Origin: Haliclona indistincta
Lineage: Eukaryota; Porifera; Demospongiae; Haplosclerida; Chalinidae
DNA: 64,000 nucleotides
Direction: 5' to 3'
Assembly (NCBI GenBank): GCA_964017065.1
Contig: OZ024788.1
Span: 8,403,202 to 8,467,201, forward strand
The position numbers and the translations under genes are program-made. Shown here piece after piece: positions 1 through 64,000 of the stretch (positions are counted from its first letter, which is position 1; each line of letters begins with the position of its first letter). The notes beneath the pieces were generated by a model. That model had not been told where the DNA came from. It searched no databases and worked only from the letters and a program-made list of their open reading frames with translations.

Positions 1-1411
1 CAAATGGGTCTTCAAGCGAAAGACTGGTCCTGATGGGTCTGTGACAAGACATAAAGCACGTCTAGTTGCCAAGAGTTGCTCACAGCAATATGGAACAGAT
101 TATGATGAGACGTTCAGCCCAGTGGCAAGGTTTGAGTCTTTACGCACACTACTCGCATTAGCTGCTCAAGATGATCTCAGTGTACACCAAATGGATGTAA
201 CAACTGCATTCCTTAACGGAGAGCTAGAGGAAGAAGTGTATATGGCTCAACCGGAAGAGTTTGCAGTACCAGGAAAAGAACATCTCGTGTGTCAACTAAA
301 ACACAGTCTGTATGGACTCAAGCAGGCTCCACGATGCTGGAATTCTGTACTTGACAAGGTACTAAAAGAAATAGGATTCATCCAATCTGCAAGCGATCCA
401 TGCATCTACATTGCAAGAGATGGGGAACCATTTCTCATTGGTGTTTATGTTGATGACATGCTACTAGCAGGAAAGAGTGAGAAATGCATCGATGAAATCA
501 AGTCAACCTTGTCAAAGAGATTTGATATGAAAGATCTCGGAGAGCTCAATCATTTCCTTGGAGTCCAAGTAGAGCAAAACCACAAAAATGGTACAATCTG
601 GGTTGGACAACCATTGTACACAGAAGAAGTATTGAAGAGATTTGGGATGGAGAACTGTAAACAAGTCGCTACACCTGTTGAAGCAGGAGTGAAACTGCAG
701 AAAGGAACTGAAGACAGTGAACGTGTCGACAAGTCACACTACCAATCGGTTGTAGGCAGTCTACTTTACCTCTCGACAAGAACACGACCTGACATAGCTT
801 TTGCTGTAGGTCTGGCTGCTCGTTTTGCTCTGATCCGACAAGTCAACATTTAACTGCTGTCAAACGAATTCTCAGGTATCTGCAAGGAACTACACATCAT
901 GGATTACTATTCAGAAGGAGTAAATCAAGTGAAATTGTCGGATACTCAGATGCAGACTGGGGTGGTGACAGAGATGACTCGAAGTCTACTAGTGGATATA
1001 TGTTCCAGATAGGAGGTACGGCTATCTCCTGGCAGAGTAAGAAACAATCATGTGTGCTCTGTCAACAGCTGAAGCTGAGTATGTAGCACTGTCCACAGCT
1101 GCCCAAGAAGCAGTATGGCTGAAACATCTAAATCACGATCTCACAGGTGCAGTTGCTCCTATCATGATCAACGAGGACAATCAGTCAGCCATTGCTATCG
1201 CGAAGAATCCTCAATTCCATGGCAGAGTCAAGCACATCAGCATTAAGTACCACTTTGTACGAGAACAAGTGAACAGCAATAACATCATGCTAAAGTACTG
1301 CCGAACAAGTGAAATGATCGCAGACATGCTGACTAAAGGATTGGGAAGAGTACAGTTTGAAAAACTGAGAAAAATGGCAGGTGTGTTACCACTGATTAAC
1401 AGTCACAAGTG
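1..1411 (+). pseudogene. Ty1/copia retrotransposon pol fragment (reverse transcriptase + RNase H), frameshifted
   Basis: The 3' part of a copia-type polyprotein. An open stretch at 41-853 has the copia reverse-transcriptase signature: QMDVTTAFLNGELEEEVYM, then SLYGLKQAPRCW, then the catalytic YVDDM box at about residue 140. RNase H follows at 1050-1412, with the copia-typical STAEAEYVALSTAAQEAVWL and a terminal DMLTKGLG. The two open stretches lie in different frames. The 853-1050 interval still encodes the expected connecting residues (LRYLQGTT, GYSDADWGGD) in a third frame, so there are at least two single-base deletions, near 825-830 and near 1050-1060. Integrase and gag lie outside the window to the left. 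The element cannot make an intact polyprotein as sequenced. The family call is secure. Whether the deletions are real or assembly errors is unknown. Confidence 0.93.
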
Positions 1412-1419
1412 AGAAGGAG

Positions 1420-1836
1420 TGTTGAAGATAGACACTTTAGACTGTTGGACATAGATAGATAGGTGTTGTGTTAATTTTTGCCTGTTGTATGTGTTTGTTC
1501 CTGTCTATGTCAGCGTTTCTATTCACTATTCATGTATTCAGTTTTGTGTATAGTCAGCAACTCTTTATGTCATGTCAGCCTATTCCTTTCTTCTTGTAAT
1601 CTGCTGTGCTAGCCGTTTTTATCTATTTAAGTCTTTGTATCATGCAGTTAGTTCAGTTGTTGTTGCAGTTGTTGCTATAGTTATTGTTCCAAGTGCTAGT
1701 CAGTATACCGTAAGACGTACTCGCTCTGCGAATCTTAACAGAAAGGTGACCGGCTAATTCAGGTGAACGCTTAGACAGGTTTGACTGTATCGAGTTATGC
1801 TATCCACATTAGTAATCCATCTCAGAGACTACAACA
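1420..1836 (+). repeat. 3' LTR of the copia element
   Basis: The 417-bp segment starts TGTTG and ends CAACA, a perfect 5-bp inverted terminal repeat of the TG...CA type. It lies directly after the pol stop codon and a purine-rich tract (GAGAAGGAG, 1411-1419) that fits a polypurine tract. The 5' LTR is outside the window, so the pair could not be compared. The LTR boundaries are inferred from the TG/CA ends alone. Confidence 0.7.
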
Positions 1837-1892
1837 TGCTCATCTTACAGCCATTCTATGCAGCGCCAAAATCTAACTACATCTGTGAATAA

Positions 1893-2410
1893 TACCGTAA
1901 ATCGGGAAATTTTCGTGCAACAAAATTTTCGTGTGATAAATGTTTGTGAATCGACCTGCCCACGAAAATATTTTAACATCGAAAATTTATCAACGTGTAA
2001 GCGAAGGTACACCGTTTCTAGACAAAACTGCATGACTGTTGCTGTTGACAGCTGTAACGATGCTTGTGTCCATGGTTATTGTGTATACAAGAGTGTAGGA
2101 GCCAGCTGAATGAATGAATTCTGCCCATTTGTTAGCCTGGGCCAGACCAAAACGTTCAGGCGCTGCCGATCGTCTGAGACACTCGTTCCTGACAGCAAAG
2201 TAGAAGGTCGCTCTCTGTCACTGGGTAAACAGTTACTCCAGGCAGACAGTGTTTCAGCTGCAGCCAAGCTCTTGAGCATAAACTTACAGCATACAACTTG
2301 CATACACGTGTTTACAATTTTCGTTATTAAAAACTTTTCGTGTTTTAATTTTCGTGGTTGAACCTACCCACGAAAATATTTTAACAACGAAAATTTCCCG
2401 AATTACGGTA
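1893..2410. mobile_element. MITE, TACCGTA family (518 bp)
   Basis: Terminal inverted repeats of about 24 bp: it begins TACCGTAAATCGGGAAATTT and ends AAATTTCCCGAATTACGGTA, with TA at both ends consistent with a TA target. Inside, a second sub-repeat (CCCACGAAAATATTTTAAC) occurs near both ends (about 1958 and 2368). No transposase coding is seen; open frames in it are incidental. Similar TACCGTA/TACCATA ends and ATTTTCG motifs occur in the elements at 20989-21146 and 32290-32857. Confidence 0.85.
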
Positions 2411-3030
2411 GGATTTTATTCATGAACAAATCTGACTGGTAGTTGAAAACTATATGAATGGCAATGTTTGCTAGACCTTCTCCCACCGTCCATCCAATTA
2501 TCAGTAGGCCGCGTGGAGAGGGTCAGCTGCTAAACTAACTATCACTATGTGCTCCTGGTATAACCATAGACATAGTATCCCTTAGAGAGACTGGCAACAG
2601 GCAAAAATTTCACCGTGTTCCACGTTACAATTTAGCTTTGTATGAGTGTGTTGCACACTAGTGACTGTGCATAGATAATCAAACCGAGAATTTAAAGCAG
2701 CAGGAGATCGACACTAAAGAAGCGATCAACGATGAATGCAGTCTGTTTCCACAGACGGGCAGCTAAACTGGACGATAGAACGAATACTAGAACAGTTTCA
2801 GTTTATTTATCACTAGAAGAGCAACACACAAGTAGTGCAGTCAGCCAAGTTTCATCACACGGTAGCACTACACTTAGTCAATAACAGGACGCAGTATTAC
2901 ACTGATTCTGTGTGATTGCGTGTGGTCTGTGTTTGTATCAGCAAATTCTAGTCCAAAACTAAACCTTAAGCTAGTTACAGGAACACAACCACCTTTCAGA
3001 ACAAATCACAATGAAGCACCTTAGGTGTAG

Positions 3031-3702
3031 ATGCTTCGGTGGAATGACACAATAACCACAAACACAATTATCCACCATTCCACAAACACAGGAACCGCAG
3101 ATGGCATGTATACAGGATTTCTGTACAGCAATCACAATGCAGTGCTTTAGTTATGCAATCAGAAACATCAGTGCTGACCACAATTCAACTGGGCGTGTCT
3201 ACAGTGTTTAGCACAGCAGTCACGACTTCCATACATAGCTTCCATAGCTTGCTTACACAATTTCTCTGGACCTGCGCTGCTATCCTGTAGTAAAATTCTA
3301 ACCTATCAGCTTCTAGGTAGTCAACTGTTTATAACTTTGCCTCTGACAGCTGAGCAACAACCATGATCGATCGCGAGTGAGTAAACTCACGAACTAAGCT
3401 CCATTTAAAGTTTTTCAATGTTCTAAAGCGAGATAATACCATTTTCTACTTGCATTGCTGGTTTCAGAGCTTAACTTTCAGCGTACGCTACAAAACTGAA
3501 CCAGCCGTGAGCACTTACGCACTAAGCTTTAAAATCCTTCTTAAAATTCAAATTCGAGCAAGTATCAATTTCTACCCGTGTTGCTTGTTTTCAGTGCTTA
3601 GTTTTAAGCGAGCGCAGAGAATCGTTGCGACAGACAGAATGACAGACAGACGGAATGACAACACGACTACTGTATGCCTCGTGGCTTCGCCCACCGAGGC
3701 AT
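3031..3702. repeat. R1 repeat copy
   Basis: Begins TGCTTCGGTGG and ends CCACCGAGGCAT, giving an 11-12 bp terminal inverted repeat. The body includes CACAATGCAGTGCTTTAGTT, ACTGGGCGTGTCTACAGTGT and GTATGCCTCGTGGCTTCGCC, all shared with the array at 48885-51332 and the copy at 27357-27963. It is non-coding; the open frame at 3450-3704 is incidental. Confidence 0.85.
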
Positions 3703-3747
3703 AATAACAGCACTATTTCTGCAGTCCTATAGCTAAACTTCGTTTAC

Positions 3748-3925
3748 TACAGCGGAACCCCGCTAATCCGGGCCTCTGAATTGCGGACACCCCGTTTTAA
3801 AGGACACCAAATGTGGGTTTTGTTGATGACGAGTGTATATTTTCATCCCTATAAAGAGGACACCCCGCCATTCAGGACAAAATTTTAAGTCCCAATGGTG
3901 TCCGGATTATAGAGGTTCCACTGTA
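3748..3925. mobile_element. Short MITE with TACAGTGGAACC-type ends
   Basis: The 178-bp element starts TACAGCGGAACCCCGCTAAT and ends ATTATAGAGGTTCCACTGTA. These form imperfect inverted repeats of about 24 bp that include the outer TA. CAGTGGAACC ends with a TA target are typical of Tc1/mariner-pogo-derived MITEs. No coding sequence. Confidence 0.75.
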
Positions 3926-4279
3926 TACGCAGTGCGCAAGTTGCTGGTGTCCTCAGAGTCTAGCCAGTACAATCCAGTCATGTACTAGAGGTCGACAAAG
4001 AGCTACCACAGTGGACTGTCCCAACATGGTTGCCAAGAGCTGTCCTAGCAACCAGCACCTTGTTGCAAGGGTACCAGAACAGACGCGTGCACAACTAATG
4101 TTTAACCCGTAACGTGGGCTCGCATCAAAGAGCTTGCTACCTGTGATGTAAATGCATTGGGTGATGCGCACACGTTGCCAGTCCCTCTAAGGGATACTAT
4201 GTCTATGGTATAACATGACCTATACTTACATAACATAATACTATAGCGATAAACATAATTCATTGACATTGGTCATTAC

Positions 4280-4468
4280 CTTCTTTAGAGTGCTCAAGCT
4301 TTCTCTGTTGTTGTTGAAAATGTGCCATCATGTTGGTTTGTACTTCCTGAAGTCTCAGTTTCTCCTTTTCATTTTTGACTCCTTGTTTTTCTTTTTCCTC
4401 TTTACGCAACTTCTTGTCCTCATCTATTTCCCTTTGAATATGCTCCTCAAAGATAGATGAATGTGTAT
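4280..4468 (-). CDS. Coiled-coil exon of gene A (no start codon of its own)
   Basis: A 189-nt exon (63 codons) bounded by a 3' splice site (ATTTTAG, + strand CTAAAAT at 4469) and a 5' splice site (G|GTAATG), both in phase 1. It encodes a strongly charged helix, with ...FEEHIQREIDEDKKLRKEEK... followed by KNEKEKLRLQEV and a QQQ run, read as a coiled coil. A comparable Lys/Gln-rich helix exon lies at 61352-61546 just before a NACHT exon. By analogy this exon would precede a NACHT exon of gene A that lies outside the window or has been lost; copia sequence occupies 1-1836. Function is not known beyond a likely oligomerisation or spacer role. Confidence 0.6.
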
Positions 4469-5718
4469 CTAAAATTAATTATTAAAAATTAAGTGCAATC
4501 AATCTGGCTAAATTAACCCTCAACACATGCACCAGACTTGCTCTGCATGTGTGTCATCGTACCAGAAGCAGCTGAAGACTCATTTCTAGGCGGTAAGTGC
4601 ATCAATGGATTTGATTTTGCTGTTAATGTAAGTCCTGGGCCTAAAATTTTAGATAATGAGCTGTATCAAGCCAGATCAAGCCTGTGCTTACATTTACCCG
4701 TGCGCAGTATGAGTCAGGGTTATGCATTTGTGTCCGTCTATATACGTACTGTACGTATAATATATACGTATACTATATACGTACTGTACGTGTACGTATA
4801 ATACGTATAATATGGACATCTGTACGTCACATGCATGTGCTGTAAACGGCAAAACGTCAGCAACAAGCGCCGCATGCTGCGCACGGCGGAGTTTACATTT
4901 GGCTAAATCGCGGCTGAACGCTCCTTCCTCTTATGGGCTCCTGGTGTCGTCAAAAAACACGCTTGTTTACGTCTCACCACTCGAAATTCGCCACAAAAAC
5001 GAACTTTGCGGTCAATTTATAGTCCTATGAAGACATTTCCTGTGCTGGCAATCCTTGCTTAAGCAACTAATCCATGGCTTTCTAAAGCTATGTGTCCTTG
5101 TAAGAGCAATTTACGGTATTGTGGGCGTGCCACCCAACCTCCTATCCATATCCATATCCACACACTCAGTCTCACGTGTACCGAACTTCAAAGCCATGGT
5201 TAAACTTCTTGATCATAAGGTATCAGACTCCTTCTATGATGCGCAAATCAACTGTTATTCTGTTGGTGCATGTATGGTAACTATGCTATCATTTATCTTG
5301 AGCTGTCTATGGACTAGCTGTTGATTGCTAGAGTAGTCGTGTACTATGTAGATCTTAGCTCAGCGCATGGGTACGTGTTCATTAGAACTCTAGTTTTTCA
5401 TGTAAGTGTTATTCCTGTATGAATCTTGGAATAGTGGTAGATGCATCCTAATTGGAGGACACAGAAAGAATCATCATGTTTGACGACAATAACATGACAG
5501 GAATCGATGTGACTATTGCAGTAACAAGTTTTTAAGGCGGTAAAACGATCAGGCAAAATGGGAGAATGTTTATGGATTCAACAGCAGCACTTCAGGTGTT
5601 TACACTGCTCCATTTTTCCCAGCGGAAGTCAATTAAACAAATGGAATGTGGGGTGCGCAGTTGTTAGGTGAGCATGCTGTCCTCGCTGGTACGCACGAAC
5701 CAATGCACAGAACACAAA
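4469..5718. other. Stretch without a recognised gene
   Basis: No convincing exon on either strand. 4737-4812 is a low-complexity run of ACGTA/TATAC blocks with local dyad symmetry. The rest looks unique and unannotatable by eye. Short open frames here have no recognisable content. Confidence 0.5.
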
Positions 5719-5830
5719 GCTGCTAACTGCCTAAGCTGCTAACTGTTATACCAAAGTTAACTGCCTAAGCTGTTATACCTGCTTAGGCTAACTGCCTAAG
5801 CTGTTATACCAAAGCTGCTAACTGCCTAAG
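5719..5830. repeat. Irregular tandem repeat
   Basis: Repeats of AACTGCCTAAGCTG and GTTATACCAAAGCTGCT alternate over about 110 bp with an irregular unit of about 25-35 bp. No coding potential was seen. Confidence 0.7.
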
Positions 5831-6167
5831 TGCAGTTGCCATTGAGATGTGGTATAATGTCGTACAAAAATCGTGATGTCATGGTGGTGCTACTGTATTA
5901 GCTTCAATGGAGAGACGCCTGGCAGCTCAACTACCATTATTTTTACCTTGCAATCTTTGTGAATGTAAGTGAGAGAATGTTTAGTGCACTTTCTAGCTGT
6001 AAAACACCCAAATTTCTTTTAAAACTAAGCTGGAAGCACTGTAGATATAATAATATTATATCTCCAATTGTTTTGGGTTTACCATTACCTTTTGCCAAAA
6101 AATTGTGTTTAAAAGTGAGGGTTGAATGTACATATTTGCTTACTTTAGCTACAATAACAAGTTAAGG

Positions 6168-6548
6168 GTGCTCACAACTAATTAAAATTCACACCGCTGC
6201 GTGTTGCTATGGTCAGTGTTTCTAGAAAACTAAAGCAGCAGATCAGCGATATTAGCAGTATAGCAAGTGCGTCTTGATAGCTACTCGTATCATGAAATTT
6301 AACGGGCTTGCTTGCTTGCAAGAAAATGGAGGAACGCGGTCCATGATCGACGTGTTTATGCATGAAACTTGGCGAAGACTTCTGTGAGCTCAGGATTCCA
6401 AGTTTAAGCAAAGCTAAAATCTAGCAACGGAGGGATTTTTTCACTAGCGCACCTATAAACACATTTTCCAGTTAAGCAGCATGGATTTCCCCGTTTTCCT
6501 CAGCAGTGTGGCGTTATTTAGAAAAATTGTTCTGTTACTAGATTTTAG
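6168..6548. repeat. R2 repeat copy
   Basis: About 380 bp starting near GTTAAGGGTGCTCACAACTA and containing CATGAAATTTAACGGGCTTG and GGTCCATGATCGACGTGTTT. Further copies are at 18231-18626, 22214-22810 (an inverted pair) and 24060-24385. The open frame on the minus strand is incidental and recurs in the other copies. Confidence 0.85.
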
Positions 6549-6584
6549 CATTGCTACATTACAAATACAGCAACGTAAACTGAC

Positions 6585-6701
6585 CTGCAGTCTCAGAGTC
6601 AGTAGACTCTGAGGATTTCTTTTCTACAGTTAGTGGAGGAGCACTGACTGCATCTTTGCAATCATGATTGAGTTGTTTAGCAGCGCTAGAACTGACTGTA
6701 G
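6585..6701 (-). CDS. Linker exon of gene A
   Basis: 117 nt (39 codons). The acceptor is TTTTGCAG, the donor is CTGCAG|GTCAGT, and both are phase 1. The product is Ser/Thr/Ala-rich with acidic patches (...VEKKSSESTDSETA). It resembles a disordered inter-domain spacer, not a folded domain. It follows the exon at 6757-6843 in the same phase. Confidence 0.6.
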
Positions 6702-6756
6702 CTGCAAAACAAAACAATACTACATGCACATGACATGTGCACACCCATATACTGAC

Positions 6757-6843
6757 CAGTGTCTGGAGATGCCTTTTGCTCCTTAGCTGATACAGAAATA
6801 CCGACTTCATCAACATTGGTATCTTCTTTTGGATGACCTTTTC
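6757..6843 (-). CDS. Linker exon of gene A
   Basis: 87 nt (29 codons) between acceptor CAATCAG and donor ACTG|GTCAGT, phase 1 at both ends. It encodes a polar segment (GKGHPKEDTNVDEV...). With 6585-6701 it forms the spacer downstream of the Death exon at 7645-7989. Confidence 0.55.
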
Positions 6844-6929
6844 CTGATTGAAAAACATAAGCCGCTCAATCAACAATTTGCATTTAATATTCACAAGCAC
6901 TCATTATTAGGTAGCAACGCAGACAGTAG

Positions 6930-7600
6930 GAGTATTGGAGCATAATTTTCACGTAACTATACAGACTAATATCACAAACAAATATTCGAGTGTGAACAGA
7001 TTCCCCAGAGATTCTGGGGAATGGTCAAAGGTCACCCTTGCAATAGATACCAGGCTTTTTTCGCGCTTCCGTTTGTCCATTTTGTAAGCGAAAAATTTGG
7101 CCTGAGGATGAGGCTACAGCATGGTACATAGATGCATGCTGTAGCTTTCACTCATTTTTGTTATACTTCACTAACGACAATGACTGCCGGCGCTGCACAC
7201 TACTGCAATTCGGCTGAACGTTGTAGCAAGCAGTACTAGTGTTCTTCTTGCTGTAAGCGACCATTATTCATGGCTACCAACACATCGCGCTACTGTGCAC
7301 TCTGGCAGTTTTTCCTCGTCCTTGTGCTACCACTGCCTACCGATGCTAAACACGTACTCTATACCGACAAACTCGCACGTGGTTGGCGCTTCCCAAAGGC
7401 TGTGCTTCTTTCAGTAACGTGTTTGTTCCAGTTATACAGCTATGTCTGGCATCGCTGTTTCGTTGTTGAGTACGCTGAGCCCAAACTTCGCCCATTTCAG
7501 CCGCTAGTGGAGCAGCAGACAGACTCCGGAAGTGACGTCATGTTTAATTAATTCCACACATACATTCCATCAATTGGCTTATTGGGAAGGCTTATTACTA
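6930..7600. repeat. R4 (6930-7115) followed by R5 (7131-7600) repeat copies
   Basis: R4 contains GATTCCCCAGAGATTCTGGG and ends GAGGATGAGGCTA; a second copy is at 33140-33350. R5 recurs, diverged, at about 20060-20545 (shared: GCTAAACAC...CTCTA, TTCAGTAACGTGTTCGTTCC-like, CATACATTC...GGGAAGGCTTATT). R5 contains a 93-codon plus-strand open frame with a hydrophobic start. The second copy does not preserve that frame, so I do not call it a gene. Confidence 0.7.
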
Positions 7601-7644
7601 AATCACACATGATAACTCACTTACTGACACTGTATGTACTGTAC

Positions 7645-7989
7645 CTTGAGGAGGAGGAGGGCAGGTGTCAATAATGGCTTTGGTGAGAGCTCCTGGTAGA
7701 CCAGCATCAGTGATACACTCAGCAAGTGCTGACCAAGTGCGTGGAACGGCTGAATCATCTGGGTCATCATCATTACGAGACAACCATTCCTTTAGGACTG
7801 TTCGAACAAACTCATCTTTCTCTTTGTATTCTTTTTCATATTTACTCACAAGAACATCGTCATTTAGTAGCATGTGAGCAAAGTCTGTGCATTTCCATTG
7901 TTCCAATGAAGTGATCCTCTGAATAACTTTAAGGCTAGATCCATCAGCATTCCTGAGATTCAGTAGCTGCTTATATGAGGGCCTGTCGG
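7645..7989 (-). CDS. Death-domain exon of gene A
   Basis: 345 nt (115 codons) with acceptor TATACAG and donor CTCAAG|GTACAG, both phase 1. The core reads as a Death-fold helix bundle: YKQLLNLRNADGSSLKVIQR..., DFAHMLLNDDVLVSKYEK..., then VLKEWLS...WSALAECITDAGLPGAL near the C-terminus. The W-x-x-L-...-L-x-x-A-G pattern near the end is the usual Death-domain signature. Death domains mediate homotypic assembly in cytoplasmic immune and apoptotic signalling. It lies directly downstream of the 2A exon 8221-8689 and has a near-identical paralogue at 51437-51775. After 2A skipping the receptor chain would start about 38 residues before this domain. Confidence 0.78.
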
Positions 7990-8220
7990 CTGTATAGGTG
8001 AAAATTCATAGTAAAAAATTAATTTTTTCATACAAGATCGGCCCAAATACACTAATTGTGGAGTAGGGCGAAGTAAAAGCTGTCAAGTTATTAGAATGAA
8101 TGCTTTTAAGGACGATTCGTAGATTAGAAACCTTTCACCTCTTACACACAAGATTTAGGCTCCAGGTTCAACAGCTTTTCCATACATATACAAGTGAAGT
8201 ATAAATGTAATGTCACTCAC

Positions 8221-8689
8221 ATGCTAGTGGTCCGGGATTTGTTTCCACATCACCGGAGATGATCAGAGCCTGAGAGATGATCACTATCAGTAGCATGAGT
8301 CTGACTAGAGCCTCTCGTAACAGACAACTACTAAGCAAGCCACGAACTTGAGAAAAGGAGGACCAGAATAACGAAAGGAGAGATTGCTGGAGTGAGCTGA
8401 CAGCTGATGAAGTGATGATGCTAGCTGAATGAGGTGATTTAGAGTCAGTGCATGTGTTTATACGAGCACGTGATGACGACTGACTGGCAGTAGATGGATC
8501 TTGAGTAGCATTACGTTCACGTTTGCGTCGGCGATGAAATTTGAAAGGGATGTAGGACGAGAATAGAGAAGACAGGAAAGCAGAGTAGCCCTTGCTGTTG
8601 AAGAGCCCTATTCGAGCTCGCCACAACTCCACAGTATTGGCGCCTTTCTTGCAATTGGAGGTGTGGTCAGTGCGGCATGCAGCATGCAC
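8221..8689 (-). CDS. First coding exon of gene A: hydrophobic N-terminal peptide ending in a 2A motif
   Basis: 156 codons plus one base, donor CAT|GTGAGT in phase 1. The product is Ser-rich with a basic patch (KFHRRRKRER). It ends in a hydrophobic segment (LVRLMLLIVIISQALII) immediately followed by SGDVETNPGP, the canonical 2A / StopGo motif, then LA and the splice site. In the paralogue (52035-52578) the frame starts 27 codons earlier at MSRLT. Here a 1-bp deletion and a 4-bp insertion between about 8690 and 8740 leave a stop in that frame, so the first usable ATG is the one at 8689 (MHAACRTDH). The family function of the N-terminal peptide is unknown. Related 2A-bearing NLR-type genes have been reported in sponge and sea urchin. 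Confidence 0.75.
8228..8251 (-). other. 2A ribosome-skipping motif DVETNPGP (gene A)
   Basis: The eight codons read Asp-Val-Glu-Thr-Asn-Pro-Gly-Pro, matching the D-V/I-E-x-N-P-G-P consensus exactly. The established mechanism is a missing peptide bond between Gly and the last Pro during translation. Upstream residues are hydrophobic, as in 2A-like sequences that double as signal peptides. Confidence 0.85.
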
Positions 8690-8739
8690 TAAATAGAACT
8701 ACCAAAAATTTAAATTCTTTGCAGTCAATCGGCTCATTT

Positions 8740-10227
8740 CGAACCTGAGTTTTACCTGACCGTCAACAATAAGTGATCAACTGTATATTTCAATTGTTTC
8801 CAAGACAGTGATGCATGTGATTGAAGAAAGCAAACACATCACTCATCATTTTTGTGGTATATATTGGATATCACATTGGCTTTGGTAATTATATAGAATA
8901 ATGGACGAATAACCTCAACACTTCAAATTCAGTTCTGAAAGAGCTTGATACATTTTGATACTGATTCCAGGAGTGAAATAGTACAACACAGTGATTATAC
9001 TTGGACATTCTGGAGTCAATATGTATAAAATCAATTAACCCATGAGATTTAGAGCTTTAATAAATCTCTGCTGGATTTTGTCCTGGGAAGCTAAAAATGC
9101 TCTTGTAAGCTGAGGTGCAAGAAGCAGTAAAACGATAAAAAGTAAAGTAAAAAAGATTTAATTAAAAAAACAGAAAATTGTAGGAATGACGACACTTGCA
9201 AAAGTAAAGGCTTGAAACGCGGAACAAGGCTTGAAAAGCGGGAAAGGAACAAGATGGGATGATGCTTGCAAAAGTAAAAGAACTTAACTTTTTACTGTCT
9301 TCCTTATCTTATTTGCTTTATCACTACACTTGCCCTTGTTTTGTGTAATTTTTATAAAAGTAAATAATATAGAAAAAAAGAACAAAATGGAATAATAATT
9401 ATGCTTCAAAATTAAAAGTCCCAAGTATCCCTGCATCAGCGGCTTGGAGGACACAGTCTGGTGAAGTACTTGACGGTTTCAAAGCTAGAGGTAGTTGTGT
9501 TTTGGAGGACACAGCCGGGACTTTTAGTTTTGCAAATAACATATTATATTCCATCTTGTTCCGGCATTTGCAAGCATCATCCCATCTACAATTGTGCTTG
9601 TTACATTCAACTTACAAAATGTAGTAAAACTATTAACTGAAATCGTAGATTCTATTATGATCTACCAAAGAAATGCGTGTAGAGCTTAGTTATTGTGCAC
9701 AATGAAGATAAGTGTGACATAATTTAATAGCTACAAATATGAAAAATGGACTTTTGAACACAGAGAAAGTGTAATAAATTATTATGGAACCAATAAGACT
9801 ATAAGCTGAAGATTCCACTGACAGTGCTAGGGAAATAATTAGGGATAGAATGAGGAAAAGGTGCTTTGATCTTCCATGGTGAGAAACTAGGAATTCAGGA
9901 AGTAAGTAATCATGGTAAATTTTGTGAAAATAATTTTGCTGCTGTTTTTACAGTGCAATACACATCTACTCTTACTAAGAATACACATGAAAAAAATCAG
10001 AAATGACAATTTATGTGTTGGATAAATAATAGCTATGAAAAGCACTTTCACTAGCGCCAGCAATACAATTTACCGGGCCCAGTGACAGTTCAGTCCAAAA
10101 ATACACATAAAGCACCACATTGAGTGTGGCTGATAACTTGAATTTAAACTAAGATCCAGTATAAATACAGTGAAAAGTAATGTACAGTTGCATTACAGAA
10201 CTATTATAGTTGAACATAGACTACACA
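8740..10227. other. Intergenic stretch between gene A and the NLR tail, with one foldback relic
   Basis: No exon recognised. 9143-9592 carries a collapsed copy of the foldback element of 38046-38920: a left part with CAAGATGGGATGATGCTTGC, one unit of GGAGGACACAG..., and a right part with GCAAGCATCATCCCATC. All of this lies inside the duplicated block; the matching stretch is at about 52.6-53.95 kb. Confidence 0.7.
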
Positions 10228-11530
10228 TCAAAAGTATTCAATGTTCAGATTTTCCCGAATTTTGTGTTTTCTTTCGAATTGTTCAAAATTCTTGCTTAGT
10301 CGTAACAGCCTAATGGTATGATGTTCATTCACAACACGAATCAGCTCATTGCAGTGATTGCAAGCTCTATCATGATATCTGCACAATACTATCAAAGTTT
10401 CAAGGCGACACATTCTGCTACTCTCTTTTATACCGTCAACTAAATGTTGTACAATGGAATCGTCTTGATTTCTAAGAGCGCAATATTTTAATGTGCAACT
10501 GGATCCAATTCCCTTCACCAACTTGTTAACGCTAGATCTGTCACAACCTTCATTGTACTTGGGAAGTAATAGCAAAATTTCCTCTAAGACACATTGTAGT
10601 GACTGAAAGAAATCATAAAGGGTGGTACAGGCATCATCAGGAATCGTACAAGAATCGATCTCTAACCTTTTTAGACAATTAGAAACCTTACAGTGAGTGA
10701 AGTCAGGTATGAAAGTCAGCCAAGACAGATGAAGACATTCAACTTTTGATGAAATTAATTGTGAAAAAGTAGGAAATTCATGATTTCTTTCTCTAAATGC
10801 TACTTTTATCGTATGGTTAATTGGACATGCCTGCAGTTGTTTAAATATGTCTGAAACATCAATCGTGTTGTAATAGTAATACCCATGTGTATAATCAAGA
10901 CAGAAATGAATTTCCTTCGGTGGTGAGCTCAAGGATGCAAAGACTTCAAAAAGGGACTTGAGACCTGCTATACATGTACTTGTCTGAGAATTGAATTGTA
11001 CATTGAGTACTTTTAGTAGTGGAAAGAAGAGGAACAACTTGGTATAATCTTCTGCTAGTTCAGCTATAGTGAGTTCTGTTACTCTTTGGGTATGAGGGTA
11101 TAAGAATGGCTTATTGATGATATCATCCAAGTGCATACTCATTTCTATTATATGCCCAATACTACAGTAGCCGTTTGAAGACATATCGAGACCTTTGGAA
11201 AGTGCTTCAAGATTTTCCTCACATGTAGTTTCGAGCAGCCATGATCTGTTGCTGTGTGGAATGCAATAGCCAGTCACAAATAAATCTAGTGAAAGGTCAG
11301 ATCTTAGTATACTCAGGAGACCGTCTTTCTCAGTCCATCTTGTTGCTGGTATGTCAAGGTTCAGTAAAGAAAACGTTTGACGAATAAGATCTGGTGATTG
11401 AGCCTCATAAAGCAAATGCATTGTTGATAGTAATACATAGTTGAGTAGTTTTTACTAGTTTCAAGAATTCTTGAAAGAGCTTTATTATCCCAGCTAAGTT
11501 TTGTTAGGCCTACCGTAAATATTGCTGTCC
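10228..11530 (-). pseudogene. Severed 3' end of an NLR gene (LRR-like region)
   Basis: A 397-codon open frame (10228-11421) begins at an internal Met (HLLYEAQSPDLIRQTFS) that corresponds to the middle of the C-terminal region of the NLRs at 53951 and 58185. Upstream, 11440-11530 still encodes FTVGLTKLSW and RILETSKNYS, but in another frame. Relative to the paralogue there is a 2-bp insertion near 11430. Homology stops at about 11530, next to unrelated sequence. No NACHT part and no promoter remain. The C-terminal region shows spaced Leu motifs (LKRLEIDSCTIPDDACTTL) like degenerate leucine-rich repeats. It is a duplication-truncated relic and probably not expressed as a receptor. Confidence 0.85.
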
Positions 11531-11942
11531 TCCTGGCTGACCTAGTGGACTGCTGCAAACCAGGAGATGAGATTGTGAGTCAATGATGTTTGGTGATTGT
11601 TATGACTCAAAACACTAACTGAAACTTTAGCATATGAAAAACTTGCATGCATGCGTAGTGCACTGGCTGTGATTGTGTCACACTGCCTCAAGTGAGACTT
11701 CAGTAGAATAGTCAGTACTTCTTTGAGCTCCTTACATTAGCTTCGGGAGTTGCATTTTGCGTAGTTACATGTGTTTTCTTGGTGAACAGGTATCCTGGTG
11801 CACATACATATACATGTGTATTCCTTTGGGATAGACACCTGTACATGCACATTGTGGGACACTGGTACGCACGACCTTCAGAACCCCTCTGCAGGATAGC
11901 TCGACACCTGAACTTTATATCAATCATTTTGTCTCTCTCCAG

Positions 11943-14249
<2,307 letters not shown>

Positions 14250-14954
14250 GACTGAGAGCATGCTAACATCATGATGTATTAATGCTGAAATTTTAAAAGT
14301 TCAGTTATTATGTCTAGTTAGTGATGATACTATGCACATGGAACAAGATGTCTTAGCTAGCTTGCGTGTCGCATAATGAATGTTGTGGTACTGTAGTAAT
14401 ACTATAATTCAAAATCTCTGATCATGAAGTACAAAAAAAACAGAAGGTTTTTCAAATTTTCTTGAAGATGAGGGAGGCCTCTCTTTTCTCTTTCAAAATT
14501 GACTTTATCTTTTGTCTCTTAGTGAAATAATTGTACTAATGCGATATTAAGTCCTTATAACAAGATGCTTGGCCATAGAGAAAATAAAAGACAATAGTTT
14601 GGAGTTTAGACTACTTAGTTGAATTTTTTTAAATTAAAAAACCTGCATTTTTATTTAACTGGTTGGACCAGAAACAGAAAATTAACTGCGTGGCCTAATA
14701 ATTATGTGCCGTACTTGTCTAAAGTTGGAAATTTAATTTCTCGGTCCAGTCCAGAGTCCAGGTTTTGTAGCATCCCCATTTCTCAGCCTTTGTATGTTGC
14801 TTGCGCGTTGTGTCCCATATAAAGCAGGTGCTCTGTTATCTAGCTGAAATGTAAGACGGTTTGCATTTTAATGAATGACAAAAATGTAAATCGCATTGTC
14901 ACATCAGCCCTAAGGCTATATCCAGAATGTTTGCATATTTTAATAACTGATTGA

Positions 14955-15095
14955 GTGCCAGCTATATGCCACTCTTGGGCATGTCTCCGAGTCACTCATT
15001 TGTACATGTATCTCTGAGGCTTATGCTAGGACTATGCATCTTTGTGTCTATGTGCTGGATGAGGATGTCACCATGGCAATCAGAGTGAAGAAGTT
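14955..15095 (+). pseudogene. Second, more decayed MCM2 exon relic
   Basis: Resembles 13510-13620: shared blocks include GAGGCT.ATGCTAGGA, TATGTGCTGGATGA.GATGTC and ATGGCAATCAGAGTGA. It encodes pieces of the [24 protein letters not shown] segment in broken frames. No splice sites are kept. The surrounding 14250-14954 and 15096-15341 hold nothing else I can recognise. Confidence 0.7.
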
Positions 15096-15341
15096 ATCAG
15101 TATAGTGTTTTAATTCTGAAAATCAAAAAAATTGAAACATAATATGGTTCATGTAGTGTTGTAGCTACGGACTGTGCTTCATAGGCACAAGCAGCACAAA
15201 ATGCATTCCTTCAACAGACTGACAGATCAATAATTCATTGTCTAATAAAAAAAATTATTTTTTATAAAGCCAGACACTGAAGCAAAAAAATACGAATCTC
15301 TTGATCATGAATTACATAGAAAATAAACATATAAAAGAAAT

Positions 15342-17620
15342 TTATTCAATTTTGTCTGTACCAAAAGGGACTAGAATTTGAGGAACAAATATAAGGGGAG
15401 GGCGACTTCTCTTTTTTCTTTCAATATTCACTTTTTCTTCTGTCTCGTTAAGTGAAAGTAAAACTTGTTCAGAATATCGGTACATACTATTGGTACTAAA
15501 ATAAATATGTATAATAAGCTGTTCGACCATACAGGACTCAAGTGAAGACATGAGACTTTTCCCGCCATCTATCAAACTTTTGATACATTGTTCTGTTTCT
15601 TCTGGTGTGAATTGCTTACACGTATGAAATGTATAAGGCAACACAGTTAATTTTTTGAGTTTACTCATTTTCTTTGCATACTCTCCAATTTTCTCCAGTG
15701 ATTTGTCATCATGTGGTGATGACCAACACAATTCCAGCTCCTCCAGTGAATTTTGTCTTGACAGTGATTCCAGCAGTGGCTCGAGTTTTTTGTTTGTTAC
15801 AATGCCATTACCGATTTTTAACATTTTTAAAGTGCTGATGGAGGTAAGATCTAGAGCTTTAGCAAAACAGACAAGCCCAGTATCTGTGTAAGTATTTTCA
15901 ATTGCAGAAAATGTCTCCAAAGACTCCAAAACACCAGAATCAGAGGATGTCTGCTCAGAAGAAAGTCCGAGTAGCAGACTAATGGAGGCATCATTTAGGC
16001 TACATGAGTTGAGATTTATCGATATAATTCCTTTTTTCATTCTTCCAACGGAGGACAGGAAGTATTGTAATGAGAGACAGTCCATTGGAGTCAAGGAAAT
16101 GCTGTTAAAATCCATTTCCAATCTATGCGTATTAGTGATTTGCTCATAAAATGCCTGATCAATTATCATTTGTGCTTCAAAGAAACAGTTTATAATAACT
16201 AAAAGTACATGTCTGTGCAATGCTCTGCCAAACGTTTGCTCATCAGCATCACGTCTCTGGAATTCATTGACAACAAGGTTTTGTACACCCTCATTGGTGA
16301 GGCCGGTCAGACCACTGTAGAACTGGAGTACCGGAAACATGCGATCGATTTTCAATAGATTTTTGAACTGTTTAGAATGCTCTGCTGGTTCTAACTGAGA
16401 TATAAAGTAAGCAGCAAGAAGCTCTTGGACTGCTAGATGAATAAAGTTGCAAGTGACTAATTTTTTACCAATTGATCCAAACCCCTGGACACTATGAAGC
16501 AGACCTAATGTAGAGAGTGATGTGAGTTCCTTCTGTGTAAAAACAATCTTATTCTGTATCATTCCCTCAAATGCTAGTTTACTGAGGTTGTGTAACTGTT
16601 CCTTGAGATCAGCAGAGAGGTCCTCAAATGAAGAGACAACTTCAAGGGCACTATCAAGTTGCCGAGTTTTCAGTTCACGAACTATGCAGCATAATACGAG
16701 CTCTTGAAACAGCTCACATCGAGTGATGGGTAAGGTCTTGTTGCGATAGAGGTATATATATGCTAGAATGGCAGCATTCAGAGGCACATAGCAACAGCTT
16801 TCAATCACTGGGTAACGATGGAAATGATCACTTAGTTTATCACAAGCTAATTTCACTTCACTATCACTGGACAGTTGGGACTCTAATGCTACCTTAAAGT
16901 AATTATGAATATTATTCTTTGAGAAGCCAAGAATTTCTACCCGGTTAGCTAGATTGTGAAGATTCAACGAAAAGTCAGGTCGAGAGGTTATTAATATTGT
17001 AGTTAGTGGAGAAACTGATTGCAGGCTTTTGAGAATTAGTTTGTGGATACTTGCTGGAGTTTCGTCCCAGCCGTCCAAGATGAAGAGAGTCTTTAGCTCG
17101 ATAAAGAAATGTCTGATCATTTCTGATGACATTTGCTTATCACTAGCTAGAAAGAGAAGGTGAGGCAAGATACGATCAACTTCACATACATCGTGTTCAT
17201 TCAAGTCTCGTAGACGAACAAGCACCACAGCATCAAACACACTAAAGCTTCCTTCAGCCCATTTCTTGGCATATTGGTAGGCAAGACTTGTTTTTCCCAT
17301 TCCGCCCACTCCTTCAACTAGAATCACCTGATGGTCAGTGTCAAAGGTGCCAGCATCAAAGATACTATCGGAATCTACAGGTATATATACCTTTTCTTTC
17401 TCTACATCTCCTCTCACTCTGCTCTCAGCAGTTGTCTCAATGTCACATGCATATCGCTTTCCTTTCCTCTTTATCATGGCTAGTTTGACATGGCTACACT
17501 CAGGGAGAGGGTCCCAGGTTGGAGGTTGGGCTTTACTATACACCTGTCGAAGGTGGGTCACAAATTCAGCACAGTAGTCTTCCTTCGGATCTGGTGGCAA
17601 ACCATCATCACTTTTCTCAC
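15342..17620 (-). CDS. NACHT-LRR exon of an intact NLR gene (terminal exon)
   Basis: A single uninterrupted exon of 758 codons plus stop. A start at the Met 28 bases upstream (17648) would lie in the intron. The acceptor CTACACAG at 17621-17628 puts the exon start at G|GT GAG AAA in phase 1, matching the donor phase of the upstream exons. Domains (numbering from that Met): Walker A GVGGMGKTS at about 113-121; Walker B TLFILDGWDE at about 187-196; ITSRPDFSL sensor at about 230; winged-helix/NAD part to about 480; Leu-rich repeats from about 545 to 700 (SINLNSCSLNDASISLL, LEELELCWSS). NACHT ATPases with LRRs act as cytoplasmic sensors that oligomerise on ligand detection. No disabling change was seen. 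The N-terminal adaptor exons are proposed at 25018-28924, about 7.4 kb upstream across a transposon-filled intron. Confidence 0.92.
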
Positions 17621-17628
17621 CTGTGTAG

Positions 17629-18230
17629 TTATAAAAATAATAATTCATTCACTGCTAAGCTTAAAAATTTTTAATTCCTTTTTGTGGGTGCTCTTGAAGT
17701 GCAAAATTATTCTCGCAATAATTACAATGCATTATTATTACATAGTACGTCATCTTTCACCAATCGGATTGCTCTATTCGAGGGCATTAATGTAGGTTAT
17801 TGACCGCGCGTAGCGTCTTCTATAGCAACAGACCGTTGCGTTTTTGCGAGTTTGAAAAATTCGTGATGTTATTGCGCTTACAGTGATGACCTATGTAATA
17901 AATCATTTATTGCCCTACACAACTCGGGCATTAACCGACATTAATGACCTCGGGAAAGTCGGTTAATGCCCTCACGTGAGGCCAATAACTAATACTTAGA
18001 GCACAAAATTTTTGTATACGAAATCAAATTTCTGTCATCTGGGCAAAAATGTGAAAAGTTTACGTAAGAAAACAATTTTACGCTGTGCAGTATTATACGA
18101 ATAGTTAATAAAATTACAATATGTACAGCACACAGACAAATCTCTATGTTAGCAGGCCTCGACGGCCTGTCTTCTCATCTGTGTTAGGCAAGGAGAACAT
18201 AAAATAGTCCAGTTGTGCAATGTTGCAGTT
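17629..18230. other. Intronic stretch with a short hairpin
   Basis: No exon seen. 17926-17973 forms a dyad, GGGCATTAACCGAC / GTCGGTTAATGCCC. Several GCATTA / TAATGC blocks suggest an unclassified repeat from about 17780 to 17995. Confidence 0.5.
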
Positions 18231-18626
18231 GTTAAGGGTGCTCGCAACTAATTAACAATCATGGTGCTGCGCGTTGCTATGGTCAGTGTTTCTGGAAAAC
18301 TGAAGCAGCAGACAAGAGTGATATTAGCAATACAGCAAGTGAGTCTGGATAGCTACTCGTATCATGAAATTTAACGGGCTGGCTTGGTCGCAAGAAAACA
18401 GAGACGCGGTCCATGATCGACGTGTTTATTCATAAAACTCATCAGAGAAAACTTGAGTAAGCTCAAGATTCCAGAAATGCAAGTTTCAACAAAGCTACAA
18501 TCTAGTAACAGAGCGATTTTCGCTAGCGCGCCTAGAAAGCACCGTTGCTCGTTGAGCAGCATAGATTTTACCATTCTTTCTCGGCAGTGTGGCGTTTATT
18601 TAGAAAAAATCGTTCTGTTAAGGGAT
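18231..18626. repeat. R2 repeat copy
   Basis: Starts GTTAAGGGTGCTCGCAACTA and carries GGTCCATGATCGACGTGTTT, CAAGATTCCAGAAATGCAAG and GCAGTGTGGCGTTTATT, co-linear with 6168-6548. Confidence 0.85.
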
Positions 18627-18657
18627 AGCCCATGTGTTGGCGATCGCGTAGAGCTAG

Positions 18658-18853
18658 TAGCCTCGTCCTCAGGCTATCAGCAGAGAACCTGGTACACATT
18701 GTATACGCATGCGCTAATTATGTCATGATTTTCAATTACTAACAGTATGAAAATTCAACTGATTCGGTGAAAACATGCCATATTTGGACATAATTAGCGC
18801 ATGTGCATACAATGTGTATCAGCCTCTCTATTTAGAGCCTGGGGACGAGGCTA
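18658..18853. mobile_element. Small TAGCCTCG-ended MITE (196 bp)
   Basis: Nearly a pure foldback: TAGCCTCGTCCTCAGGCT... ACATTGTATACGCATGCGCT is mirrored by AGCGCATGTGCATACAATGT ...AGCCTGGGGACGAGGCTA. The ends match the elements at 28996-29578 and 44147-44714. A clean target duplication is not visible; the flanks TAGAGCTAG and TAGAACTAG are similar. Confidence 0.8.
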
Positions 18854-19170
18854 GTAGAACTAGAAGACATCCAGATCCAGCGTGCGATGGCAAAATGCGT
18901 GTTGGCAAGGGCAGCGCCATTGGAATGCTAGCTGAGTATACAGTTACTATTGGCTGTGGTTTGTTGTGCAAACAGTTGCTATGTCAGCAACCACACAAAT
19001 TACTGCTCTTCCTGTATAGAAAAAGTACAACAAGCAGACTTTAGAGAAGCTGATATTGTCAGTGTGAGGAAGTGTGCTGTTTCAAACCTGGACAAGACAA
19101 CTTTGATTTCTTCTGTAGCCTACAGAGTCTTGCCAACTACCCGCGGGCAACACAAAGAAATCAATAGTTC

Positions 19171-19427
19171 ATTACCTAAGAGTATGCAACCATCAATATA
19201 TCCCATTAGATGGTGTTGGGCATTTTTAACACAAGATTACCCATAGTAGCAACACTCATCACTGTCACTTTATACACAGCGATGATTATCATTAATGCTG
19301 TTGTGAATATTATTACACAACAGTGAAAATCATTAGCATTGTAGCCCTAATGCCTCTGCTGTATAAACTTGTGAAGTAGAAAATACCCAATTGTCATATT
19401 GATGGTTGCATACTCTTAGGTAATGAA
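19171..19427. repeat. Inverted-repeat element
   Basis: CATTACCTAAGAGTATGCAA at 19171 is mirrored by TTGCATACTCTTAGGTAATG ending at 19427. The interior has a second dyad around TTGTGAATATTATTACACAA. No coding content. Confidence 0.75.
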
Positions 19428-19452
19428 CTTTTGAGGAAATGTATTTGGCTGG

Positions 19453-19957
19453 ATATTGCCAGGAGCACATGAACAGAAGGAGCGTGCAACTGTAAACCGC
19501 GCTTTAGTGCCAACAGTGTATAATTAGATTCACAGATGTGTGCTCAGAACTTCCATATTTGGAAGTTTTTGTGCTTCATTAAATATGCGTGACGTACGTT
19601 CTGTGCACGTGATACATAATAGATCTAAGTGCGGCAAGAGAGGATGGCGCGAACCCCTCGATGTCTTACATGTAGTCAGGCCAGCTCCAAGAGAAAGCTG
19701 ATCATGCTGTCTCCCCGGCGGATTCGTTTACAACAAGTGAAGAACTTGCCCGTGAGGAGCGCAATGAAAGCTGGGATGACCGTATTCAAGCTGAGCAACA
19801 CCAGGCGCGCTCGCTGTCGTAAACTTACAAAGTAATGCGCGTTAAATAGATATGACGTACGTTCATACCTAGGTAAAGCGGAAGTACGTCATTAATTATT
19901 AAAGTGTTGGCACTGAAGTTGCACGCTCCTTCTGTTCATGTGCTCCTGATATTGCCT
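19453..19957. mobile_element. Unclassified DNA element with about 40-bp inverted ends and a coding scrap
   Basis: GATATTGCCAGGAGCACATG at the left is mirrored by CATGTGCTCCTGATATTGCC at the right, with the inner AGGAGCGTGCAACT also inverted. The interior at about 19690-19830 encodes an acidic/basic fragment (TTSEELAREERNESWDDRIQ) ending in a stop. This could be a remnant of a transposon-encoded protein; its family is not recognised. Confidence 0.6.
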
Positions 19958-20059
19958 ACCTCTTTGCAGTTACTCTGGTATGTTCTGACGCGCTACGCAG
20001 CCTAGCCTGATCTAAACATCAGTCTAGATAATCATCATTTTTATCATAAGGCCAACAAG

Positions 20060-20545
20060 ATTCACTGCTTACGTCAGGTTTGGCTACTAACACGCCACGC
20101 AAATGTGCACGGTAGCAAGTTTATCCTCGTCTTTGTCTTCGTTCTACCGTTGCTTACAGGCGCTAAACACTCTACACCAACAATGCGGAACTGCTCGCAC
20201 AAGGTTAGCGCTTCCACAAATTTGTGCTTCATTCAGTAACGTGTTCGTTCCAGTTATACAGCTTTGTATGTCATCACGCTGTTTTGCCGTTCAACTAAAT
20301 CATGATCGTGCTGATTCTAGTTCGTATTAATAGCCAGGCTCGTGCACTCGACATTAAAATAATCAGAACCCAGCTTGAGTACGCGGACCCCAAAGTTTGT
20401 CCATTTTCTCAATCACTCCCATACATTACAGCTGCTAGTGGAGTTGCTGTGGGACTCCGGAAGGGACATCACGTTTAATTAACTCCACCCATACATTCGA
20501 TTGTCTTACTGGGAAAGGCTTATTTCGAAATTGCACTGCGCATAA
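20060..20545. repeat. R5 repeat copy
   Basis: Diverged copy of 7131-7600, recognised by GCTAAACACTCTACACC, AGTAACGTGTTCGTTCCAGT, TTATACAGCT and GGGAAAGGCTTATT. It carries indels, and no shared reading frame survives. Confidence 0.65.
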
Positions 20546-20722
20546 TTATTGTCAATATTATTGCTAAATTGCGTACCAATTTCGAAATTGTGTACCCTCT
20601 TGTGCAATAGTAACTAGCCTTGTTGCATGTACGTCAGCGGATAAATGTATGTACAATGTAGACTACATGTATGTACAATAATAATATGTACAATGGAAAG
20701 GCTCATTGCACAATAAGTATAT

Positions 20723-20855
20723 GTTATACCATGCCTACCCGTGGTGTATCTAGAATACACGAAGTAATAACTATTAATCCCGAGGGCGTAGCCCAAGGGA
20801 TTAATGGTTATTGCTGAGTGTATTCATGATACACCACAAGTAGGCATGGTATAAC
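20723..20855. repeat. 133-bp near-perfect hairpin
   Basis: GTTATACCATGCCTACCCGT ... and ...ACAAGTAGGCATGGTATAAC pair across a centre at CCCGAGGGCGTAGCCCAAGGG. AATACAC/GTGTATT and AACTATTAATCCC/GGGATTAATGGTT also pair. It is probably a small foldback MITE. Confidence 0.8.
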
Positions 20856-20988
20856 TGACTTGTACCATGGCAACCACAAGCCCACTGATGTCTGTAGGTT
20901 TCTATAGGATAAATAAGGGCGACTTGCACACTCTTCATAGTTTACTGGTGAGGTTGACTCGCAACTCTCACCCCTTCTCTCTTGAAGG

Positions 20989-21146
20989 TACCGTAATTTG
21001 CAAGTCCGTTGTCCACTTTTTGAGTAGCTTTTCCATCAAAACGCATGCGCATTGACGAAATGTAAATAGATTTTTCTACAGTCAAATGCGCATGCGTAGC
21101 GTGCTATGGTTGTGAGCTTGAGACAACGGATTTGCAAACTACGGTA
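20989..21146. mobile_element. MITE, TACCGTA family (158 bp)
   Basis: TACCGTAATTTGCAAGTCCG at the left is mirrored by CGGATTTGCAAACTACGGTA at the right, TA included. An inner dyad pairs ATGCGCATTGACG with ATGCGCATGCG. It lies about 130 bp from the hairpin at 20723-20855. Confidence 0.82.
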
Positions 21147-21197
21147 GATCATTTCGATGGTCTTTTTTTGTCCTGTGGGAGTCATGTGACTCGACAG

Positions 21198-21275
21198 GAT
21201 TTCCTGTGGAATATCTAGATATTCCACAGGAAATCCTGTGGAATAACTAGATATTCCACAGGAAATCCTGTTTTC
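21198..21275. repeat. Tandem palindrome block
   Basis: The unit GGATTTCCTGTGGAATATCT / AGATATTCCACAGGAAATCC is repeated head to tail, so each unit is itself a dyad. The following 21300-22096 holds no recognised gene. Confidence 0.8.
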
Positions 21276-22096
21276 CCGTGGTATAACTGGAATACACCAT
21301 GGGCGGTGCCTTTGAAGCCATGGTACAATTTGCAATTGCACAATAATGTATTAATCGACGGCCCACTCGCACGGGAGGCTCACCATGCCCACGCTTTCGC
21401 ATTGTTGGGAGAATTTGCTTTCGTACCACAGTCGCTGCAATCTTTTGAAATTGCCCAAATAGCATGACTGTAAACTATAGCTACTGGAAACGGAGCAGAC
21501 AAAAAAACAGAATAGTGACCAAGTTGTATGAACCTACGTACTCCTCAAAAGTATGGCCATGATGAGTCCCCGCGCATGTGGGCGAGTGGGCCATACTGGG
21601 TCTCCCAGTGCACCTCGCATGCTGTTGCTGCTAGACTCTGGAGCTTTCTAGTAACTATAACGGTGCTTACAATGCTGTTGCCACTTGGTACAAGCATCGG
21701 TCCGAGCATCACAACTCGCATCCGATAAAGAGTTTCTACGGACAATGTACTTTTCTGCTTCGTATGCGTAGTGCAATCGATTTCTAAAGTCATTGTGGAT
21801 GCCCTAGCACATCTCTGGCTAGTTGCTTTCTTGTGATAAGTTGGATGAATGCGCTGTTCGAGCAGTCAAAAAAATACGGCGTCTGAACATACATGATGGT
21901 CGATTATGAATCACTTACTCTATCTAGAATCGTCTGGAACATTTACATGTATTTCCTGATTTTGTATAGAGTTACTTCCTGCGTGGGCGGTGGTTGGCAA
22001 AAATGCAAACGTGGGTGGAAATTTACAGACATAATGTAGATACATACATATATATACAAGAAAATTAAAAAGATTTCTATTGAAATCAAAAGGATG

Positions 22097-24052
22097 TACG
22101 GTGTTCCACACGAAGAGAGTAAAAAATAGTTTTTACACATTTTGGTTGGGTGTCTCCAATCACTGGACTGGACCACTGGACTGGACTGCTGGACTCATGA
22201 ATAATGTTATTTTAAACATAATCATGCATGCTGCGCGTTCCTATGGTCAGTGTTGCTTGAAAACTAAAGCAGCAGACAGAGCGATATTAGCAGTATAGCA
22301 GGTGAGTGTTCTCGTATCATGAAATTTAACGGGCTGGCTTGCCCCAGTCGCAAGAAAACGGAGAGACGCGGTCCATGATCGACGTGTTTATGCATAGAAC
22401 TCAGCAGCAAAGACTTCTGTGAGCTCAAGATTCCATAAATGCAAGTTTCAGCAAAGCTACAATCTAGTAACAGAACGGTTTTTTCGCTAGCGCGCCTATA
22501 AAGCACTGTTGCCGGTCGAGCAGCATGGATTTTCCCGCTTTTCTCAGCATTGTGGCGTTTATCGTTCAGTTACTAGATCGTAGCTTTGCTGAAACTTGCA
22601 TTTATGGAATCTTGAGCTCACAGACGTCTTTGCCGCCGAGTTTCATGCATAACACGTCGATCATGGACCGCGTCTCTCCGTTTTCTTGCGACTGGGGCAA
22701 GCCAGCCCGTTAAATTTCATGATACGAGAACACTCACCTGCTATACTGCTAATATCGCTCTGTCTGCTGCTTTAGTTCTCCAAAAACACTGACCATAGGA
22801 ACGCGCAGCATGCATGATTATGTTTTAAAATTACATTATTCATGAGTCCAGTAGTCCAGTCCAGTCCAGTGGTCCAGCCCAGCGATAGGAGACACCCCAT
22901 TTTGGTTCATATCTCAGTAACTAATTATCCTACTGGCATGTTACATGTATCATAATGATCCTCTATCCTTACTGAACACACTGATTCATATGGCTTCAAG
23001 TCACGTGACATGGGCGTGGCACAACATGGCGGAATATCGGACCCTCTGGAAGGACAAGGTTAGGCAGAGAATTTTGAATTACTGGTAGTTAAGATTTCTT
23101 AACGCTGCATTAAAACCCTCACCCAGGGCGCCTACCTGTGGGCTGAGTGTTTTGCCTTAACTTTCATTAGTTCGGCGTCAGGATAGCGTCCTCGACCGAC
23201 CATAAGCTTAGGCACGAGAAATCCAATTCTCTGGGAGTTAAGGTCCAAGATTAAGATATTGAATTTCCAATACATTGATCTTTACTTTAGCACTTGTGCA
23301 AAGTCTGTAGAAATACGTACATCGACAACGCGACTGTTCTCTGCTAGAGAGCTGTTTCCTGACCGCCATCTTGCTAGTTTAATGGATTTTTGTGATGTCA
23401 CGCATAATAAATATTATCATGCGATGAGTCATAACTAATACAAAATACATTGAATCAGTTTAGTAGTTATGACTCATCACTGGCTAATAACCAACGTGTG
23501 ACATCACAAAAATCCATTACCTAGCAAGATGGCGGTCAGAAAACAGCTGTCTAGCAGAGAACAGTCGCGTTTGTCGATGTACGTATTTCTACAGACTTTG
23601 CGCAAGTGCTAAAGTAAAGATCAATGTATTGGCAATGCAATTTCTTAATCTTGGACCTTAACTCCCAGAGAATCGGATTTCTCGTGCCTAAGCTTTTGGT
23701 CGGTCGAGGACGCTATTATTTGCTCCTTGACGCCGAACTAATGAAAGTTAAGGCAAAACACTCAGCCCACAGGTAGGCGCCCTGGGTGAGGGTTTTAATG
23801 CAGCGTTAAGAAATCTTAACTACCAGTAATTCAAAAGTTCTCTGCCTAACCTTGTCCTTCCAGAGGGTCCGATATTCCGCCATGTTGTGCCACGCCCGTG
23901 TCACGTGACTTGAAGCCATATGAATCAGTGTTCAGTAAGGATAGAGGATCATTATGATACATGCAACATGCCAGTAGGATAATTAGTTTACTGAGATATG
24001 AACCAAAATGTGTAAAAACTATTTTTTACTCTCTTCGTGTGGAACACTGTAG
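22097..24052. mobile_element. FB-1: long-arm foldback element
   Basis: Ends TACGGTGTTCCACACGAAG and CTTCGTGTGGAACACTGTA. Almost the whole element folds back: for example ATATCGGACCCTCTGGAAGG (left) against CCTTCCAGAGGGTCCGATAT (right), and CCGCCATCTTGCTAG against CTAGCAAGATGGCGG. The centre is near 23.45 kb (TCATAACTAATACAAAATAC). Removing the 750-bp insertion at 22148-22897 leaves about 600-bp arms. No transposase. Related copies: 34101-36232 and 45527-47498. TA plus CAGTG ends suggest a TA-target transposon. Confidence 0.88.
22148..22897. mobile_element. Hairpin element built from two inverted R2 copies, inserted in FB-1
   Basis: Ends GGGTGTCTCC / GGAGACACCC. The flanking direct repeat CATTTTGGTT (22138-22147 and 22898-22907) is a 10-bp target duplication. 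The uninterrupted sequence on the opposite arm of FB-1 has this 10-mer once. The arms contain ACTGGACTGGACC-type repeats and full R2 sequence in opposite orientation, giving a palindrome over nearly the whole length. No coding content. Confidence 0.87.
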
Positions 24053-24059
24053 GGTTGTG

Positions 24060-24385
24060 AAATCTACCACTCAATGAATATGACTGTTCTCTCTGGGGAA
24101 AATCCATGCTGCTCGAAGAACAACGGCGCTTTCTAGGCGCGCTAGCGCAAAAAATCACTCTGTTACTACAGTAGATTGTAGCTTTGTTGAAACTCGCATT
24201 TCTGGAATCTTGAGCTCATTCAAGTCTTCACTGGTGAGTTTTATGAATCGTTGACCACGTCTCTCCGTGTTCTTGGAGCAAGCCAGCCCGTTAAATTTCA
24301 TGATATGAGTAGCTATCCAGACGCACTAGCTATACTGCTAATATCGCTCTGTCTGCTGCTTTAGTCACTGCAGCAGATGACACGG
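24060..24385. repeat. R2 repeat copy (inverted)
   Basis: Contains GTTAAATTTCATGATATGAG and GGAATCTTGAGCTCATTC, in the orientation opposite to 6168-6548. Then 24386-24894 shows nothing recognisable. Confidence 0.75.
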
Positions 24386-24894
24386 ATCCAAACTACGGAA
24401 GTCCGTAAATGAATTGGCGCGCGAGCGCGCGTGTACTCAGCTAGATAGCCGTGCAAGACAGTAGTACTGCTTCTCGCAGCGTTTGTACTACTATTAAGGA
24501 AGAGAATGCTTTGATATTCCAGCAAATCTATTCTATTGATGCACCATATCATTTATGCACAGTGAATACTTGAATAACTTTGGTATAAAGGATAGAATTG
24601 TTGCTGTGCTTTCATGTGTGTTGTGGCTTGCTCAGAAGCGCAGTGTATTTTTAAACACCCCAGTTAGTTGTACAAAGAGCTGAATTCCTGGATAATATCA
24701 TCAGTCTTCACCTAGAAGAAATGTAGCCACGTTTCTGTCTAAAAAGCAAAGCAGAGCTGCAGACCAGCATTCTGGCTCTAGCTGCAAAAATACAACACAG
24801 GACGTCTTAAGGTGTTAGAGGTGTGAAGGTGTAAATTTTTGTTACGTGCAGAAAAATCACCATAAGTCTAAAACCGAGTAAGGAATTTAGCTCC

Positions 24895-24991
24895 AATTTG
24901 TTGATGTTGCGCCGGAATGTTGGCATCGCTCACAAAAACTTGGCGTTAGTGACCAGACGTTCACTCCCCCGGAACTTCTGGCCCACGAGAC
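24895..24991. mobile_element. Fragment of a TAGTCTCG-ended Mutator-like MITE
   Basis: GCGCCGGAATGTTGGC, CGCTCACA, TTAGTGACCAGACG and CCCACGAGACTA match the right end of the complete element at 63397-63933. Its terminal TAGTCTCGTGGGCC abuts the coiled-coil exon region at 25018. Confidence 0.8.
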
Positions 24992-25017
24992 TACTTTCAC
25001 TTCATGTACTGCCTCAC

Positions 25018-25179
25018 CTTTCATTTTAATTTGAAGGATTTCTGATTTTGATGAATTCTGCTTTTCCAGCTTATCACGCAATTCTGATCGCAGTGTCTCA
25101 AGCTCTTTCTGATGACCTTTTATAATTTGTGCCATCATCGAATCATTTGACACCGCACTCTGCATTCGCGGTTCCATAG
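25018..25179 (-). CDS. Coiled-coil exon of the NLR gene (15342-28924)
   Basis: 162 nt (54 codons), acceptor ATTACAG and donor ATGAAAG|GTGAGG in phase 1. It encodes a heptad-rich helix (IIKGHQKELETLRSELRDKL...SSKSEILQIKMK). The next exon in phase is the NACHT exon ending at 17620. If the donor is not used, the frame continues 44 codons into the adjacent Mutator-like MITE and stops at 24887. A comparable coiled-coil exon precedes the NACHT exon of the gene at 58185. Confidence 0.7.
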
Positions 25180-25231
25180 CTGTAATAGTATCGTTATAGT
25201 TATAAATGTAGTAGTATCAATAAGAATGTAC

Positions 25232-25285
25232 CTTTAGTATCATTGTTATAAACACTCTCTACTGCAGGACTTGTAGCATGGGTAC
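25232..25285 (-). CDS. Short linker exon of the NLR gene
   Basis: 54 nt (18 codons) between acceptor TTCTTATAG and donor CTAAAG|GTACAT, phase 1 on both sides. Product THATSPAVESVYNNDTK is polar and spacer-like. Confidence 0.55.
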
Positions 25286-25345
25286 CTATAAGAACATAAA
25301 ACAAAACAGCTAGTACAGTGTATATTGAATAGAATACACTACAAC

Positions 25346-26026
25346 CTTCATTAGAAGCAATACGTAGACCAATCACAAGTTCAAGGACACCGAGACCAGC
25401 CAAATGCTTTGACGACAGTAGCTCAGCCTTCTCTCTCAAAATAGGGACCAGTGACACAGGAACAATCCAAGTAATGAGCACACAACCTTCTTCAGTACCG
25501 CAATGGATCAAAACCTTGTAATGAATACCAAAAAAGTGATAGATGAGTTTTTTTAATGCCTTAAGAGTGTCGTCGGTTCTGGTTTCATCTAGTTTTATTG
25601 TAACAGTCTCCACTTTGCTGCTGTCACTTATCTTCGTTTTCAAAACATCCTTAAATTTCTTGACAGAAGTAATCGAGAGGAAGTGATCAAGCTGCTCTCT
25701 GTACTCCTCTATTGAATGTTTTGCGTCACAACTACAGAATTTGTCACGACTCATATTAAGAATATCGATGTTGAAGAAGTAAATCTTCAAATGTTCTTTA
25801 AGAATGTCAATGACATCATCTAACGTAGAACATTGCCGTATCGACTTTTCATCACACAAATCAGATAAGAAAGTTTTGAGGTAACGGAACTTATCCTCAG
25901 GTAGCACTGTGGTTCTTAGTACTAATAGCATGCCAGCATAGTTCTTCATGAGAGTAAGAAGACTTTCAGGAACCTCAGGACCTGGTTTAACCATGACTTG
26001 AATAGGACCATGATGACTAGTGAAAC
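25346..26026 (-). CDS. Uncharacterised conserved domain of the NLR gene
   Basis: 681 nt (227 codons); acceptor GACTGTAG; donor AATGAAG|GTTGTA (weak after GT), phase 1. The first part is helical (ESLLTLMKNYAGMLL..., YLKTFLSDLC...); the second part has KVETVTIKLDETRTDDTLKA, then EEGCVLITWIVPVSLVPIL and a final VLELVIGLRI. The same order of motifs occurs in the product of exons 42355-42619 plus 41916-42292 (KVRVKLKLD, GIEVGCIALHLW, VLQVFIGEKL). I do not recognise a named family. Its position between a Death domain and NACHT suggests a regulatory or scaffold module. A hydrophobic stretch in the downstream intron frame (FYSIYTVLAVLFYVLI) is probably intronic. Confidence 0.72.
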
Positions 26027-26078
26027 CTACAGTCAGCAACATGAATAACAATGAGAAGTACGTGGCCAACAGACTGAC

Positions 26079-26147
26079 CTCCTTCAGGATTCTGAACTAG
26101 GTCTGGAACTTTAAGTTTACAAGATGCAATGATTTCTTCAGCAGGCC
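26079..26147 (-). CDS. Short linker exon of the NLR gene
   Basis: 69 nt (23 codons), acceptor ATAACCCAG and donor AAGGAG|GTCAGT, phase 1. Product PAEEIIASCKLKVPDLVQN... joins the Death exon to the uncharacterised domain. No known motif. Confidence 0.6.
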
Positions 26148-27067
26148 CTGGGTTATGTAAAAATTTGATCTCTTTGACTTAATTTCAAAATACAACCATA
26201 CATGTACATGCAGTCTAAGTGGTGGTCCAGGAATTGAAAGATTAAACTTGGAAGATAGAAAAAATAATTTTAGATCAGCAGCACAATAATATTACATCAC
26301 CAGAGATAAAGGACATCACAGAACACGATTAACTTGTAATGTAACACAATGAATATAACGGGTTACTAATCCAAGGTCACCTTGGATTATAGTTCACTGT
26401 GCGTCTTCTTGCACAGTTTTTACTAGTCCCAGTAGCGTCTATGGTATTTAAAAAGACTCATATTGGTGCGCCTCGAACGTTTGCTTCCTTCGATCTAAAC
26501 TACAAAGCGCTGTCGCCGTTCGCTAGCATGGTACAGGTAGGCAACTTCACAGCTCTACAACGCTTGCAGCATAGACGTCCACTGTTTCAACACGGTTGTG
26601 TATAGCTATGCTAAGAAGCTCAAGCTTATGTATTACCTGTAACAATAATCATTTCAGAACAGAAAGTAAGCAGCGTGACAATATCAGTGCTTATAGAGAA
26701 TCCATGGCGGCCACAAGTGACTTCTAAGAACCCTCCTGAACCTTTACTACACTAGAATTGCTAGCACTAGTTTCTAGACAGTCTAGGGATAGTCTGAGAT
26801 ACTAGCGCTGCAGTTTAAACAGAATAAATCATGCTCGAACTGTTCTAAACGCAACTGCTATACTTCATTTCTTTCCGGGCAAAGCTTGTTTCTTTCCCAC
26901 CTTCACCTCAAAAGTAAAACCTACTTTTTCTTTGGATTTCAATTTGAACACACCATTCAAATTGTCAGACCTTGTTCTATTAGACCTGAGGTCGACCAAC
27001 TCAAAATCGAGTTTACTTTTTTAGTTACAGTCGCCCAAAAATCGATAAAAATCACATTTTGACATAG
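26148..27067. other. Intronic stretch, nothing recognised
   Basis: No exon with paired splice sites. 26360-26400 contains a short dyad (CCAAGGTGACCTTGG). The rest appears unique. Confidence 0.45.
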
Positions 27068-27350
27068 ACTAATTATGCCACGTGGTAGACGTGGCATATT
27101 TAGGGTTGGGCGGAAAACAAGATGACGGCTACACTTAGGCTGAAAACAATAATTCACGTATATTTTGGCTTTTGACAATATCAGTAGTATTTTAACTGCC
27201 TAGGAGCTATCCTAAGAGGCAAGCGCTTACAATTAGTCTACTAATAAAGACTATAAGAGCAGTTGCTATATGGGCATGACAAGATGGCGTCTCGCCTGGA
27301 GGCACTAAGTACGGCACTACCATATCTTGTTAAACCTTATACCTGCTGTT
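27068..27350. repeat. R3 repeat copy, 3'-truncated
   Basis: Starts ATTATGCCACGTGGTAGACG with the palindrome GCCACGTGG...CGTGGC, then ACAAGATGACGGCTACACTT and GGAGGCACTAAGTACGGCAC. It is co-linear with 37033-37672 but stops after ACCATATCTTG, where an R1 copy follows. Confidence 0.82.
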
Positions 27351-27356
27351 ATACCT

Positions 27357-27963
27357 TTCTGTACAGCTATCACAATGCAGTATAATAGTTATGCAATCAG
27401 AAGCCAATCAGTGCTGACCACTAATTCAACTGGGCGTGTCTATAATGTTCAGTTCAAGTGCATGGCACGGCACAGCACACGAGCGAGATAGCGTCCATAG
27501 CTTGCTTACACATTTTCTTTAGACATGCGCTGCTATTCTGTAGTGAAATTCTAACCTATCAGCTTCTAGCTGTGAATAGTTTTGTCTACTAGATCGCCAG
27601 CAGCGGCCATCGATCGCGAGGTAAATAAATTACACCTGAGAACGAAGCATACAAGTCTGCCACGCTGTTCTGAAGTAAATACAAACTCACTAGCTGTAAG
27701 GCAGCCAGCAGTAGACAATTTTGTCTTTATAGAAATCCACATCACCAACAACAGCCATCCAGGGTGTGCAATTCACGCTGGTAACTTACGCACTAAGCTT
27801 TAAAATCAAACTTCTTGAAATTCAAATCCGAGCAAGTATCGATTTCTACCAGTTTACTTGTTTCAGTGATTAGTTTTCAGCAAGCGACGAGAAATAATTG
27901 CGACAGACTGACAGAATGACAACACGACTACTGTATGCCTCATAGCTCTGCCCACCGAGGCAT
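27357..27963. repeat. R1 repeat copy, 5'-truncated
   Basis: Begins inside the element (TTTCTGTACAGCTATCACAA) and ends normally (CCCACCGAGGCATA). Shared body motifs: CAACTGGGCGTGTCTA, TTCTAACCTATCAGCTTCTA. Confidence 0.82.
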
Positions 27964-28557
27964 AAAAATGCGCTGACTGCCAACAGATAGGTAGAAATCA
28001 CAGACGAAATTTGCAAGAGTACAAATCTACTGTCTGCTGTTTGTTTTGTTTTAGTGAACATAGCGGCTAGAGGTACGGTACTGTTTCTTTAAAATACTGC
28101 TTAAAGAGCCGGTAATATCTCATGCACCATAATTATATAATGTATACGCATTTGGAGCCCTACAAATAACAATAATTATAACCGTGGTGTTAGCAGCGGT
28201 AGTGGAGTAGTGAGCCAACGTATCTGGGAGTGTCATGGTGTGCTTGGTGGTGGGTCTACTGTTTTTCTCTTAACTTCTTCTTAACTCTACTGCTGTTCTA
28301 CACCAGGCTTTAGTCTTGAGTTTAGGGTTTAGTTTTCGTGTTTCACTTTATGCTTTGCATGTCGGCACCTGTAGCCACGCCCATTACTGACTGGCTCTTT
28401 AAGCAATATTTTAGATAACCGGTACCGGACCTCTAGCCCCAGCCTTTATCATCAGTGGGCGCAGCCGGGTACCATGCATGTAATTGTGTTATTATTACAC
28501 TAAAATACCATTATGCAACTACATGCACTAAATGTATTACATCAAGATATTTCTCAC

Positions 28558-28924
28558 CTTCTTCGTCTGAAGAGCTACTACTCTCAGCTAGCAACAGTTC
28601 GGTGACTTTCTCTTCGAGATCACGTGAGCCACACTTTCGAAACACTTTACACAATCTCTTGTACGTGGCCTTTGTTCCTTGTTTCTGCTTCCATTTTCTC
28701 AGCATCGCGATCCTCTGAGCAGGTACAGAATGAGGATTTGCTCCTAGTATAGCGATTTCATCGGCTTCTGTTAGCCCAAGATAAGGAGAGACCAATCGCC
28801 AATCGACAATCTTCTCGGAAATTTCAGCTAAATGCTCGTCTGAACATAGATCATGTGGTGCCTGTGGTAATGCCAGCGATGTCCTTTGAGACGTAATTGA
28901 ATTTTCAGAAGAAATTTCTGCCAT
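28558..28924 (-). CDS. Death-domain exon of the NLR gene (start codon at 28924 or internal)
   Basis: Open from ATG 28924 to donor GAAG|GTGAGA (122 codons + 1 base, phase 1). Typical Death fold: ISEKIVDWRLVSPYLGLTEA at about 35-54, then IAILG, RIAMLRKWKQKQGTKATYKR and LCKVFRKCGSRDLEEKVTEL, followed by a SSSSDEEG tail. Death domains recruit adaptor kinases or caspases by homotypic contact. Two readings are possible. (1) It is the first exon, giving with 26079, 25346, 25232, 25018 and 15342 a 1203-residue NLR. (2) An acceptor ATTCAAG just before TTATGG joins it to the upstream exon chain at 30790-52578. Both keep the frame. Confidence 0.85.
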
Positions 28925-28962
28925 AACTTGAATGAGATTGAGAATAAAGGGTTAAGTAATTA

Positions 28963-30200
28963 AGCCACGCGGTATAGACGTGGAATATTTAGGGTTAGCC
29001 TCGTCCCCTGGCCGAATTTTCGGAACGCAGAAACGCAACGGAACTGCGAAAATTGGGGCTGGTACACACTGCAAGGGTACTAGTGCGCGTGCTCAGACTA
29101 TACCCCAGTATCTGGGGTATTCGTAATCTTTTGGGCATTGTCGCTACATTACACCGTATACTAGCACCGTATACTTTCTGTGTTCTTCCAATAATAAAAG
29201 TATCTTACAGCTCGGCATTTGTGCTGTTCTGCCTTGACCAAGATGGTTATAGACTAAAGCCTAAGCTTGAGAAGACTGTTTATCACTGTTCTGTTGTGAT
29301 TTTGACAGATTTTCGATGTGGAACAGCAAGTGTTTTAGCCGCCAACTTCTCTCATTCCTTTGTGACAGCAAGCTGAAGCAATCCAGTATCCCTAAGGGCA
29401 AGCGCTGTGTCGTGTTAGTATTGCTTGCTTCACTGTTAGCAAGTTTCGTTAACAATATTCATCGCCAAGTATATGAATAACATCATCTCTACCCTTGCAG
29501 TGTGTACAAGGCCACTTTCCGCTGTTTTGTTCCGTTGCATTTCTGCGTTGCCGAAAATTTAGCCAGGGGACGAGGCTAATTTAGGGTTGGCTGAAAAACA
29601 AGATGGCGGCTACACTTAGGCTGAAACAATAATTCACGTATATCTTGGCTTTTGACAATATCAGTAGTATTTTAACTACCTAGGGGCTATCCTAAGAGGT
29701 AAGCGCTTACAATGAGTCTACTAATAAAGGCAGTCGCTATGGGCATGACAAGATGGCGTCTCGCCTGGAGGCACTAACTACATGTACGGCACTACCATAT
29801 CTTCGCCGTACGGGCGTTTCAAGCAAATCTAACGTTCTGTAGCTCCTTGCACGATTTGTGTGATTACAAAGAAACCTTTAGAAGCAAAAGAAATCAGTTC
29901 TAAGGTAGTAAACCAGAGTTCACGTGGTCACAAGTTTATTCATCTTCTTCCCTTCTTTCTTATTCTTCAGAGAGTCTAGCACAGTAGTGAGGGAACCAAA
30001 CGCAACTAAACGTACACAGAAGCAACGCTACCTATGACCATCAGTGCACCTGATATCTATTTAGGCCTAAACACTGGGAGAAGCGAGTATTTCCAGAAAA
30101 ACAGCGATTTTTGGTCCATAACAGACTCCATTCCATTCATTCTGCTTGAACTCCATTACTAGGTTACGCCTACTTGCACACGCCCGTGTATGTAATTATT
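28963..30200. repeat. R3 repeat copy interrupted by a Mutator-like MITE
   Basis: The left 30 bp (GCCACGCGGTAGACGTGG) and everything from 29588 on match R3 at 37033-37672. 28996-29578 is foreign. R3 continues with CAAGATGGCGGCTACACTTA and ends near GCCCGTGTATGTAATTATT. Then 30201-30789 shows no recognised exon. Confidence 0.85.
28996..29578. mobile_element. TAGCCTCG Mutator-like MITE (583 bp)
   Basis: Ends TAGCCTCGTCCCCTGGC / GCCAGGGGACGAGGCTA. The direct repeat ATTTAGGGT (28987-28995, 29579-29587) is a 9-bp target duplication, confirmed because intact R3 copies have it once. The inverted ends extend to about 70 bp (TTTTCGG, CGTTCCG-like). No transposase; the 107-codon open frame inside is incidental. 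A 9-bp duplication points to the Mutator superfamily. Confidence 0.87.
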
Positions 30201-30789
30201 TAACCCTTTAACTACTAATTAACTTGCAAGAATTTTAACCTCGTAAATGCTGACCAATTCTCTCGTTAATATCTCGTGTGTCTTTTTACTGGTCTCAAAT
30301 TTGCGTCCTTTTCGCCAGTGAGTAGCCGCAATTGCCCACACTTAAGTCAGTGAAGATGCTCCTCCAACTTCGGAAGTGAAGCCAATAAAGTGCAGCGTCC
30401 TCATCAAATTTTGCTCAAAGTTAGTACTTTGGGGCTGGCTACTGAAAAGTACATACAAATAGCAGTGGTTTTGAGTCACGTGAGAGCCGCAAAATGTTCA
30501 AATTTTCATGGCAGCCATTTTGTTTTCTTTTAATAATTATTGGGATATTTGCACTGAAGCCAGCTAAGTAAACCTGCACAATTACACTTGAGAGTGCTAG
30601 GGAAATGAAAATATCGCTCCTGTCCTGGAATTCGGTATGGGTCCATGAGCCCAGACAGGTACCCACCCACATGGCTAACTAGGCAAACACACACAAACTT
30701 ATGGCATATGCATGAAATGGGAACTAGACTTAAGTACAATCATTCCAACTTAACAAGCCACTGCCCAAGTACATACTAAGAAAACTTAC

Positions 30790-30867
30790 CAGTAACAGTG
30801 TCAATTAGAAGGTGGAGTGTCTGATCGTGAGGTAGTATACTTGTACTTGTTTCTGTTGTCGGCTGAC
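30790..30867 (-). CDS. Linker exon b1 (copy 1 of a duplicated two-exon cassette)
   Basis: 78 nt (26 codons), acceptor TATAATAG and donor TTACTG|GTAAGT, phase 1. Product QPTTETSTSILPHDQTLHL... is Thr/Ser-rich. It is about 95% alike to the exon at 31931-32008. Confidence 0.6.
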
Positions 30868-31118
30868 CTATTATACAAAGAGCATTATCCTTACAAGAAT
30901 TATCTGTACACAAATTAGATGTTTTTGTTTGTACACACGAAAATTGCTGCAGAAAACAGTTGACGAATGCACTGATGGGACAATTACCGTAGTGTCAGTA
31001 TTTTTCGGGCACAATTTTCACTTGTTAAATTTTAGTGGGATCAAATTTTGCGATTTGAATGAGCATAATACTAAATAATTAAACCTAGAGTTATTATGTA
31101 CATATAGCACACACTGAC

Positions 31119-31190
31119 CTTCACTTTTTGATGTTTTTGTTTTCTTAGCTGACGGAGGACAGACTTCATCATCATCTGATTTAGAAGCAT
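31119..31190 (-). CDS. Linker exon a1 (acidic, NLS-like)
   Basis: 72 nt (24 codons), acceptor CATTATTAG and donor GTGAAG|GTCAGT, phase 1. Product DASKSDDDEVCPPSAKKTKT: an acidic run followed by a basic AKKTK cluster resembling a nuclear-localisation-type or disordered spacer. Copy of 32883-32963. Confidence 0.6.
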
Positions 31191-31930
31191 CTAATAATGA
31201 CAAGACACATTAAAAATAAGTACATGTAAGAGATAGGAAAAGTAGAGCACAGAAAGCAGTAAAATGATGAACATGATGCACATTTCGAGAACTAGTCTTT
31301 TTACGATTAATTCTCCTGTGATGCAAACTGACAAGTCAGAATGTATATCAAAGATGCATTAAAACATAGCCATGTTCACCATACATGGACATGGACTAAA
31401 CAAAAAAATAAAAAGTGAATGCAAACGGTGACGTGAGCATTTTGTACATCACAAGTTAACCTGTACACAGCGATGGTTATCAGTGACCTATTCAGAGGGT
31501 GCTCAGAGTGCTGCTCCAGCATCCCCTAAGCCAGGGCTAGTTAATATTCAACCCAGAGAGCAAATTTCACGTAATGTCGGGAAGGAGTGCTTTACGTGAT
31601 TAATGGCATGATACCACGGCCCGAGTGCCATAAATTGAAAGTCTGTACAACTATCACAACTATCGTTGCTTTGTAGGTGACATCAGGCTTGTGTGAAGCA
31701 CTCAGGTAACTCGTGTTGGCGATGCTTGTGCTGTATATGACATTATACTCGTGAAATTACAAAAATGTATACCCATTTAGAGGACACACACATGCATACT
31801 CACACCTTGTCCAACTAATGGACAAGATATAAAATTAATACTAATATAAATATAACATAATAATTATAATAGATATAATAGATATAAATACTAATGGATA
31901 ACAAATTAAGTACATACTAGGAAAACTTAC

Positions 31931-32008
31931 CAGTGACAGTGCCAATTTGAAGGTGGAGTGTCTGATCGTGAGGTAGTATACTTGTACTCGTTTCTGTTGT
32001 CGGCTGAC
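31931..32008 (-). CDS. Linker exon b2
   Basis: 78 nt (26 codons), acceptor TATATAG and donor CACTG|GTAAGT, phase 1. Nearly identical to 30790-30867, including flanking intron. Product QPTTETSTSILPHDQTLHLQ. Confidence 0.6.
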
Positions 32009-32289
32009 CTATATACAAAGAGCATTATCCTCACAAGAATTATCTGTACACAATTTAAACTTTTGTTTTGATGTTTTTGTTTGTACATATGAAAACTGCT
32101 GCAGAAAACAGTTGACGAATGCACTGATGAACTCATGGGACAATTACTGTAGTGTCAGTATTTTTCGGGCACAATTTTTCACTTGGTGGGATCAAATTTT
32201 GCGATTTGAATGAGCTTAATACAAAATTGTACAGTATACAAATTTTGTGGGGTTAATTCTCACAAATTTTTCAGTTCACAAAATTTAGT

Positions 32290-32857
32290 TACCATATAGC
32301 CGGTTATTTTCGATGGTCAAATATTTCGTTAGTAAAATTTTAGATTGGATCTAATTTTCGATACTCACTCGCTGTTCGAAAATAAAATCCAGGCTAAAAT
32401 TTATTACCCTTCGCTTCATCTCAAACTCTATGGCGTCGACGAGTCGGGCGTCGAATTGTTGGAGAACTGTATATAGACGTTAAACCATCGTCCAGCAACG
32501 TTTTGTGATTGTTAAATGGGACCACAGAGTCGAAGATAAGTTGCTGTACCGCGTTGTCCGCCTTTTCGCTTATCGTGCGAGTAGTCTCTCGCGTGCAGCA
32601 GTGCGCATGGGAGACATTTCTCTAACAGAGGCGCTTGGCGTTTAGTTTTACTGCTATCGCTGCTCGCTGCTACCGTCAGATTCTGGTAAGAAGCGTTGGA
32701 AGTGGGCTCTAGCCTCGATCTGTTCGCATGTGTCTGCACGAGAAAATTTTGGGTGTTCAAAATTTTTGGTATGGTTCAAATTTTCGTGGATTTAAATTTC
32801 GAACGGCAGTCGGTGATCGAAAATTAAATCCAGTCGAAAATAACCGGTTATACGGTA
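32290..32857. mobile_element. MITE, TACCGTA-like family (568 bp), inserted in an intron
   Basis: Left end TACCATATAGCCGGTTATTTT, right end GAAAATAACCGGTTATACGGTA, both with TA. It separates exon a2 (32883) from exon b2. The other cassette copy (31119 side) lacks it, so it inserted after the exon duplication. The ATTTTCG motif links it to the MITE at 1893-2410. Confidence 0.85.
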
Positions 32858-32882
32858 TTATGTACATGCAACACACACTGAC

Positions 32883-32963
32883 CTTCACTTTTTGTATCAG
32901 ATGATCTTTTTGTTTTCTTAGCTGACGGAGGACCGACTTCATCATCATCTGATTTAGAAGCAT
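32883..32963 (-). CDS. Linker exon a2 (acidic, NLS-like)
   Basis: 81 nt (27 codons), acceptor CATTATTAG and donor GTGAAG|GTCAGT, phase 1. Product DASKSDDDEVGPPSAKKTKR then SSDTKSE; three codons longer than a1. Confidence 0.6.
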
Positions 32964-33089
32964 CTAATAATGACAAGACACATTTAAAATAAGTAAGAGA
33001 TTGAAAAAGCAGAGCACAGAAAGCGATGAACATGATGCACATTTCAAGAACTAGTCTTTTTGTGATTTATTCTCCAACTGGCTTGGCTA

Positions 33090-34100
33090 CTAATTCTCGA
33101 TACGTAGTTTACGTATCGAGGCCTACTGTCTCGATACGTAGACAGTAGGCCTCTTGGAGCGCCATTTTCACGTGAATATACGGGCTAATATCACAAACAA
33201 ATATTTGAGTGTGAACGGATTCCCCAGGTTCTGGGGAATGGTCAAAGGTCACCCTTGCAATGGATACCAGGCCCTTTTTTCGCGCTTCCGTTTTCGTTCA
33301 TCCGTTTCGTAAGCGAAAAAATTTGGCCTGGGGGGACGAGGCTAACATGGACTAAACAAAAATAATAAGTGAAGGTGACCGCAAAGTTATGTCTCATACA
33401 GTGGTCACCTTCACTTTGCGGACAGCCATCATGAGCAATGCATGCTACCCAAGCCTGAAAATAGGCAAAATAGAGTTCTATATCATGAGTTCATAACCGA
33501 GAGTATGAACGCTCAATAACACAATCAGTTGGGTGATGAATCTAATTTGAGGTCCGTGTGTATGTAGGCATTGATAGCTGATTGCTATTCAGCAGTACTG
33601 ATATCAGTAATCAGCTGTCAATAGCTACTTATATTAGTCAGTGGGCTTTAAGGTGGCGGGTGCATATGAATATCATTACTTTTAGTTTTTCTTTCTTTCT
33701 TTGTTTATTAAATTTTTATGCATGAAAGAGTTACTAAACTTTAGCTGTGCATTAAAGTAAGCATCTACTATATAAATAGAAAGTCTAGAATGTAAAGAAC
33801 AGCATTTAGTGCGCTGTTCGCCTCTTGCAAGGTGACTGGCCTTCTGTGACGTCTCATTTTCACAAGCTTCATTTTACAGGAGAAACAATCGTTGTGGTGC
33901 TTTGCCTGGCAGTCTGCTTCAGCACTATGCATGGATTACCTGTAATTCAGCTCGTGGGGCCAGTAACCAGTTAGTGGTCACGAGCCTTCTCCAGAGCGCT
34001 ACAGAGCGAAGGGACCGACTTAGGCGAAAAGAATGCATAGCTTTACGGATGGGGCGGAGCTAAAGGTCACAGCCGAATACTATCTAAAAATAGCTACTAA
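33090..34100. repeat. Inverted CGATACGTA block and R4 copy, then unrecognised sequence
   Basis: 33095-33155 has inverted CTCGATACGTAGTTTACGTA units. 33140-33350 is an R4 copy (GATTCCCCAGGTTCTGGGGA, ...GGGACGAGGCTA). 33351-34100 holds no recognised gene. Confidence 0.7.
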
Positions 34101-34688
34101 CAGTGGACCACACGAAGAGACTGTAAAACTATGTTTTTGACATTTTGTTTCATATCTCAGGAACCAAGTTTCCTATGATCATGTTGCAGGTACCATTATG
34201 ATCCTCTATCCTTACTGAACACCCTCATTCATATGGCTTTGTGTCACGCGACGTGGGAGTGTCACAACATGGCGGCCTATCACACCCACTGGAACGATAG
34301 TTTTTAGTTAGGATTTCTAGAACTACTGGTAGTTAAGATTTCTTAACGCTGCATTACAACCTTCACCTAGAGTGCTAACCTGTCGGCAAGTGTCTGTCTT
34401 TAAATAGCGTTAGTTCGGCGAAGGGGAGCAAAAGATGGGTTTTGCGACAAGCCAAAACTTTAGGTGCGGGAAATCCGATTCCGTGGGAGTTAAGCTCCAA
34501 TACCAGGAGACTGCACAGCCAATACATTCATCCACACTTTGCCACACACTACGCGTCCCTAGAAATGTGCACAGTGACAAACGAGACTCTTTCCTGCTCG
34601 AGTGCCGTTTTCTTGCCGCCATCTTGCTAATTTAATGGATTTTGTGATGTCACACGTTGGTTATTAGCATGTGTTGCATCATAACTAT

Positions 34689-36118
34689 TACAGTACGTAT
34701 CGGTTATAGCGTGGGTCTTTGATTTTGGGTGATTCTATCGTAATAAGCGGTATATTGTTACTCTCGATACTGATTAATATTCATAGACTAATAATAATGA
34801 CATCATCTGGAAGTAATATACGCGCGCACGGCAGCCATGCAGCTTGCTCTGCTACTGTAGCAGCATAGATAATATATACTACGGGATTAGAAACAGCCCA
34901 AAACCGGATGGACACAAGTGCGTTTCGCTGGTGTGACGTCATATTACGAATGCTCAATACAAATCTAGGAAGAATGGCGGAAAGTGACCAACTTTTAGAC
35001 AAACATTTAGTAGCCATAAACAGCTCCCACAGCGACAATCGTATGACTAATGCACTCTATGATGATGCAACTAACAGATGCATTGCTCAATGTAGCCCTG
35101 CTAGCGACCGTCTTGGCATGTATGTGTTTACAAAACATGAGAAACCACGGACCAGGTGAACTTGGAAGACACGGCTTACAGCAGATATCGAGCAAACCAG
35201 GCATACAAAACCAAGACTAATGCACGCACAGACATCAGTCCTTTGATATCTGGCTAGTTTTAAACTAAGCAGTAAAACCACAACGGAGTGAATGTGTTTA
35301 CAGCGCCAAGACTAGCTTTTTAGTCACGCTTATCTCACCATAGACGGGTCCTTATCGTTCTTTGTCAAAATTAATATCGAACGCATATTATTTAAGAGCA
35401 TTACAGAATGAAACACAGCTTTGCTGGGCTACGCGCCTAGTCTCGGAAAATCACAAAAACACACTGCTGATCACGCTGAAACAGCTTTTTTCCAGCGAAA
35501 CACGCATTGTACCACGAGGCTGACGTCATGTAATACATTTTGCATTGGGAGGTTTGGCTGTTTCTAATCCCGGTTACGTAGTATATATTATCTATGGTAG
35601 CAGCCATGGAAAGTTCTATCAAACGCTGAAAGTTATCATCAAGAGTGGTAAATACAGATATCGCCTTCAGCTCCGCTCCTCTACAACAATAATAATTATT
35701 GTTGTCCATATGTCATCTTTGTAGACGAGTGAGAAACACAAAATACACCATTGAACGGCATAGCAGTTGCTGCACTAACAGCTAACATGTATAGATAGGC
35801 CTAGGTGAAGTCCTGATGCGATGCTGCGATCGATCGCGAGACGTCGTAGCTCGATCGGGCTCTTCAGCACATGTTCTCATAGACACGCTGATGTGGGCAT
35901 GGTCGGCTATCGCTAAAAGCGACCCGCTTTTATACAGAATCGTGCGTTTTGCCTCGCGTCTTCCTATCGTTATACCAGGTTTATCGCTATAGCCGAGATC
36001 GCTATACCCGATACATTTTGTATGGTAAGGTAACGTTTTGCTTTTGATTATTCGCGATTCTATCGCTATAACAGATAAATCGTTACTCGCGGTCACGCTA
36101 TAACCGATACGTACTGTA
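34689..36118. mobile_element. Inverted-repeat element nested in FB-2 (1430 bp)
   Basis: TACAGTACGTATCGGTTATAGCGTG (25 bp, given as its ends TACAGTACG...ATAGCGTG) is mirrored perfectly at the right end. The TA target duplication is confirmed because FB-3 reads CTATTACACTGATTC without the insert. No transposase is evident, and the open frames inside have no recognised domain. Confidence 0.87.
34864..35596. mobile_element. Third-level nested inverted-repeat element (733 bp)
   Basis: Ends CATAGATAATATATACTACG and CGTAGTATATATTATCTATG, inner arms GGATTAGAAACAGCC / GGCTGTTTCTAATCC. Flanked by GTAGCAG (34857-34863 and 35597-35603), a 7-bp direct repeat. A TGACGTCA-type site sits inside each arm. 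It has an 84-codon plus-strand open frame of unknown nature (starts MDTSAFRWCDVILRML). Confidence 0.78.
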
Positions 36119-36808
36119 CACTGATTCAATGTGTTTTCATTAGTTATGACGTTTTACACAGCCAATAGTTATTATGCGTGACATCACAAAAATCCATTAA
36201 ATCAGCAAGATGGCGGCAAGAAAACGGCACTCGCTATAGTCTTAGTTCTGCTTTACTTTATCTATTGCTCTCAAAGAGTTCCAAGATTATGTACGTAGAG
36301 CTACATGAATCTTCTTTACCGTTGTTGACAGCACAAAGAATCGCAAGATACATTCATCGTATCAGCCTTAACCCCTTGGTTGCTGAATTATTTTTCAGAC
36401 AATTCTAAAGTCTTGCAAGTTTCTTCTATATGCAGTATGCTTAACTAGCAAGCCCCCTAAAAAGTCAACAACTATGCTCTAATACAAAAATTGCGCTTAC
36501 AATATTATTTATAAATTAACGAAGCAGGATGGTTCCCCAAAAAACACAAATTTAATTGGTGAAATTTACAGTATTTTGCTAGCGACTCTTACAGGCTGCC
36601 TCACCAGCAGCGATGCCACCATGACTTGCACAATCTATGGGTAGATAGCCAATCTATGTTTAGCACAAGACAATCTATAGATAGTCCTAATTGCCTGTAT
36701 GTATCCCTTGCAGCCCTTGCAGAGACACACATTTAAATCACAATTGGCACCATTAGTACCTCTAAAGCGCCATTCATGAAAACAATATGATTTGCAATTA
36801 TTCCTTAC

Positions 36809-36871
36809 TTGTTTCAAAATGAGTTCTGGGCTTTTTAGCAAGTGGAGCACTGTCTAGATCATCATTCTCTT
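36809..36871 (-). CDS. Linker exon (acidic then basic)
   Basis: 63 nt (21 codons), acceptor TTTCACTAG and donor ACAA|GTAAGG, phase 1. Product EENDDLDSAPLAKKPRTHFE has the same acidic-then-KKPR design as exons a1/a2. The sequence 36233-36808 on its downstream side holds no recognised exon. Confidence 0.55.
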
Positions 36872-37032
36872 CTAGTGAAAAATATGATAAAATTATACTG
36901 TAATAATGTAGCAGGAGCTTATCATTCCAAGGAGTGTACAACTTCGAATAGTGTAGTGGCAATAACACAAATAACACAAAATATTTTCGCTGCTCGGCGC
37001 GTTGAAAACTTCCTTATTGTAGCATCTACATT

Positions 37033-37672
37033 ATGCCACGCGGTAGACGTGGCATATTTAGGGTTGGGCGGAAAACAAGATGGCGGCTACACTTAGGCTA
37101 AACGCAATAATTCACGTACATCTTGGCTGTTGACGACATCAGCGGTATTTTAACTACCTAGGTGCTATCCTAAGAGGTAAGCGCTTACAATGAGTCTACT
37201 AATAAAGATTATAAGGCCAGTTGCTATGGGCATGACAACCTGGAGGCACTAAGTACGGCACTGCCATATCTTCGCCGTAAGGGCGTTTCAAGCTAATCTA
37301 ATGTTCTGAAGCTCCTTGCACGATTTGTGCGATTACAAAGAGACCTTTAGAAGCAAAGGAAACCAGGTCTAAGGTGGTAAACCAGAGTTCACGTGGTCAC
37401 CCATTTGTTCATCTTCATTCTTCTTCTTCTTCTTCAGTCAGCCTAGCGCCGTGGCGAGTGAGCTATTCAAGACAAAACCTGCACAGAAACTACACTAGTC
37501 GTTGTGAGCAGTGCACCTGATATCTATTTAAGCCTAAAACACTAGCAGAAGCGAGTATTTTCAGGAAAACAGCGATTTTTGGTCCACTACAGACTCCATT
37601 CCATCATTCTGATTGAACTCTGTTACTAGGTTACGCCTACTCGCGCACGCCCGTGTGTGTAATTATTCTAAT
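37033..37672. repeat. R3 repeat copy, most complete
   Basis: Starts ATGCCACGCGGTAGACGTGG, includes CAAGATGGCGGCTACACTTA, CCTTGCACGATTTGTG and GGTTACGCCTACTCGCGCAC, and ends near GTGTGTAATTATTC. It serves as the reference for the interrupted copy at 28963 and the truncated one at 27068. 37673-38045 is unrecognised. Confidence 0.85.
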
Positions 37673-38045
37673 ATAAGCGCACCTTAGTACAAATTGCTTA
37701 GAACGCGAGTGCTCAGGAGTGCTCCTGCCACTAGCAGTGTTCACAGCAGACAACGAGCAAATCTTCACTGTTACACCGGATTTGTCTGTTCAGGCTTGTA
37801 AGAATGCTAGCTTAAGCTTAGCTAATGTTGCATGGTACGTGTTGCATGCAGTGCAGAGTCGATCGAGTCTGCGAGTGCAGTCTAGCAGCTGAAATAGTTC
37901 TCTTTATACTGTATTAGCCAACTAAGTCATTAATAAAAAAAGATAAGAAACAAGTAATAAAACATTTTAAGGGTGCAGACCCTAACAACCATTAACTTAT
38001 TCAGGAATGTACAAGTTGGACATTGTTACACACCACAAATGATAA

Positions 38046-38920
38046 AGTAAAAAATCTTTAATAAAAAAACTGAAAAGTGTAGGGATGACTCTTAAAAAAG
38101 GAAAGAAACAAGATGGGATGATGCTTGCAAAAGTAAAGGAACAAGACGGAATACTGCTTGCAAATGTAAAAGTCCCAAGTATCCCTACATCAGCGGCTTG
38201 CTGCAACGACGTCACTGACAAATGCGGAGTCCTCTTCCTATACCTTTTACAAACGCCATTTACTTCATCGGACTGCGTCCTCCAAACACAGCTACCTGGA
38301 GCTTATTTACAACTGTCAACTACTTCATCGGACTGCGTCCTCCTGAACACAGATACCTCTAGTTATTCACAACCGTCAATTACTTCATCGGACAGTGTCC
38401 TCCAAACACAGCTACCTGCAGCTTATTTACAACTGTCAACTACTTCATCGGACTGCATCCTCCTAAACACAGATACCTCTAGTTATTCACAACCGTCAAT
38501 TACTTCATCGGACTGTGTCCTCCAAACACAGCTACCTGCAGCGTATTTACAACTGTCAACTACTTCATCGGACTGCGTCCTCCTAAACACAGATACCTCT
38601 AGTTATTTACAACCGTCAATTACTTCATCGGACTGCGTCCTCCTAAACACAGAAACCTCTAGTTATTCACAACCGTCAATTACTTCATCGGACTGCGTCC
38701 TCCAAACACAGATACCTCTAGTTATTTACAACCGTCAATTACTCCATCGGACTGCGTCCTCCTTCAAGCCGCTGATGTAGGGATACTTGGGACTTTTACA
38801 TTTGCAAGCAGTATTCCATCTTGTTCCTTTACTTTTGCAAGCATCATCCCATCTTGTTTCTTTCCTTTTTTAAGAGTCATCCCTACACTTTTCAGTTTTT
38901 TTATTAAATATTTTTTACTT
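38046..38920. mobile_element. Foldback element with an internal 60-bp minisatellite
   Basis: The left arm (38046-38200) GTAGGGATGACTCTTAAAAA ... AAGTATCCCTACATCAGCGG is mirrored by the right arm (38766-38920) CCGCTGATGTAGGGATACTT ... AGAGTCATCCCTAC. Between the arms lies the repeat array 38264-38765. Collapsed relatives at 9143-9592 and 53020-53345 carry only one or two units. Confidence 0.88.
38264..38765 (+). repeat. 60-bp minisatellite (about 8 units, 120-bp higher-order)
   Basis: CTTCATCGGACTGCGTCCTCC recurs every 60 bp in steady register. Alternate units differ (CAAACACAGCTACCTGCAGC versus TAAACACAGATACCTCTAGT), so the real period is often 120 bp. Because 60 is a multiple of 3 the array stays open over 231 codons. 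I read this as an artefact of the repeat and not a gene. Confidence 0.9.
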
Positions 38921-40671
38921 TACTTGTTCCTGTTACTTTTTTGATCACTATCAGTTTGAACTTATTAGTTGTATTCTATGTTGGATGTTATTTCATTTTT
39001 ACAACTCTGTAAGCAGTACAATAGATACCGATGTGAACGTGCACAGCCTCTTGAGAGTAAGGAGTGTGGTTTAAATGTTTAATATTACCAATCACAAGAA
39101 TAATCATTCAATGAAAGGTTTAAAATTTCAAGTCCAGGTATGATTTGACAACATGATACTTGTTAGTATTGTAATGGATGAAGAAGAGACTACTGAGCAC
39201 TAGTACTGACAATTCATGATGCTGCGAGCCTAAATAGTAGGAGCACGCCTAGTAGAATCTTGTTGATGTCAATATCACTCACAGAGGCTTCTAGTCCTTT
39301 ACAACTTACGATGCGTGGTGTAGGAACCTTACTGTGCGTAGAATCTTGCCGCCGGTAAGCTCGGAGAATACTCAAGTTGTTCACGTCTGTGTAAGTCAGC
39401 TTTAACCCACCATCTGAAGCTTTAACGAACAGATCAGTGTTATTTAGGGTATATTACTGGTCTAGACACATTTTAATACCTCTGGCTTGCGCGCTGAAGC
39501 GTCCAGAGCAGAGACAAACGCAGTAGCGAGATAGCTGCAAAACTGATGTGGGCGGAGTTAATGATAAGAAGCGACAAGAGGGTTAATTAATGAAGTCGCT
39601 AGTCCAAAACGGTCCAAAAACCATGTTTTTCAAGGATTACTCGCTTCTGGTAGTGTTTGATGCCTATCTAAGAAGTAAGTGCACTAACCCAGATATATAC
39701 ACATGCGATGGTGCAGGTTTGGTAGTGATTCTTTCACTCAGGACAGCGCTATGCTTGTCAAAGAAGAAGAAGAAGAAGAAGAAGAAGAAGAAGAAGAAGA
39801 AGAAGAAGAAGAAGAAAGAAGATGAACAATTCGCGTGGGCTTCCATGCTCAGAACAATCGCCTGATCAATCCTAGATGTCTAGAATCTCGAGAAACGCTA
39901 TAACAGCGAAGATCTGCAAATGCTCTCTGTCTTGATTTTCGTCGTCAAACAAGCAGTACCGGCGACTTTCATAGACGTCCTACAAGCGCTTACACTTCAG
40001 AGTCACTTAGAGATAGTTAAAATGCAGTATAGATGTATAATAGTAGAGATATGTGCGAAAACTCATTTTCACACATGAGTAGCCGCCATCTTAATTCGAG
40101 GTCATCCCTACATATCATTGCTGATCGGCAATGATAATTCACTGTTTGTACAAGCACATTAGCAATACTAATGAGTGACAGTAGTCAGGCAAGATCGCGA
40201 ACAATACATTCCTCAATAAAACTCTGTCTGTGGTCTTCAGAATAGACCCAAACTTGGATATATGACTATTAGCGACCAGATAAAGACCTTAACGTAGAGT
40301 TTTTTTTAAATAAACACCCTCTGCGTAGGAAAACCACGAGGTGGGCAGCTCATAATCGCACTTACAAGCACAATACACGAAAAAGCTCTACGTTACTGCC
40401 TTCGCCTTGTTGAAGTACGTATATATCCCAAATCTGAAGTTCTACTGCCTGAGTGAACAAAAGTTTTATTAGCCTAAGCGTTGTATCTAGCCGCGCCCGT
40501 CACGTTTCCGTCTGGCACTTTCAGCGCTCATAGTTTGCAATGTGTACAGCCTACACCAGTCTTATAACATTAGTCTTTGGTTTCTTGGGATATCAGCAGT
40601 AGTTTCTGAGATACAGTCCCCTAGCAACCAGCCAAAAATACATGCGTGGGCGTGACACTGCACCCTTAACA
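38921..40671. other. Stretch without a recognised gene; (AAG)n at 39762-39820
   Basis: Contains a pure AAG microsatellite of about 59 bp at 39762-39820, which creates false poly-Lys and poly-Phe frames. The rest shows no paired splice sites or known motifs. Confidence 0.6.
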
Positions 40672-40915
40672 AAAATGCAAGAGATTTAGGGTTGGTACAT
40701 TTATCGAAAAGTATGGAAACAAGATTTTGAAATGAAAAGGATTGTAACAATACCAGTTTAATGCTACCTCCCTAAATTAACGGCTTTCGATAGTTGTGGT
40801 TAATTTAGGGAGGTAGCATTAAACTGTTATTGTTACAATCCTTATCATTTCAAAATCTTGTTTCCATACTTTTTCGATAAATGTACCAACCCTAAATCTC
40901 TTGCATTTTGGTTAA
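40672..40915. repeat. Near-perfect 244-bp hairpin
   Basis: AAGAGATTTAGGGTTGGTAC...GGTAGCATTAAACTG... folds against itself around GGCTTTCGATAG: TTTAATGCTACCTCCCTAAA / TTTAGGGAGGTAGCATTAAA and CAAGATTTTGAAATG / CATTTCAAAATCTTG. It is a young foldback MITE with few mismatches. Confidence 0.88.
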
Positions 40916-40929
40916 AATGTTTTTATTAC

Positions 40930-41310
40930 TTGTGTATTTTACAGTTAGGCAGAGTTTACACTAAACAATCAGGCAAAAACATTTCTGGCATCTGTACAGA
41001 AACTCTCGTATCGATTTCACCGAGCAATGGTCATACACGATATTACCGCTGCACACCGCCAGACAGCACTGTGTACGAGCATTGGTCAGCAAAATCAATA
41101 TTGCAGTTTCTGCATAGATGGCAGATGAGCTTACACGAGCAATTTTAGCTCCGTGCATTTCACATAACTAAAGAAAACTGTCCACAATCGATTGTGCTTT
41201 GTCTTCACTGGGTGAGCTAGTTGTTTTGCGATGGCTAATACTTCGTGGCTAAAAATTGCTATGATCGATGTCTGTAGATAGACAAACAAACTGCACATTA
41301 CAACTCAGTC
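40930..41310. mobile_element. Diverged foldback element related to 62944-63998
   Basis: Shares TATCGATTTCACC.GAG.AATG, CGCCAGACAG, TTTTAGCT.CG..C.TTTCACA..ACTAAAGAAA and TGTGCTTTGTCTTCAC with the 63-kb element. The left part (40960-41100) folds back weakly. 41311-41775 shows nothing more. Confidence 0.6.
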
Positions 41311-41775
41311 TGCATGAATACCCATGGCTAGAAAATATAGCTGTTTTAAGCAAGTACCCACTAAATGGAGCCTGTCTTTGATTTCTTCCTGCTCTTGTTT
41401 CTACTACAAAGTGCGTGTGTCAAGCATCGTTCTAACCGCTCTAGAGTGGCTGTGCTTGTTTTTTATAGTGAAACAATGCCGTTCATAGCTTCTAGATTGA
41501 GAGAGTTATTCGTGGGCGTAAACCAGGCAAGTCAGCGTGTCCCTGGTAAAGCACTGTTGTGAAGGTAATCGTCGGCTGAGCATGTTGCTATAACAGTATT
41601 CATACGCCGTCGTTTCTAAAGTAGGTGACAGAAGAAAGTGCTCGGCTATTTCGACGATCAAAATTATATTACATTCAAATTGCTTTGTATAGCTGTAACA
41701 TTCAGTGATACCATCTTGTTGGTTAGTAAAATGGTAATTATATTTCTTCATTGCTAATCTCTATATCATTCTCAC

Positions 41776-41841
41776 CTTTGAGTGACCCAGCACCTGCAGT
41801 TTGTTGATAGCTGGGTTTAGTATAATCAGCGGAGCTCATTT
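41776..41841 (-). CDS. Linker exon
   Basis: 66 nt (22 codons), acceptor TTTTACCAG and donor CAAAG|GTGAGA, phase 1. Product EMSSADYTKPSYQQTAGAGS is polar and follows the uncharacterised-domain exons directly. Confidence 0.58.
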
Positions 41842-41915
41842 CTGGTAAAACAGAAGTTGGCGGCACTAAATTTATAGCACAGAGAATGATCATGGTTAGA
41901 TAGTAAAATCATTAC

Positions 41916-42292
41916 CTGGTAAATTGTTGTAGACAAGTTTCTCTCCAATAAACACCTGAAGCACTCTATTGTCAGTAAGTATCTTAGTAGCATTAGCAAT
42001 GAAAGACTCCAATTCTTCAATGTCTGAGGTGGAGCACCATAGGTGTAGGGCAATGCAACCAACTTCAATTCCCGAAATGTGAAGACCAGGAATACGAAAT
42101 TTAAGAACTAAATTGTTCAGTTCTGCAACAGTTTCATTTTCCCAGAAATTATCGAGCTTTAGTTTTACACGAACCTTTCCAGCTGACAACTCCGATGTTG
42201 GGAAAATTTTTTTGAATTGCTCCACTCTGGTACTGGTCATAAATTGTTTTAGTTGCTTCTCGTAATTTTCTGAAAGTGTCATGGTGGCATTG
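41916..42292 (-). CDS. Uncharacterised conserved domain, second half
   Basis: 377 nt, acceptor ATCTACAG in phase 2, donor TACCAG|GTAATG in phase 1. Contains YEKQLKQFMTSTRVEQFKKI, GKVRVKLKLDNF, HISGIEVGCIALHLWCSTSD and a final VLQVFIGEKLVYN. It parallels the second half of exon 25346-26026 motif by motif. In that copy no intron splits the domain, so an intron was gained here or lost there. Function unknown. Confidence 0.72.
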
Positions 42293-42354
42293 CTGTAGAT
42301 ATTAATAATTATTGTTAAAAAAACACTTTATGCACATTATTACATGTAGCTTAC

Positions 42355-42619
42355 CAAACATTTGGAGGAAATATTCTACAAATCTCTTTCAAATAGTAGA
42401 TATTAAAAAGAGAAGATTTATCAGTAACCAGAGTATCGAAGTTGTCAGGAAACTCGCAACCAAATCCAGGAAATAAACGTTGAAGATATTCAGCTAGTTT
42501 CAGTTGTGCCTCAGGACTGCTTTGAAGCTCCGTTTTATACTTGCATGACAAATCTGCATAAGCAAATCGAAGATGGGCCAGATTTTCCACCAACTCTTTC
42601 GGAACATCAAGCTCATGTT
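42355..42619 (-). CDS. Uncharacterised conserved domain, first half
   Basis: 265 nt, acceptor TTTTACAG phase 1, donor GTTTG|GTAAGC phase 2, joining in frame to 41916-42292 (together 214 codons). Helical: DVPKELVENLAHLRFAYADL, QLKLAEYLQRLFPGFG, YLKEICRIFPP. It corresponds to the helical first half of the domain at 25346-26026 (PESLLTLMKNYAGMLL ... YLKTFLSDLC). Confidence 0.7.
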
Positions 42620-43659
42620 CTGTAAAAAATATTACAGAGAACGAGCTTAAACAAATTAATGAAACACAACTATTGTATACTTCCTGTTGAGATCAAAGAC
42701 ACCACTCGTGCGCTAAATCCGATAGTGCACTCTCCAGTAAACGACAGTGCATTATCAAAAATAATGCACTGTCATTTCCCACTGGGAAGAGAGTGTCCAG
42801 TGTGATATCAGAAATATTGCACTGGCGGTGGTTTGTTTGATCAGACCACACTTCCTGTCAACCACTTTGTACCATCACATGCTCCCAATACTAGTGGGTA
42901 AAATTAATCAAATTCATACTAAATAAACAACCATTAATTTTACCAAAATATACTTGCACAACCATTTACTAACTATCACCGGATTACAGTGAATTAAGTC
43001 TTGTGGCATCGGTTCAGAAGTTGCCTTACCGGTTTCTTTCATCCATCTATAAAGAATTTCTCAACTTCCACGCGTTCACTCTAGACGCGTTTTTTGGAAC
43101 AACTCCCTCGGCAGCTTTTATCACATTTGTGTCAGAAGCGACTACAAATCGAGAACTCGGAGCCAACTCCGTCTTCTTTCGTCGCAATGATAGAGATATA
43201 GAAGGAGCTTTTAGCAACAGGGCTACCTTCAGCCATCTTGTAACAAACACATGGGATTCGCGCATGCGCATTGATCTCAACAGGAAGCACAATAAAACAA
43301 TTAACGTATGGTTCCTTCGTGCATTATCGGATTTATCCGCACAAGCTTCCAGTCGAGTAGGTGCGCTATTTTTACCTACTCGACCGGTAGCTCGTGCAGA
43401 TAAATCCGATAATGCACGAAGGAACCATACGTTAACTATTACTTATTATGAATATACCCATGCAATGGCCATTACAGTAACTACTTTTGTATCTCCCACC
43501 TTAGACACAATATACATGTAATGTAGGCTGTCTGTTCTACTAGAGAAGACGTTCACTAAAAGGTATTATGTCACTACACAAAAATACACAAGTTTGACAC
43601 TAAATTTCTTTTATAAATATTAGTCTTTTAGCTACTCCCTGGTACATAGTGATGAGATC
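42620..43659. repeat. Unclassified repeat region with a 135-bp hairpin at 43301-43435
   Basis: TTAACGTATGGTTCCTTCGT...GTGCATTATCGGATTTATC is mirrored across GTAGGTGCGCTATTTTTACCTAC. A relic TAAATCCGATAGTGCAC at 42715 suggests a larger element. The 172-codon plus frame 43003-43521 runs straight through the hairpin, so it is not called as a gene. Confidence 0.65.
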
Positions 43660-44115
43660 CTAAGGCGTGTCCGCACAGGCGATCCAATGCGCATTGAAAC
43701 TGCATTCAATGCGGCTTGGCTCCGTTCGCACTGCACGCAAATTTTCGGATCTGGATTCAATGCATATTCGTCCCAATGCACTTTCATAATGTACATGTAG
43801 TTTCAAGTTGATTGTAATTGAATTGAGCCTGGGTGTGGCCTCGATCACGTGGCGCTCTTTGTGAAGACAGCTAACTTGAGGACCTGCCTGGTGTGCGCTG
43901 GAAGTAAAACAAGGTGCAGGACACATCTGAAATGTGACTAGGCTAGTTTCTTTAGCTTTCAGCAAACTGTCATCATATGACGTGATCGACGCTAACAACT
44001 GGCTCGTATCTGCTTGATCTTGTTCTAGTACGGATGTGCTTGAATCAGTTTGATTTGAATCAGAGTCCATGCAAATTGAAACCGCTTTGAAGTGCGGAAA
44101 CGCCTCTATAGTATG
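43660..44115 (-). other. Open frame inside a probable DNA transposon relic
   Basis: A 136-codon frame starting MDSDSNQTDSSTSVLEQDQA (44070). The surrounding sequence (GGCGTGTCCGCACAGGCGAT ... CGTTCGCACTGCACGC) looks like MITE or Harbinger-type termini. The acidic Ser/Thr start could be a transposon-encoded first exon. It is not recognised and may be chance. Confidence 0.3.
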
Positions 44116-44146
44116 TGCACGTTGAGTTGGCCTGCGCGTTCTTCTT

Positions 44147-44714
44147 TAGCCTCGTACCCAGGCTCTTGGCGTGGGCGGCTATTAGAGAGCCTGGTATGCA
44201 TTGCATGGACGTAATGTAACCATCTGATGGTTATATCGTATACTACAGTAAACTACTGTTGATGTCCGTGCACTCTTGCTTATATCAGGATACTCATTGT
44301 TAGTTTTGAAAAAAAACACAGAAGCAGCAGTGTTTAGTCCGGCTAAGCATGACACGATGAAGCATTGTACTGCTACGAGCCATATCGAACGCCACGAGCG
44401 GCAAATATTCTCAATTTTTGGTCTGATTTCGACAAAGTAAGTGTTCTATGTCTAGACAGATCTCCAATTGCTCACAATTTGGTCGTGTGTACCTGGACAA
44501 GCGGCCAAGTAGATGCAGCAGCTTGCCTGAGCGCGGTTAGATCCCAAACAATATTTCCAGCGTTGTTCGCATTAATGCATAAATTTATAAGGGTGGGGCA
44601 AGGGCGGTGTCTTTCGATTATTCTCCCGCGCTTTTCAAAATCTGACGCATGCGCATGCAATGCGTACCAGGCTCTCTAATAACCACCCACGCCGAGAGCC
44701 TGGGTACGAGGCTA
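44147..44714. mobile_element. TAGCCTCG Mutator-like MITE (568 bp)
   Basis: Ends TAGCCTCGTACCCAGGCTCT / AGAGCCTGGGTACGAGGCTA, arms extending through GCGTGGGCGG and ATGCATTGCATG. Flanked by GTTCTTCTT (44138-44146) and GTTCTTCTA (44715-44723): a 9-bp target duplication with one mismatch. Confidence 0.86.
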
Positions 44715-45087
44715 GTTCTTCTATTCTATCATCGCTCACGAAGCTGTTCAAGCACCATACAGCTCGAAAGGACTGTCCAGGCTGCTGAATAACGGTGGAT
44801 TTGGGCGGTGACAGCTACAGCTTGGCTATGTGATAACAAGCATGGACATTAGCACCAGCACTCTGGTATGCCATTGGAAATGTATGGGATCTCTGAATAT
44901 ATGAGAACACAGCAAGGTACACCGTATATTTTTGGACCAAAAACGCGCATTCGTACCATTAAGTGATATTGCAAATTAATTTTGGTAAGCATAGCTCCAA
45001 AGACGGCAAAGTTACGAGGGGTGCTTATGAGACCAACTCAACGTGCACATATATGGACATGCTGGCGATTCCCATAGATACACTCAC

Positions 45088-45150
45088 CAGTAGTAGTTTC
45101 ATGTTGCTGTACATTGCCACCACTATTTGACGAGCTTCCTGCTGCAGCAC
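45088..45150 (-). CDS. Linker exon
   Basis: 63 nt (21 codons), acceptor TGTATAG and donor CTACTG|GTGAGT, phase 1. Product AAAGSSSNSGGNVQQHETTT is Ser/Gly/Thr-rich. It lies between the Death exon 51437-51775 and the domain exons at 42355. Confidence 0.55.
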
Positions 45151-45526
45151 CTATACATAAAGTAGTCATTAACTAATACAGTAGAGGACAAAAATTAAGT
45201 TAACATTTAGTATTTGTACAACAATCGTTCATACTATAAACGGTGATTATCATACGAATGGATTTTTCAAAGCTGCCTCACTTAAAGTGACGGTTACCAG
45301 TCTGAGCTAATTAATATTCACAGAATATAAACGTCTGTAGCAGCAAAAGGAAGCATGCTATAACGTTGTGCAGACCATCATTCGATGCGCCAAAGTCAGC
45401 TGTTCTCCAAAGTAAAACAAGCAAGCAGCAGATCGAACGCGCCGTCTGGTAGCAGGCAAAACGAATATGACTAAAAACTGACGCATTTCCTTGTGCCAAA
45501 ATTCTCTCAAACGGCTCGATGGCAGC
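45151..45526. other. Intronic stretch, nothing recognised
   Basis: No paired splice sites and no known repeat; it ends where FB-3 begins. Confidence 0.45.
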
Positions 45527-47498
45527 TACAGTGGAACACACGAAGAGAGTAGAAAAATGTGTTTTTGACATTTTTTTGTTTCATATCTCAGGAACCAAGT
45601 GTCCTATGATCATGTTGCAGGTACCATTATGATCCTCTATCCTTACTGAATGTAATGAACTGTATGGTTTCTTGTCACGTGACACACACATGAAACAATA
45701 TGGCTTTCTTTAGAGGCATGTAGCAGAACACGTTTGGTTGGAGATCCCTGTAAGTGCTGGTAGTTAAGAGCTCATAATGGATATGTGAACTGTCCCTGTC
45801 CTAATGTACACGTACCTTTGACCAACATCTCGGCACCCAGCCAGCGTTACTACAAAAGTGCGGTGCGAAACTGGTTTTTGCGACCAGCCCCAACGTTAGG
45901 TTAGAGAACTCACGAACCTGCGGGAGTTAAGATGCAAAACTTGCTTGCTGGATAGCTTACACATTAATGATTACGAAAACACTTACCTTGAGTCAGGGGG
46001 TACCAGAAAGAAAAATTACCGACCCCAGGCCAAAAAGTGGGTGGGTGGGTTGAGAGGGTTTTTACACAAAAAGTCATTTTGCGTAAATTTTAGCCACTAC
46101 ATTTCTGGTGCTATGTAGAGTTGTTTTACAGGTTCTTGACACCAGAAGAGGTCTATATCATGCAGATATAACATGCTTTTGTTATTATTTACAGTGTGTA
46201 TATACATACACTGTAAAAAGGAGATAAAAGCATAATGTATTATGTTGTGAAGGGTGTGGAATGGAGGCGTGGCTAGCATAATTAGCTGCTTCTACTTGTA
46301 AGCCAGGCAGTTATTCTACTCACCAGCTTCTGCAGTAGATTCAGTTGCACTCAGCCCTTGAGTGTTGTTCTTCCGTCGAAAGAAGCCATCAAATCGTGGA
46401 GTTTTGGCAGCATTGGGTGCGTTTTCTGCGACGAGCACTCTCTGAAACGTGTAGTCGCTTAATCTTGGCCACATTCACAGCGGTAGCGCAGTCGCTTTCT
46501 GATCTCTGCTTGCTGCAGCAGTGTTCTGTATGATCGCGATCGATACTACACTCGCGCTATCGACTCACCCGCGCTATCGACGACGAGCTACGTGTACGCG
46601 ATCGCCATCTTTTCATGAATATTAATTAGATCGTGTTGTGAATATCATTATATGACACGTTATGACGTAGTGGGTGGGTGGGTAATGGGGCTATGTAAAA
46701 AACCGGCCTGGGGTCGACAATTTCTGCCACTGGCACCCCCTGCCTTGAGTGCCTTCTTTGCTTCGTCGTGAATAGCGCAGCTCTTCCGTTCGCGAGTGCT
46801 GTTTTCTTGCCGCCATCTTGCGACTTTAATGGATTTTGTGATGTCACACGTTGGTTATTAACATGTGTTGCATCATAACTATTACACTGATTCAATGTGT
46901 TTTCAATAGTTATGACGTTTACACAGCCAACAATTATTATGCGTGACATCATGAAAATCTATTAAAATTGCAAGATGGCGGCAAGAAAACAGCACTCGCG
47001 AACGGAAGAGCTGCGCTATTCATGACGAAGCAAAGAAGGCGCTCAAGGTAAGTGTTTTCGTAATCATTAATGTGTAAGCTATCCAGCAAGCAAGTTTTGC
47101 ATCTTAACTCCCGCAGGTTCGTGAGTTCTCTAACCTAACGTTGGGGCTGGTCGCAAAAACCAGTTTTCGCACCGCACTTTTGTAGTAACGCTGGCTGGGT
47201 GCCGAGATGTTGGTCAAAGGTACGTATACATTAGGACAGTTCACATATCCATTATGAGCTCTTAACTACCAGCACTTACAGAGATCTCCAACCAAACGTG
47301 TTCTGCTACATGCCTCTAAAGAAAGCCATATTGTTTCATGTGTGTGTCACGTGACAAGAAACCATACAGTTCATTACATTCAGTAATGATAGAGGATCAT
47401 AATGGTACCTGCAACATGATCATAGGACACTTGGTTCCTGAGATATGAAACAAAATTTCAAAAACACATTTTTCTACTCTCTTCGTGTGTTCCACTGT
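45527..47498. mobile_element. FB-3: foldback element with both arms, interrupted by a hAT MITE
   Basis: Starts TACAGTGGAACACACGAAGA and ends TCTTCGTGTGTTCCACTGT. The arms pair throughout, e.g. GAGATCCCTGTAAGTGCTGG / CCAGCACTTACAGAGATCTC and CCGCCATCTTGCGAC / AATTGCAAGATGGCGG. The centre is near 46890. A 749-bp insertion (45994-46742) sits in the left arm. Net element about 1.2 kb. Confidence 0.9.
45994..46742. mobile_element. Non-autonomous hAT element (749 bp) in FB-3
   Basis: Terminal inverted repeats CAGGGGGTACCAG...CCCCAGGCC / GGCCTGGGG...CTGGCACCCCCTG and an 8-bp target duplication CCTTGAGT (45986-45993, 46743-46750). The intact opposite arm of FB-3 has that octamer once. CAGGG ends plus 8 bp identify the hAT superfamily. 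On the minus strand about 46310-46420 encodes AAKTPRFDGFFRRKNNTQGL followed by a donor-like GGTGAGT, resembling a first transposase exon. Confidence 0.88.
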
Positions 47499-47889
47499 TG
47501 TGAAAGTAGTATCTAGCAGTGCTCCAGGACCTCCTCGAGTGCCCGAACCTGTTAACTCGGCTACTGATAAACATAGCGCGACTTACAGACAAAAAGGTCT
47601 AACTCGCCGTGATTTTATGGCGTCCTCGTGGACATTTCACTGCATAACTAGTGAACGGATACTTTTCTAACAAATATCACACCGATAATAGGTCCAATCG
47701 TCCGATAATACATTATTCCGAACTCGTCACTCAGAGGCGAATTCCAGCGTGGTCGTAGAAGCGGCAGACCAGTCACTCACAGAATCTAGGTTACTATTCA
47801 TTGGCTACAAGTTTCCACCACGCACGCTGCCTTCGCTGTTTTAATTTGTACAAAAAAACTGTCCGAAAATTCATGCCGTCCGAAAATTG
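47499..47889. other. Spacer, probable upstream part of the hAT relic
   Basis: No clear exon. Several short frames are interrupted by stops. It may be the decayed upstream part of the hAT transposase. Confidence 0.4.
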
Positions 47890-48646
47890 ATAATTTACTC
47901 TACCTATCTCAAGAACTGAAGAATTTTCCTGCTGCCAAAGCCTATTATGAAAGCCACTACAGAGAATACTGTTCCAAAGTCACTGATTGTATCAAGGCTA
48001 GGCTGTCTTGGTCGAATCTACAGCAACTAAGAGATGTCATTTTTTTCCTTGCTTCACAAGGATGGCAAAAAGCAGTTGATGAAAATGATACATTGGAAGC
48101 AGTTGACAGGCTTGTACACCATTTTTCCATTCCTCTTGCATCAGCTGGGGCTGATGTGGAAGAAATTCACTCCGAATTTCAAATTTTGATAGAGTATGCT
48201 ACAACTTACATAGCTCTTTCAACATCCGACTACCGAGCGGTCTGGTGGCGACTATTCCATGCCCCGTGTGCAGCTGAATGGGCTAATGTCCTGACCTTAG
48301 CAGAGCTCCTATTTACTATCCCGGCTTCAAATGGGAAGCTTGAAAGGCTGTTTTCTCAAGTGAATGTCATCAAAACTGAGAAAAGGACTTGACTCAACAA
48401 TGACACTCTCGATGATCTGCTGATGGTGAGCACTATATGGATTGTCCACTGAAGGAATTTAATGCCGACAAAGCAATCGATCTCTGGTGGGCAGATAAAG
48501 CTCGAAGACCAAGTCAAAAGACAAGAAAATCGTACACGAAACGGTCTTCAAGTAGTACAATAACCTGTGACTCCAAATCAGAAACTGAGGAAGCATCGCT
48601 GCTTGATGACTGGGATAACTGGGTAGATAGTGAAACTGATGACTGA
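47890..48646 (+). pseudogene. hAT transposase C-terminal relic
   Basis: Reading from about 47890: LSQELKNFPAAKAYYESHYR, then VIFFLASQGWQ, then EWANVLTLAELLFTIPASNG and KLERLFSQVNVIKTEKR. The last two blocks are the hAT dimerisation domain of the ZMYM/ZNF862-like class. A TGA interrupts the frame at about 48390. A frameshift follows before the acidic tail WWADKARRPSQKTRKS...DDWDNWVD ending at 48646. The N-terminal catalytic part is absent. It cannot encode an active transposase as sequenced. 48647-48884 shows nothing else. Confidence 0.85.
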
Positions 48647-48884
48647 ACGTTTGAACAGCAGCAGTTTTTTTATTATTATGTACATCTGCATACTTACCTT
48701 ATGCTTAGCATTTGAAACATTTAATTTATTAAGAATATTCCATTTCTCGTGTGGCGAATACATTGTTTTGCATGAATAAAAACTCGGCTGATCAAAAATT
48801 CAAATGGCCATACAAAATTAGGCTTGTTCGGTCATTTGGCCAATCAAACAACTGAAATAATAATGTCCACTGCCTAAGGTGCAG

Positions 48885-51332
48885 ATGCCTCGGTGGAATG
48901 ACACTATATCCACAAACACAACTATCCACAAACACAACAACTGCAGATTCATGTATACAGGATTTCTGTACAGCAATCACAATGCAGTGCTTTAGTTATG
49001 CAATCAGAAGCCAATCAGTGCTAACCACAATTCAACTGGGCATGTCTACAGTGTTCTATTAGCACAGCACACGCATACACGAGCGAGATAGCTTCCATAG
49101 TTTGCCTACCAATTTCTCTGGACCTGCGCCGCTATCCTGTAGTAAAATTATAACCTATCAGCTTCTAGGCAGTCAACTGTGGACGGCTTTGCCTTTGGAG
49201 AAGTCCAGATCGCCAGCAACAGTAAACAAGCAAATCACACCATAACTCAAGAATGAAGCTTCGTGTAAAGCTTTCACATGTCCAAAAGCGAGATAATATC
49301 GATTTTTACTTGCATTACTAGTTTCAGAGCTTACCTTTCAGCGTACGCCGCAAAACTGAAGTAACAGACGGAAAAATAGCACCTAAGGTGCAGATGCCTC
49401 GGTGGAATGACACTATCCACCATTCCACAAACACAGCAACTGCAGATGCATGTCTACAGGAATTCTGTACAGCAATCACAATGCAGTGCTTTAGTTATGC
49501 AATCAGAAGCCAATCAGTGCTAACCACAAATAAACTGGGCGTGTCTACAGTGTTCAGCACAGCAACGCATTCCACGAGCGAGATAGCTTCCATAGCTTGC
49601 TTACACGATTTCTCTGGACCTGCGCTGCTATCCTGTAGTAAATTCTAACCTATCAGCTTGTAGGCAGTCAACTGTGGACAGTGTTGCTTGTTTCAGCGCT
49701 TAGTTTTTAGTGAGCGACGAGAAATGCATAACTCGCGAACGAAGCTTTAGAACCAAATTTCTACACATGCAGATCCGAGTAAATATCGAGTTCTGCTTGT
49801 GTTGCTTGTTTCAGCGCTTAGTTTTCAGTGAGCGACGAGAAATGCTCGCAACAGACAGACAGCACGATTACAGTATGCCTCGTGGCTCCGCCCACCGAGG
49901 CATAAAAATAGCACCATAGGTGCTGATGCCTCGGTGGATTGACATTATATCCACAAACACAACTATCCACCATTCCACAAACACAGCAACTGCAGATGCA
50001 TGCATACAGGATTTCTGTACAGCAATCACAATGCAGTGCTTTAGTTATGCAATCAGAAGCCAATCATGCAGTGCTGACCACAATTCAACTGGGCGTGTCT
50101 ACAATGTTCATTACAGCACACGCATACCACGAGCGAGATAGCTTCCATAGCTTGCTTACACGATTTCTCTGGACCTGCGCTGCTATCCTGTAGTAAAATT
50201 CTAACCTATCAGCTTCTAGGCAGTCAACTGTGGACAGCTTTGCCTTTGGAGAAGTCCAGATAGCCAGAAACGGGCATTGAGGTGAGCAAATCACGCCATA
50301 GCTCTGGAACTAAGCTTCGTGTAAAGCTTTCACACTATCAAAACCGAGATAATATCGAGTTCTACCTGCATTGCAAGTTTCAGAGCTTACCTTTTTGCGT
50401 GCGCCGCAGAAATGATGTAACAGACAGAAAAATAGCACCTAAGGTGCAGATGCCTCGGTGGAATGACACTATCCACCATTCCACAAACACAGCAACTGCA
50501 GATGCATGTATACAGGAATTCTGTACAGCAATCACAATGCAGTGCTTTATGCAATCAGAAGCCAATCAGTGCTAACCACAAATAAACTGGGCGTGTCTAC
50601 AGTGTTCAGCACAGCAACGCATTCCACGAGCGAGATAGCTTCCATAGCTTGCTTACACGATTTCTCTGGACCTGCGCTGCTATCCTGTAGTAAATTCTAA
50701 CCTATCAGCTTGTAGGCAGTCAACTGTGGACAGTGTTGCTTGTTTCAGCGCTTAGTTTTTAGTGAGCGACGAGAAATGCGTAACTCGCGAACGAAGCTTT
50801 AGAACCAAATTTCTACACATGCAGATCCGAGTAAATATCGAGTTCTGCTTGTGTTGCTTGTTTCAGCGCTTAGTTTTCAGTGAGCGACGAGAAATGCTTG
50901 CAACAGACAGACAGCACGATTACAGTATGCCTCGTGGCTCCGCCCCCCCGAGGCATAATGACTGACAGACAGCACGATTACAGTATGCCTCGTGGCTCCG
51001 CCCTCGGCATAATGACACACACACACAAACGAACTACTGTATGCCTCGTGGCTCCACCTACCGAGGCATAATTATGCCTCGGTGGGTGGAGCCATGAGGC
51101 ATACAGTAGTTGTGTTGTCATTCTGTCAGTCATTCCCCCTGTTACTTCAGTTTTGCGGCATATGCTGGACGATGAGCCCCTAAAACTAGCAAACAGTTGT
51201 ATACGAAGCTTTGTTCTCGAGCTTTGTTCTCGAGCTTTGTTCTTTGACGTGATTTGCTTACCTGCAATCGATGGCAAAACTGAAGTAACAGACGGAATGA
51301 CTGACCCTCGTGGCTTCGCCCACCGATGCATA
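48885..51332. repeat. Tandem array of R1 elements
   Basis: Copies start ATGCCTCGGTGG at 48885, 49394, 49925 and 50450. Complete 3' ends (CCACCGAGGCATAA) are at 49903 and about 50957. Then two short 3'-end stubs (to 51073) and an inverted partial copy (51075-51332) follow. 49377-49860 and 50432-50915 are almost identical with an offset of 1055 bp, so a two-element unit was recently duplicated. Non-coding; recurring open frames are copies of each other. Confidence 0.9.
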
Positions 51333-51436
51333 ATCAAAGGACTAGCTCACATCACATGCACAGTGTTCCACAACTTATTCCTTGCTTGTATGTTGTTGCA
51401 TGTCATGTGAACATAAAGGTGATGTGTACACTGTAC

Positions 51437-51775
51437 CTTGAGGGGGACAAGCATCATTGATGGCTTTGGTGAGAGCTCCTGGTAGACCAGCATCAGTGAT
51501 ACACTCAGCAAGAGCTGACCAAGTGCGTGGAACAGCTGAATCATTTGGGTCATCATCATTACAAGACAACCATTCCTTTAGGACTGTTCGAACAAATTCA
51601 TCTTTCTCTTTGTATTCTTTTTCGTATTTACTCACAAGAACATCGTCATTTAGTAGCATGTGAGCAAAGTCTATGCATTTCCATTGTTCCAATGAAGTGA
51701 TCCTCTGAATAACTTTAAGGCTAGATCCATCAGCATTCCTGAGATTCAGTAGCTGCTTATATGATGGCCTGTCGG
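51437..51775 (-). CDS. Death-domain exon of the second 2A gene
   Basis: 339 nt (113 codons), acceptor TATACAG and donor CCTCAAG|GTACAG, phase 1. It differs from 7645-7989 at a few positions (e.g. WLSCNDDDPNDSAVP) and has two fewer codons in the Pro run near its end. Death fold with DFAHMLLNDDVLVSKYEKEY and WSALAECITDAGLPGALTKA. The next exons in phase lie at 45088 and 42619. Confidence 0.8.
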
Positions 51776-52034
51776 CTGTATAGGTGAAAATTCATAGTGA
51801 AAAATCAGTTTTTCATACAAGACTGGCACAATATACTAATTGTGGAGTAGGGTGCAGTAAAAGCTGTCAAATCATTAGAATGAGTGCTTTTTATGTGATG
51901 TTATTGACGATTAGTAGATTAAAAACCTTTCACCACTTACACACAAGGACAGCTTTTTCAAGTGAGTGAGGTAAGTGAGGTATAAGTGTAATGTATAAGT
52001 TATACAAGTGAGGTATAAATGTAATGTCACTCAC

Positions 52035-52578
52035 ATGCTAGTGGTCCGGGATTTGTTTCCACATCACCGGATGTTATCAGAGCCTGAGAGATGATCACTA
52101 TCAGTAGTACGAGTCTGACTAGAGCCTCTCGTAACAGACAACTACTAAGCAAGCTACGAACTTGAGAAAAGGAGGACCAGAAGAACGAAAGGAGAGATTG
52201 CTGGAGTGAGTTGACAGCTGATGAAGTGATGATGCTAGCTGAATGAGGTGATTTACTGGTCTGGAGTTGTGTGGAGGAGTCAGTGTTCGTGTTTATACTA
52301 GCACGTGATAACGACTGACTGGTAGTAGATGGATCTTGATTAGCATTACGTTCACGTTTGCGTCGGCGATGAAATTTGAAAGGGATGTAGGACGAGAATA
52401 GAGAAGACAGGAAAGCAGAGTATCCCTTGCTGTTGAAGAGCCCTATTCGAGCTCGCCACAACTCCACAGAGATCATAGTCTTGGCGCCTTTCTTGCAATT
52501 GGAGGTGTGGTCAGTGCGGCATGCAGCAATAAATAGAACTACCAAAAATTCAAATTCTTGTGCAGTCAATCGGCTCAT
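52035..52578 (-). CDS. First coding exon of the second 2A gene: hydrophobic N-terminal peptide + 2A
   Basis: 181 codons plus one base from ATG 52578 (MSRLTAQEFEFLVVLFIAAC, an apparent hydrophobic start) to donor CAT|GTGAGT, phase 1. Features in order: hydrophobic N-terminus, Cys-containing CRTDHTSNCKKG, basic KFHRRRKRER at about 68, Ser/Thr-rich middle, hydrophobic LVRLVLLIVIISQALI at about 155-170, then SGDVETNPGPLA. An upstream peptide of about 178 residues would be released, and the Death-domain chain would start with Pro. It is the intact version of the exon at 8221-8689. Confidence 0.8.
52042..52065 (-). other. 2A ribosome-skipping motif DVETNPGP (second copy)
   Basis: Eight-codon match to the 2A consensus, base-identical to 8228-8251 and preceded by a hydrophobic segment. 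The two copies differ just upstream (ALIISG versus ALITSG), so the core is unchanged while its neighbourhood has begun to diverge. Confidence 0.86.
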
Positions 52579-53950
52579 TTCGAAATGAACCTGAGTTTTA
52601 CCTGACCGTCAACAATAAGTGATCAACTGTATATTTCAATTGTTTCCAAGACAGTGATGCATGTGATTGAAGAGAGCAAACACATCACTCATCATTTTTG
52701 TGATTGAAAAAGATCTAGTGGATCAAAGTGGTATTGCACTTTTAGATATCACATTGGTTGGAATTTCTTTGGTAATTATAGAAAAATGGACTCAGGAAAT
52801 GATGAAAACACTTCAGTTCTGAAAGAGCTTGATTCATTTTGATTCCGGGAGTAAATTGTACAACACAGTGATTATACTTAGAGATTCTGGAGTCAATATG
52901 TATAAAATCCATGAGATTTAGAGTTATAATAATTATTATCTTGTAGAATCTCTGCTGGATTTTGTCATGGGAAGCTAAAAATGCTCTTGTAAGCTGAGGT
53001 GCAAGAAGCAGTAAAATGATAAAAAGTAAAGTAAAAGTAATTTAATTAAAAAAAACACAGAAAAGTGTAGGAATGACGCTTGCAAAAGTAGAGGCTTGAA
53101 ACGCGGAACGAGGCTTAAAAAGCGGGAAAGGAACAAGATGGGATGATGCTTGCAAAAGTAAAAGAACAAAATGGAATAATAATTATGCTTCAAAATTAAA
53201 ATTCCCAAGTATCCCTGCATCAGCAGCTTGGAGGACACAGTCTGGTGAAGTAATTGACAGATTCAAAGCTATTGTAGTTGTGTTTTGGAGGACACAGACA
53301 AGAGTTTTAATTTTTCAAGCATATTATATTCAATCTTGTTCGGCATTTGCAGAATTGTCCATGTTACATTCAACTTAATATAATTTTATAACTGAAATCG
53401 TAGGTTCTTTTATGATCTACCAAAGACATGTGTGTAGAGCTTAGTTATTGTGCACAATGAAGATAAGTGTGACATAATTTAATAGCTACAAATCAATATA
53501 AAAATTAACTTTTCAACACAGAGAAAGTGTAATATTATGGAACCAATAAGACTAAGCTGATGATTCCACTGGCAGTACTTGGGAAAAAGAATTAGAGATA
53601 GAATGAGGAAAAGGTGCTTTGATCTTCATGGTGAGAAACTAGGAATTCAGGAAGTAAGTAATCATGGTAAATTTTGTAAAGAGTGGTGAAAATAATTATT
53701 GCCGCTGTTTTTACAGTACAATACACTTCTACTCTTACTAAGAATATGCATGAAAAAATCAGAAATGACAATTTATGCAGCAATACAATTTACCCATCCC
53801 AGTGACAATTCAGTCCAAAGCTCAAGTTAAGATAACCTAATGAAATACAACATAATACATAAAGCACCACATTGAGTGTGTTTAAACTAAGATCCAGTAA
53901 AGACACTGAAAAGTAATGTACAGTTGCATTACAGAACTATTATAGTTGAA
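52579..53950. other. Intergenic stretch between the 2A gene and the NLR pseudogene
   Basis: Co-linear with 8740-10227. 53020-53345 is the collapsed foldback relic (CAAGATGGGATGATGCTTGC, GGAGGACACAG). No exon recognised. The 5' flank of the 2A gene should lie just above 52578. Confidence 0.65.
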
Positions 53951-56726
53951 CATAAACTACCTATCAAAGTATTCAATGTTCAGATTTTCCCGAATTTTGT
54001 GTTTTCTTACGAATTGTTCAAAATTCTTGCTTAGTCCTAACAGCCTAATGGTATGGTGTTCATTCACAACACGAATCAGGTCATTGCAGTGTTTGCAAAC
54101 TCTATCATGATTTCTACACAATACTATCAAAGTTTCAAGGCGACACTTTCTGCTACTCTCTTTTATACCGTCAACTAAATGTTGTACAATGGAATCGTCT
54201 TGATTTCTAAGAGCGTAATATTTTAATGTGCAACTGGATCCAATTCCCTTCACCAACTTGTTAATGCTAGATCTGTCACAATCTTCATTGTACTCAGGAA
54301 GTAATAGCAGCATTTCCTCTAAGACACATTGTATAGTGACTGAAAGAAATCATAAAGGGTGGTACAGGCATCATCAGGAATCGTACAAGAATCTATCTTT
54401 AACCTTTTTAGACAATTAGAAACCTTACAGTGAGTAAAGTCAGGTATGAAAGTCAGCCAAGACAGATGAAGACATTCAACTTTTGATGAAACTAATTGTG
54501 AAAAAGTAGGAAATTCGTGATTTCCTTCTCTAAATGCTACTTTTATCGTATGGTTTATTGGACATGCCTGCAGTTGTTTAAATATGTCTGAAACATCACT
54601 CGTGTTGTAATAGTAATACCCATGTGTATAATCAAGACAAAAGTGAATTTCTTTCAGTGGTGAGTTCAAGGATGCAAAGACTTCAAAAAGGGACTTGAGA
54701 CCTGCTATACATGTACTTGTCTGAGAATTAAATTGTACATTGAGTACTTTTAGTAGTGGAAAGAAGAGGAACAACTTGGTATAATCTTCTGCTAATTCAA
54801 CAATAGTGAGTTCTGTTACTCTTTGGGTATGAGGGTATAAGAATGGCTTATTGATGATATAAATTATCATTGAAGTGCATTCTCATTTCTATTATATGCC
54901 CAATACTACAGTAGCCTTTTGAAGACATATCGAGACCTTTGGAAAGTGCTTCAAGATTTTCCTCACATGTAGTTTCGAGCAGAAATGATCTGTTGCTGTG
55001 TGGAATGCAATAGCCGGTCACAAATAAATCTAGAGAAAAGTCAGATTTTGGTATATTCAGAAGACCGTCTTTCTCAGTCCATCTTGTTGCTGGTATGTCA
55101 AGGTTCAGTGAAGAAAAAGTTTGACGAATAAGATCTGGTGATTGAGCCTCATAAAGCAAATGCATTGTTGATAGTAATATAGGCGAGTAATTCTTACTAG
55201 TTTCAAGAATTCTTGAAAGAGCTTTATCATCCCAGCTAAGTTTTGTTAGGCCTACCGTAAATATCACAACACTCTGGTGATGACAATGACAATGACAGCG
55301 ACAACGACGATCTGGTGATTCACTGACAATCTGGAGATGACAACGATAATCTGCTGAAAATTCCCTATAGCAATAACAAGAAAGAAAATGCTCAAGAGGA
55401 GATGGTAATAACAACATCTTTTGTAGTCTTTCTGCCGTGTTTTGTAGTGAGCAATAGTAAGCAGCAAGATACTCCTGTAAGGTGAGGTTTAAGAAGCAGT
55501 AGGATTCTGAGCTCTCCATACCTGAATACACTTCGTCCACTTTCTGCATCAAGCCAAATGTTTAAAAGTTTATTGTGGTAAATTCTGAACCTAGAGTTTC
55601 AAAATCCTTCGGCACATCAAAAACATATATTCTTTCTTCTATCCCTCTTGCTGCAAGATGTGCTAGTGCCATAAAAGATTCCTTTGCCTTTTCTGGCAAA
55701 TCAAATAATTCCTCGATATACAATTTCATCAAACTATATTCAGGGTGGGTGCTTAAGTATCGTAGCAATAGTGTACGTACCAGGTCAGTATATAACTCTG
55801 TTAGAGTATTGGGAGAAAACTCTGTATCACCATGGTTCCAATGGAGCCGATAAAGGTCTGTTATCATGACACACTGAGCTGGTATGTGCATTAGAGTGTG
55901 TATGTATGGATGAGAGGACAAGAAGGAATTAAAATCAGTGAACAATTTACTGTCATCACTGATAGCCGAAGCAATATAGTTGTCTATACTTTTGTTTGTG
56001 AAACAAGATACTTGAATGTGATGATCATGAGCATCATAATGTGGTCTACAACTAACCTTGCTAAGAATCATTAGAGTTGCACTTGGCAACAATTCTATAT
56101 TTAATAGCTGATGATCGACAGAGCCTTTTGGTGGAAGCTGTAATTGCTCATTAAGCTGATCAAGACATTCAATGATGAAAAGAACTCGTTCTTCAAAATT
56201 TTCCAAGTCTTGGCAAATCTGAGTGGTTACTCTTGGATCATGATAAAAAAGAAATTGACCTAGTATTCTAGCTTCACGAACATGCTGATTACGTAAATTT
56301 ATGAGAATAACAATTGACCAGTCTTGAAGGAGCTCTGCGCTAGCCCAGTTTTGACACATTTTCCAAGCAAAAGCAGATTTACCTACACCAGGAGCACCTT
56401 CTAGCTATAGATGTTACCAGATTTGTTCATTTCACTCAAGTCGGCCAGCTTGCTTTTTCTCCCAGGTTTATAATTGTGTAACCTTAAAGAAATGAATTCT
56501 TCTTTTTCTTTAGACCTCAGGGTCTCATAGGAGCAGTCAAAAGGATTTTTAGGGTCCTTTACATATACAAAGTACAAGAAAAGATTGAATGGCTGGTAGT
56601 GTCTTAATGAAGGCTCCTCAAAATATCTGCTATTTGTTTTGTGAGTATACACGTGCTTGAGGTAAGACTTGAATTCATCTAAAGGATGCAGATCATGTTT
56701 TTTAGATGAAGGAAAGGTATTCAATG
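53951..56726 (-). pseudogene. NLR (NACHT-LRR) pseudogene
   Basis: One former exon (acceptor TTTTTACAG, phase 1, after 56726) parallel to the NLR at 58185-60806. The NACHT parts are readable: FKSYLKHVYTHK, a Walker A (GAPGVGKSAFAW, about 56365-56400) and Walker B VLFIIECLDQ. At least four lesions: a frameshift directly before Walker A (near 56400); an in-frame TAA at about 55560 where the paralogue has Glu before TFGL; a frameshift near 54860; and a 2-bp TA insertion near 54332. A His/Cys-rich insertion (CRCHCHCHHQ, about 55270-55330) comes from a GACAAT-type microsatellite. The C-terminal region ends RENLNIEYF. No N-terminal adaptor exons were found upstream. Confidence 0.88.
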
Positions 56727-58184
56727 CTGTAAAAATAGAAACAAATAATAATTATTATTATTGTATAGAACTAGTGTGCCGTTGAAGCATACATATAGGG
56801 CCAGTACAGCCATGGCAGTACTGCCAGTGGTAATTTAATGAAAGTTACAAAATTATGAACAGATTTCACAAAACCCTCAGTGTTTAATGCACGTTGTAGT
56901 ATTAGGTCCTGGTTAGTATTAGTGCCAAACTGCTAGCTATGCATGTAGTGCTAACCGGAAGACAGCACCACAAAGTGTGTCACGTGGGCGTGACCGTAAA
57001 CATGTGAGTAGGTAGCATCTATATGCACCCTCAAAGCTATCCTGCTGCTTAGATGGAATTTACAAGTACCTAGATAGTCAACTATGGGCGCCTTTGTTGT
57101 CAGAGAGGTCAAAGACTGCGGTCAATGCCAGGTGAGCCAGCCATAACTTGAGAACAAAAGAACTTCAGCAAAATCCAAGAGTCTCATTTCAAGCCATTTT
57201 TGTGCTAAGCCTGTTCATACCTTTACCAAGTTTGAGAAGTGAGCGGTGGTCTCTGTAGCTTGATGGACAGAATGAACGAATGAGGATATGAGTAAATGAC
57301 AGAGAAAGTCAGTACCGTAACCCGGCATTTGGTCCCTCAGCCATGAATTCAAAGAGAAACAAGAGCAAATATCATAACAATGCAGCACGATTGCAGAAGA
57401 TCAGATGAGCTAAAAATTGAATCTAGATAGAGATTGTGAACAGTGTGGTGGAACTCTGTGATCTGTTCTATTCTGATTGGTTCTAATCTCGCATATCATT
57501 ACATGATTTAATTTGTAGTAACAGCTGAATACTCACCTTTGACCTTACCTACGCTACAAACTGTTACCTAGTTTCTGCAATAATTATCTATTGAGCCTCT
57601 AATTCAATATTTTTGATGCCCTAGTATAACCCGCAAATCTTCATTAAAGTGACTGTCTCAGATTGTCAGTATCAGAGACATGCATGCAACCATGAGAAAT
57701 CGATGAAATTAATAATACAGGTACAATTCCGTGATTCCTGCTTCTGAATGAAATTATTTAATGTTAATAATAATTATTATTATTAGCATTCAAAAACAAA
57801 AAGGAGAGCCCATGATGGAGGCATAGTTCCCTTGTTCTTCTTTAATTTTAACTACTACATGTAGCTTTCTTTTTTTTATTATGTATTTTTCCCCTACACC
57901 TTAGTGCTACTGTTTTATTATTACTCGGCAGTGAATTCAGCATTACATTTTGAAACCAACAACGACAATAACTATTTCTATAACTTGTGACATAATTATA
58001 AAAAATTAATAATTTATTATGATTGAGAAAAAACACTTCTTATTAATAATATAGCATTTTAATACAGAAAATCATAAAAATTTAAAAAACAATACAAAAA
58101 TTATACAATGTATTTTATGTTATGTACATTATACATGGATGAGAAAAATATCATGTAGTCTATGTACATGATACCGTCAATACA
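56727..58184. other. Intergenic stretch between two NLR genes
   Basis: No exon or known repeat recognised. It is AT-rich toward 57.7-58.15 kb, probably the 3' flank of the NLR at 58185. Promoter elements cannot be identified by eye. Confidence 0.5.
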
Positions 58185-60806
58185 TTATCTGACATAAGTG
58201 CACAAGCAGTCTGTTTCAATGTTGAGGTTGTCTCGGGTATCACATTTTCGTACGGATTCTTCAAAATTGCTGCCTAGTCTTAAATGTGTGATCGTATTGT
58301 GCTCATAAACCACAAGAATCAACTCGTCAAAATATCCTTGTTCTAATTTTCGACAAAAACTCGAACAAATCACTGTCAGATCTTCAAGACGAGACTGACT
58401 TGAGATAATTTTCATACCAGTAACTAAATGTTGTACAATTGAACCACTAAAACGGTTGAGAACGCAACGTTTGAGTGAGCGGCTGGATCCGATTGCTACT
58501 AATAACTTGTCAGGAATACCGTACTGCAGATGATCAGGATCATACAGTTCAAATGATTCCAAAACACAATCTGTTGACTGAAGGAAATCAATGAGGGTAT
58601 CGCAGGCAACATCGAGAATCTCACAAGAACGGAATACCAAGGTTTTCAGAGAATTAGGTTTTCTTAGAAAAGGATCAGGTCCAAGTGTGGAACAAGAAAT
58701 ACTAAGGCTTTCTAGCTTAGGTGAAATTGCAAATGGAGGTATATACCAATGTTCATTAAATCTTGCAACCCCTTTAAACTCAAGATGCTGTAGTGAATGA
58801 CACTTTCTCAGTTGCATTAAATCAGTATCTATCGACAAGTCTAGGCAAAGCATTTTCAATGACCTCATTGAAGGAAGATTTTTAACAAGAGAAACAAAAG
58901 ACTTTGAGAATCTGAATGTTTTCACTGTGAGTGTCTTTAGTAGAGGATAAAGTGATGGAAAATCACTGTAAGATTCTTCACTATCATTAGGTATGCCTAT
59001 ACTGAGCTCTGTCAGTTTCTGGGTGTGAGGGTGAAGCAACCTTAACACTGAGATACCAGAATTTACATTTCTCAATACTACAATATGTCCATTACATTGG
59101 TTTGAAGACATATTGAGGCCTTTGGAAAGAGCTTGAAAGTGATCTTGAACAGTATGCACAATTCCTCTTAACATTTCATTGTCAAGCAGCCATAATCTAT
59201 TACTGTGTGCAATACAATATCCAACAACAAAAGAATCTAGTGGAGACTGTTGAATATCATAACGAGGAACTTCTAAACGGTTAGGATCATTAGCTGATGG
59301 TGCCTCTAAAGTTGAAAAAACTTGACGAATGAGATCAGGTGATTGAGTTTCGTAAAGGAGATGAAAAGATGAAAACACTTGAGAGATTCTATTGGTTTCG
59401 ATGCTTGCTTTTACTGAGTCCAACAGTGAACAGCACAACAGTGCAGTGATCATACTTGGAGAGACTAGAGTCAATTTCATAAGCATGAGGTTTCAAAGCG
59501 TCTTGCAGAATCTGTGATGGCTTTTCTAGCTGGGAATAGTAATAAGCAGCTAAATATTCTTGTAAGCTAAGATGCAAAAACCTGTAAGACACTGAACTAC
59601 TTGTGTCTGAACTTGTTGTCATTGTACGCACTGTATCATCTGGATATGCATCTTCCACCTTCTGTATCAAACCAAATGTTTCAAAATCAACTGTTTTGAA
59701 TTCTAATGTTTCAAAATCCTTTGGTAAGTCAAACACATACTTGCTCTCCTCTATTCCCTTTGCTGCCAGATGTGCTATTGCCATAAAGGAGTCTTTAGAT
59801 TTACCTGGTAGATCTGTGAACTTTTCTATAATCGGCAACTCCATCTGACCATACCCATACTTGTGGTGGTTGCTCAGGTATTGTACCAACAGTGCACATA
59901 CCAGGTCAGTGTAAAATTCTGTCAAGGTATTAGGAGAATATTCTTTATCACCATGGTTCCAATGGAGCCGGAAAAGGCTTGCTATCATAGCACTATGAAC
60001 AGGTATGTTCATCTGAGAATAGATCAAAGGGTGCGAATTAGAGAGGTATAAAGACTCAAGAGCGACTAATAAGTCACCACTGCAAGCTGATTTGAAGTAA
60101 TGGTCTACGTTAACACCAGAAATTACAATTTGCTTGTTTATGCCTAATTTAGATGCTAAAGTCTTAAGCTTGTTATCACGCCATGATTTTACTGGCCTGC
60201 TGAGAACCATTAGAGTAGCATTTGGAAGCAACTCTTTATCAACAAGCTGCTGAAAGACCGAGTCACTAATCTGCTGTTCATTTACTTGATCAAAGCTATC
60301 GATGACAAAAAGAACTTGTTTTCCTTCTGTAGCTAAATCTCGGCAAATCCTCTTTCTCACTGTTTTTTCAGGATAATAGATAAAGTCACTGAGTGACTGG
60401 GCTTCTCTAACACATTGATTGCTAAGCTGAATGAAAATAACGATTGACCAGTCTTGCAAGATTTCTTCATTAGCCCATTTTTGACAACATTTCCAAGCAA
60501 AAGTCGATTTGCCTATACCAGGATCACCCACAACTAAGATGCCTTTAGCTGGTTCGGTACTGCTATGCTTGTCATCAGTACACTTGCCTAAGTCACTCAT
60601 TTTAATCTCCTTCTTCTCTGATAAATCATTCCTGCTGTACATGTATATGTCAACCAGCCACAATGATATGAATTCTTCTTCACTCGAGTCTAAAGAAAGC
60701 TCTTCAAAGAAATTAAGAGATTTTTCTCGTTGCTGGTATACATGTTTAAGGTATTGTCTGAAAAGCTCCATTGGTTCATCTTTAGTCGGCTGAAAAGTTA
60801 GTGGTT
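58185..60806 (-). CDS. NACHT-LRR exon of an NLR gene, one frameshift
   Basis: A single exon after acceptor TTTTTACAG (phase 1). Part one (60771-59389): helical ELFRQYLKHVYQQREKS, Walker A GDPGIGKST at about 82-90 from the first Met, Walker B VLFVIDSFDQV, MVLSRP sensor, YRFLHLSLQEYLAAYY at the winged-helix end. Part two (59486-58185): HLLYETQSPDLIRQVFS, then Leu-rich repeats (LESLSISCSTL, LKTLVFRSCEILD) to the stop. The parts lie in different frames; the switch is at about 59409-59412, in the run AAAA of the coding strand after LFTVGLS. An extra A would explain it, as a recent mutation or an assembly error. The rest is free of lesions. Cytoplasmic sensor role inferred from the family. Confidence 0.88.
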
Positions 60807-60912
60807 CTGTAAAAATGTAATATCTACATTCAAAGCAGCATTATACACTATGTATTGTATGTAACAAAAAATGTACAATGCACCTGAATTCTAAAATCTG
60901 TACTTTCATAAC

Positions 60913-61068
60913 CGTGATATTTAATTTGTTCAAACTTCATGAGCACAGGTAACTGAGAAGCTGGCTGTTGCCCATGAGACACAATAAACCTGGCGAGTTC
61001 GTACTTTATGGCACTTGGGTCATGGTCTCGTGCCACAAGTCGCGTAAAGCACTTCTCCCAAACACTAA
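60913..61068 (-). CDS. Candidate exon of unknown function upstream of NACHT
   Basis: An open frame of 99 codons covers 60848-61147. Within it 156 nt lie between a possible acceptor ATCACCAG and a weak donor CACG|GTTATG, both phase 1. Product: VSVWEKCFTRLVARDHDPSA..., YELARFIVSHGQQPASQL. A longer exon ending FRIQ|GTGCAT would be phase 0 and out of step with the next exon. It could be a helical adaptor segment or a chance frame. Confidence 0.35.
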
Positions 61069-61351
61069 CTGGTGATTTCAAATTATTTTCATAAATAATA
61101 TGCTTCGGTAGACAGAGCCATCGGAAGTAGAATGTGTTCCAATACATCGCTCACAAAGACAGTTGGAAAGTTGCGTATACATGAAATATGGCATAATAAT
61201 TATTATAGTACTTTAATGATAGAACTACACTCTTTGGAACAGGAAAGGCAAACCATCATTCAAGCTACATGTATTACTAGGCTCTTTCAAATGGCCGACA
61301 AATCCAAACTATCATAAACAGCCAGCCATGTGCTTAGTAAACTATGCTTAC

Positions 61352-61546
61352 TGTTTTGCAAGGCATCTTTCTCCATTTTTCTTTGCTGCTCTTGGAAAAA
61401 AGAAATAAGTCTGCGCTGAAATTCCTTTACTAGTTTCTGCTTCTGCTTCTGCTTGACTTGCTCTTTCTCTGTCATGGTATCAACTTTTTGTATAACTTTA
61501 ACTTCACCAGCTAATTTGAACGTGTGTTGAAATATCTTTGGTTCCT
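61352..61546 (-). CDS. Coiled-coil exon of the NLR gene at 58185
   Basis: 195 nt (65 codons), acceptor CATTGACAG and donor AAAACA|GTAAGC, phase 1. Helix with repeated KQ (EKEQVKQKQKQKLVKEFQRR, FFQEQQRKMEKDALQN), comparable to 4280-4468 and 25018-25179. It probably joins 61919-61969 upstream and the NACHT exon downstream. Confidence 0.65.
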
Positions 61547-61918
61547 CTGTCAATGAAAATGGGATTAAAACATACACAGTCATTGGTCATTAAATTTCAT
61601 GCACTCTCTGCGTTTACTTTAGAACCATGTCAGCTGAGTTTAGTTTTTTCTTTGGAAATAATATTATTATGTTCTTTTATATTGCACTATGAAAATAGAC
61701 CAAATCAGGAGTGGATCCCGGATGGTAGATAGAGGACAGCTAAAAAGTGTGCCACGAAAATATTATTTTGGCTAATAATATTCATGAGTAAGTGTTTTAT
61801 GCGATTTTCACACATGTTCACAATCGTCTCTACAGCCACGCTTGCTTGCGGAAGCCAAAAGTGAGTGCTATTATGTAGTAAAAGTTGTACAGCTTAGCTA
61901 TTTTCTTAGTGTACTTAC

Positions 61919-61969
61919 CAAACTGAGCTACATGTGCATGTTCTGGGATAATCATGGTTTGCAGAAAGT
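61919..61969 (-). CDS. Short linker exon of the NLR gene at 58185
   Basis: 51 nt (17 codons), acceptor ATTTTTTAG and donor CAGTTTG|GTAAGT, phase 1. Product DFLQTMIIPEHAHVAQF. Further N-terminal exons would lie beyond the window. Confidence 0.5.
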
Positions 61970-62050
61970 CTAAAAAATGATGAAAAAAGCAAAATGAACT
62001 AATATCACAAAATTATTAGTTTGATGCACATCATACTATAATTAGTACCG

Positions 62051-62852
62051 TGTTTACACTGCCACATGGAGCCGTGCCAGCACGGCACCAGCTCGCCAAA
62101 AGTGGTAGTGTAGACACGAAAAATTGGTGCCATGCCGAGCCAGGGTAACTGGAGCCGTGCCTGTCTTGACCCGGTTTCAAAAGCGTGCTGCCACAGCTCG
62201 GCACTGTTTAGCACGCAGTGTAAACGATGCAATGCCGTACTCGCGGTCCAGATAGTCGAGTTTTAGACCAGTACATTGCTGTTGCAATCGTAGTTTGGCT
62301 CATGCGGCATACTCTGACTGAACTATTTGTGTTTGTTTGTCGCCATGCTATGCGTGGCCCTTATCTGTCTCATTGTATCACAGTTGTCTTGTTTGCATGC
62401 ATATCCGGTTGTATTGTCATTGTCTTACTAGTACTATAAATATGTGTGTATTGTGCAGAAAGAGATAATAGTTTTTATCTACTCCGACAGCTCAAAGACA
62501 ACTTAGCTGCCCATAGCAGTCAGAGAAACCCAGAGAAGAAAGCAAGAAAGTCGTATGCTTGGCCTGTACATGTACGCGTGTATGGACGTTGTTAGTGCGT
62601 GCACATGTGTATCTGGGTGGAGAGCACCTTCCATTGTCCCGAAGAGCTGGTAGATGACAGAGAACAGAAAAGCAATCGAAGAAGACGCTAAAGATGCTTC
62701 AGCAGACACGTATTGCAATGCCCAGTTAACAGGAAGTGTCTGCCTTCTTGATTGATTTTGGTTCAGCAAAATGTAAACGCAGCCACCATGGTGGCCAGTA
62801 CGGCACCAGCTTGGCTCTGCAGCAGCTACGGCACTTTGTGGCGGTGTAAACT
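62051..62852. mobile_element. Inverted-repeat DNA element (about 800 bp)
   Basis: TGTTTACACTGCCACA (left) is mirrored by TGTGGCGGTGTAAAC (right). Inner blocks AGCACGGCACCAGC / GCCAGTACGGCACCAGC and GTGTAGAC also recur. The 143-codon minus frame across the right end is incidental. Family not identified. Confidence 0.65.
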
Positions 62853-62943
62853 CAGCTTTATTATTGTGAACTAGGTGGAATACCATTTTTATGAGATTCA
62901 CGACATTAAAAGTTGCTATTTCCTTTTTAGCCAAGGCTATTGG

Positions 62944-63998
62944 TGTAGACGGAGTTGCAGTGGAGCTTAGTATGTCTATCGATAGGCATCGATAATGGCA
63001 AGTTCTGCCATGTAGTGTTTGCCACCACGGTACGGAACGACGAGCTCGCCATGTGAAGACTAAGCACGATCAAAGTTTTACAATTAATTTTTTCTTTAGT
63101 TGTGTGAAAAGTACGAAGCTAAAAATGCTCCTGCAAGCTCATCTACTATCTGTGGAGGAGCCTGCGTATCGATTTCACCCGAGTAATGCTCGTACGCTAT
63201 ATTGCAGCTACGTACTGCCAGACAGTACAGAGTACGTAGCTGCAGTGTCGCATATGAGCATTGCTCAGTGAAATCGATACGCAGGTTCCTAGTAGATGAG
63301 CTTGCAGGAGTATTTCTAGCTTCGCACTTTTCACACAACTAAAGAAAAATTGTAAAAACTTTGATCGTGCTTAGTCTTCACATGGCGAGCTCGTGCTAGT
63401 CTCGCGGACCAGACGTTCTGGGGGAACGTCTGGTCACTAAGGCCAGGTTAACGTGGCACAATGGAATGTAAACAAACGACACGTCACGCTTGAAATCACG
63501 TGTTTTAGTCGACGTCACCAGTCTAGTTAGCAAGCGTGTAGCATGTTAACAGGCTTTTAGCATGCTAAAACTCTTCCTAGAGCAATACCAACCTGGTTGG
63601 CTACAATCGCGATGTTCATGATCGCTGGAGCAGTCACGAGACAACAAGAGAACCATTGCGTGAACATGAATCACATACAATATACCGTCAGCAGCCTCGA
63701 GAACAACGAGTAGCAGGTATTAGCCGTCGCTTGTAAGACTTTTCACGACGAACACGCCAGTTTTGGCAGCTAAAAAGCTCTGTAAACAGCTTCATGCGCA
63801 ATCGCGCCCCGTAGTCACGTGAAAACCCACGCAATTGATTGCTTATGAGGGCACGCCGGAATGTTGGCGTCGCTCACAGAAACCTGGCCTTAGTGACCAG
63901 ACGGTCCCCCAGAACGTCTGGCCCGCGAGACTAAGCTCGTGCTATTATCGATGCCTATCGATAGACATACAAAGCTCCACTGCAACTCCGTCTGCACA
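62944..63998. mobile_element. Foldback element with inserted Mutator-like MITE
   Basis: GTAGACGGAGTTGCAGTGGA...TATCGATAGGCATCGATAAT is mirrored at 63943-63998. The inner arms GTGAAGACTAAGCACGATCA / TGATCGTGCTTAGTCTTCAC and CTGCGTATCGATTTCAC also pair. Centre near 63225. The 537-bp insertion at 63397 splits the right arm. Relative: 40930-41310. Confidence 0.85.
63397..63933. mobile_element. TAGTCTCG Mutator-like MITE (537 bp)
   Basis: Ends TAGTCTCGCGGACCAGACGT / ACGTCTGGCCCGCGAGACTA. Perfect 9-bp target duplication AGCTCGTGC (63388-63396, 63934-63942). A broken copy lies at 24895-24991. No coding content recognised. Confidence 0.88.
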
Positions 63999-64000
63999 AT

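Follow-up and report, generated by a model that had tools for sequence, protein, structure and literature searches.

A candidate 2A ribosome-skipping peptide at the end of a predicted leader exon ahead of Death-type and NACHT sequences in the sponge Haliclona indistincta

A stretch of 64,000 nucleotides from the sponge Haliclona indistincta (C6:8403202-8467201 of the 144 Mb assembly; here called the window) carries two minus-strand copies of SGDVETNPGP, an exact 2A core, in two genes that are named A and B below. In both genes the core closes a predicted leader exon and a Death-type exon follows. The question raised by this locus is whether the leader and the receptor-like protein behind it are made as one polypeptide or as two. 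The motif, its conservation in relatives, its linkage to Death and NACHT sequences and the place of a hydrophobic segment before it can be read directly from the DNA. The reading preferred here is that the ribosome skips the Gly-Pro bond at the end of the motif, which would give a leader and a Death-domain immune-receptor-type protein from one mRNA; its probability is put at about 0.6. The features of both genes and of their surroundings are summarized in Table 1.

Table 1. Features of genes A and B and of neighboring sequences (window positions)
Feature	Position	Strand	Remarks
Gene A 2A core SGDVETNPGP	8228..8257	-	Predicted skip between Gly (8233-8231) and Pro (8230-8228)
Gene A hydrophobic 19-residue segment	8255..8311	-	Kyte-Doolittle mean 2.41; ends 8 residues before the skip point
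Gene A leader-exon open frame to inferred donor	8221..8698	-	Conserved start codons deleted
Gene A short leader, 23 codons	8228..8296	-	Sole in-frame ATG from which the frame stays open to the 2A
Gene A inferred phase-1 intron, 231 nt	7990..8220	-	GTGAGT...CAG
Gene A Death-type exon	7644..7989	-	96% identical to gene B exon; 3' end set by eye (CAAG/GTAC donor)
Copy of the 3' part of the NLR-type unit	10228..11451	-	DNA 95% identical to 53881-55264; without NACHT; shows duplication of the unit
NACHT open frame, 768 aa	15342..17648	-	Pfam NACHT 6e-17; weak NLRP1 and NOD2-type PDB matches; place in gene B by order only
Gene B leader, 145 codons, MISVELWRARIG to NPGP	52042..52476	-	
Gene B conserved N-terminal block, MISVELWRARIG-like	52415..52476	-	dN/dS 0.32 (30 loci), 0.34 (six copies); invariant columns in 24 relatives
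Gene B hydrophobic segment before 2A	52069..52125	-	Mean 2.26; helix predicted at the same place in relative P0007
Gene B 2A core SGDVETNPGP	52042..52071	-	
Gene B inferred phase-1 intron, 259 nt	51776..52034	-	
Gene B Death-type exon	51435..51775	-	AlphaFold pLDDT 86.9 and fold matches; 3' end approximate
Second NACHT-bearing stretch, upstream of gene B	53957..56751	-	Frames interrupted
Neighboring NLR-type gene	58185..60840	-	NACHT frame 59389-60840, then a frame without Pfam or PDB match

The two copies in the window

According to the initial annotation, gene A has an exact 2A core with a hydrophobic stretch on one side and a Death-type exon on the other, and this was confirmed (8257-8228). 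The codon pattern of the motif was absent from 100 shuffles of the window, as compared with two real copies, and the assembly as a whole contains 189 sites with the exact pattern and none with the reversed pattern that served as a control. Chance occurrence was rejected on these counts.

Genes A and B belong to one duplicated unit, since block 7638-8856 is 89% identical to 51430-52702 and block 10143-11522 is 95% identical to 53881-55264. Judged from its sequence, gene B is the intact copy and gene A the weaker one, with the conserved start lost. The nine bases missing in gene A as compared with gene B are exactly the Met-Ile-Ser codons, and one further base is missing just after the upstream ATG. 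The whole open frame that carries the 2A of gene A runs from 8213 to 8698 on the minus strand. Seven ATGs occur between 8800 and 8228, and the only ones in frame are those at 8737, where a stop follows after 12 codons, and at 8296. The leader of about 150 residues that had been proposed is therefore not supported for gene A, where Met-Ile-Ser is deleted and the frame opened by the upstream ATG is closed by a stop; it holds for gene B and for the family. The ATG at 8296 corresponds to a V-to-M difference and would open a 23-codon in-frame leader, similar in length to the short leaders found on C1 (MICALTQRLLLLSGDVELNPGP type).

The chances are about even that gene A alone is a pseudogene, whatever the rest of the family does. 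The lost Met-Ile-Ser codons, the frame-shifted upstream ATG and the Copia-like ORFs that lie ahead of the next NACHT all point to decay, which is countered by an intact 2A, donor, acceptor and Death exon, by the 96% identity of this exon to that of gene B, and by the short leader that the V-to-M difference provides, about as short as those on C1. The next NACHT after gene A is about 20 kb away in the downstream direction and falls beyond the window (C6:8389914-8391305). The Copia-like ORFs, recognized by eye, are on the plus strand at window positions 793-1412 and at C6:8394342-8403200, between the gene A Death exon and this NACHT.

Downstream of gene B, the next NACHT on the same strand is the frame 15342-17648, about 34 kb on, and a Death-domain ORF (28511-28951; Pfam E 5.8e-11) intervenes. 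This ORF has its own ATG and no 2A motif in frame, and lies upstream of the NACHT frame. Two minus-strand open frames between gene B and the same NACHT (41896-42692 and 25200-26096) match no Pfam family above the cut-off. Dispersed repeats with units of about 200-1050 bp, 77-94% identical, were seen in the window at 48873-50958, 3015-3500 and 27356-27965.

Conservation and layout of the leader

The gene B leader frame has 56 matches in the genome on six contigs, and all 48 that reach the C-terminal end carry the exact 2A, with a query that itself contained the 2A. Among 54 database relatives of this leader, 50 keep DxExNPGP, one has NPCP and three have lost or changed the core. A search with the alignment gave 412 leader relatives; among the 120 matches listed, 72 were new, of which 71 keep the core and one has NPGL. 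In the two sets together the motif is kept in 121 of 126 relatives. Upstream of the core, Ser or Ala is present at position 10 in 121 of these 121 motif-bearing leaders, Gly9 in 119 and Leu13 in 104. For the sea-urchin protein SpNLR2A6 it was reported that mutation of L13 substantially lowers skipping (PMC4981915; residue numbering inferred from P3A, which is NPG to NAG). These positions are thus largely kept, Leu13 and Gly9 in agreement with published mutants. The motif is likely to be a skipping peptide.

The alignment of 24 relatives consists of a head with invariant M, I, W, R, A, I and G, a variable middle and a conserved tail. Beside the values for the head given in Table 1, pairwise dN/dS on 30 loci was 0.57 in the middle and 0.55 in the hydrophobic part; the value of 0.05 for the 2A is biased, as the loci were chosen by the motif. 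For six copies on C6 the middle reached 1.39 and the hydrophobic part 0.38, and the 2A codons of these copies had pN 0 and pS 0.167. The head of the leader seems, from these ratios, to be constrained in its own right. Matches to the leader were not found in the PDB, and Pfam searches with 24 leaders gave matches at chance level only.

The best 19-residue window of all 121 motif-bearing relatives reaches a mean hydrophobicity of at least 1.6 (median 2.38) and ends at a distance of no more than 15 residues (median 8) from the skip Gly, on its upstream side. Leader length ranges from 113 to 294 residues, with a median of 151. The net charge upstream is positive in 118 of the 121 relatives. A second window of this kind was found in two of them, and a single hydrophobic helix near the C-terminal end with none elsewhere, as in a tail anchor, in 119. 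The model of the P0007 leader contains helices at 4-14, 85-94 and 110-135, of which the last has the highest confidence (block mean about 91); most of the chain is predicted at low confidence (mean 58.6).

When leaders of all types were scored at the fetched genome loci, 35 of 50 rows reached 1.6 and 15 remained below it (L009, L011, L023, L025, L027, L029, L030, L032-L038 and the broken L044; the frame of L031 was too short to score). The leaders of low hydrophobicity include short ones (L030, L032-L038) and three that head Death exons (L011, L023, L025). Because 15 of 50 lack a membrane-length segment, a tail-anchor function cannot hold for all leaders. Since some 2A leaders of the genome are without such a segment, the 2A does not appear to require it, and it may represent an additional function.

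The Death-type exon and the NACHT genes

The earlier proposal of a fixed splice boundary agrees with the place of the junction predicted from the splice consensus, which recurs unchanged at 24 of 24 distinct loci where a Death-like exon lies downstream of a 2A. At each of them the best GTGAGT-like donor, picked by script within 20 nt, starts 7 nt after the NPGP codons in phase 1, and at 23 the open frame is regained in the Death-like exon through an AG acceptor. The predicted join in both window genes is DVETNPGPLAS-DRPSYKQLLNLRNADGSSL. The constancy of this phase-1 junction is notable, even for one derived from consensus. Death matches among the 24 loci are 28-31% identical at L019, L020 and L024, and short remnants at L048 and L049. 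The D(V/I)ExNPGP core typical of 2A-NPGP peptides lies in frame, and the reading frame runs on past the final Pro, in genes A and B only across the inferred intron. At the loci L035 and L036, leader, 2A and Death-type sequence share one open frame for which splicing is not needed; Pfam Death scores 19.9 bits at L035 (E 8e-4), below the cut-off of 22.6.

Pfam Death made no call on the Death-type exons of the window, and among 27 relatives two were weak hits (best 0.0059). A Death match at E 0.001 was not found with Foldseek, and the PDB sequence search with leader and Death profiles gave no match at E up to 1. The predicted structure of the gene B exon is a Death-fold helical bundle with fold matches (Table 1), and the exon after the 2A is thus, at the level of the model, predicted to fold as a Death domain.

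Downstream of at least 68 of the 189 2A sites, the same strand carries a Death exon no more than 1.5 kb away (33 sites) or a listed NACHT no more than 10 kb away (47 sites), and 12 of these sites have both. In 200 random sets the mean was 0.92 and the highest count 4, and flipping the strand gave none; a stricter first version of the linkage had found 44 of 189. The figure of 68 is a lower bound, because the NACHT lists covered part of the candidates (in one, 102 of 631 were scored, and in another 88 of 622, with 15342-17648 added by hand). A compact order of 2A, Death and NACHT within 3 kb was observed at L039 and L041-L043, where the 2A is followed by Death at 81-88 nt and by NACHT at about 1.1-2.2 kb. 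An array on C6 (8.327-8.565 Mb) holds 13 2As, 13 NACHTs and seven Death exons; a NACHT comes before the next 2A for 12 of the 13 2As (one such NACHT having been added by hand), and one NACHT follows another. A 2A ahead of a Death or NACHT gene is thereby found at dozens of places in the genome; genes A and B are tied to NACHT by order only, and their NACHT end is a prediction.

The neighboring NACHT frames of the window have Pfam values of 6e-17, 1e-15 and 1e-16, and their best PDB match is NLRP3 (4e-8). The NACHT of the gene at 58185..60840 is the next one after a 2A at C6:8469274, just outside the window. Leucine-rich repeats (LRR) were not detected by Pfam in the frames tested, nor by PDB search in 58185-59492; the frame 15342-17648 gave a weak PDB match to the C-terminal part of an NLR (E 0.002), and a further PDB search for LRR in window frames yielded only weak matches to TGF-beta receptor type 3. 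An NLR-type cluster apparently without exact 2A leaders was seen on C9 (0.78-1.11 Mb), where at least 19 NACHT places occur, none of them near the four exact 2A sites of C9.

By the partial lists, 121 of the 189 sites have no link to Death or NACHT. One of them, at L029 (1501-3022; C1:10355416), follows a short hydrophobic run and precedes a 476-aa ORF in another frame with a DUF6570 match (E 1.5e-18). This domain we take to belong to Helitron-like elements, and L029 is possibly a 2A in such an element. L009 (C1:1599820) has a 2A frame similar to that of L029. Seventeen exact 2A sites with short open frames lie within about 15 kb at L051 and L052 (C4:10637345-10652476), partly in tandem arrays of an 804-bp unit (x 2.3) and a 1300-bp unit (x 3.6). 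An origin of the C4 array from copies of spliced mRNA was considered and dropped: similarity to the true genes breaks off at the splice point or no more than 8 nt from it, and the array therefore gives no evidence of splicing. At L048 and L049 (C6:8565314/8562905 and C7:4322000/4324266) two leader-2A exons stand in tandem, 2.3-2.4 kb apart, with a short Death remnant after the first; these may be alternative first exons or products of decay.

Known 2A systems, rival readings and meaning

The statement of the initial annotation that 2A-like motifs are known from invertebrate NLR genes agrees with the published leaders of sea-urchin NLRs (PMC4981915). In that work, by Roulston et al. 2016, 2A-like sequences were reported in 85 of 241 NLRs of Strongylocentrotus purpuratus, and 14 of 87 sea-urchin NLR entries at NCBI had a 26-residue N-terminal 2A. 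For SpNLR2A6, skipping was estimated in vitro at about 80%, and the protein went mainly to the Golgi when skipping was blocked (PMC4981915). The words 'Sponge' and 'Amphimedon' are absent from the text of the paper (PMC4981915). A 2A-NLR of sponges was not found in the literature that was covered, with most subscription journals outside that coverage; sea-urchin SpNLR2A is the one such system in it. The Death-NACHT families of the sponge Dysidea avara are large, as they are here, and neither 'ribosom' nor 'signal peptide' occurs in the main text of the paper on them (PMC12909245).

As in SpNLR2A, the D(V/I)ExNPGP core stands N-terminal to Death/NACHT-type genes, with a hydrophobic stretch directly upstream and Leu at position 13. 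The share of genes is also alike, about a third: 85 of 241 there, and here 46 of 140 listed NACHT places with a 2A no more than 10 kb upstream. Unlike the 26-residue sea-urchin leader, that of gene B has 145 codons, in which a conserved MISVELWRARIG-like block is followed by a variable middle, for which disorder is predicted, and by a membrane-length helix at the C-terminal end; gene A could have 23 codons. The 2A of the sponge further differs in its 3'-terminal place within a predicted exon, with the recurring phase-1 junction, in another genome. What is new is the length of the leader and its tail-anchor-like layout, together with the recurrence of the splice junction; NLR leaders with a 2A were known from the sea urchin. 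The core is also that of viral 2A and 2A-like (2A-NPGP) oligopeptides, but here a single 2A follows a long leader in a cellular gene, ahead of an immune-receptor-type gene and without a polyprotein.

On the preferred reading, the products of skipping would differ in their fate. A hydrophobic segment near the catalytic center of the ribosome is, by the length of the exit tunnel, still inside the tunnel and hidden from SRP. With the 2A in the peptidyl-transferase center, the hydrophobic segment, about 10-28 residues back from the final Pro, would therefore still be in the tunnel. Skipping would then release a long leader with its sole hydrophobic helix at the C-terminal end, and the Death-NACHT protein would go on as a cytosolic chain starting with Pro. 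Tail-anchored membrane proteins are a class with a hydrophobic helix at the C-terminal end. The leader that skipping is predicted to leave resembles them, with a positive N-terminal part and one hydrophobic helix about 8 residues from the C-terminus; it differs in that this C-terminus would be made by ribosome skipping and not by a stop codon, and its insertion into a membrane is a prediction. When no skip occurs, the receptor would remain fused to the emerging helix and be pulled by it toward secretion, as in SpNLR2A6. In gene A only a 22-residue leader may be formed, or the gene may be decaying. That one mRNA feeds two compartments is plausible. A further step is tentative: skipping may build a tail-anchored partner in equal numbers with a cytosolic Death-NACHT receptor, with the WRARIG head in the cytosol and the middle free to evolve, and the two may form a two-part, two-compartment immune sensor.

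The 2A might instead be a leaky switch tuned for dual targeting of the receptor, cytosolic when skipped and secretory when not, with the leader as only a signal. This has been proposed for the sea urchin on the basis of SpNLR2A6 (PMC4981915), and the hydrophobic segment directly precedes the 2A here as well. It is nevertheless a rather doubtful account of the sponge genes, as the N-terminal block far from the 2A is constrained too, by its dN/dS and its invariant columns in 24 relatives (Table 1), which would be needless for a mere signal, and as some 2A leaders of the genome are without a membrane-length segment.

It is very improbable that the motif is non-functional and was kept only through recent exon duplication. 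Many copies are indeed close duplicates and the leader of gene A is already damaged, but the 2A is retained in relatives down to 33-48% identity while its codon usage varies among the genome copies, and it is found in leaders of quite different look. Least credible of all is that the leader-2A exon belongs to a transposable element and not to a host gene: 2A sequences are known from non-LTR retrotransposons, where they too lie in frame within cellular genomes (PMC4981915, PMC11512398), and one 2A of the genome precedes the DUF6570 ORF of Helitron-like look, but a Death exon and not a reverse transcriptase or endonuclease follows at both window loci, for which such an origin was rejected, and a Death exon also at 22 others, the C6 array interleaves 2A and NACHT, and for 24 leaders Pfam gave chance-level matches and the PDB none.

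If skipping at the 2A works as preferred here, a translational device known chiefly in viruses, in retrotransposons and in a single gene family of echinoderms recurs in the NLR-type genes of another genome, with several kinds of leader. This would mean either a very old or a repeated recruitment of 2A by immune receptors, and annotation of such genes as single polypeptides would be wrong. The purpose of the leader would then be directly testable, as the same genome has 2A leaders with and without a membrane-length segment.
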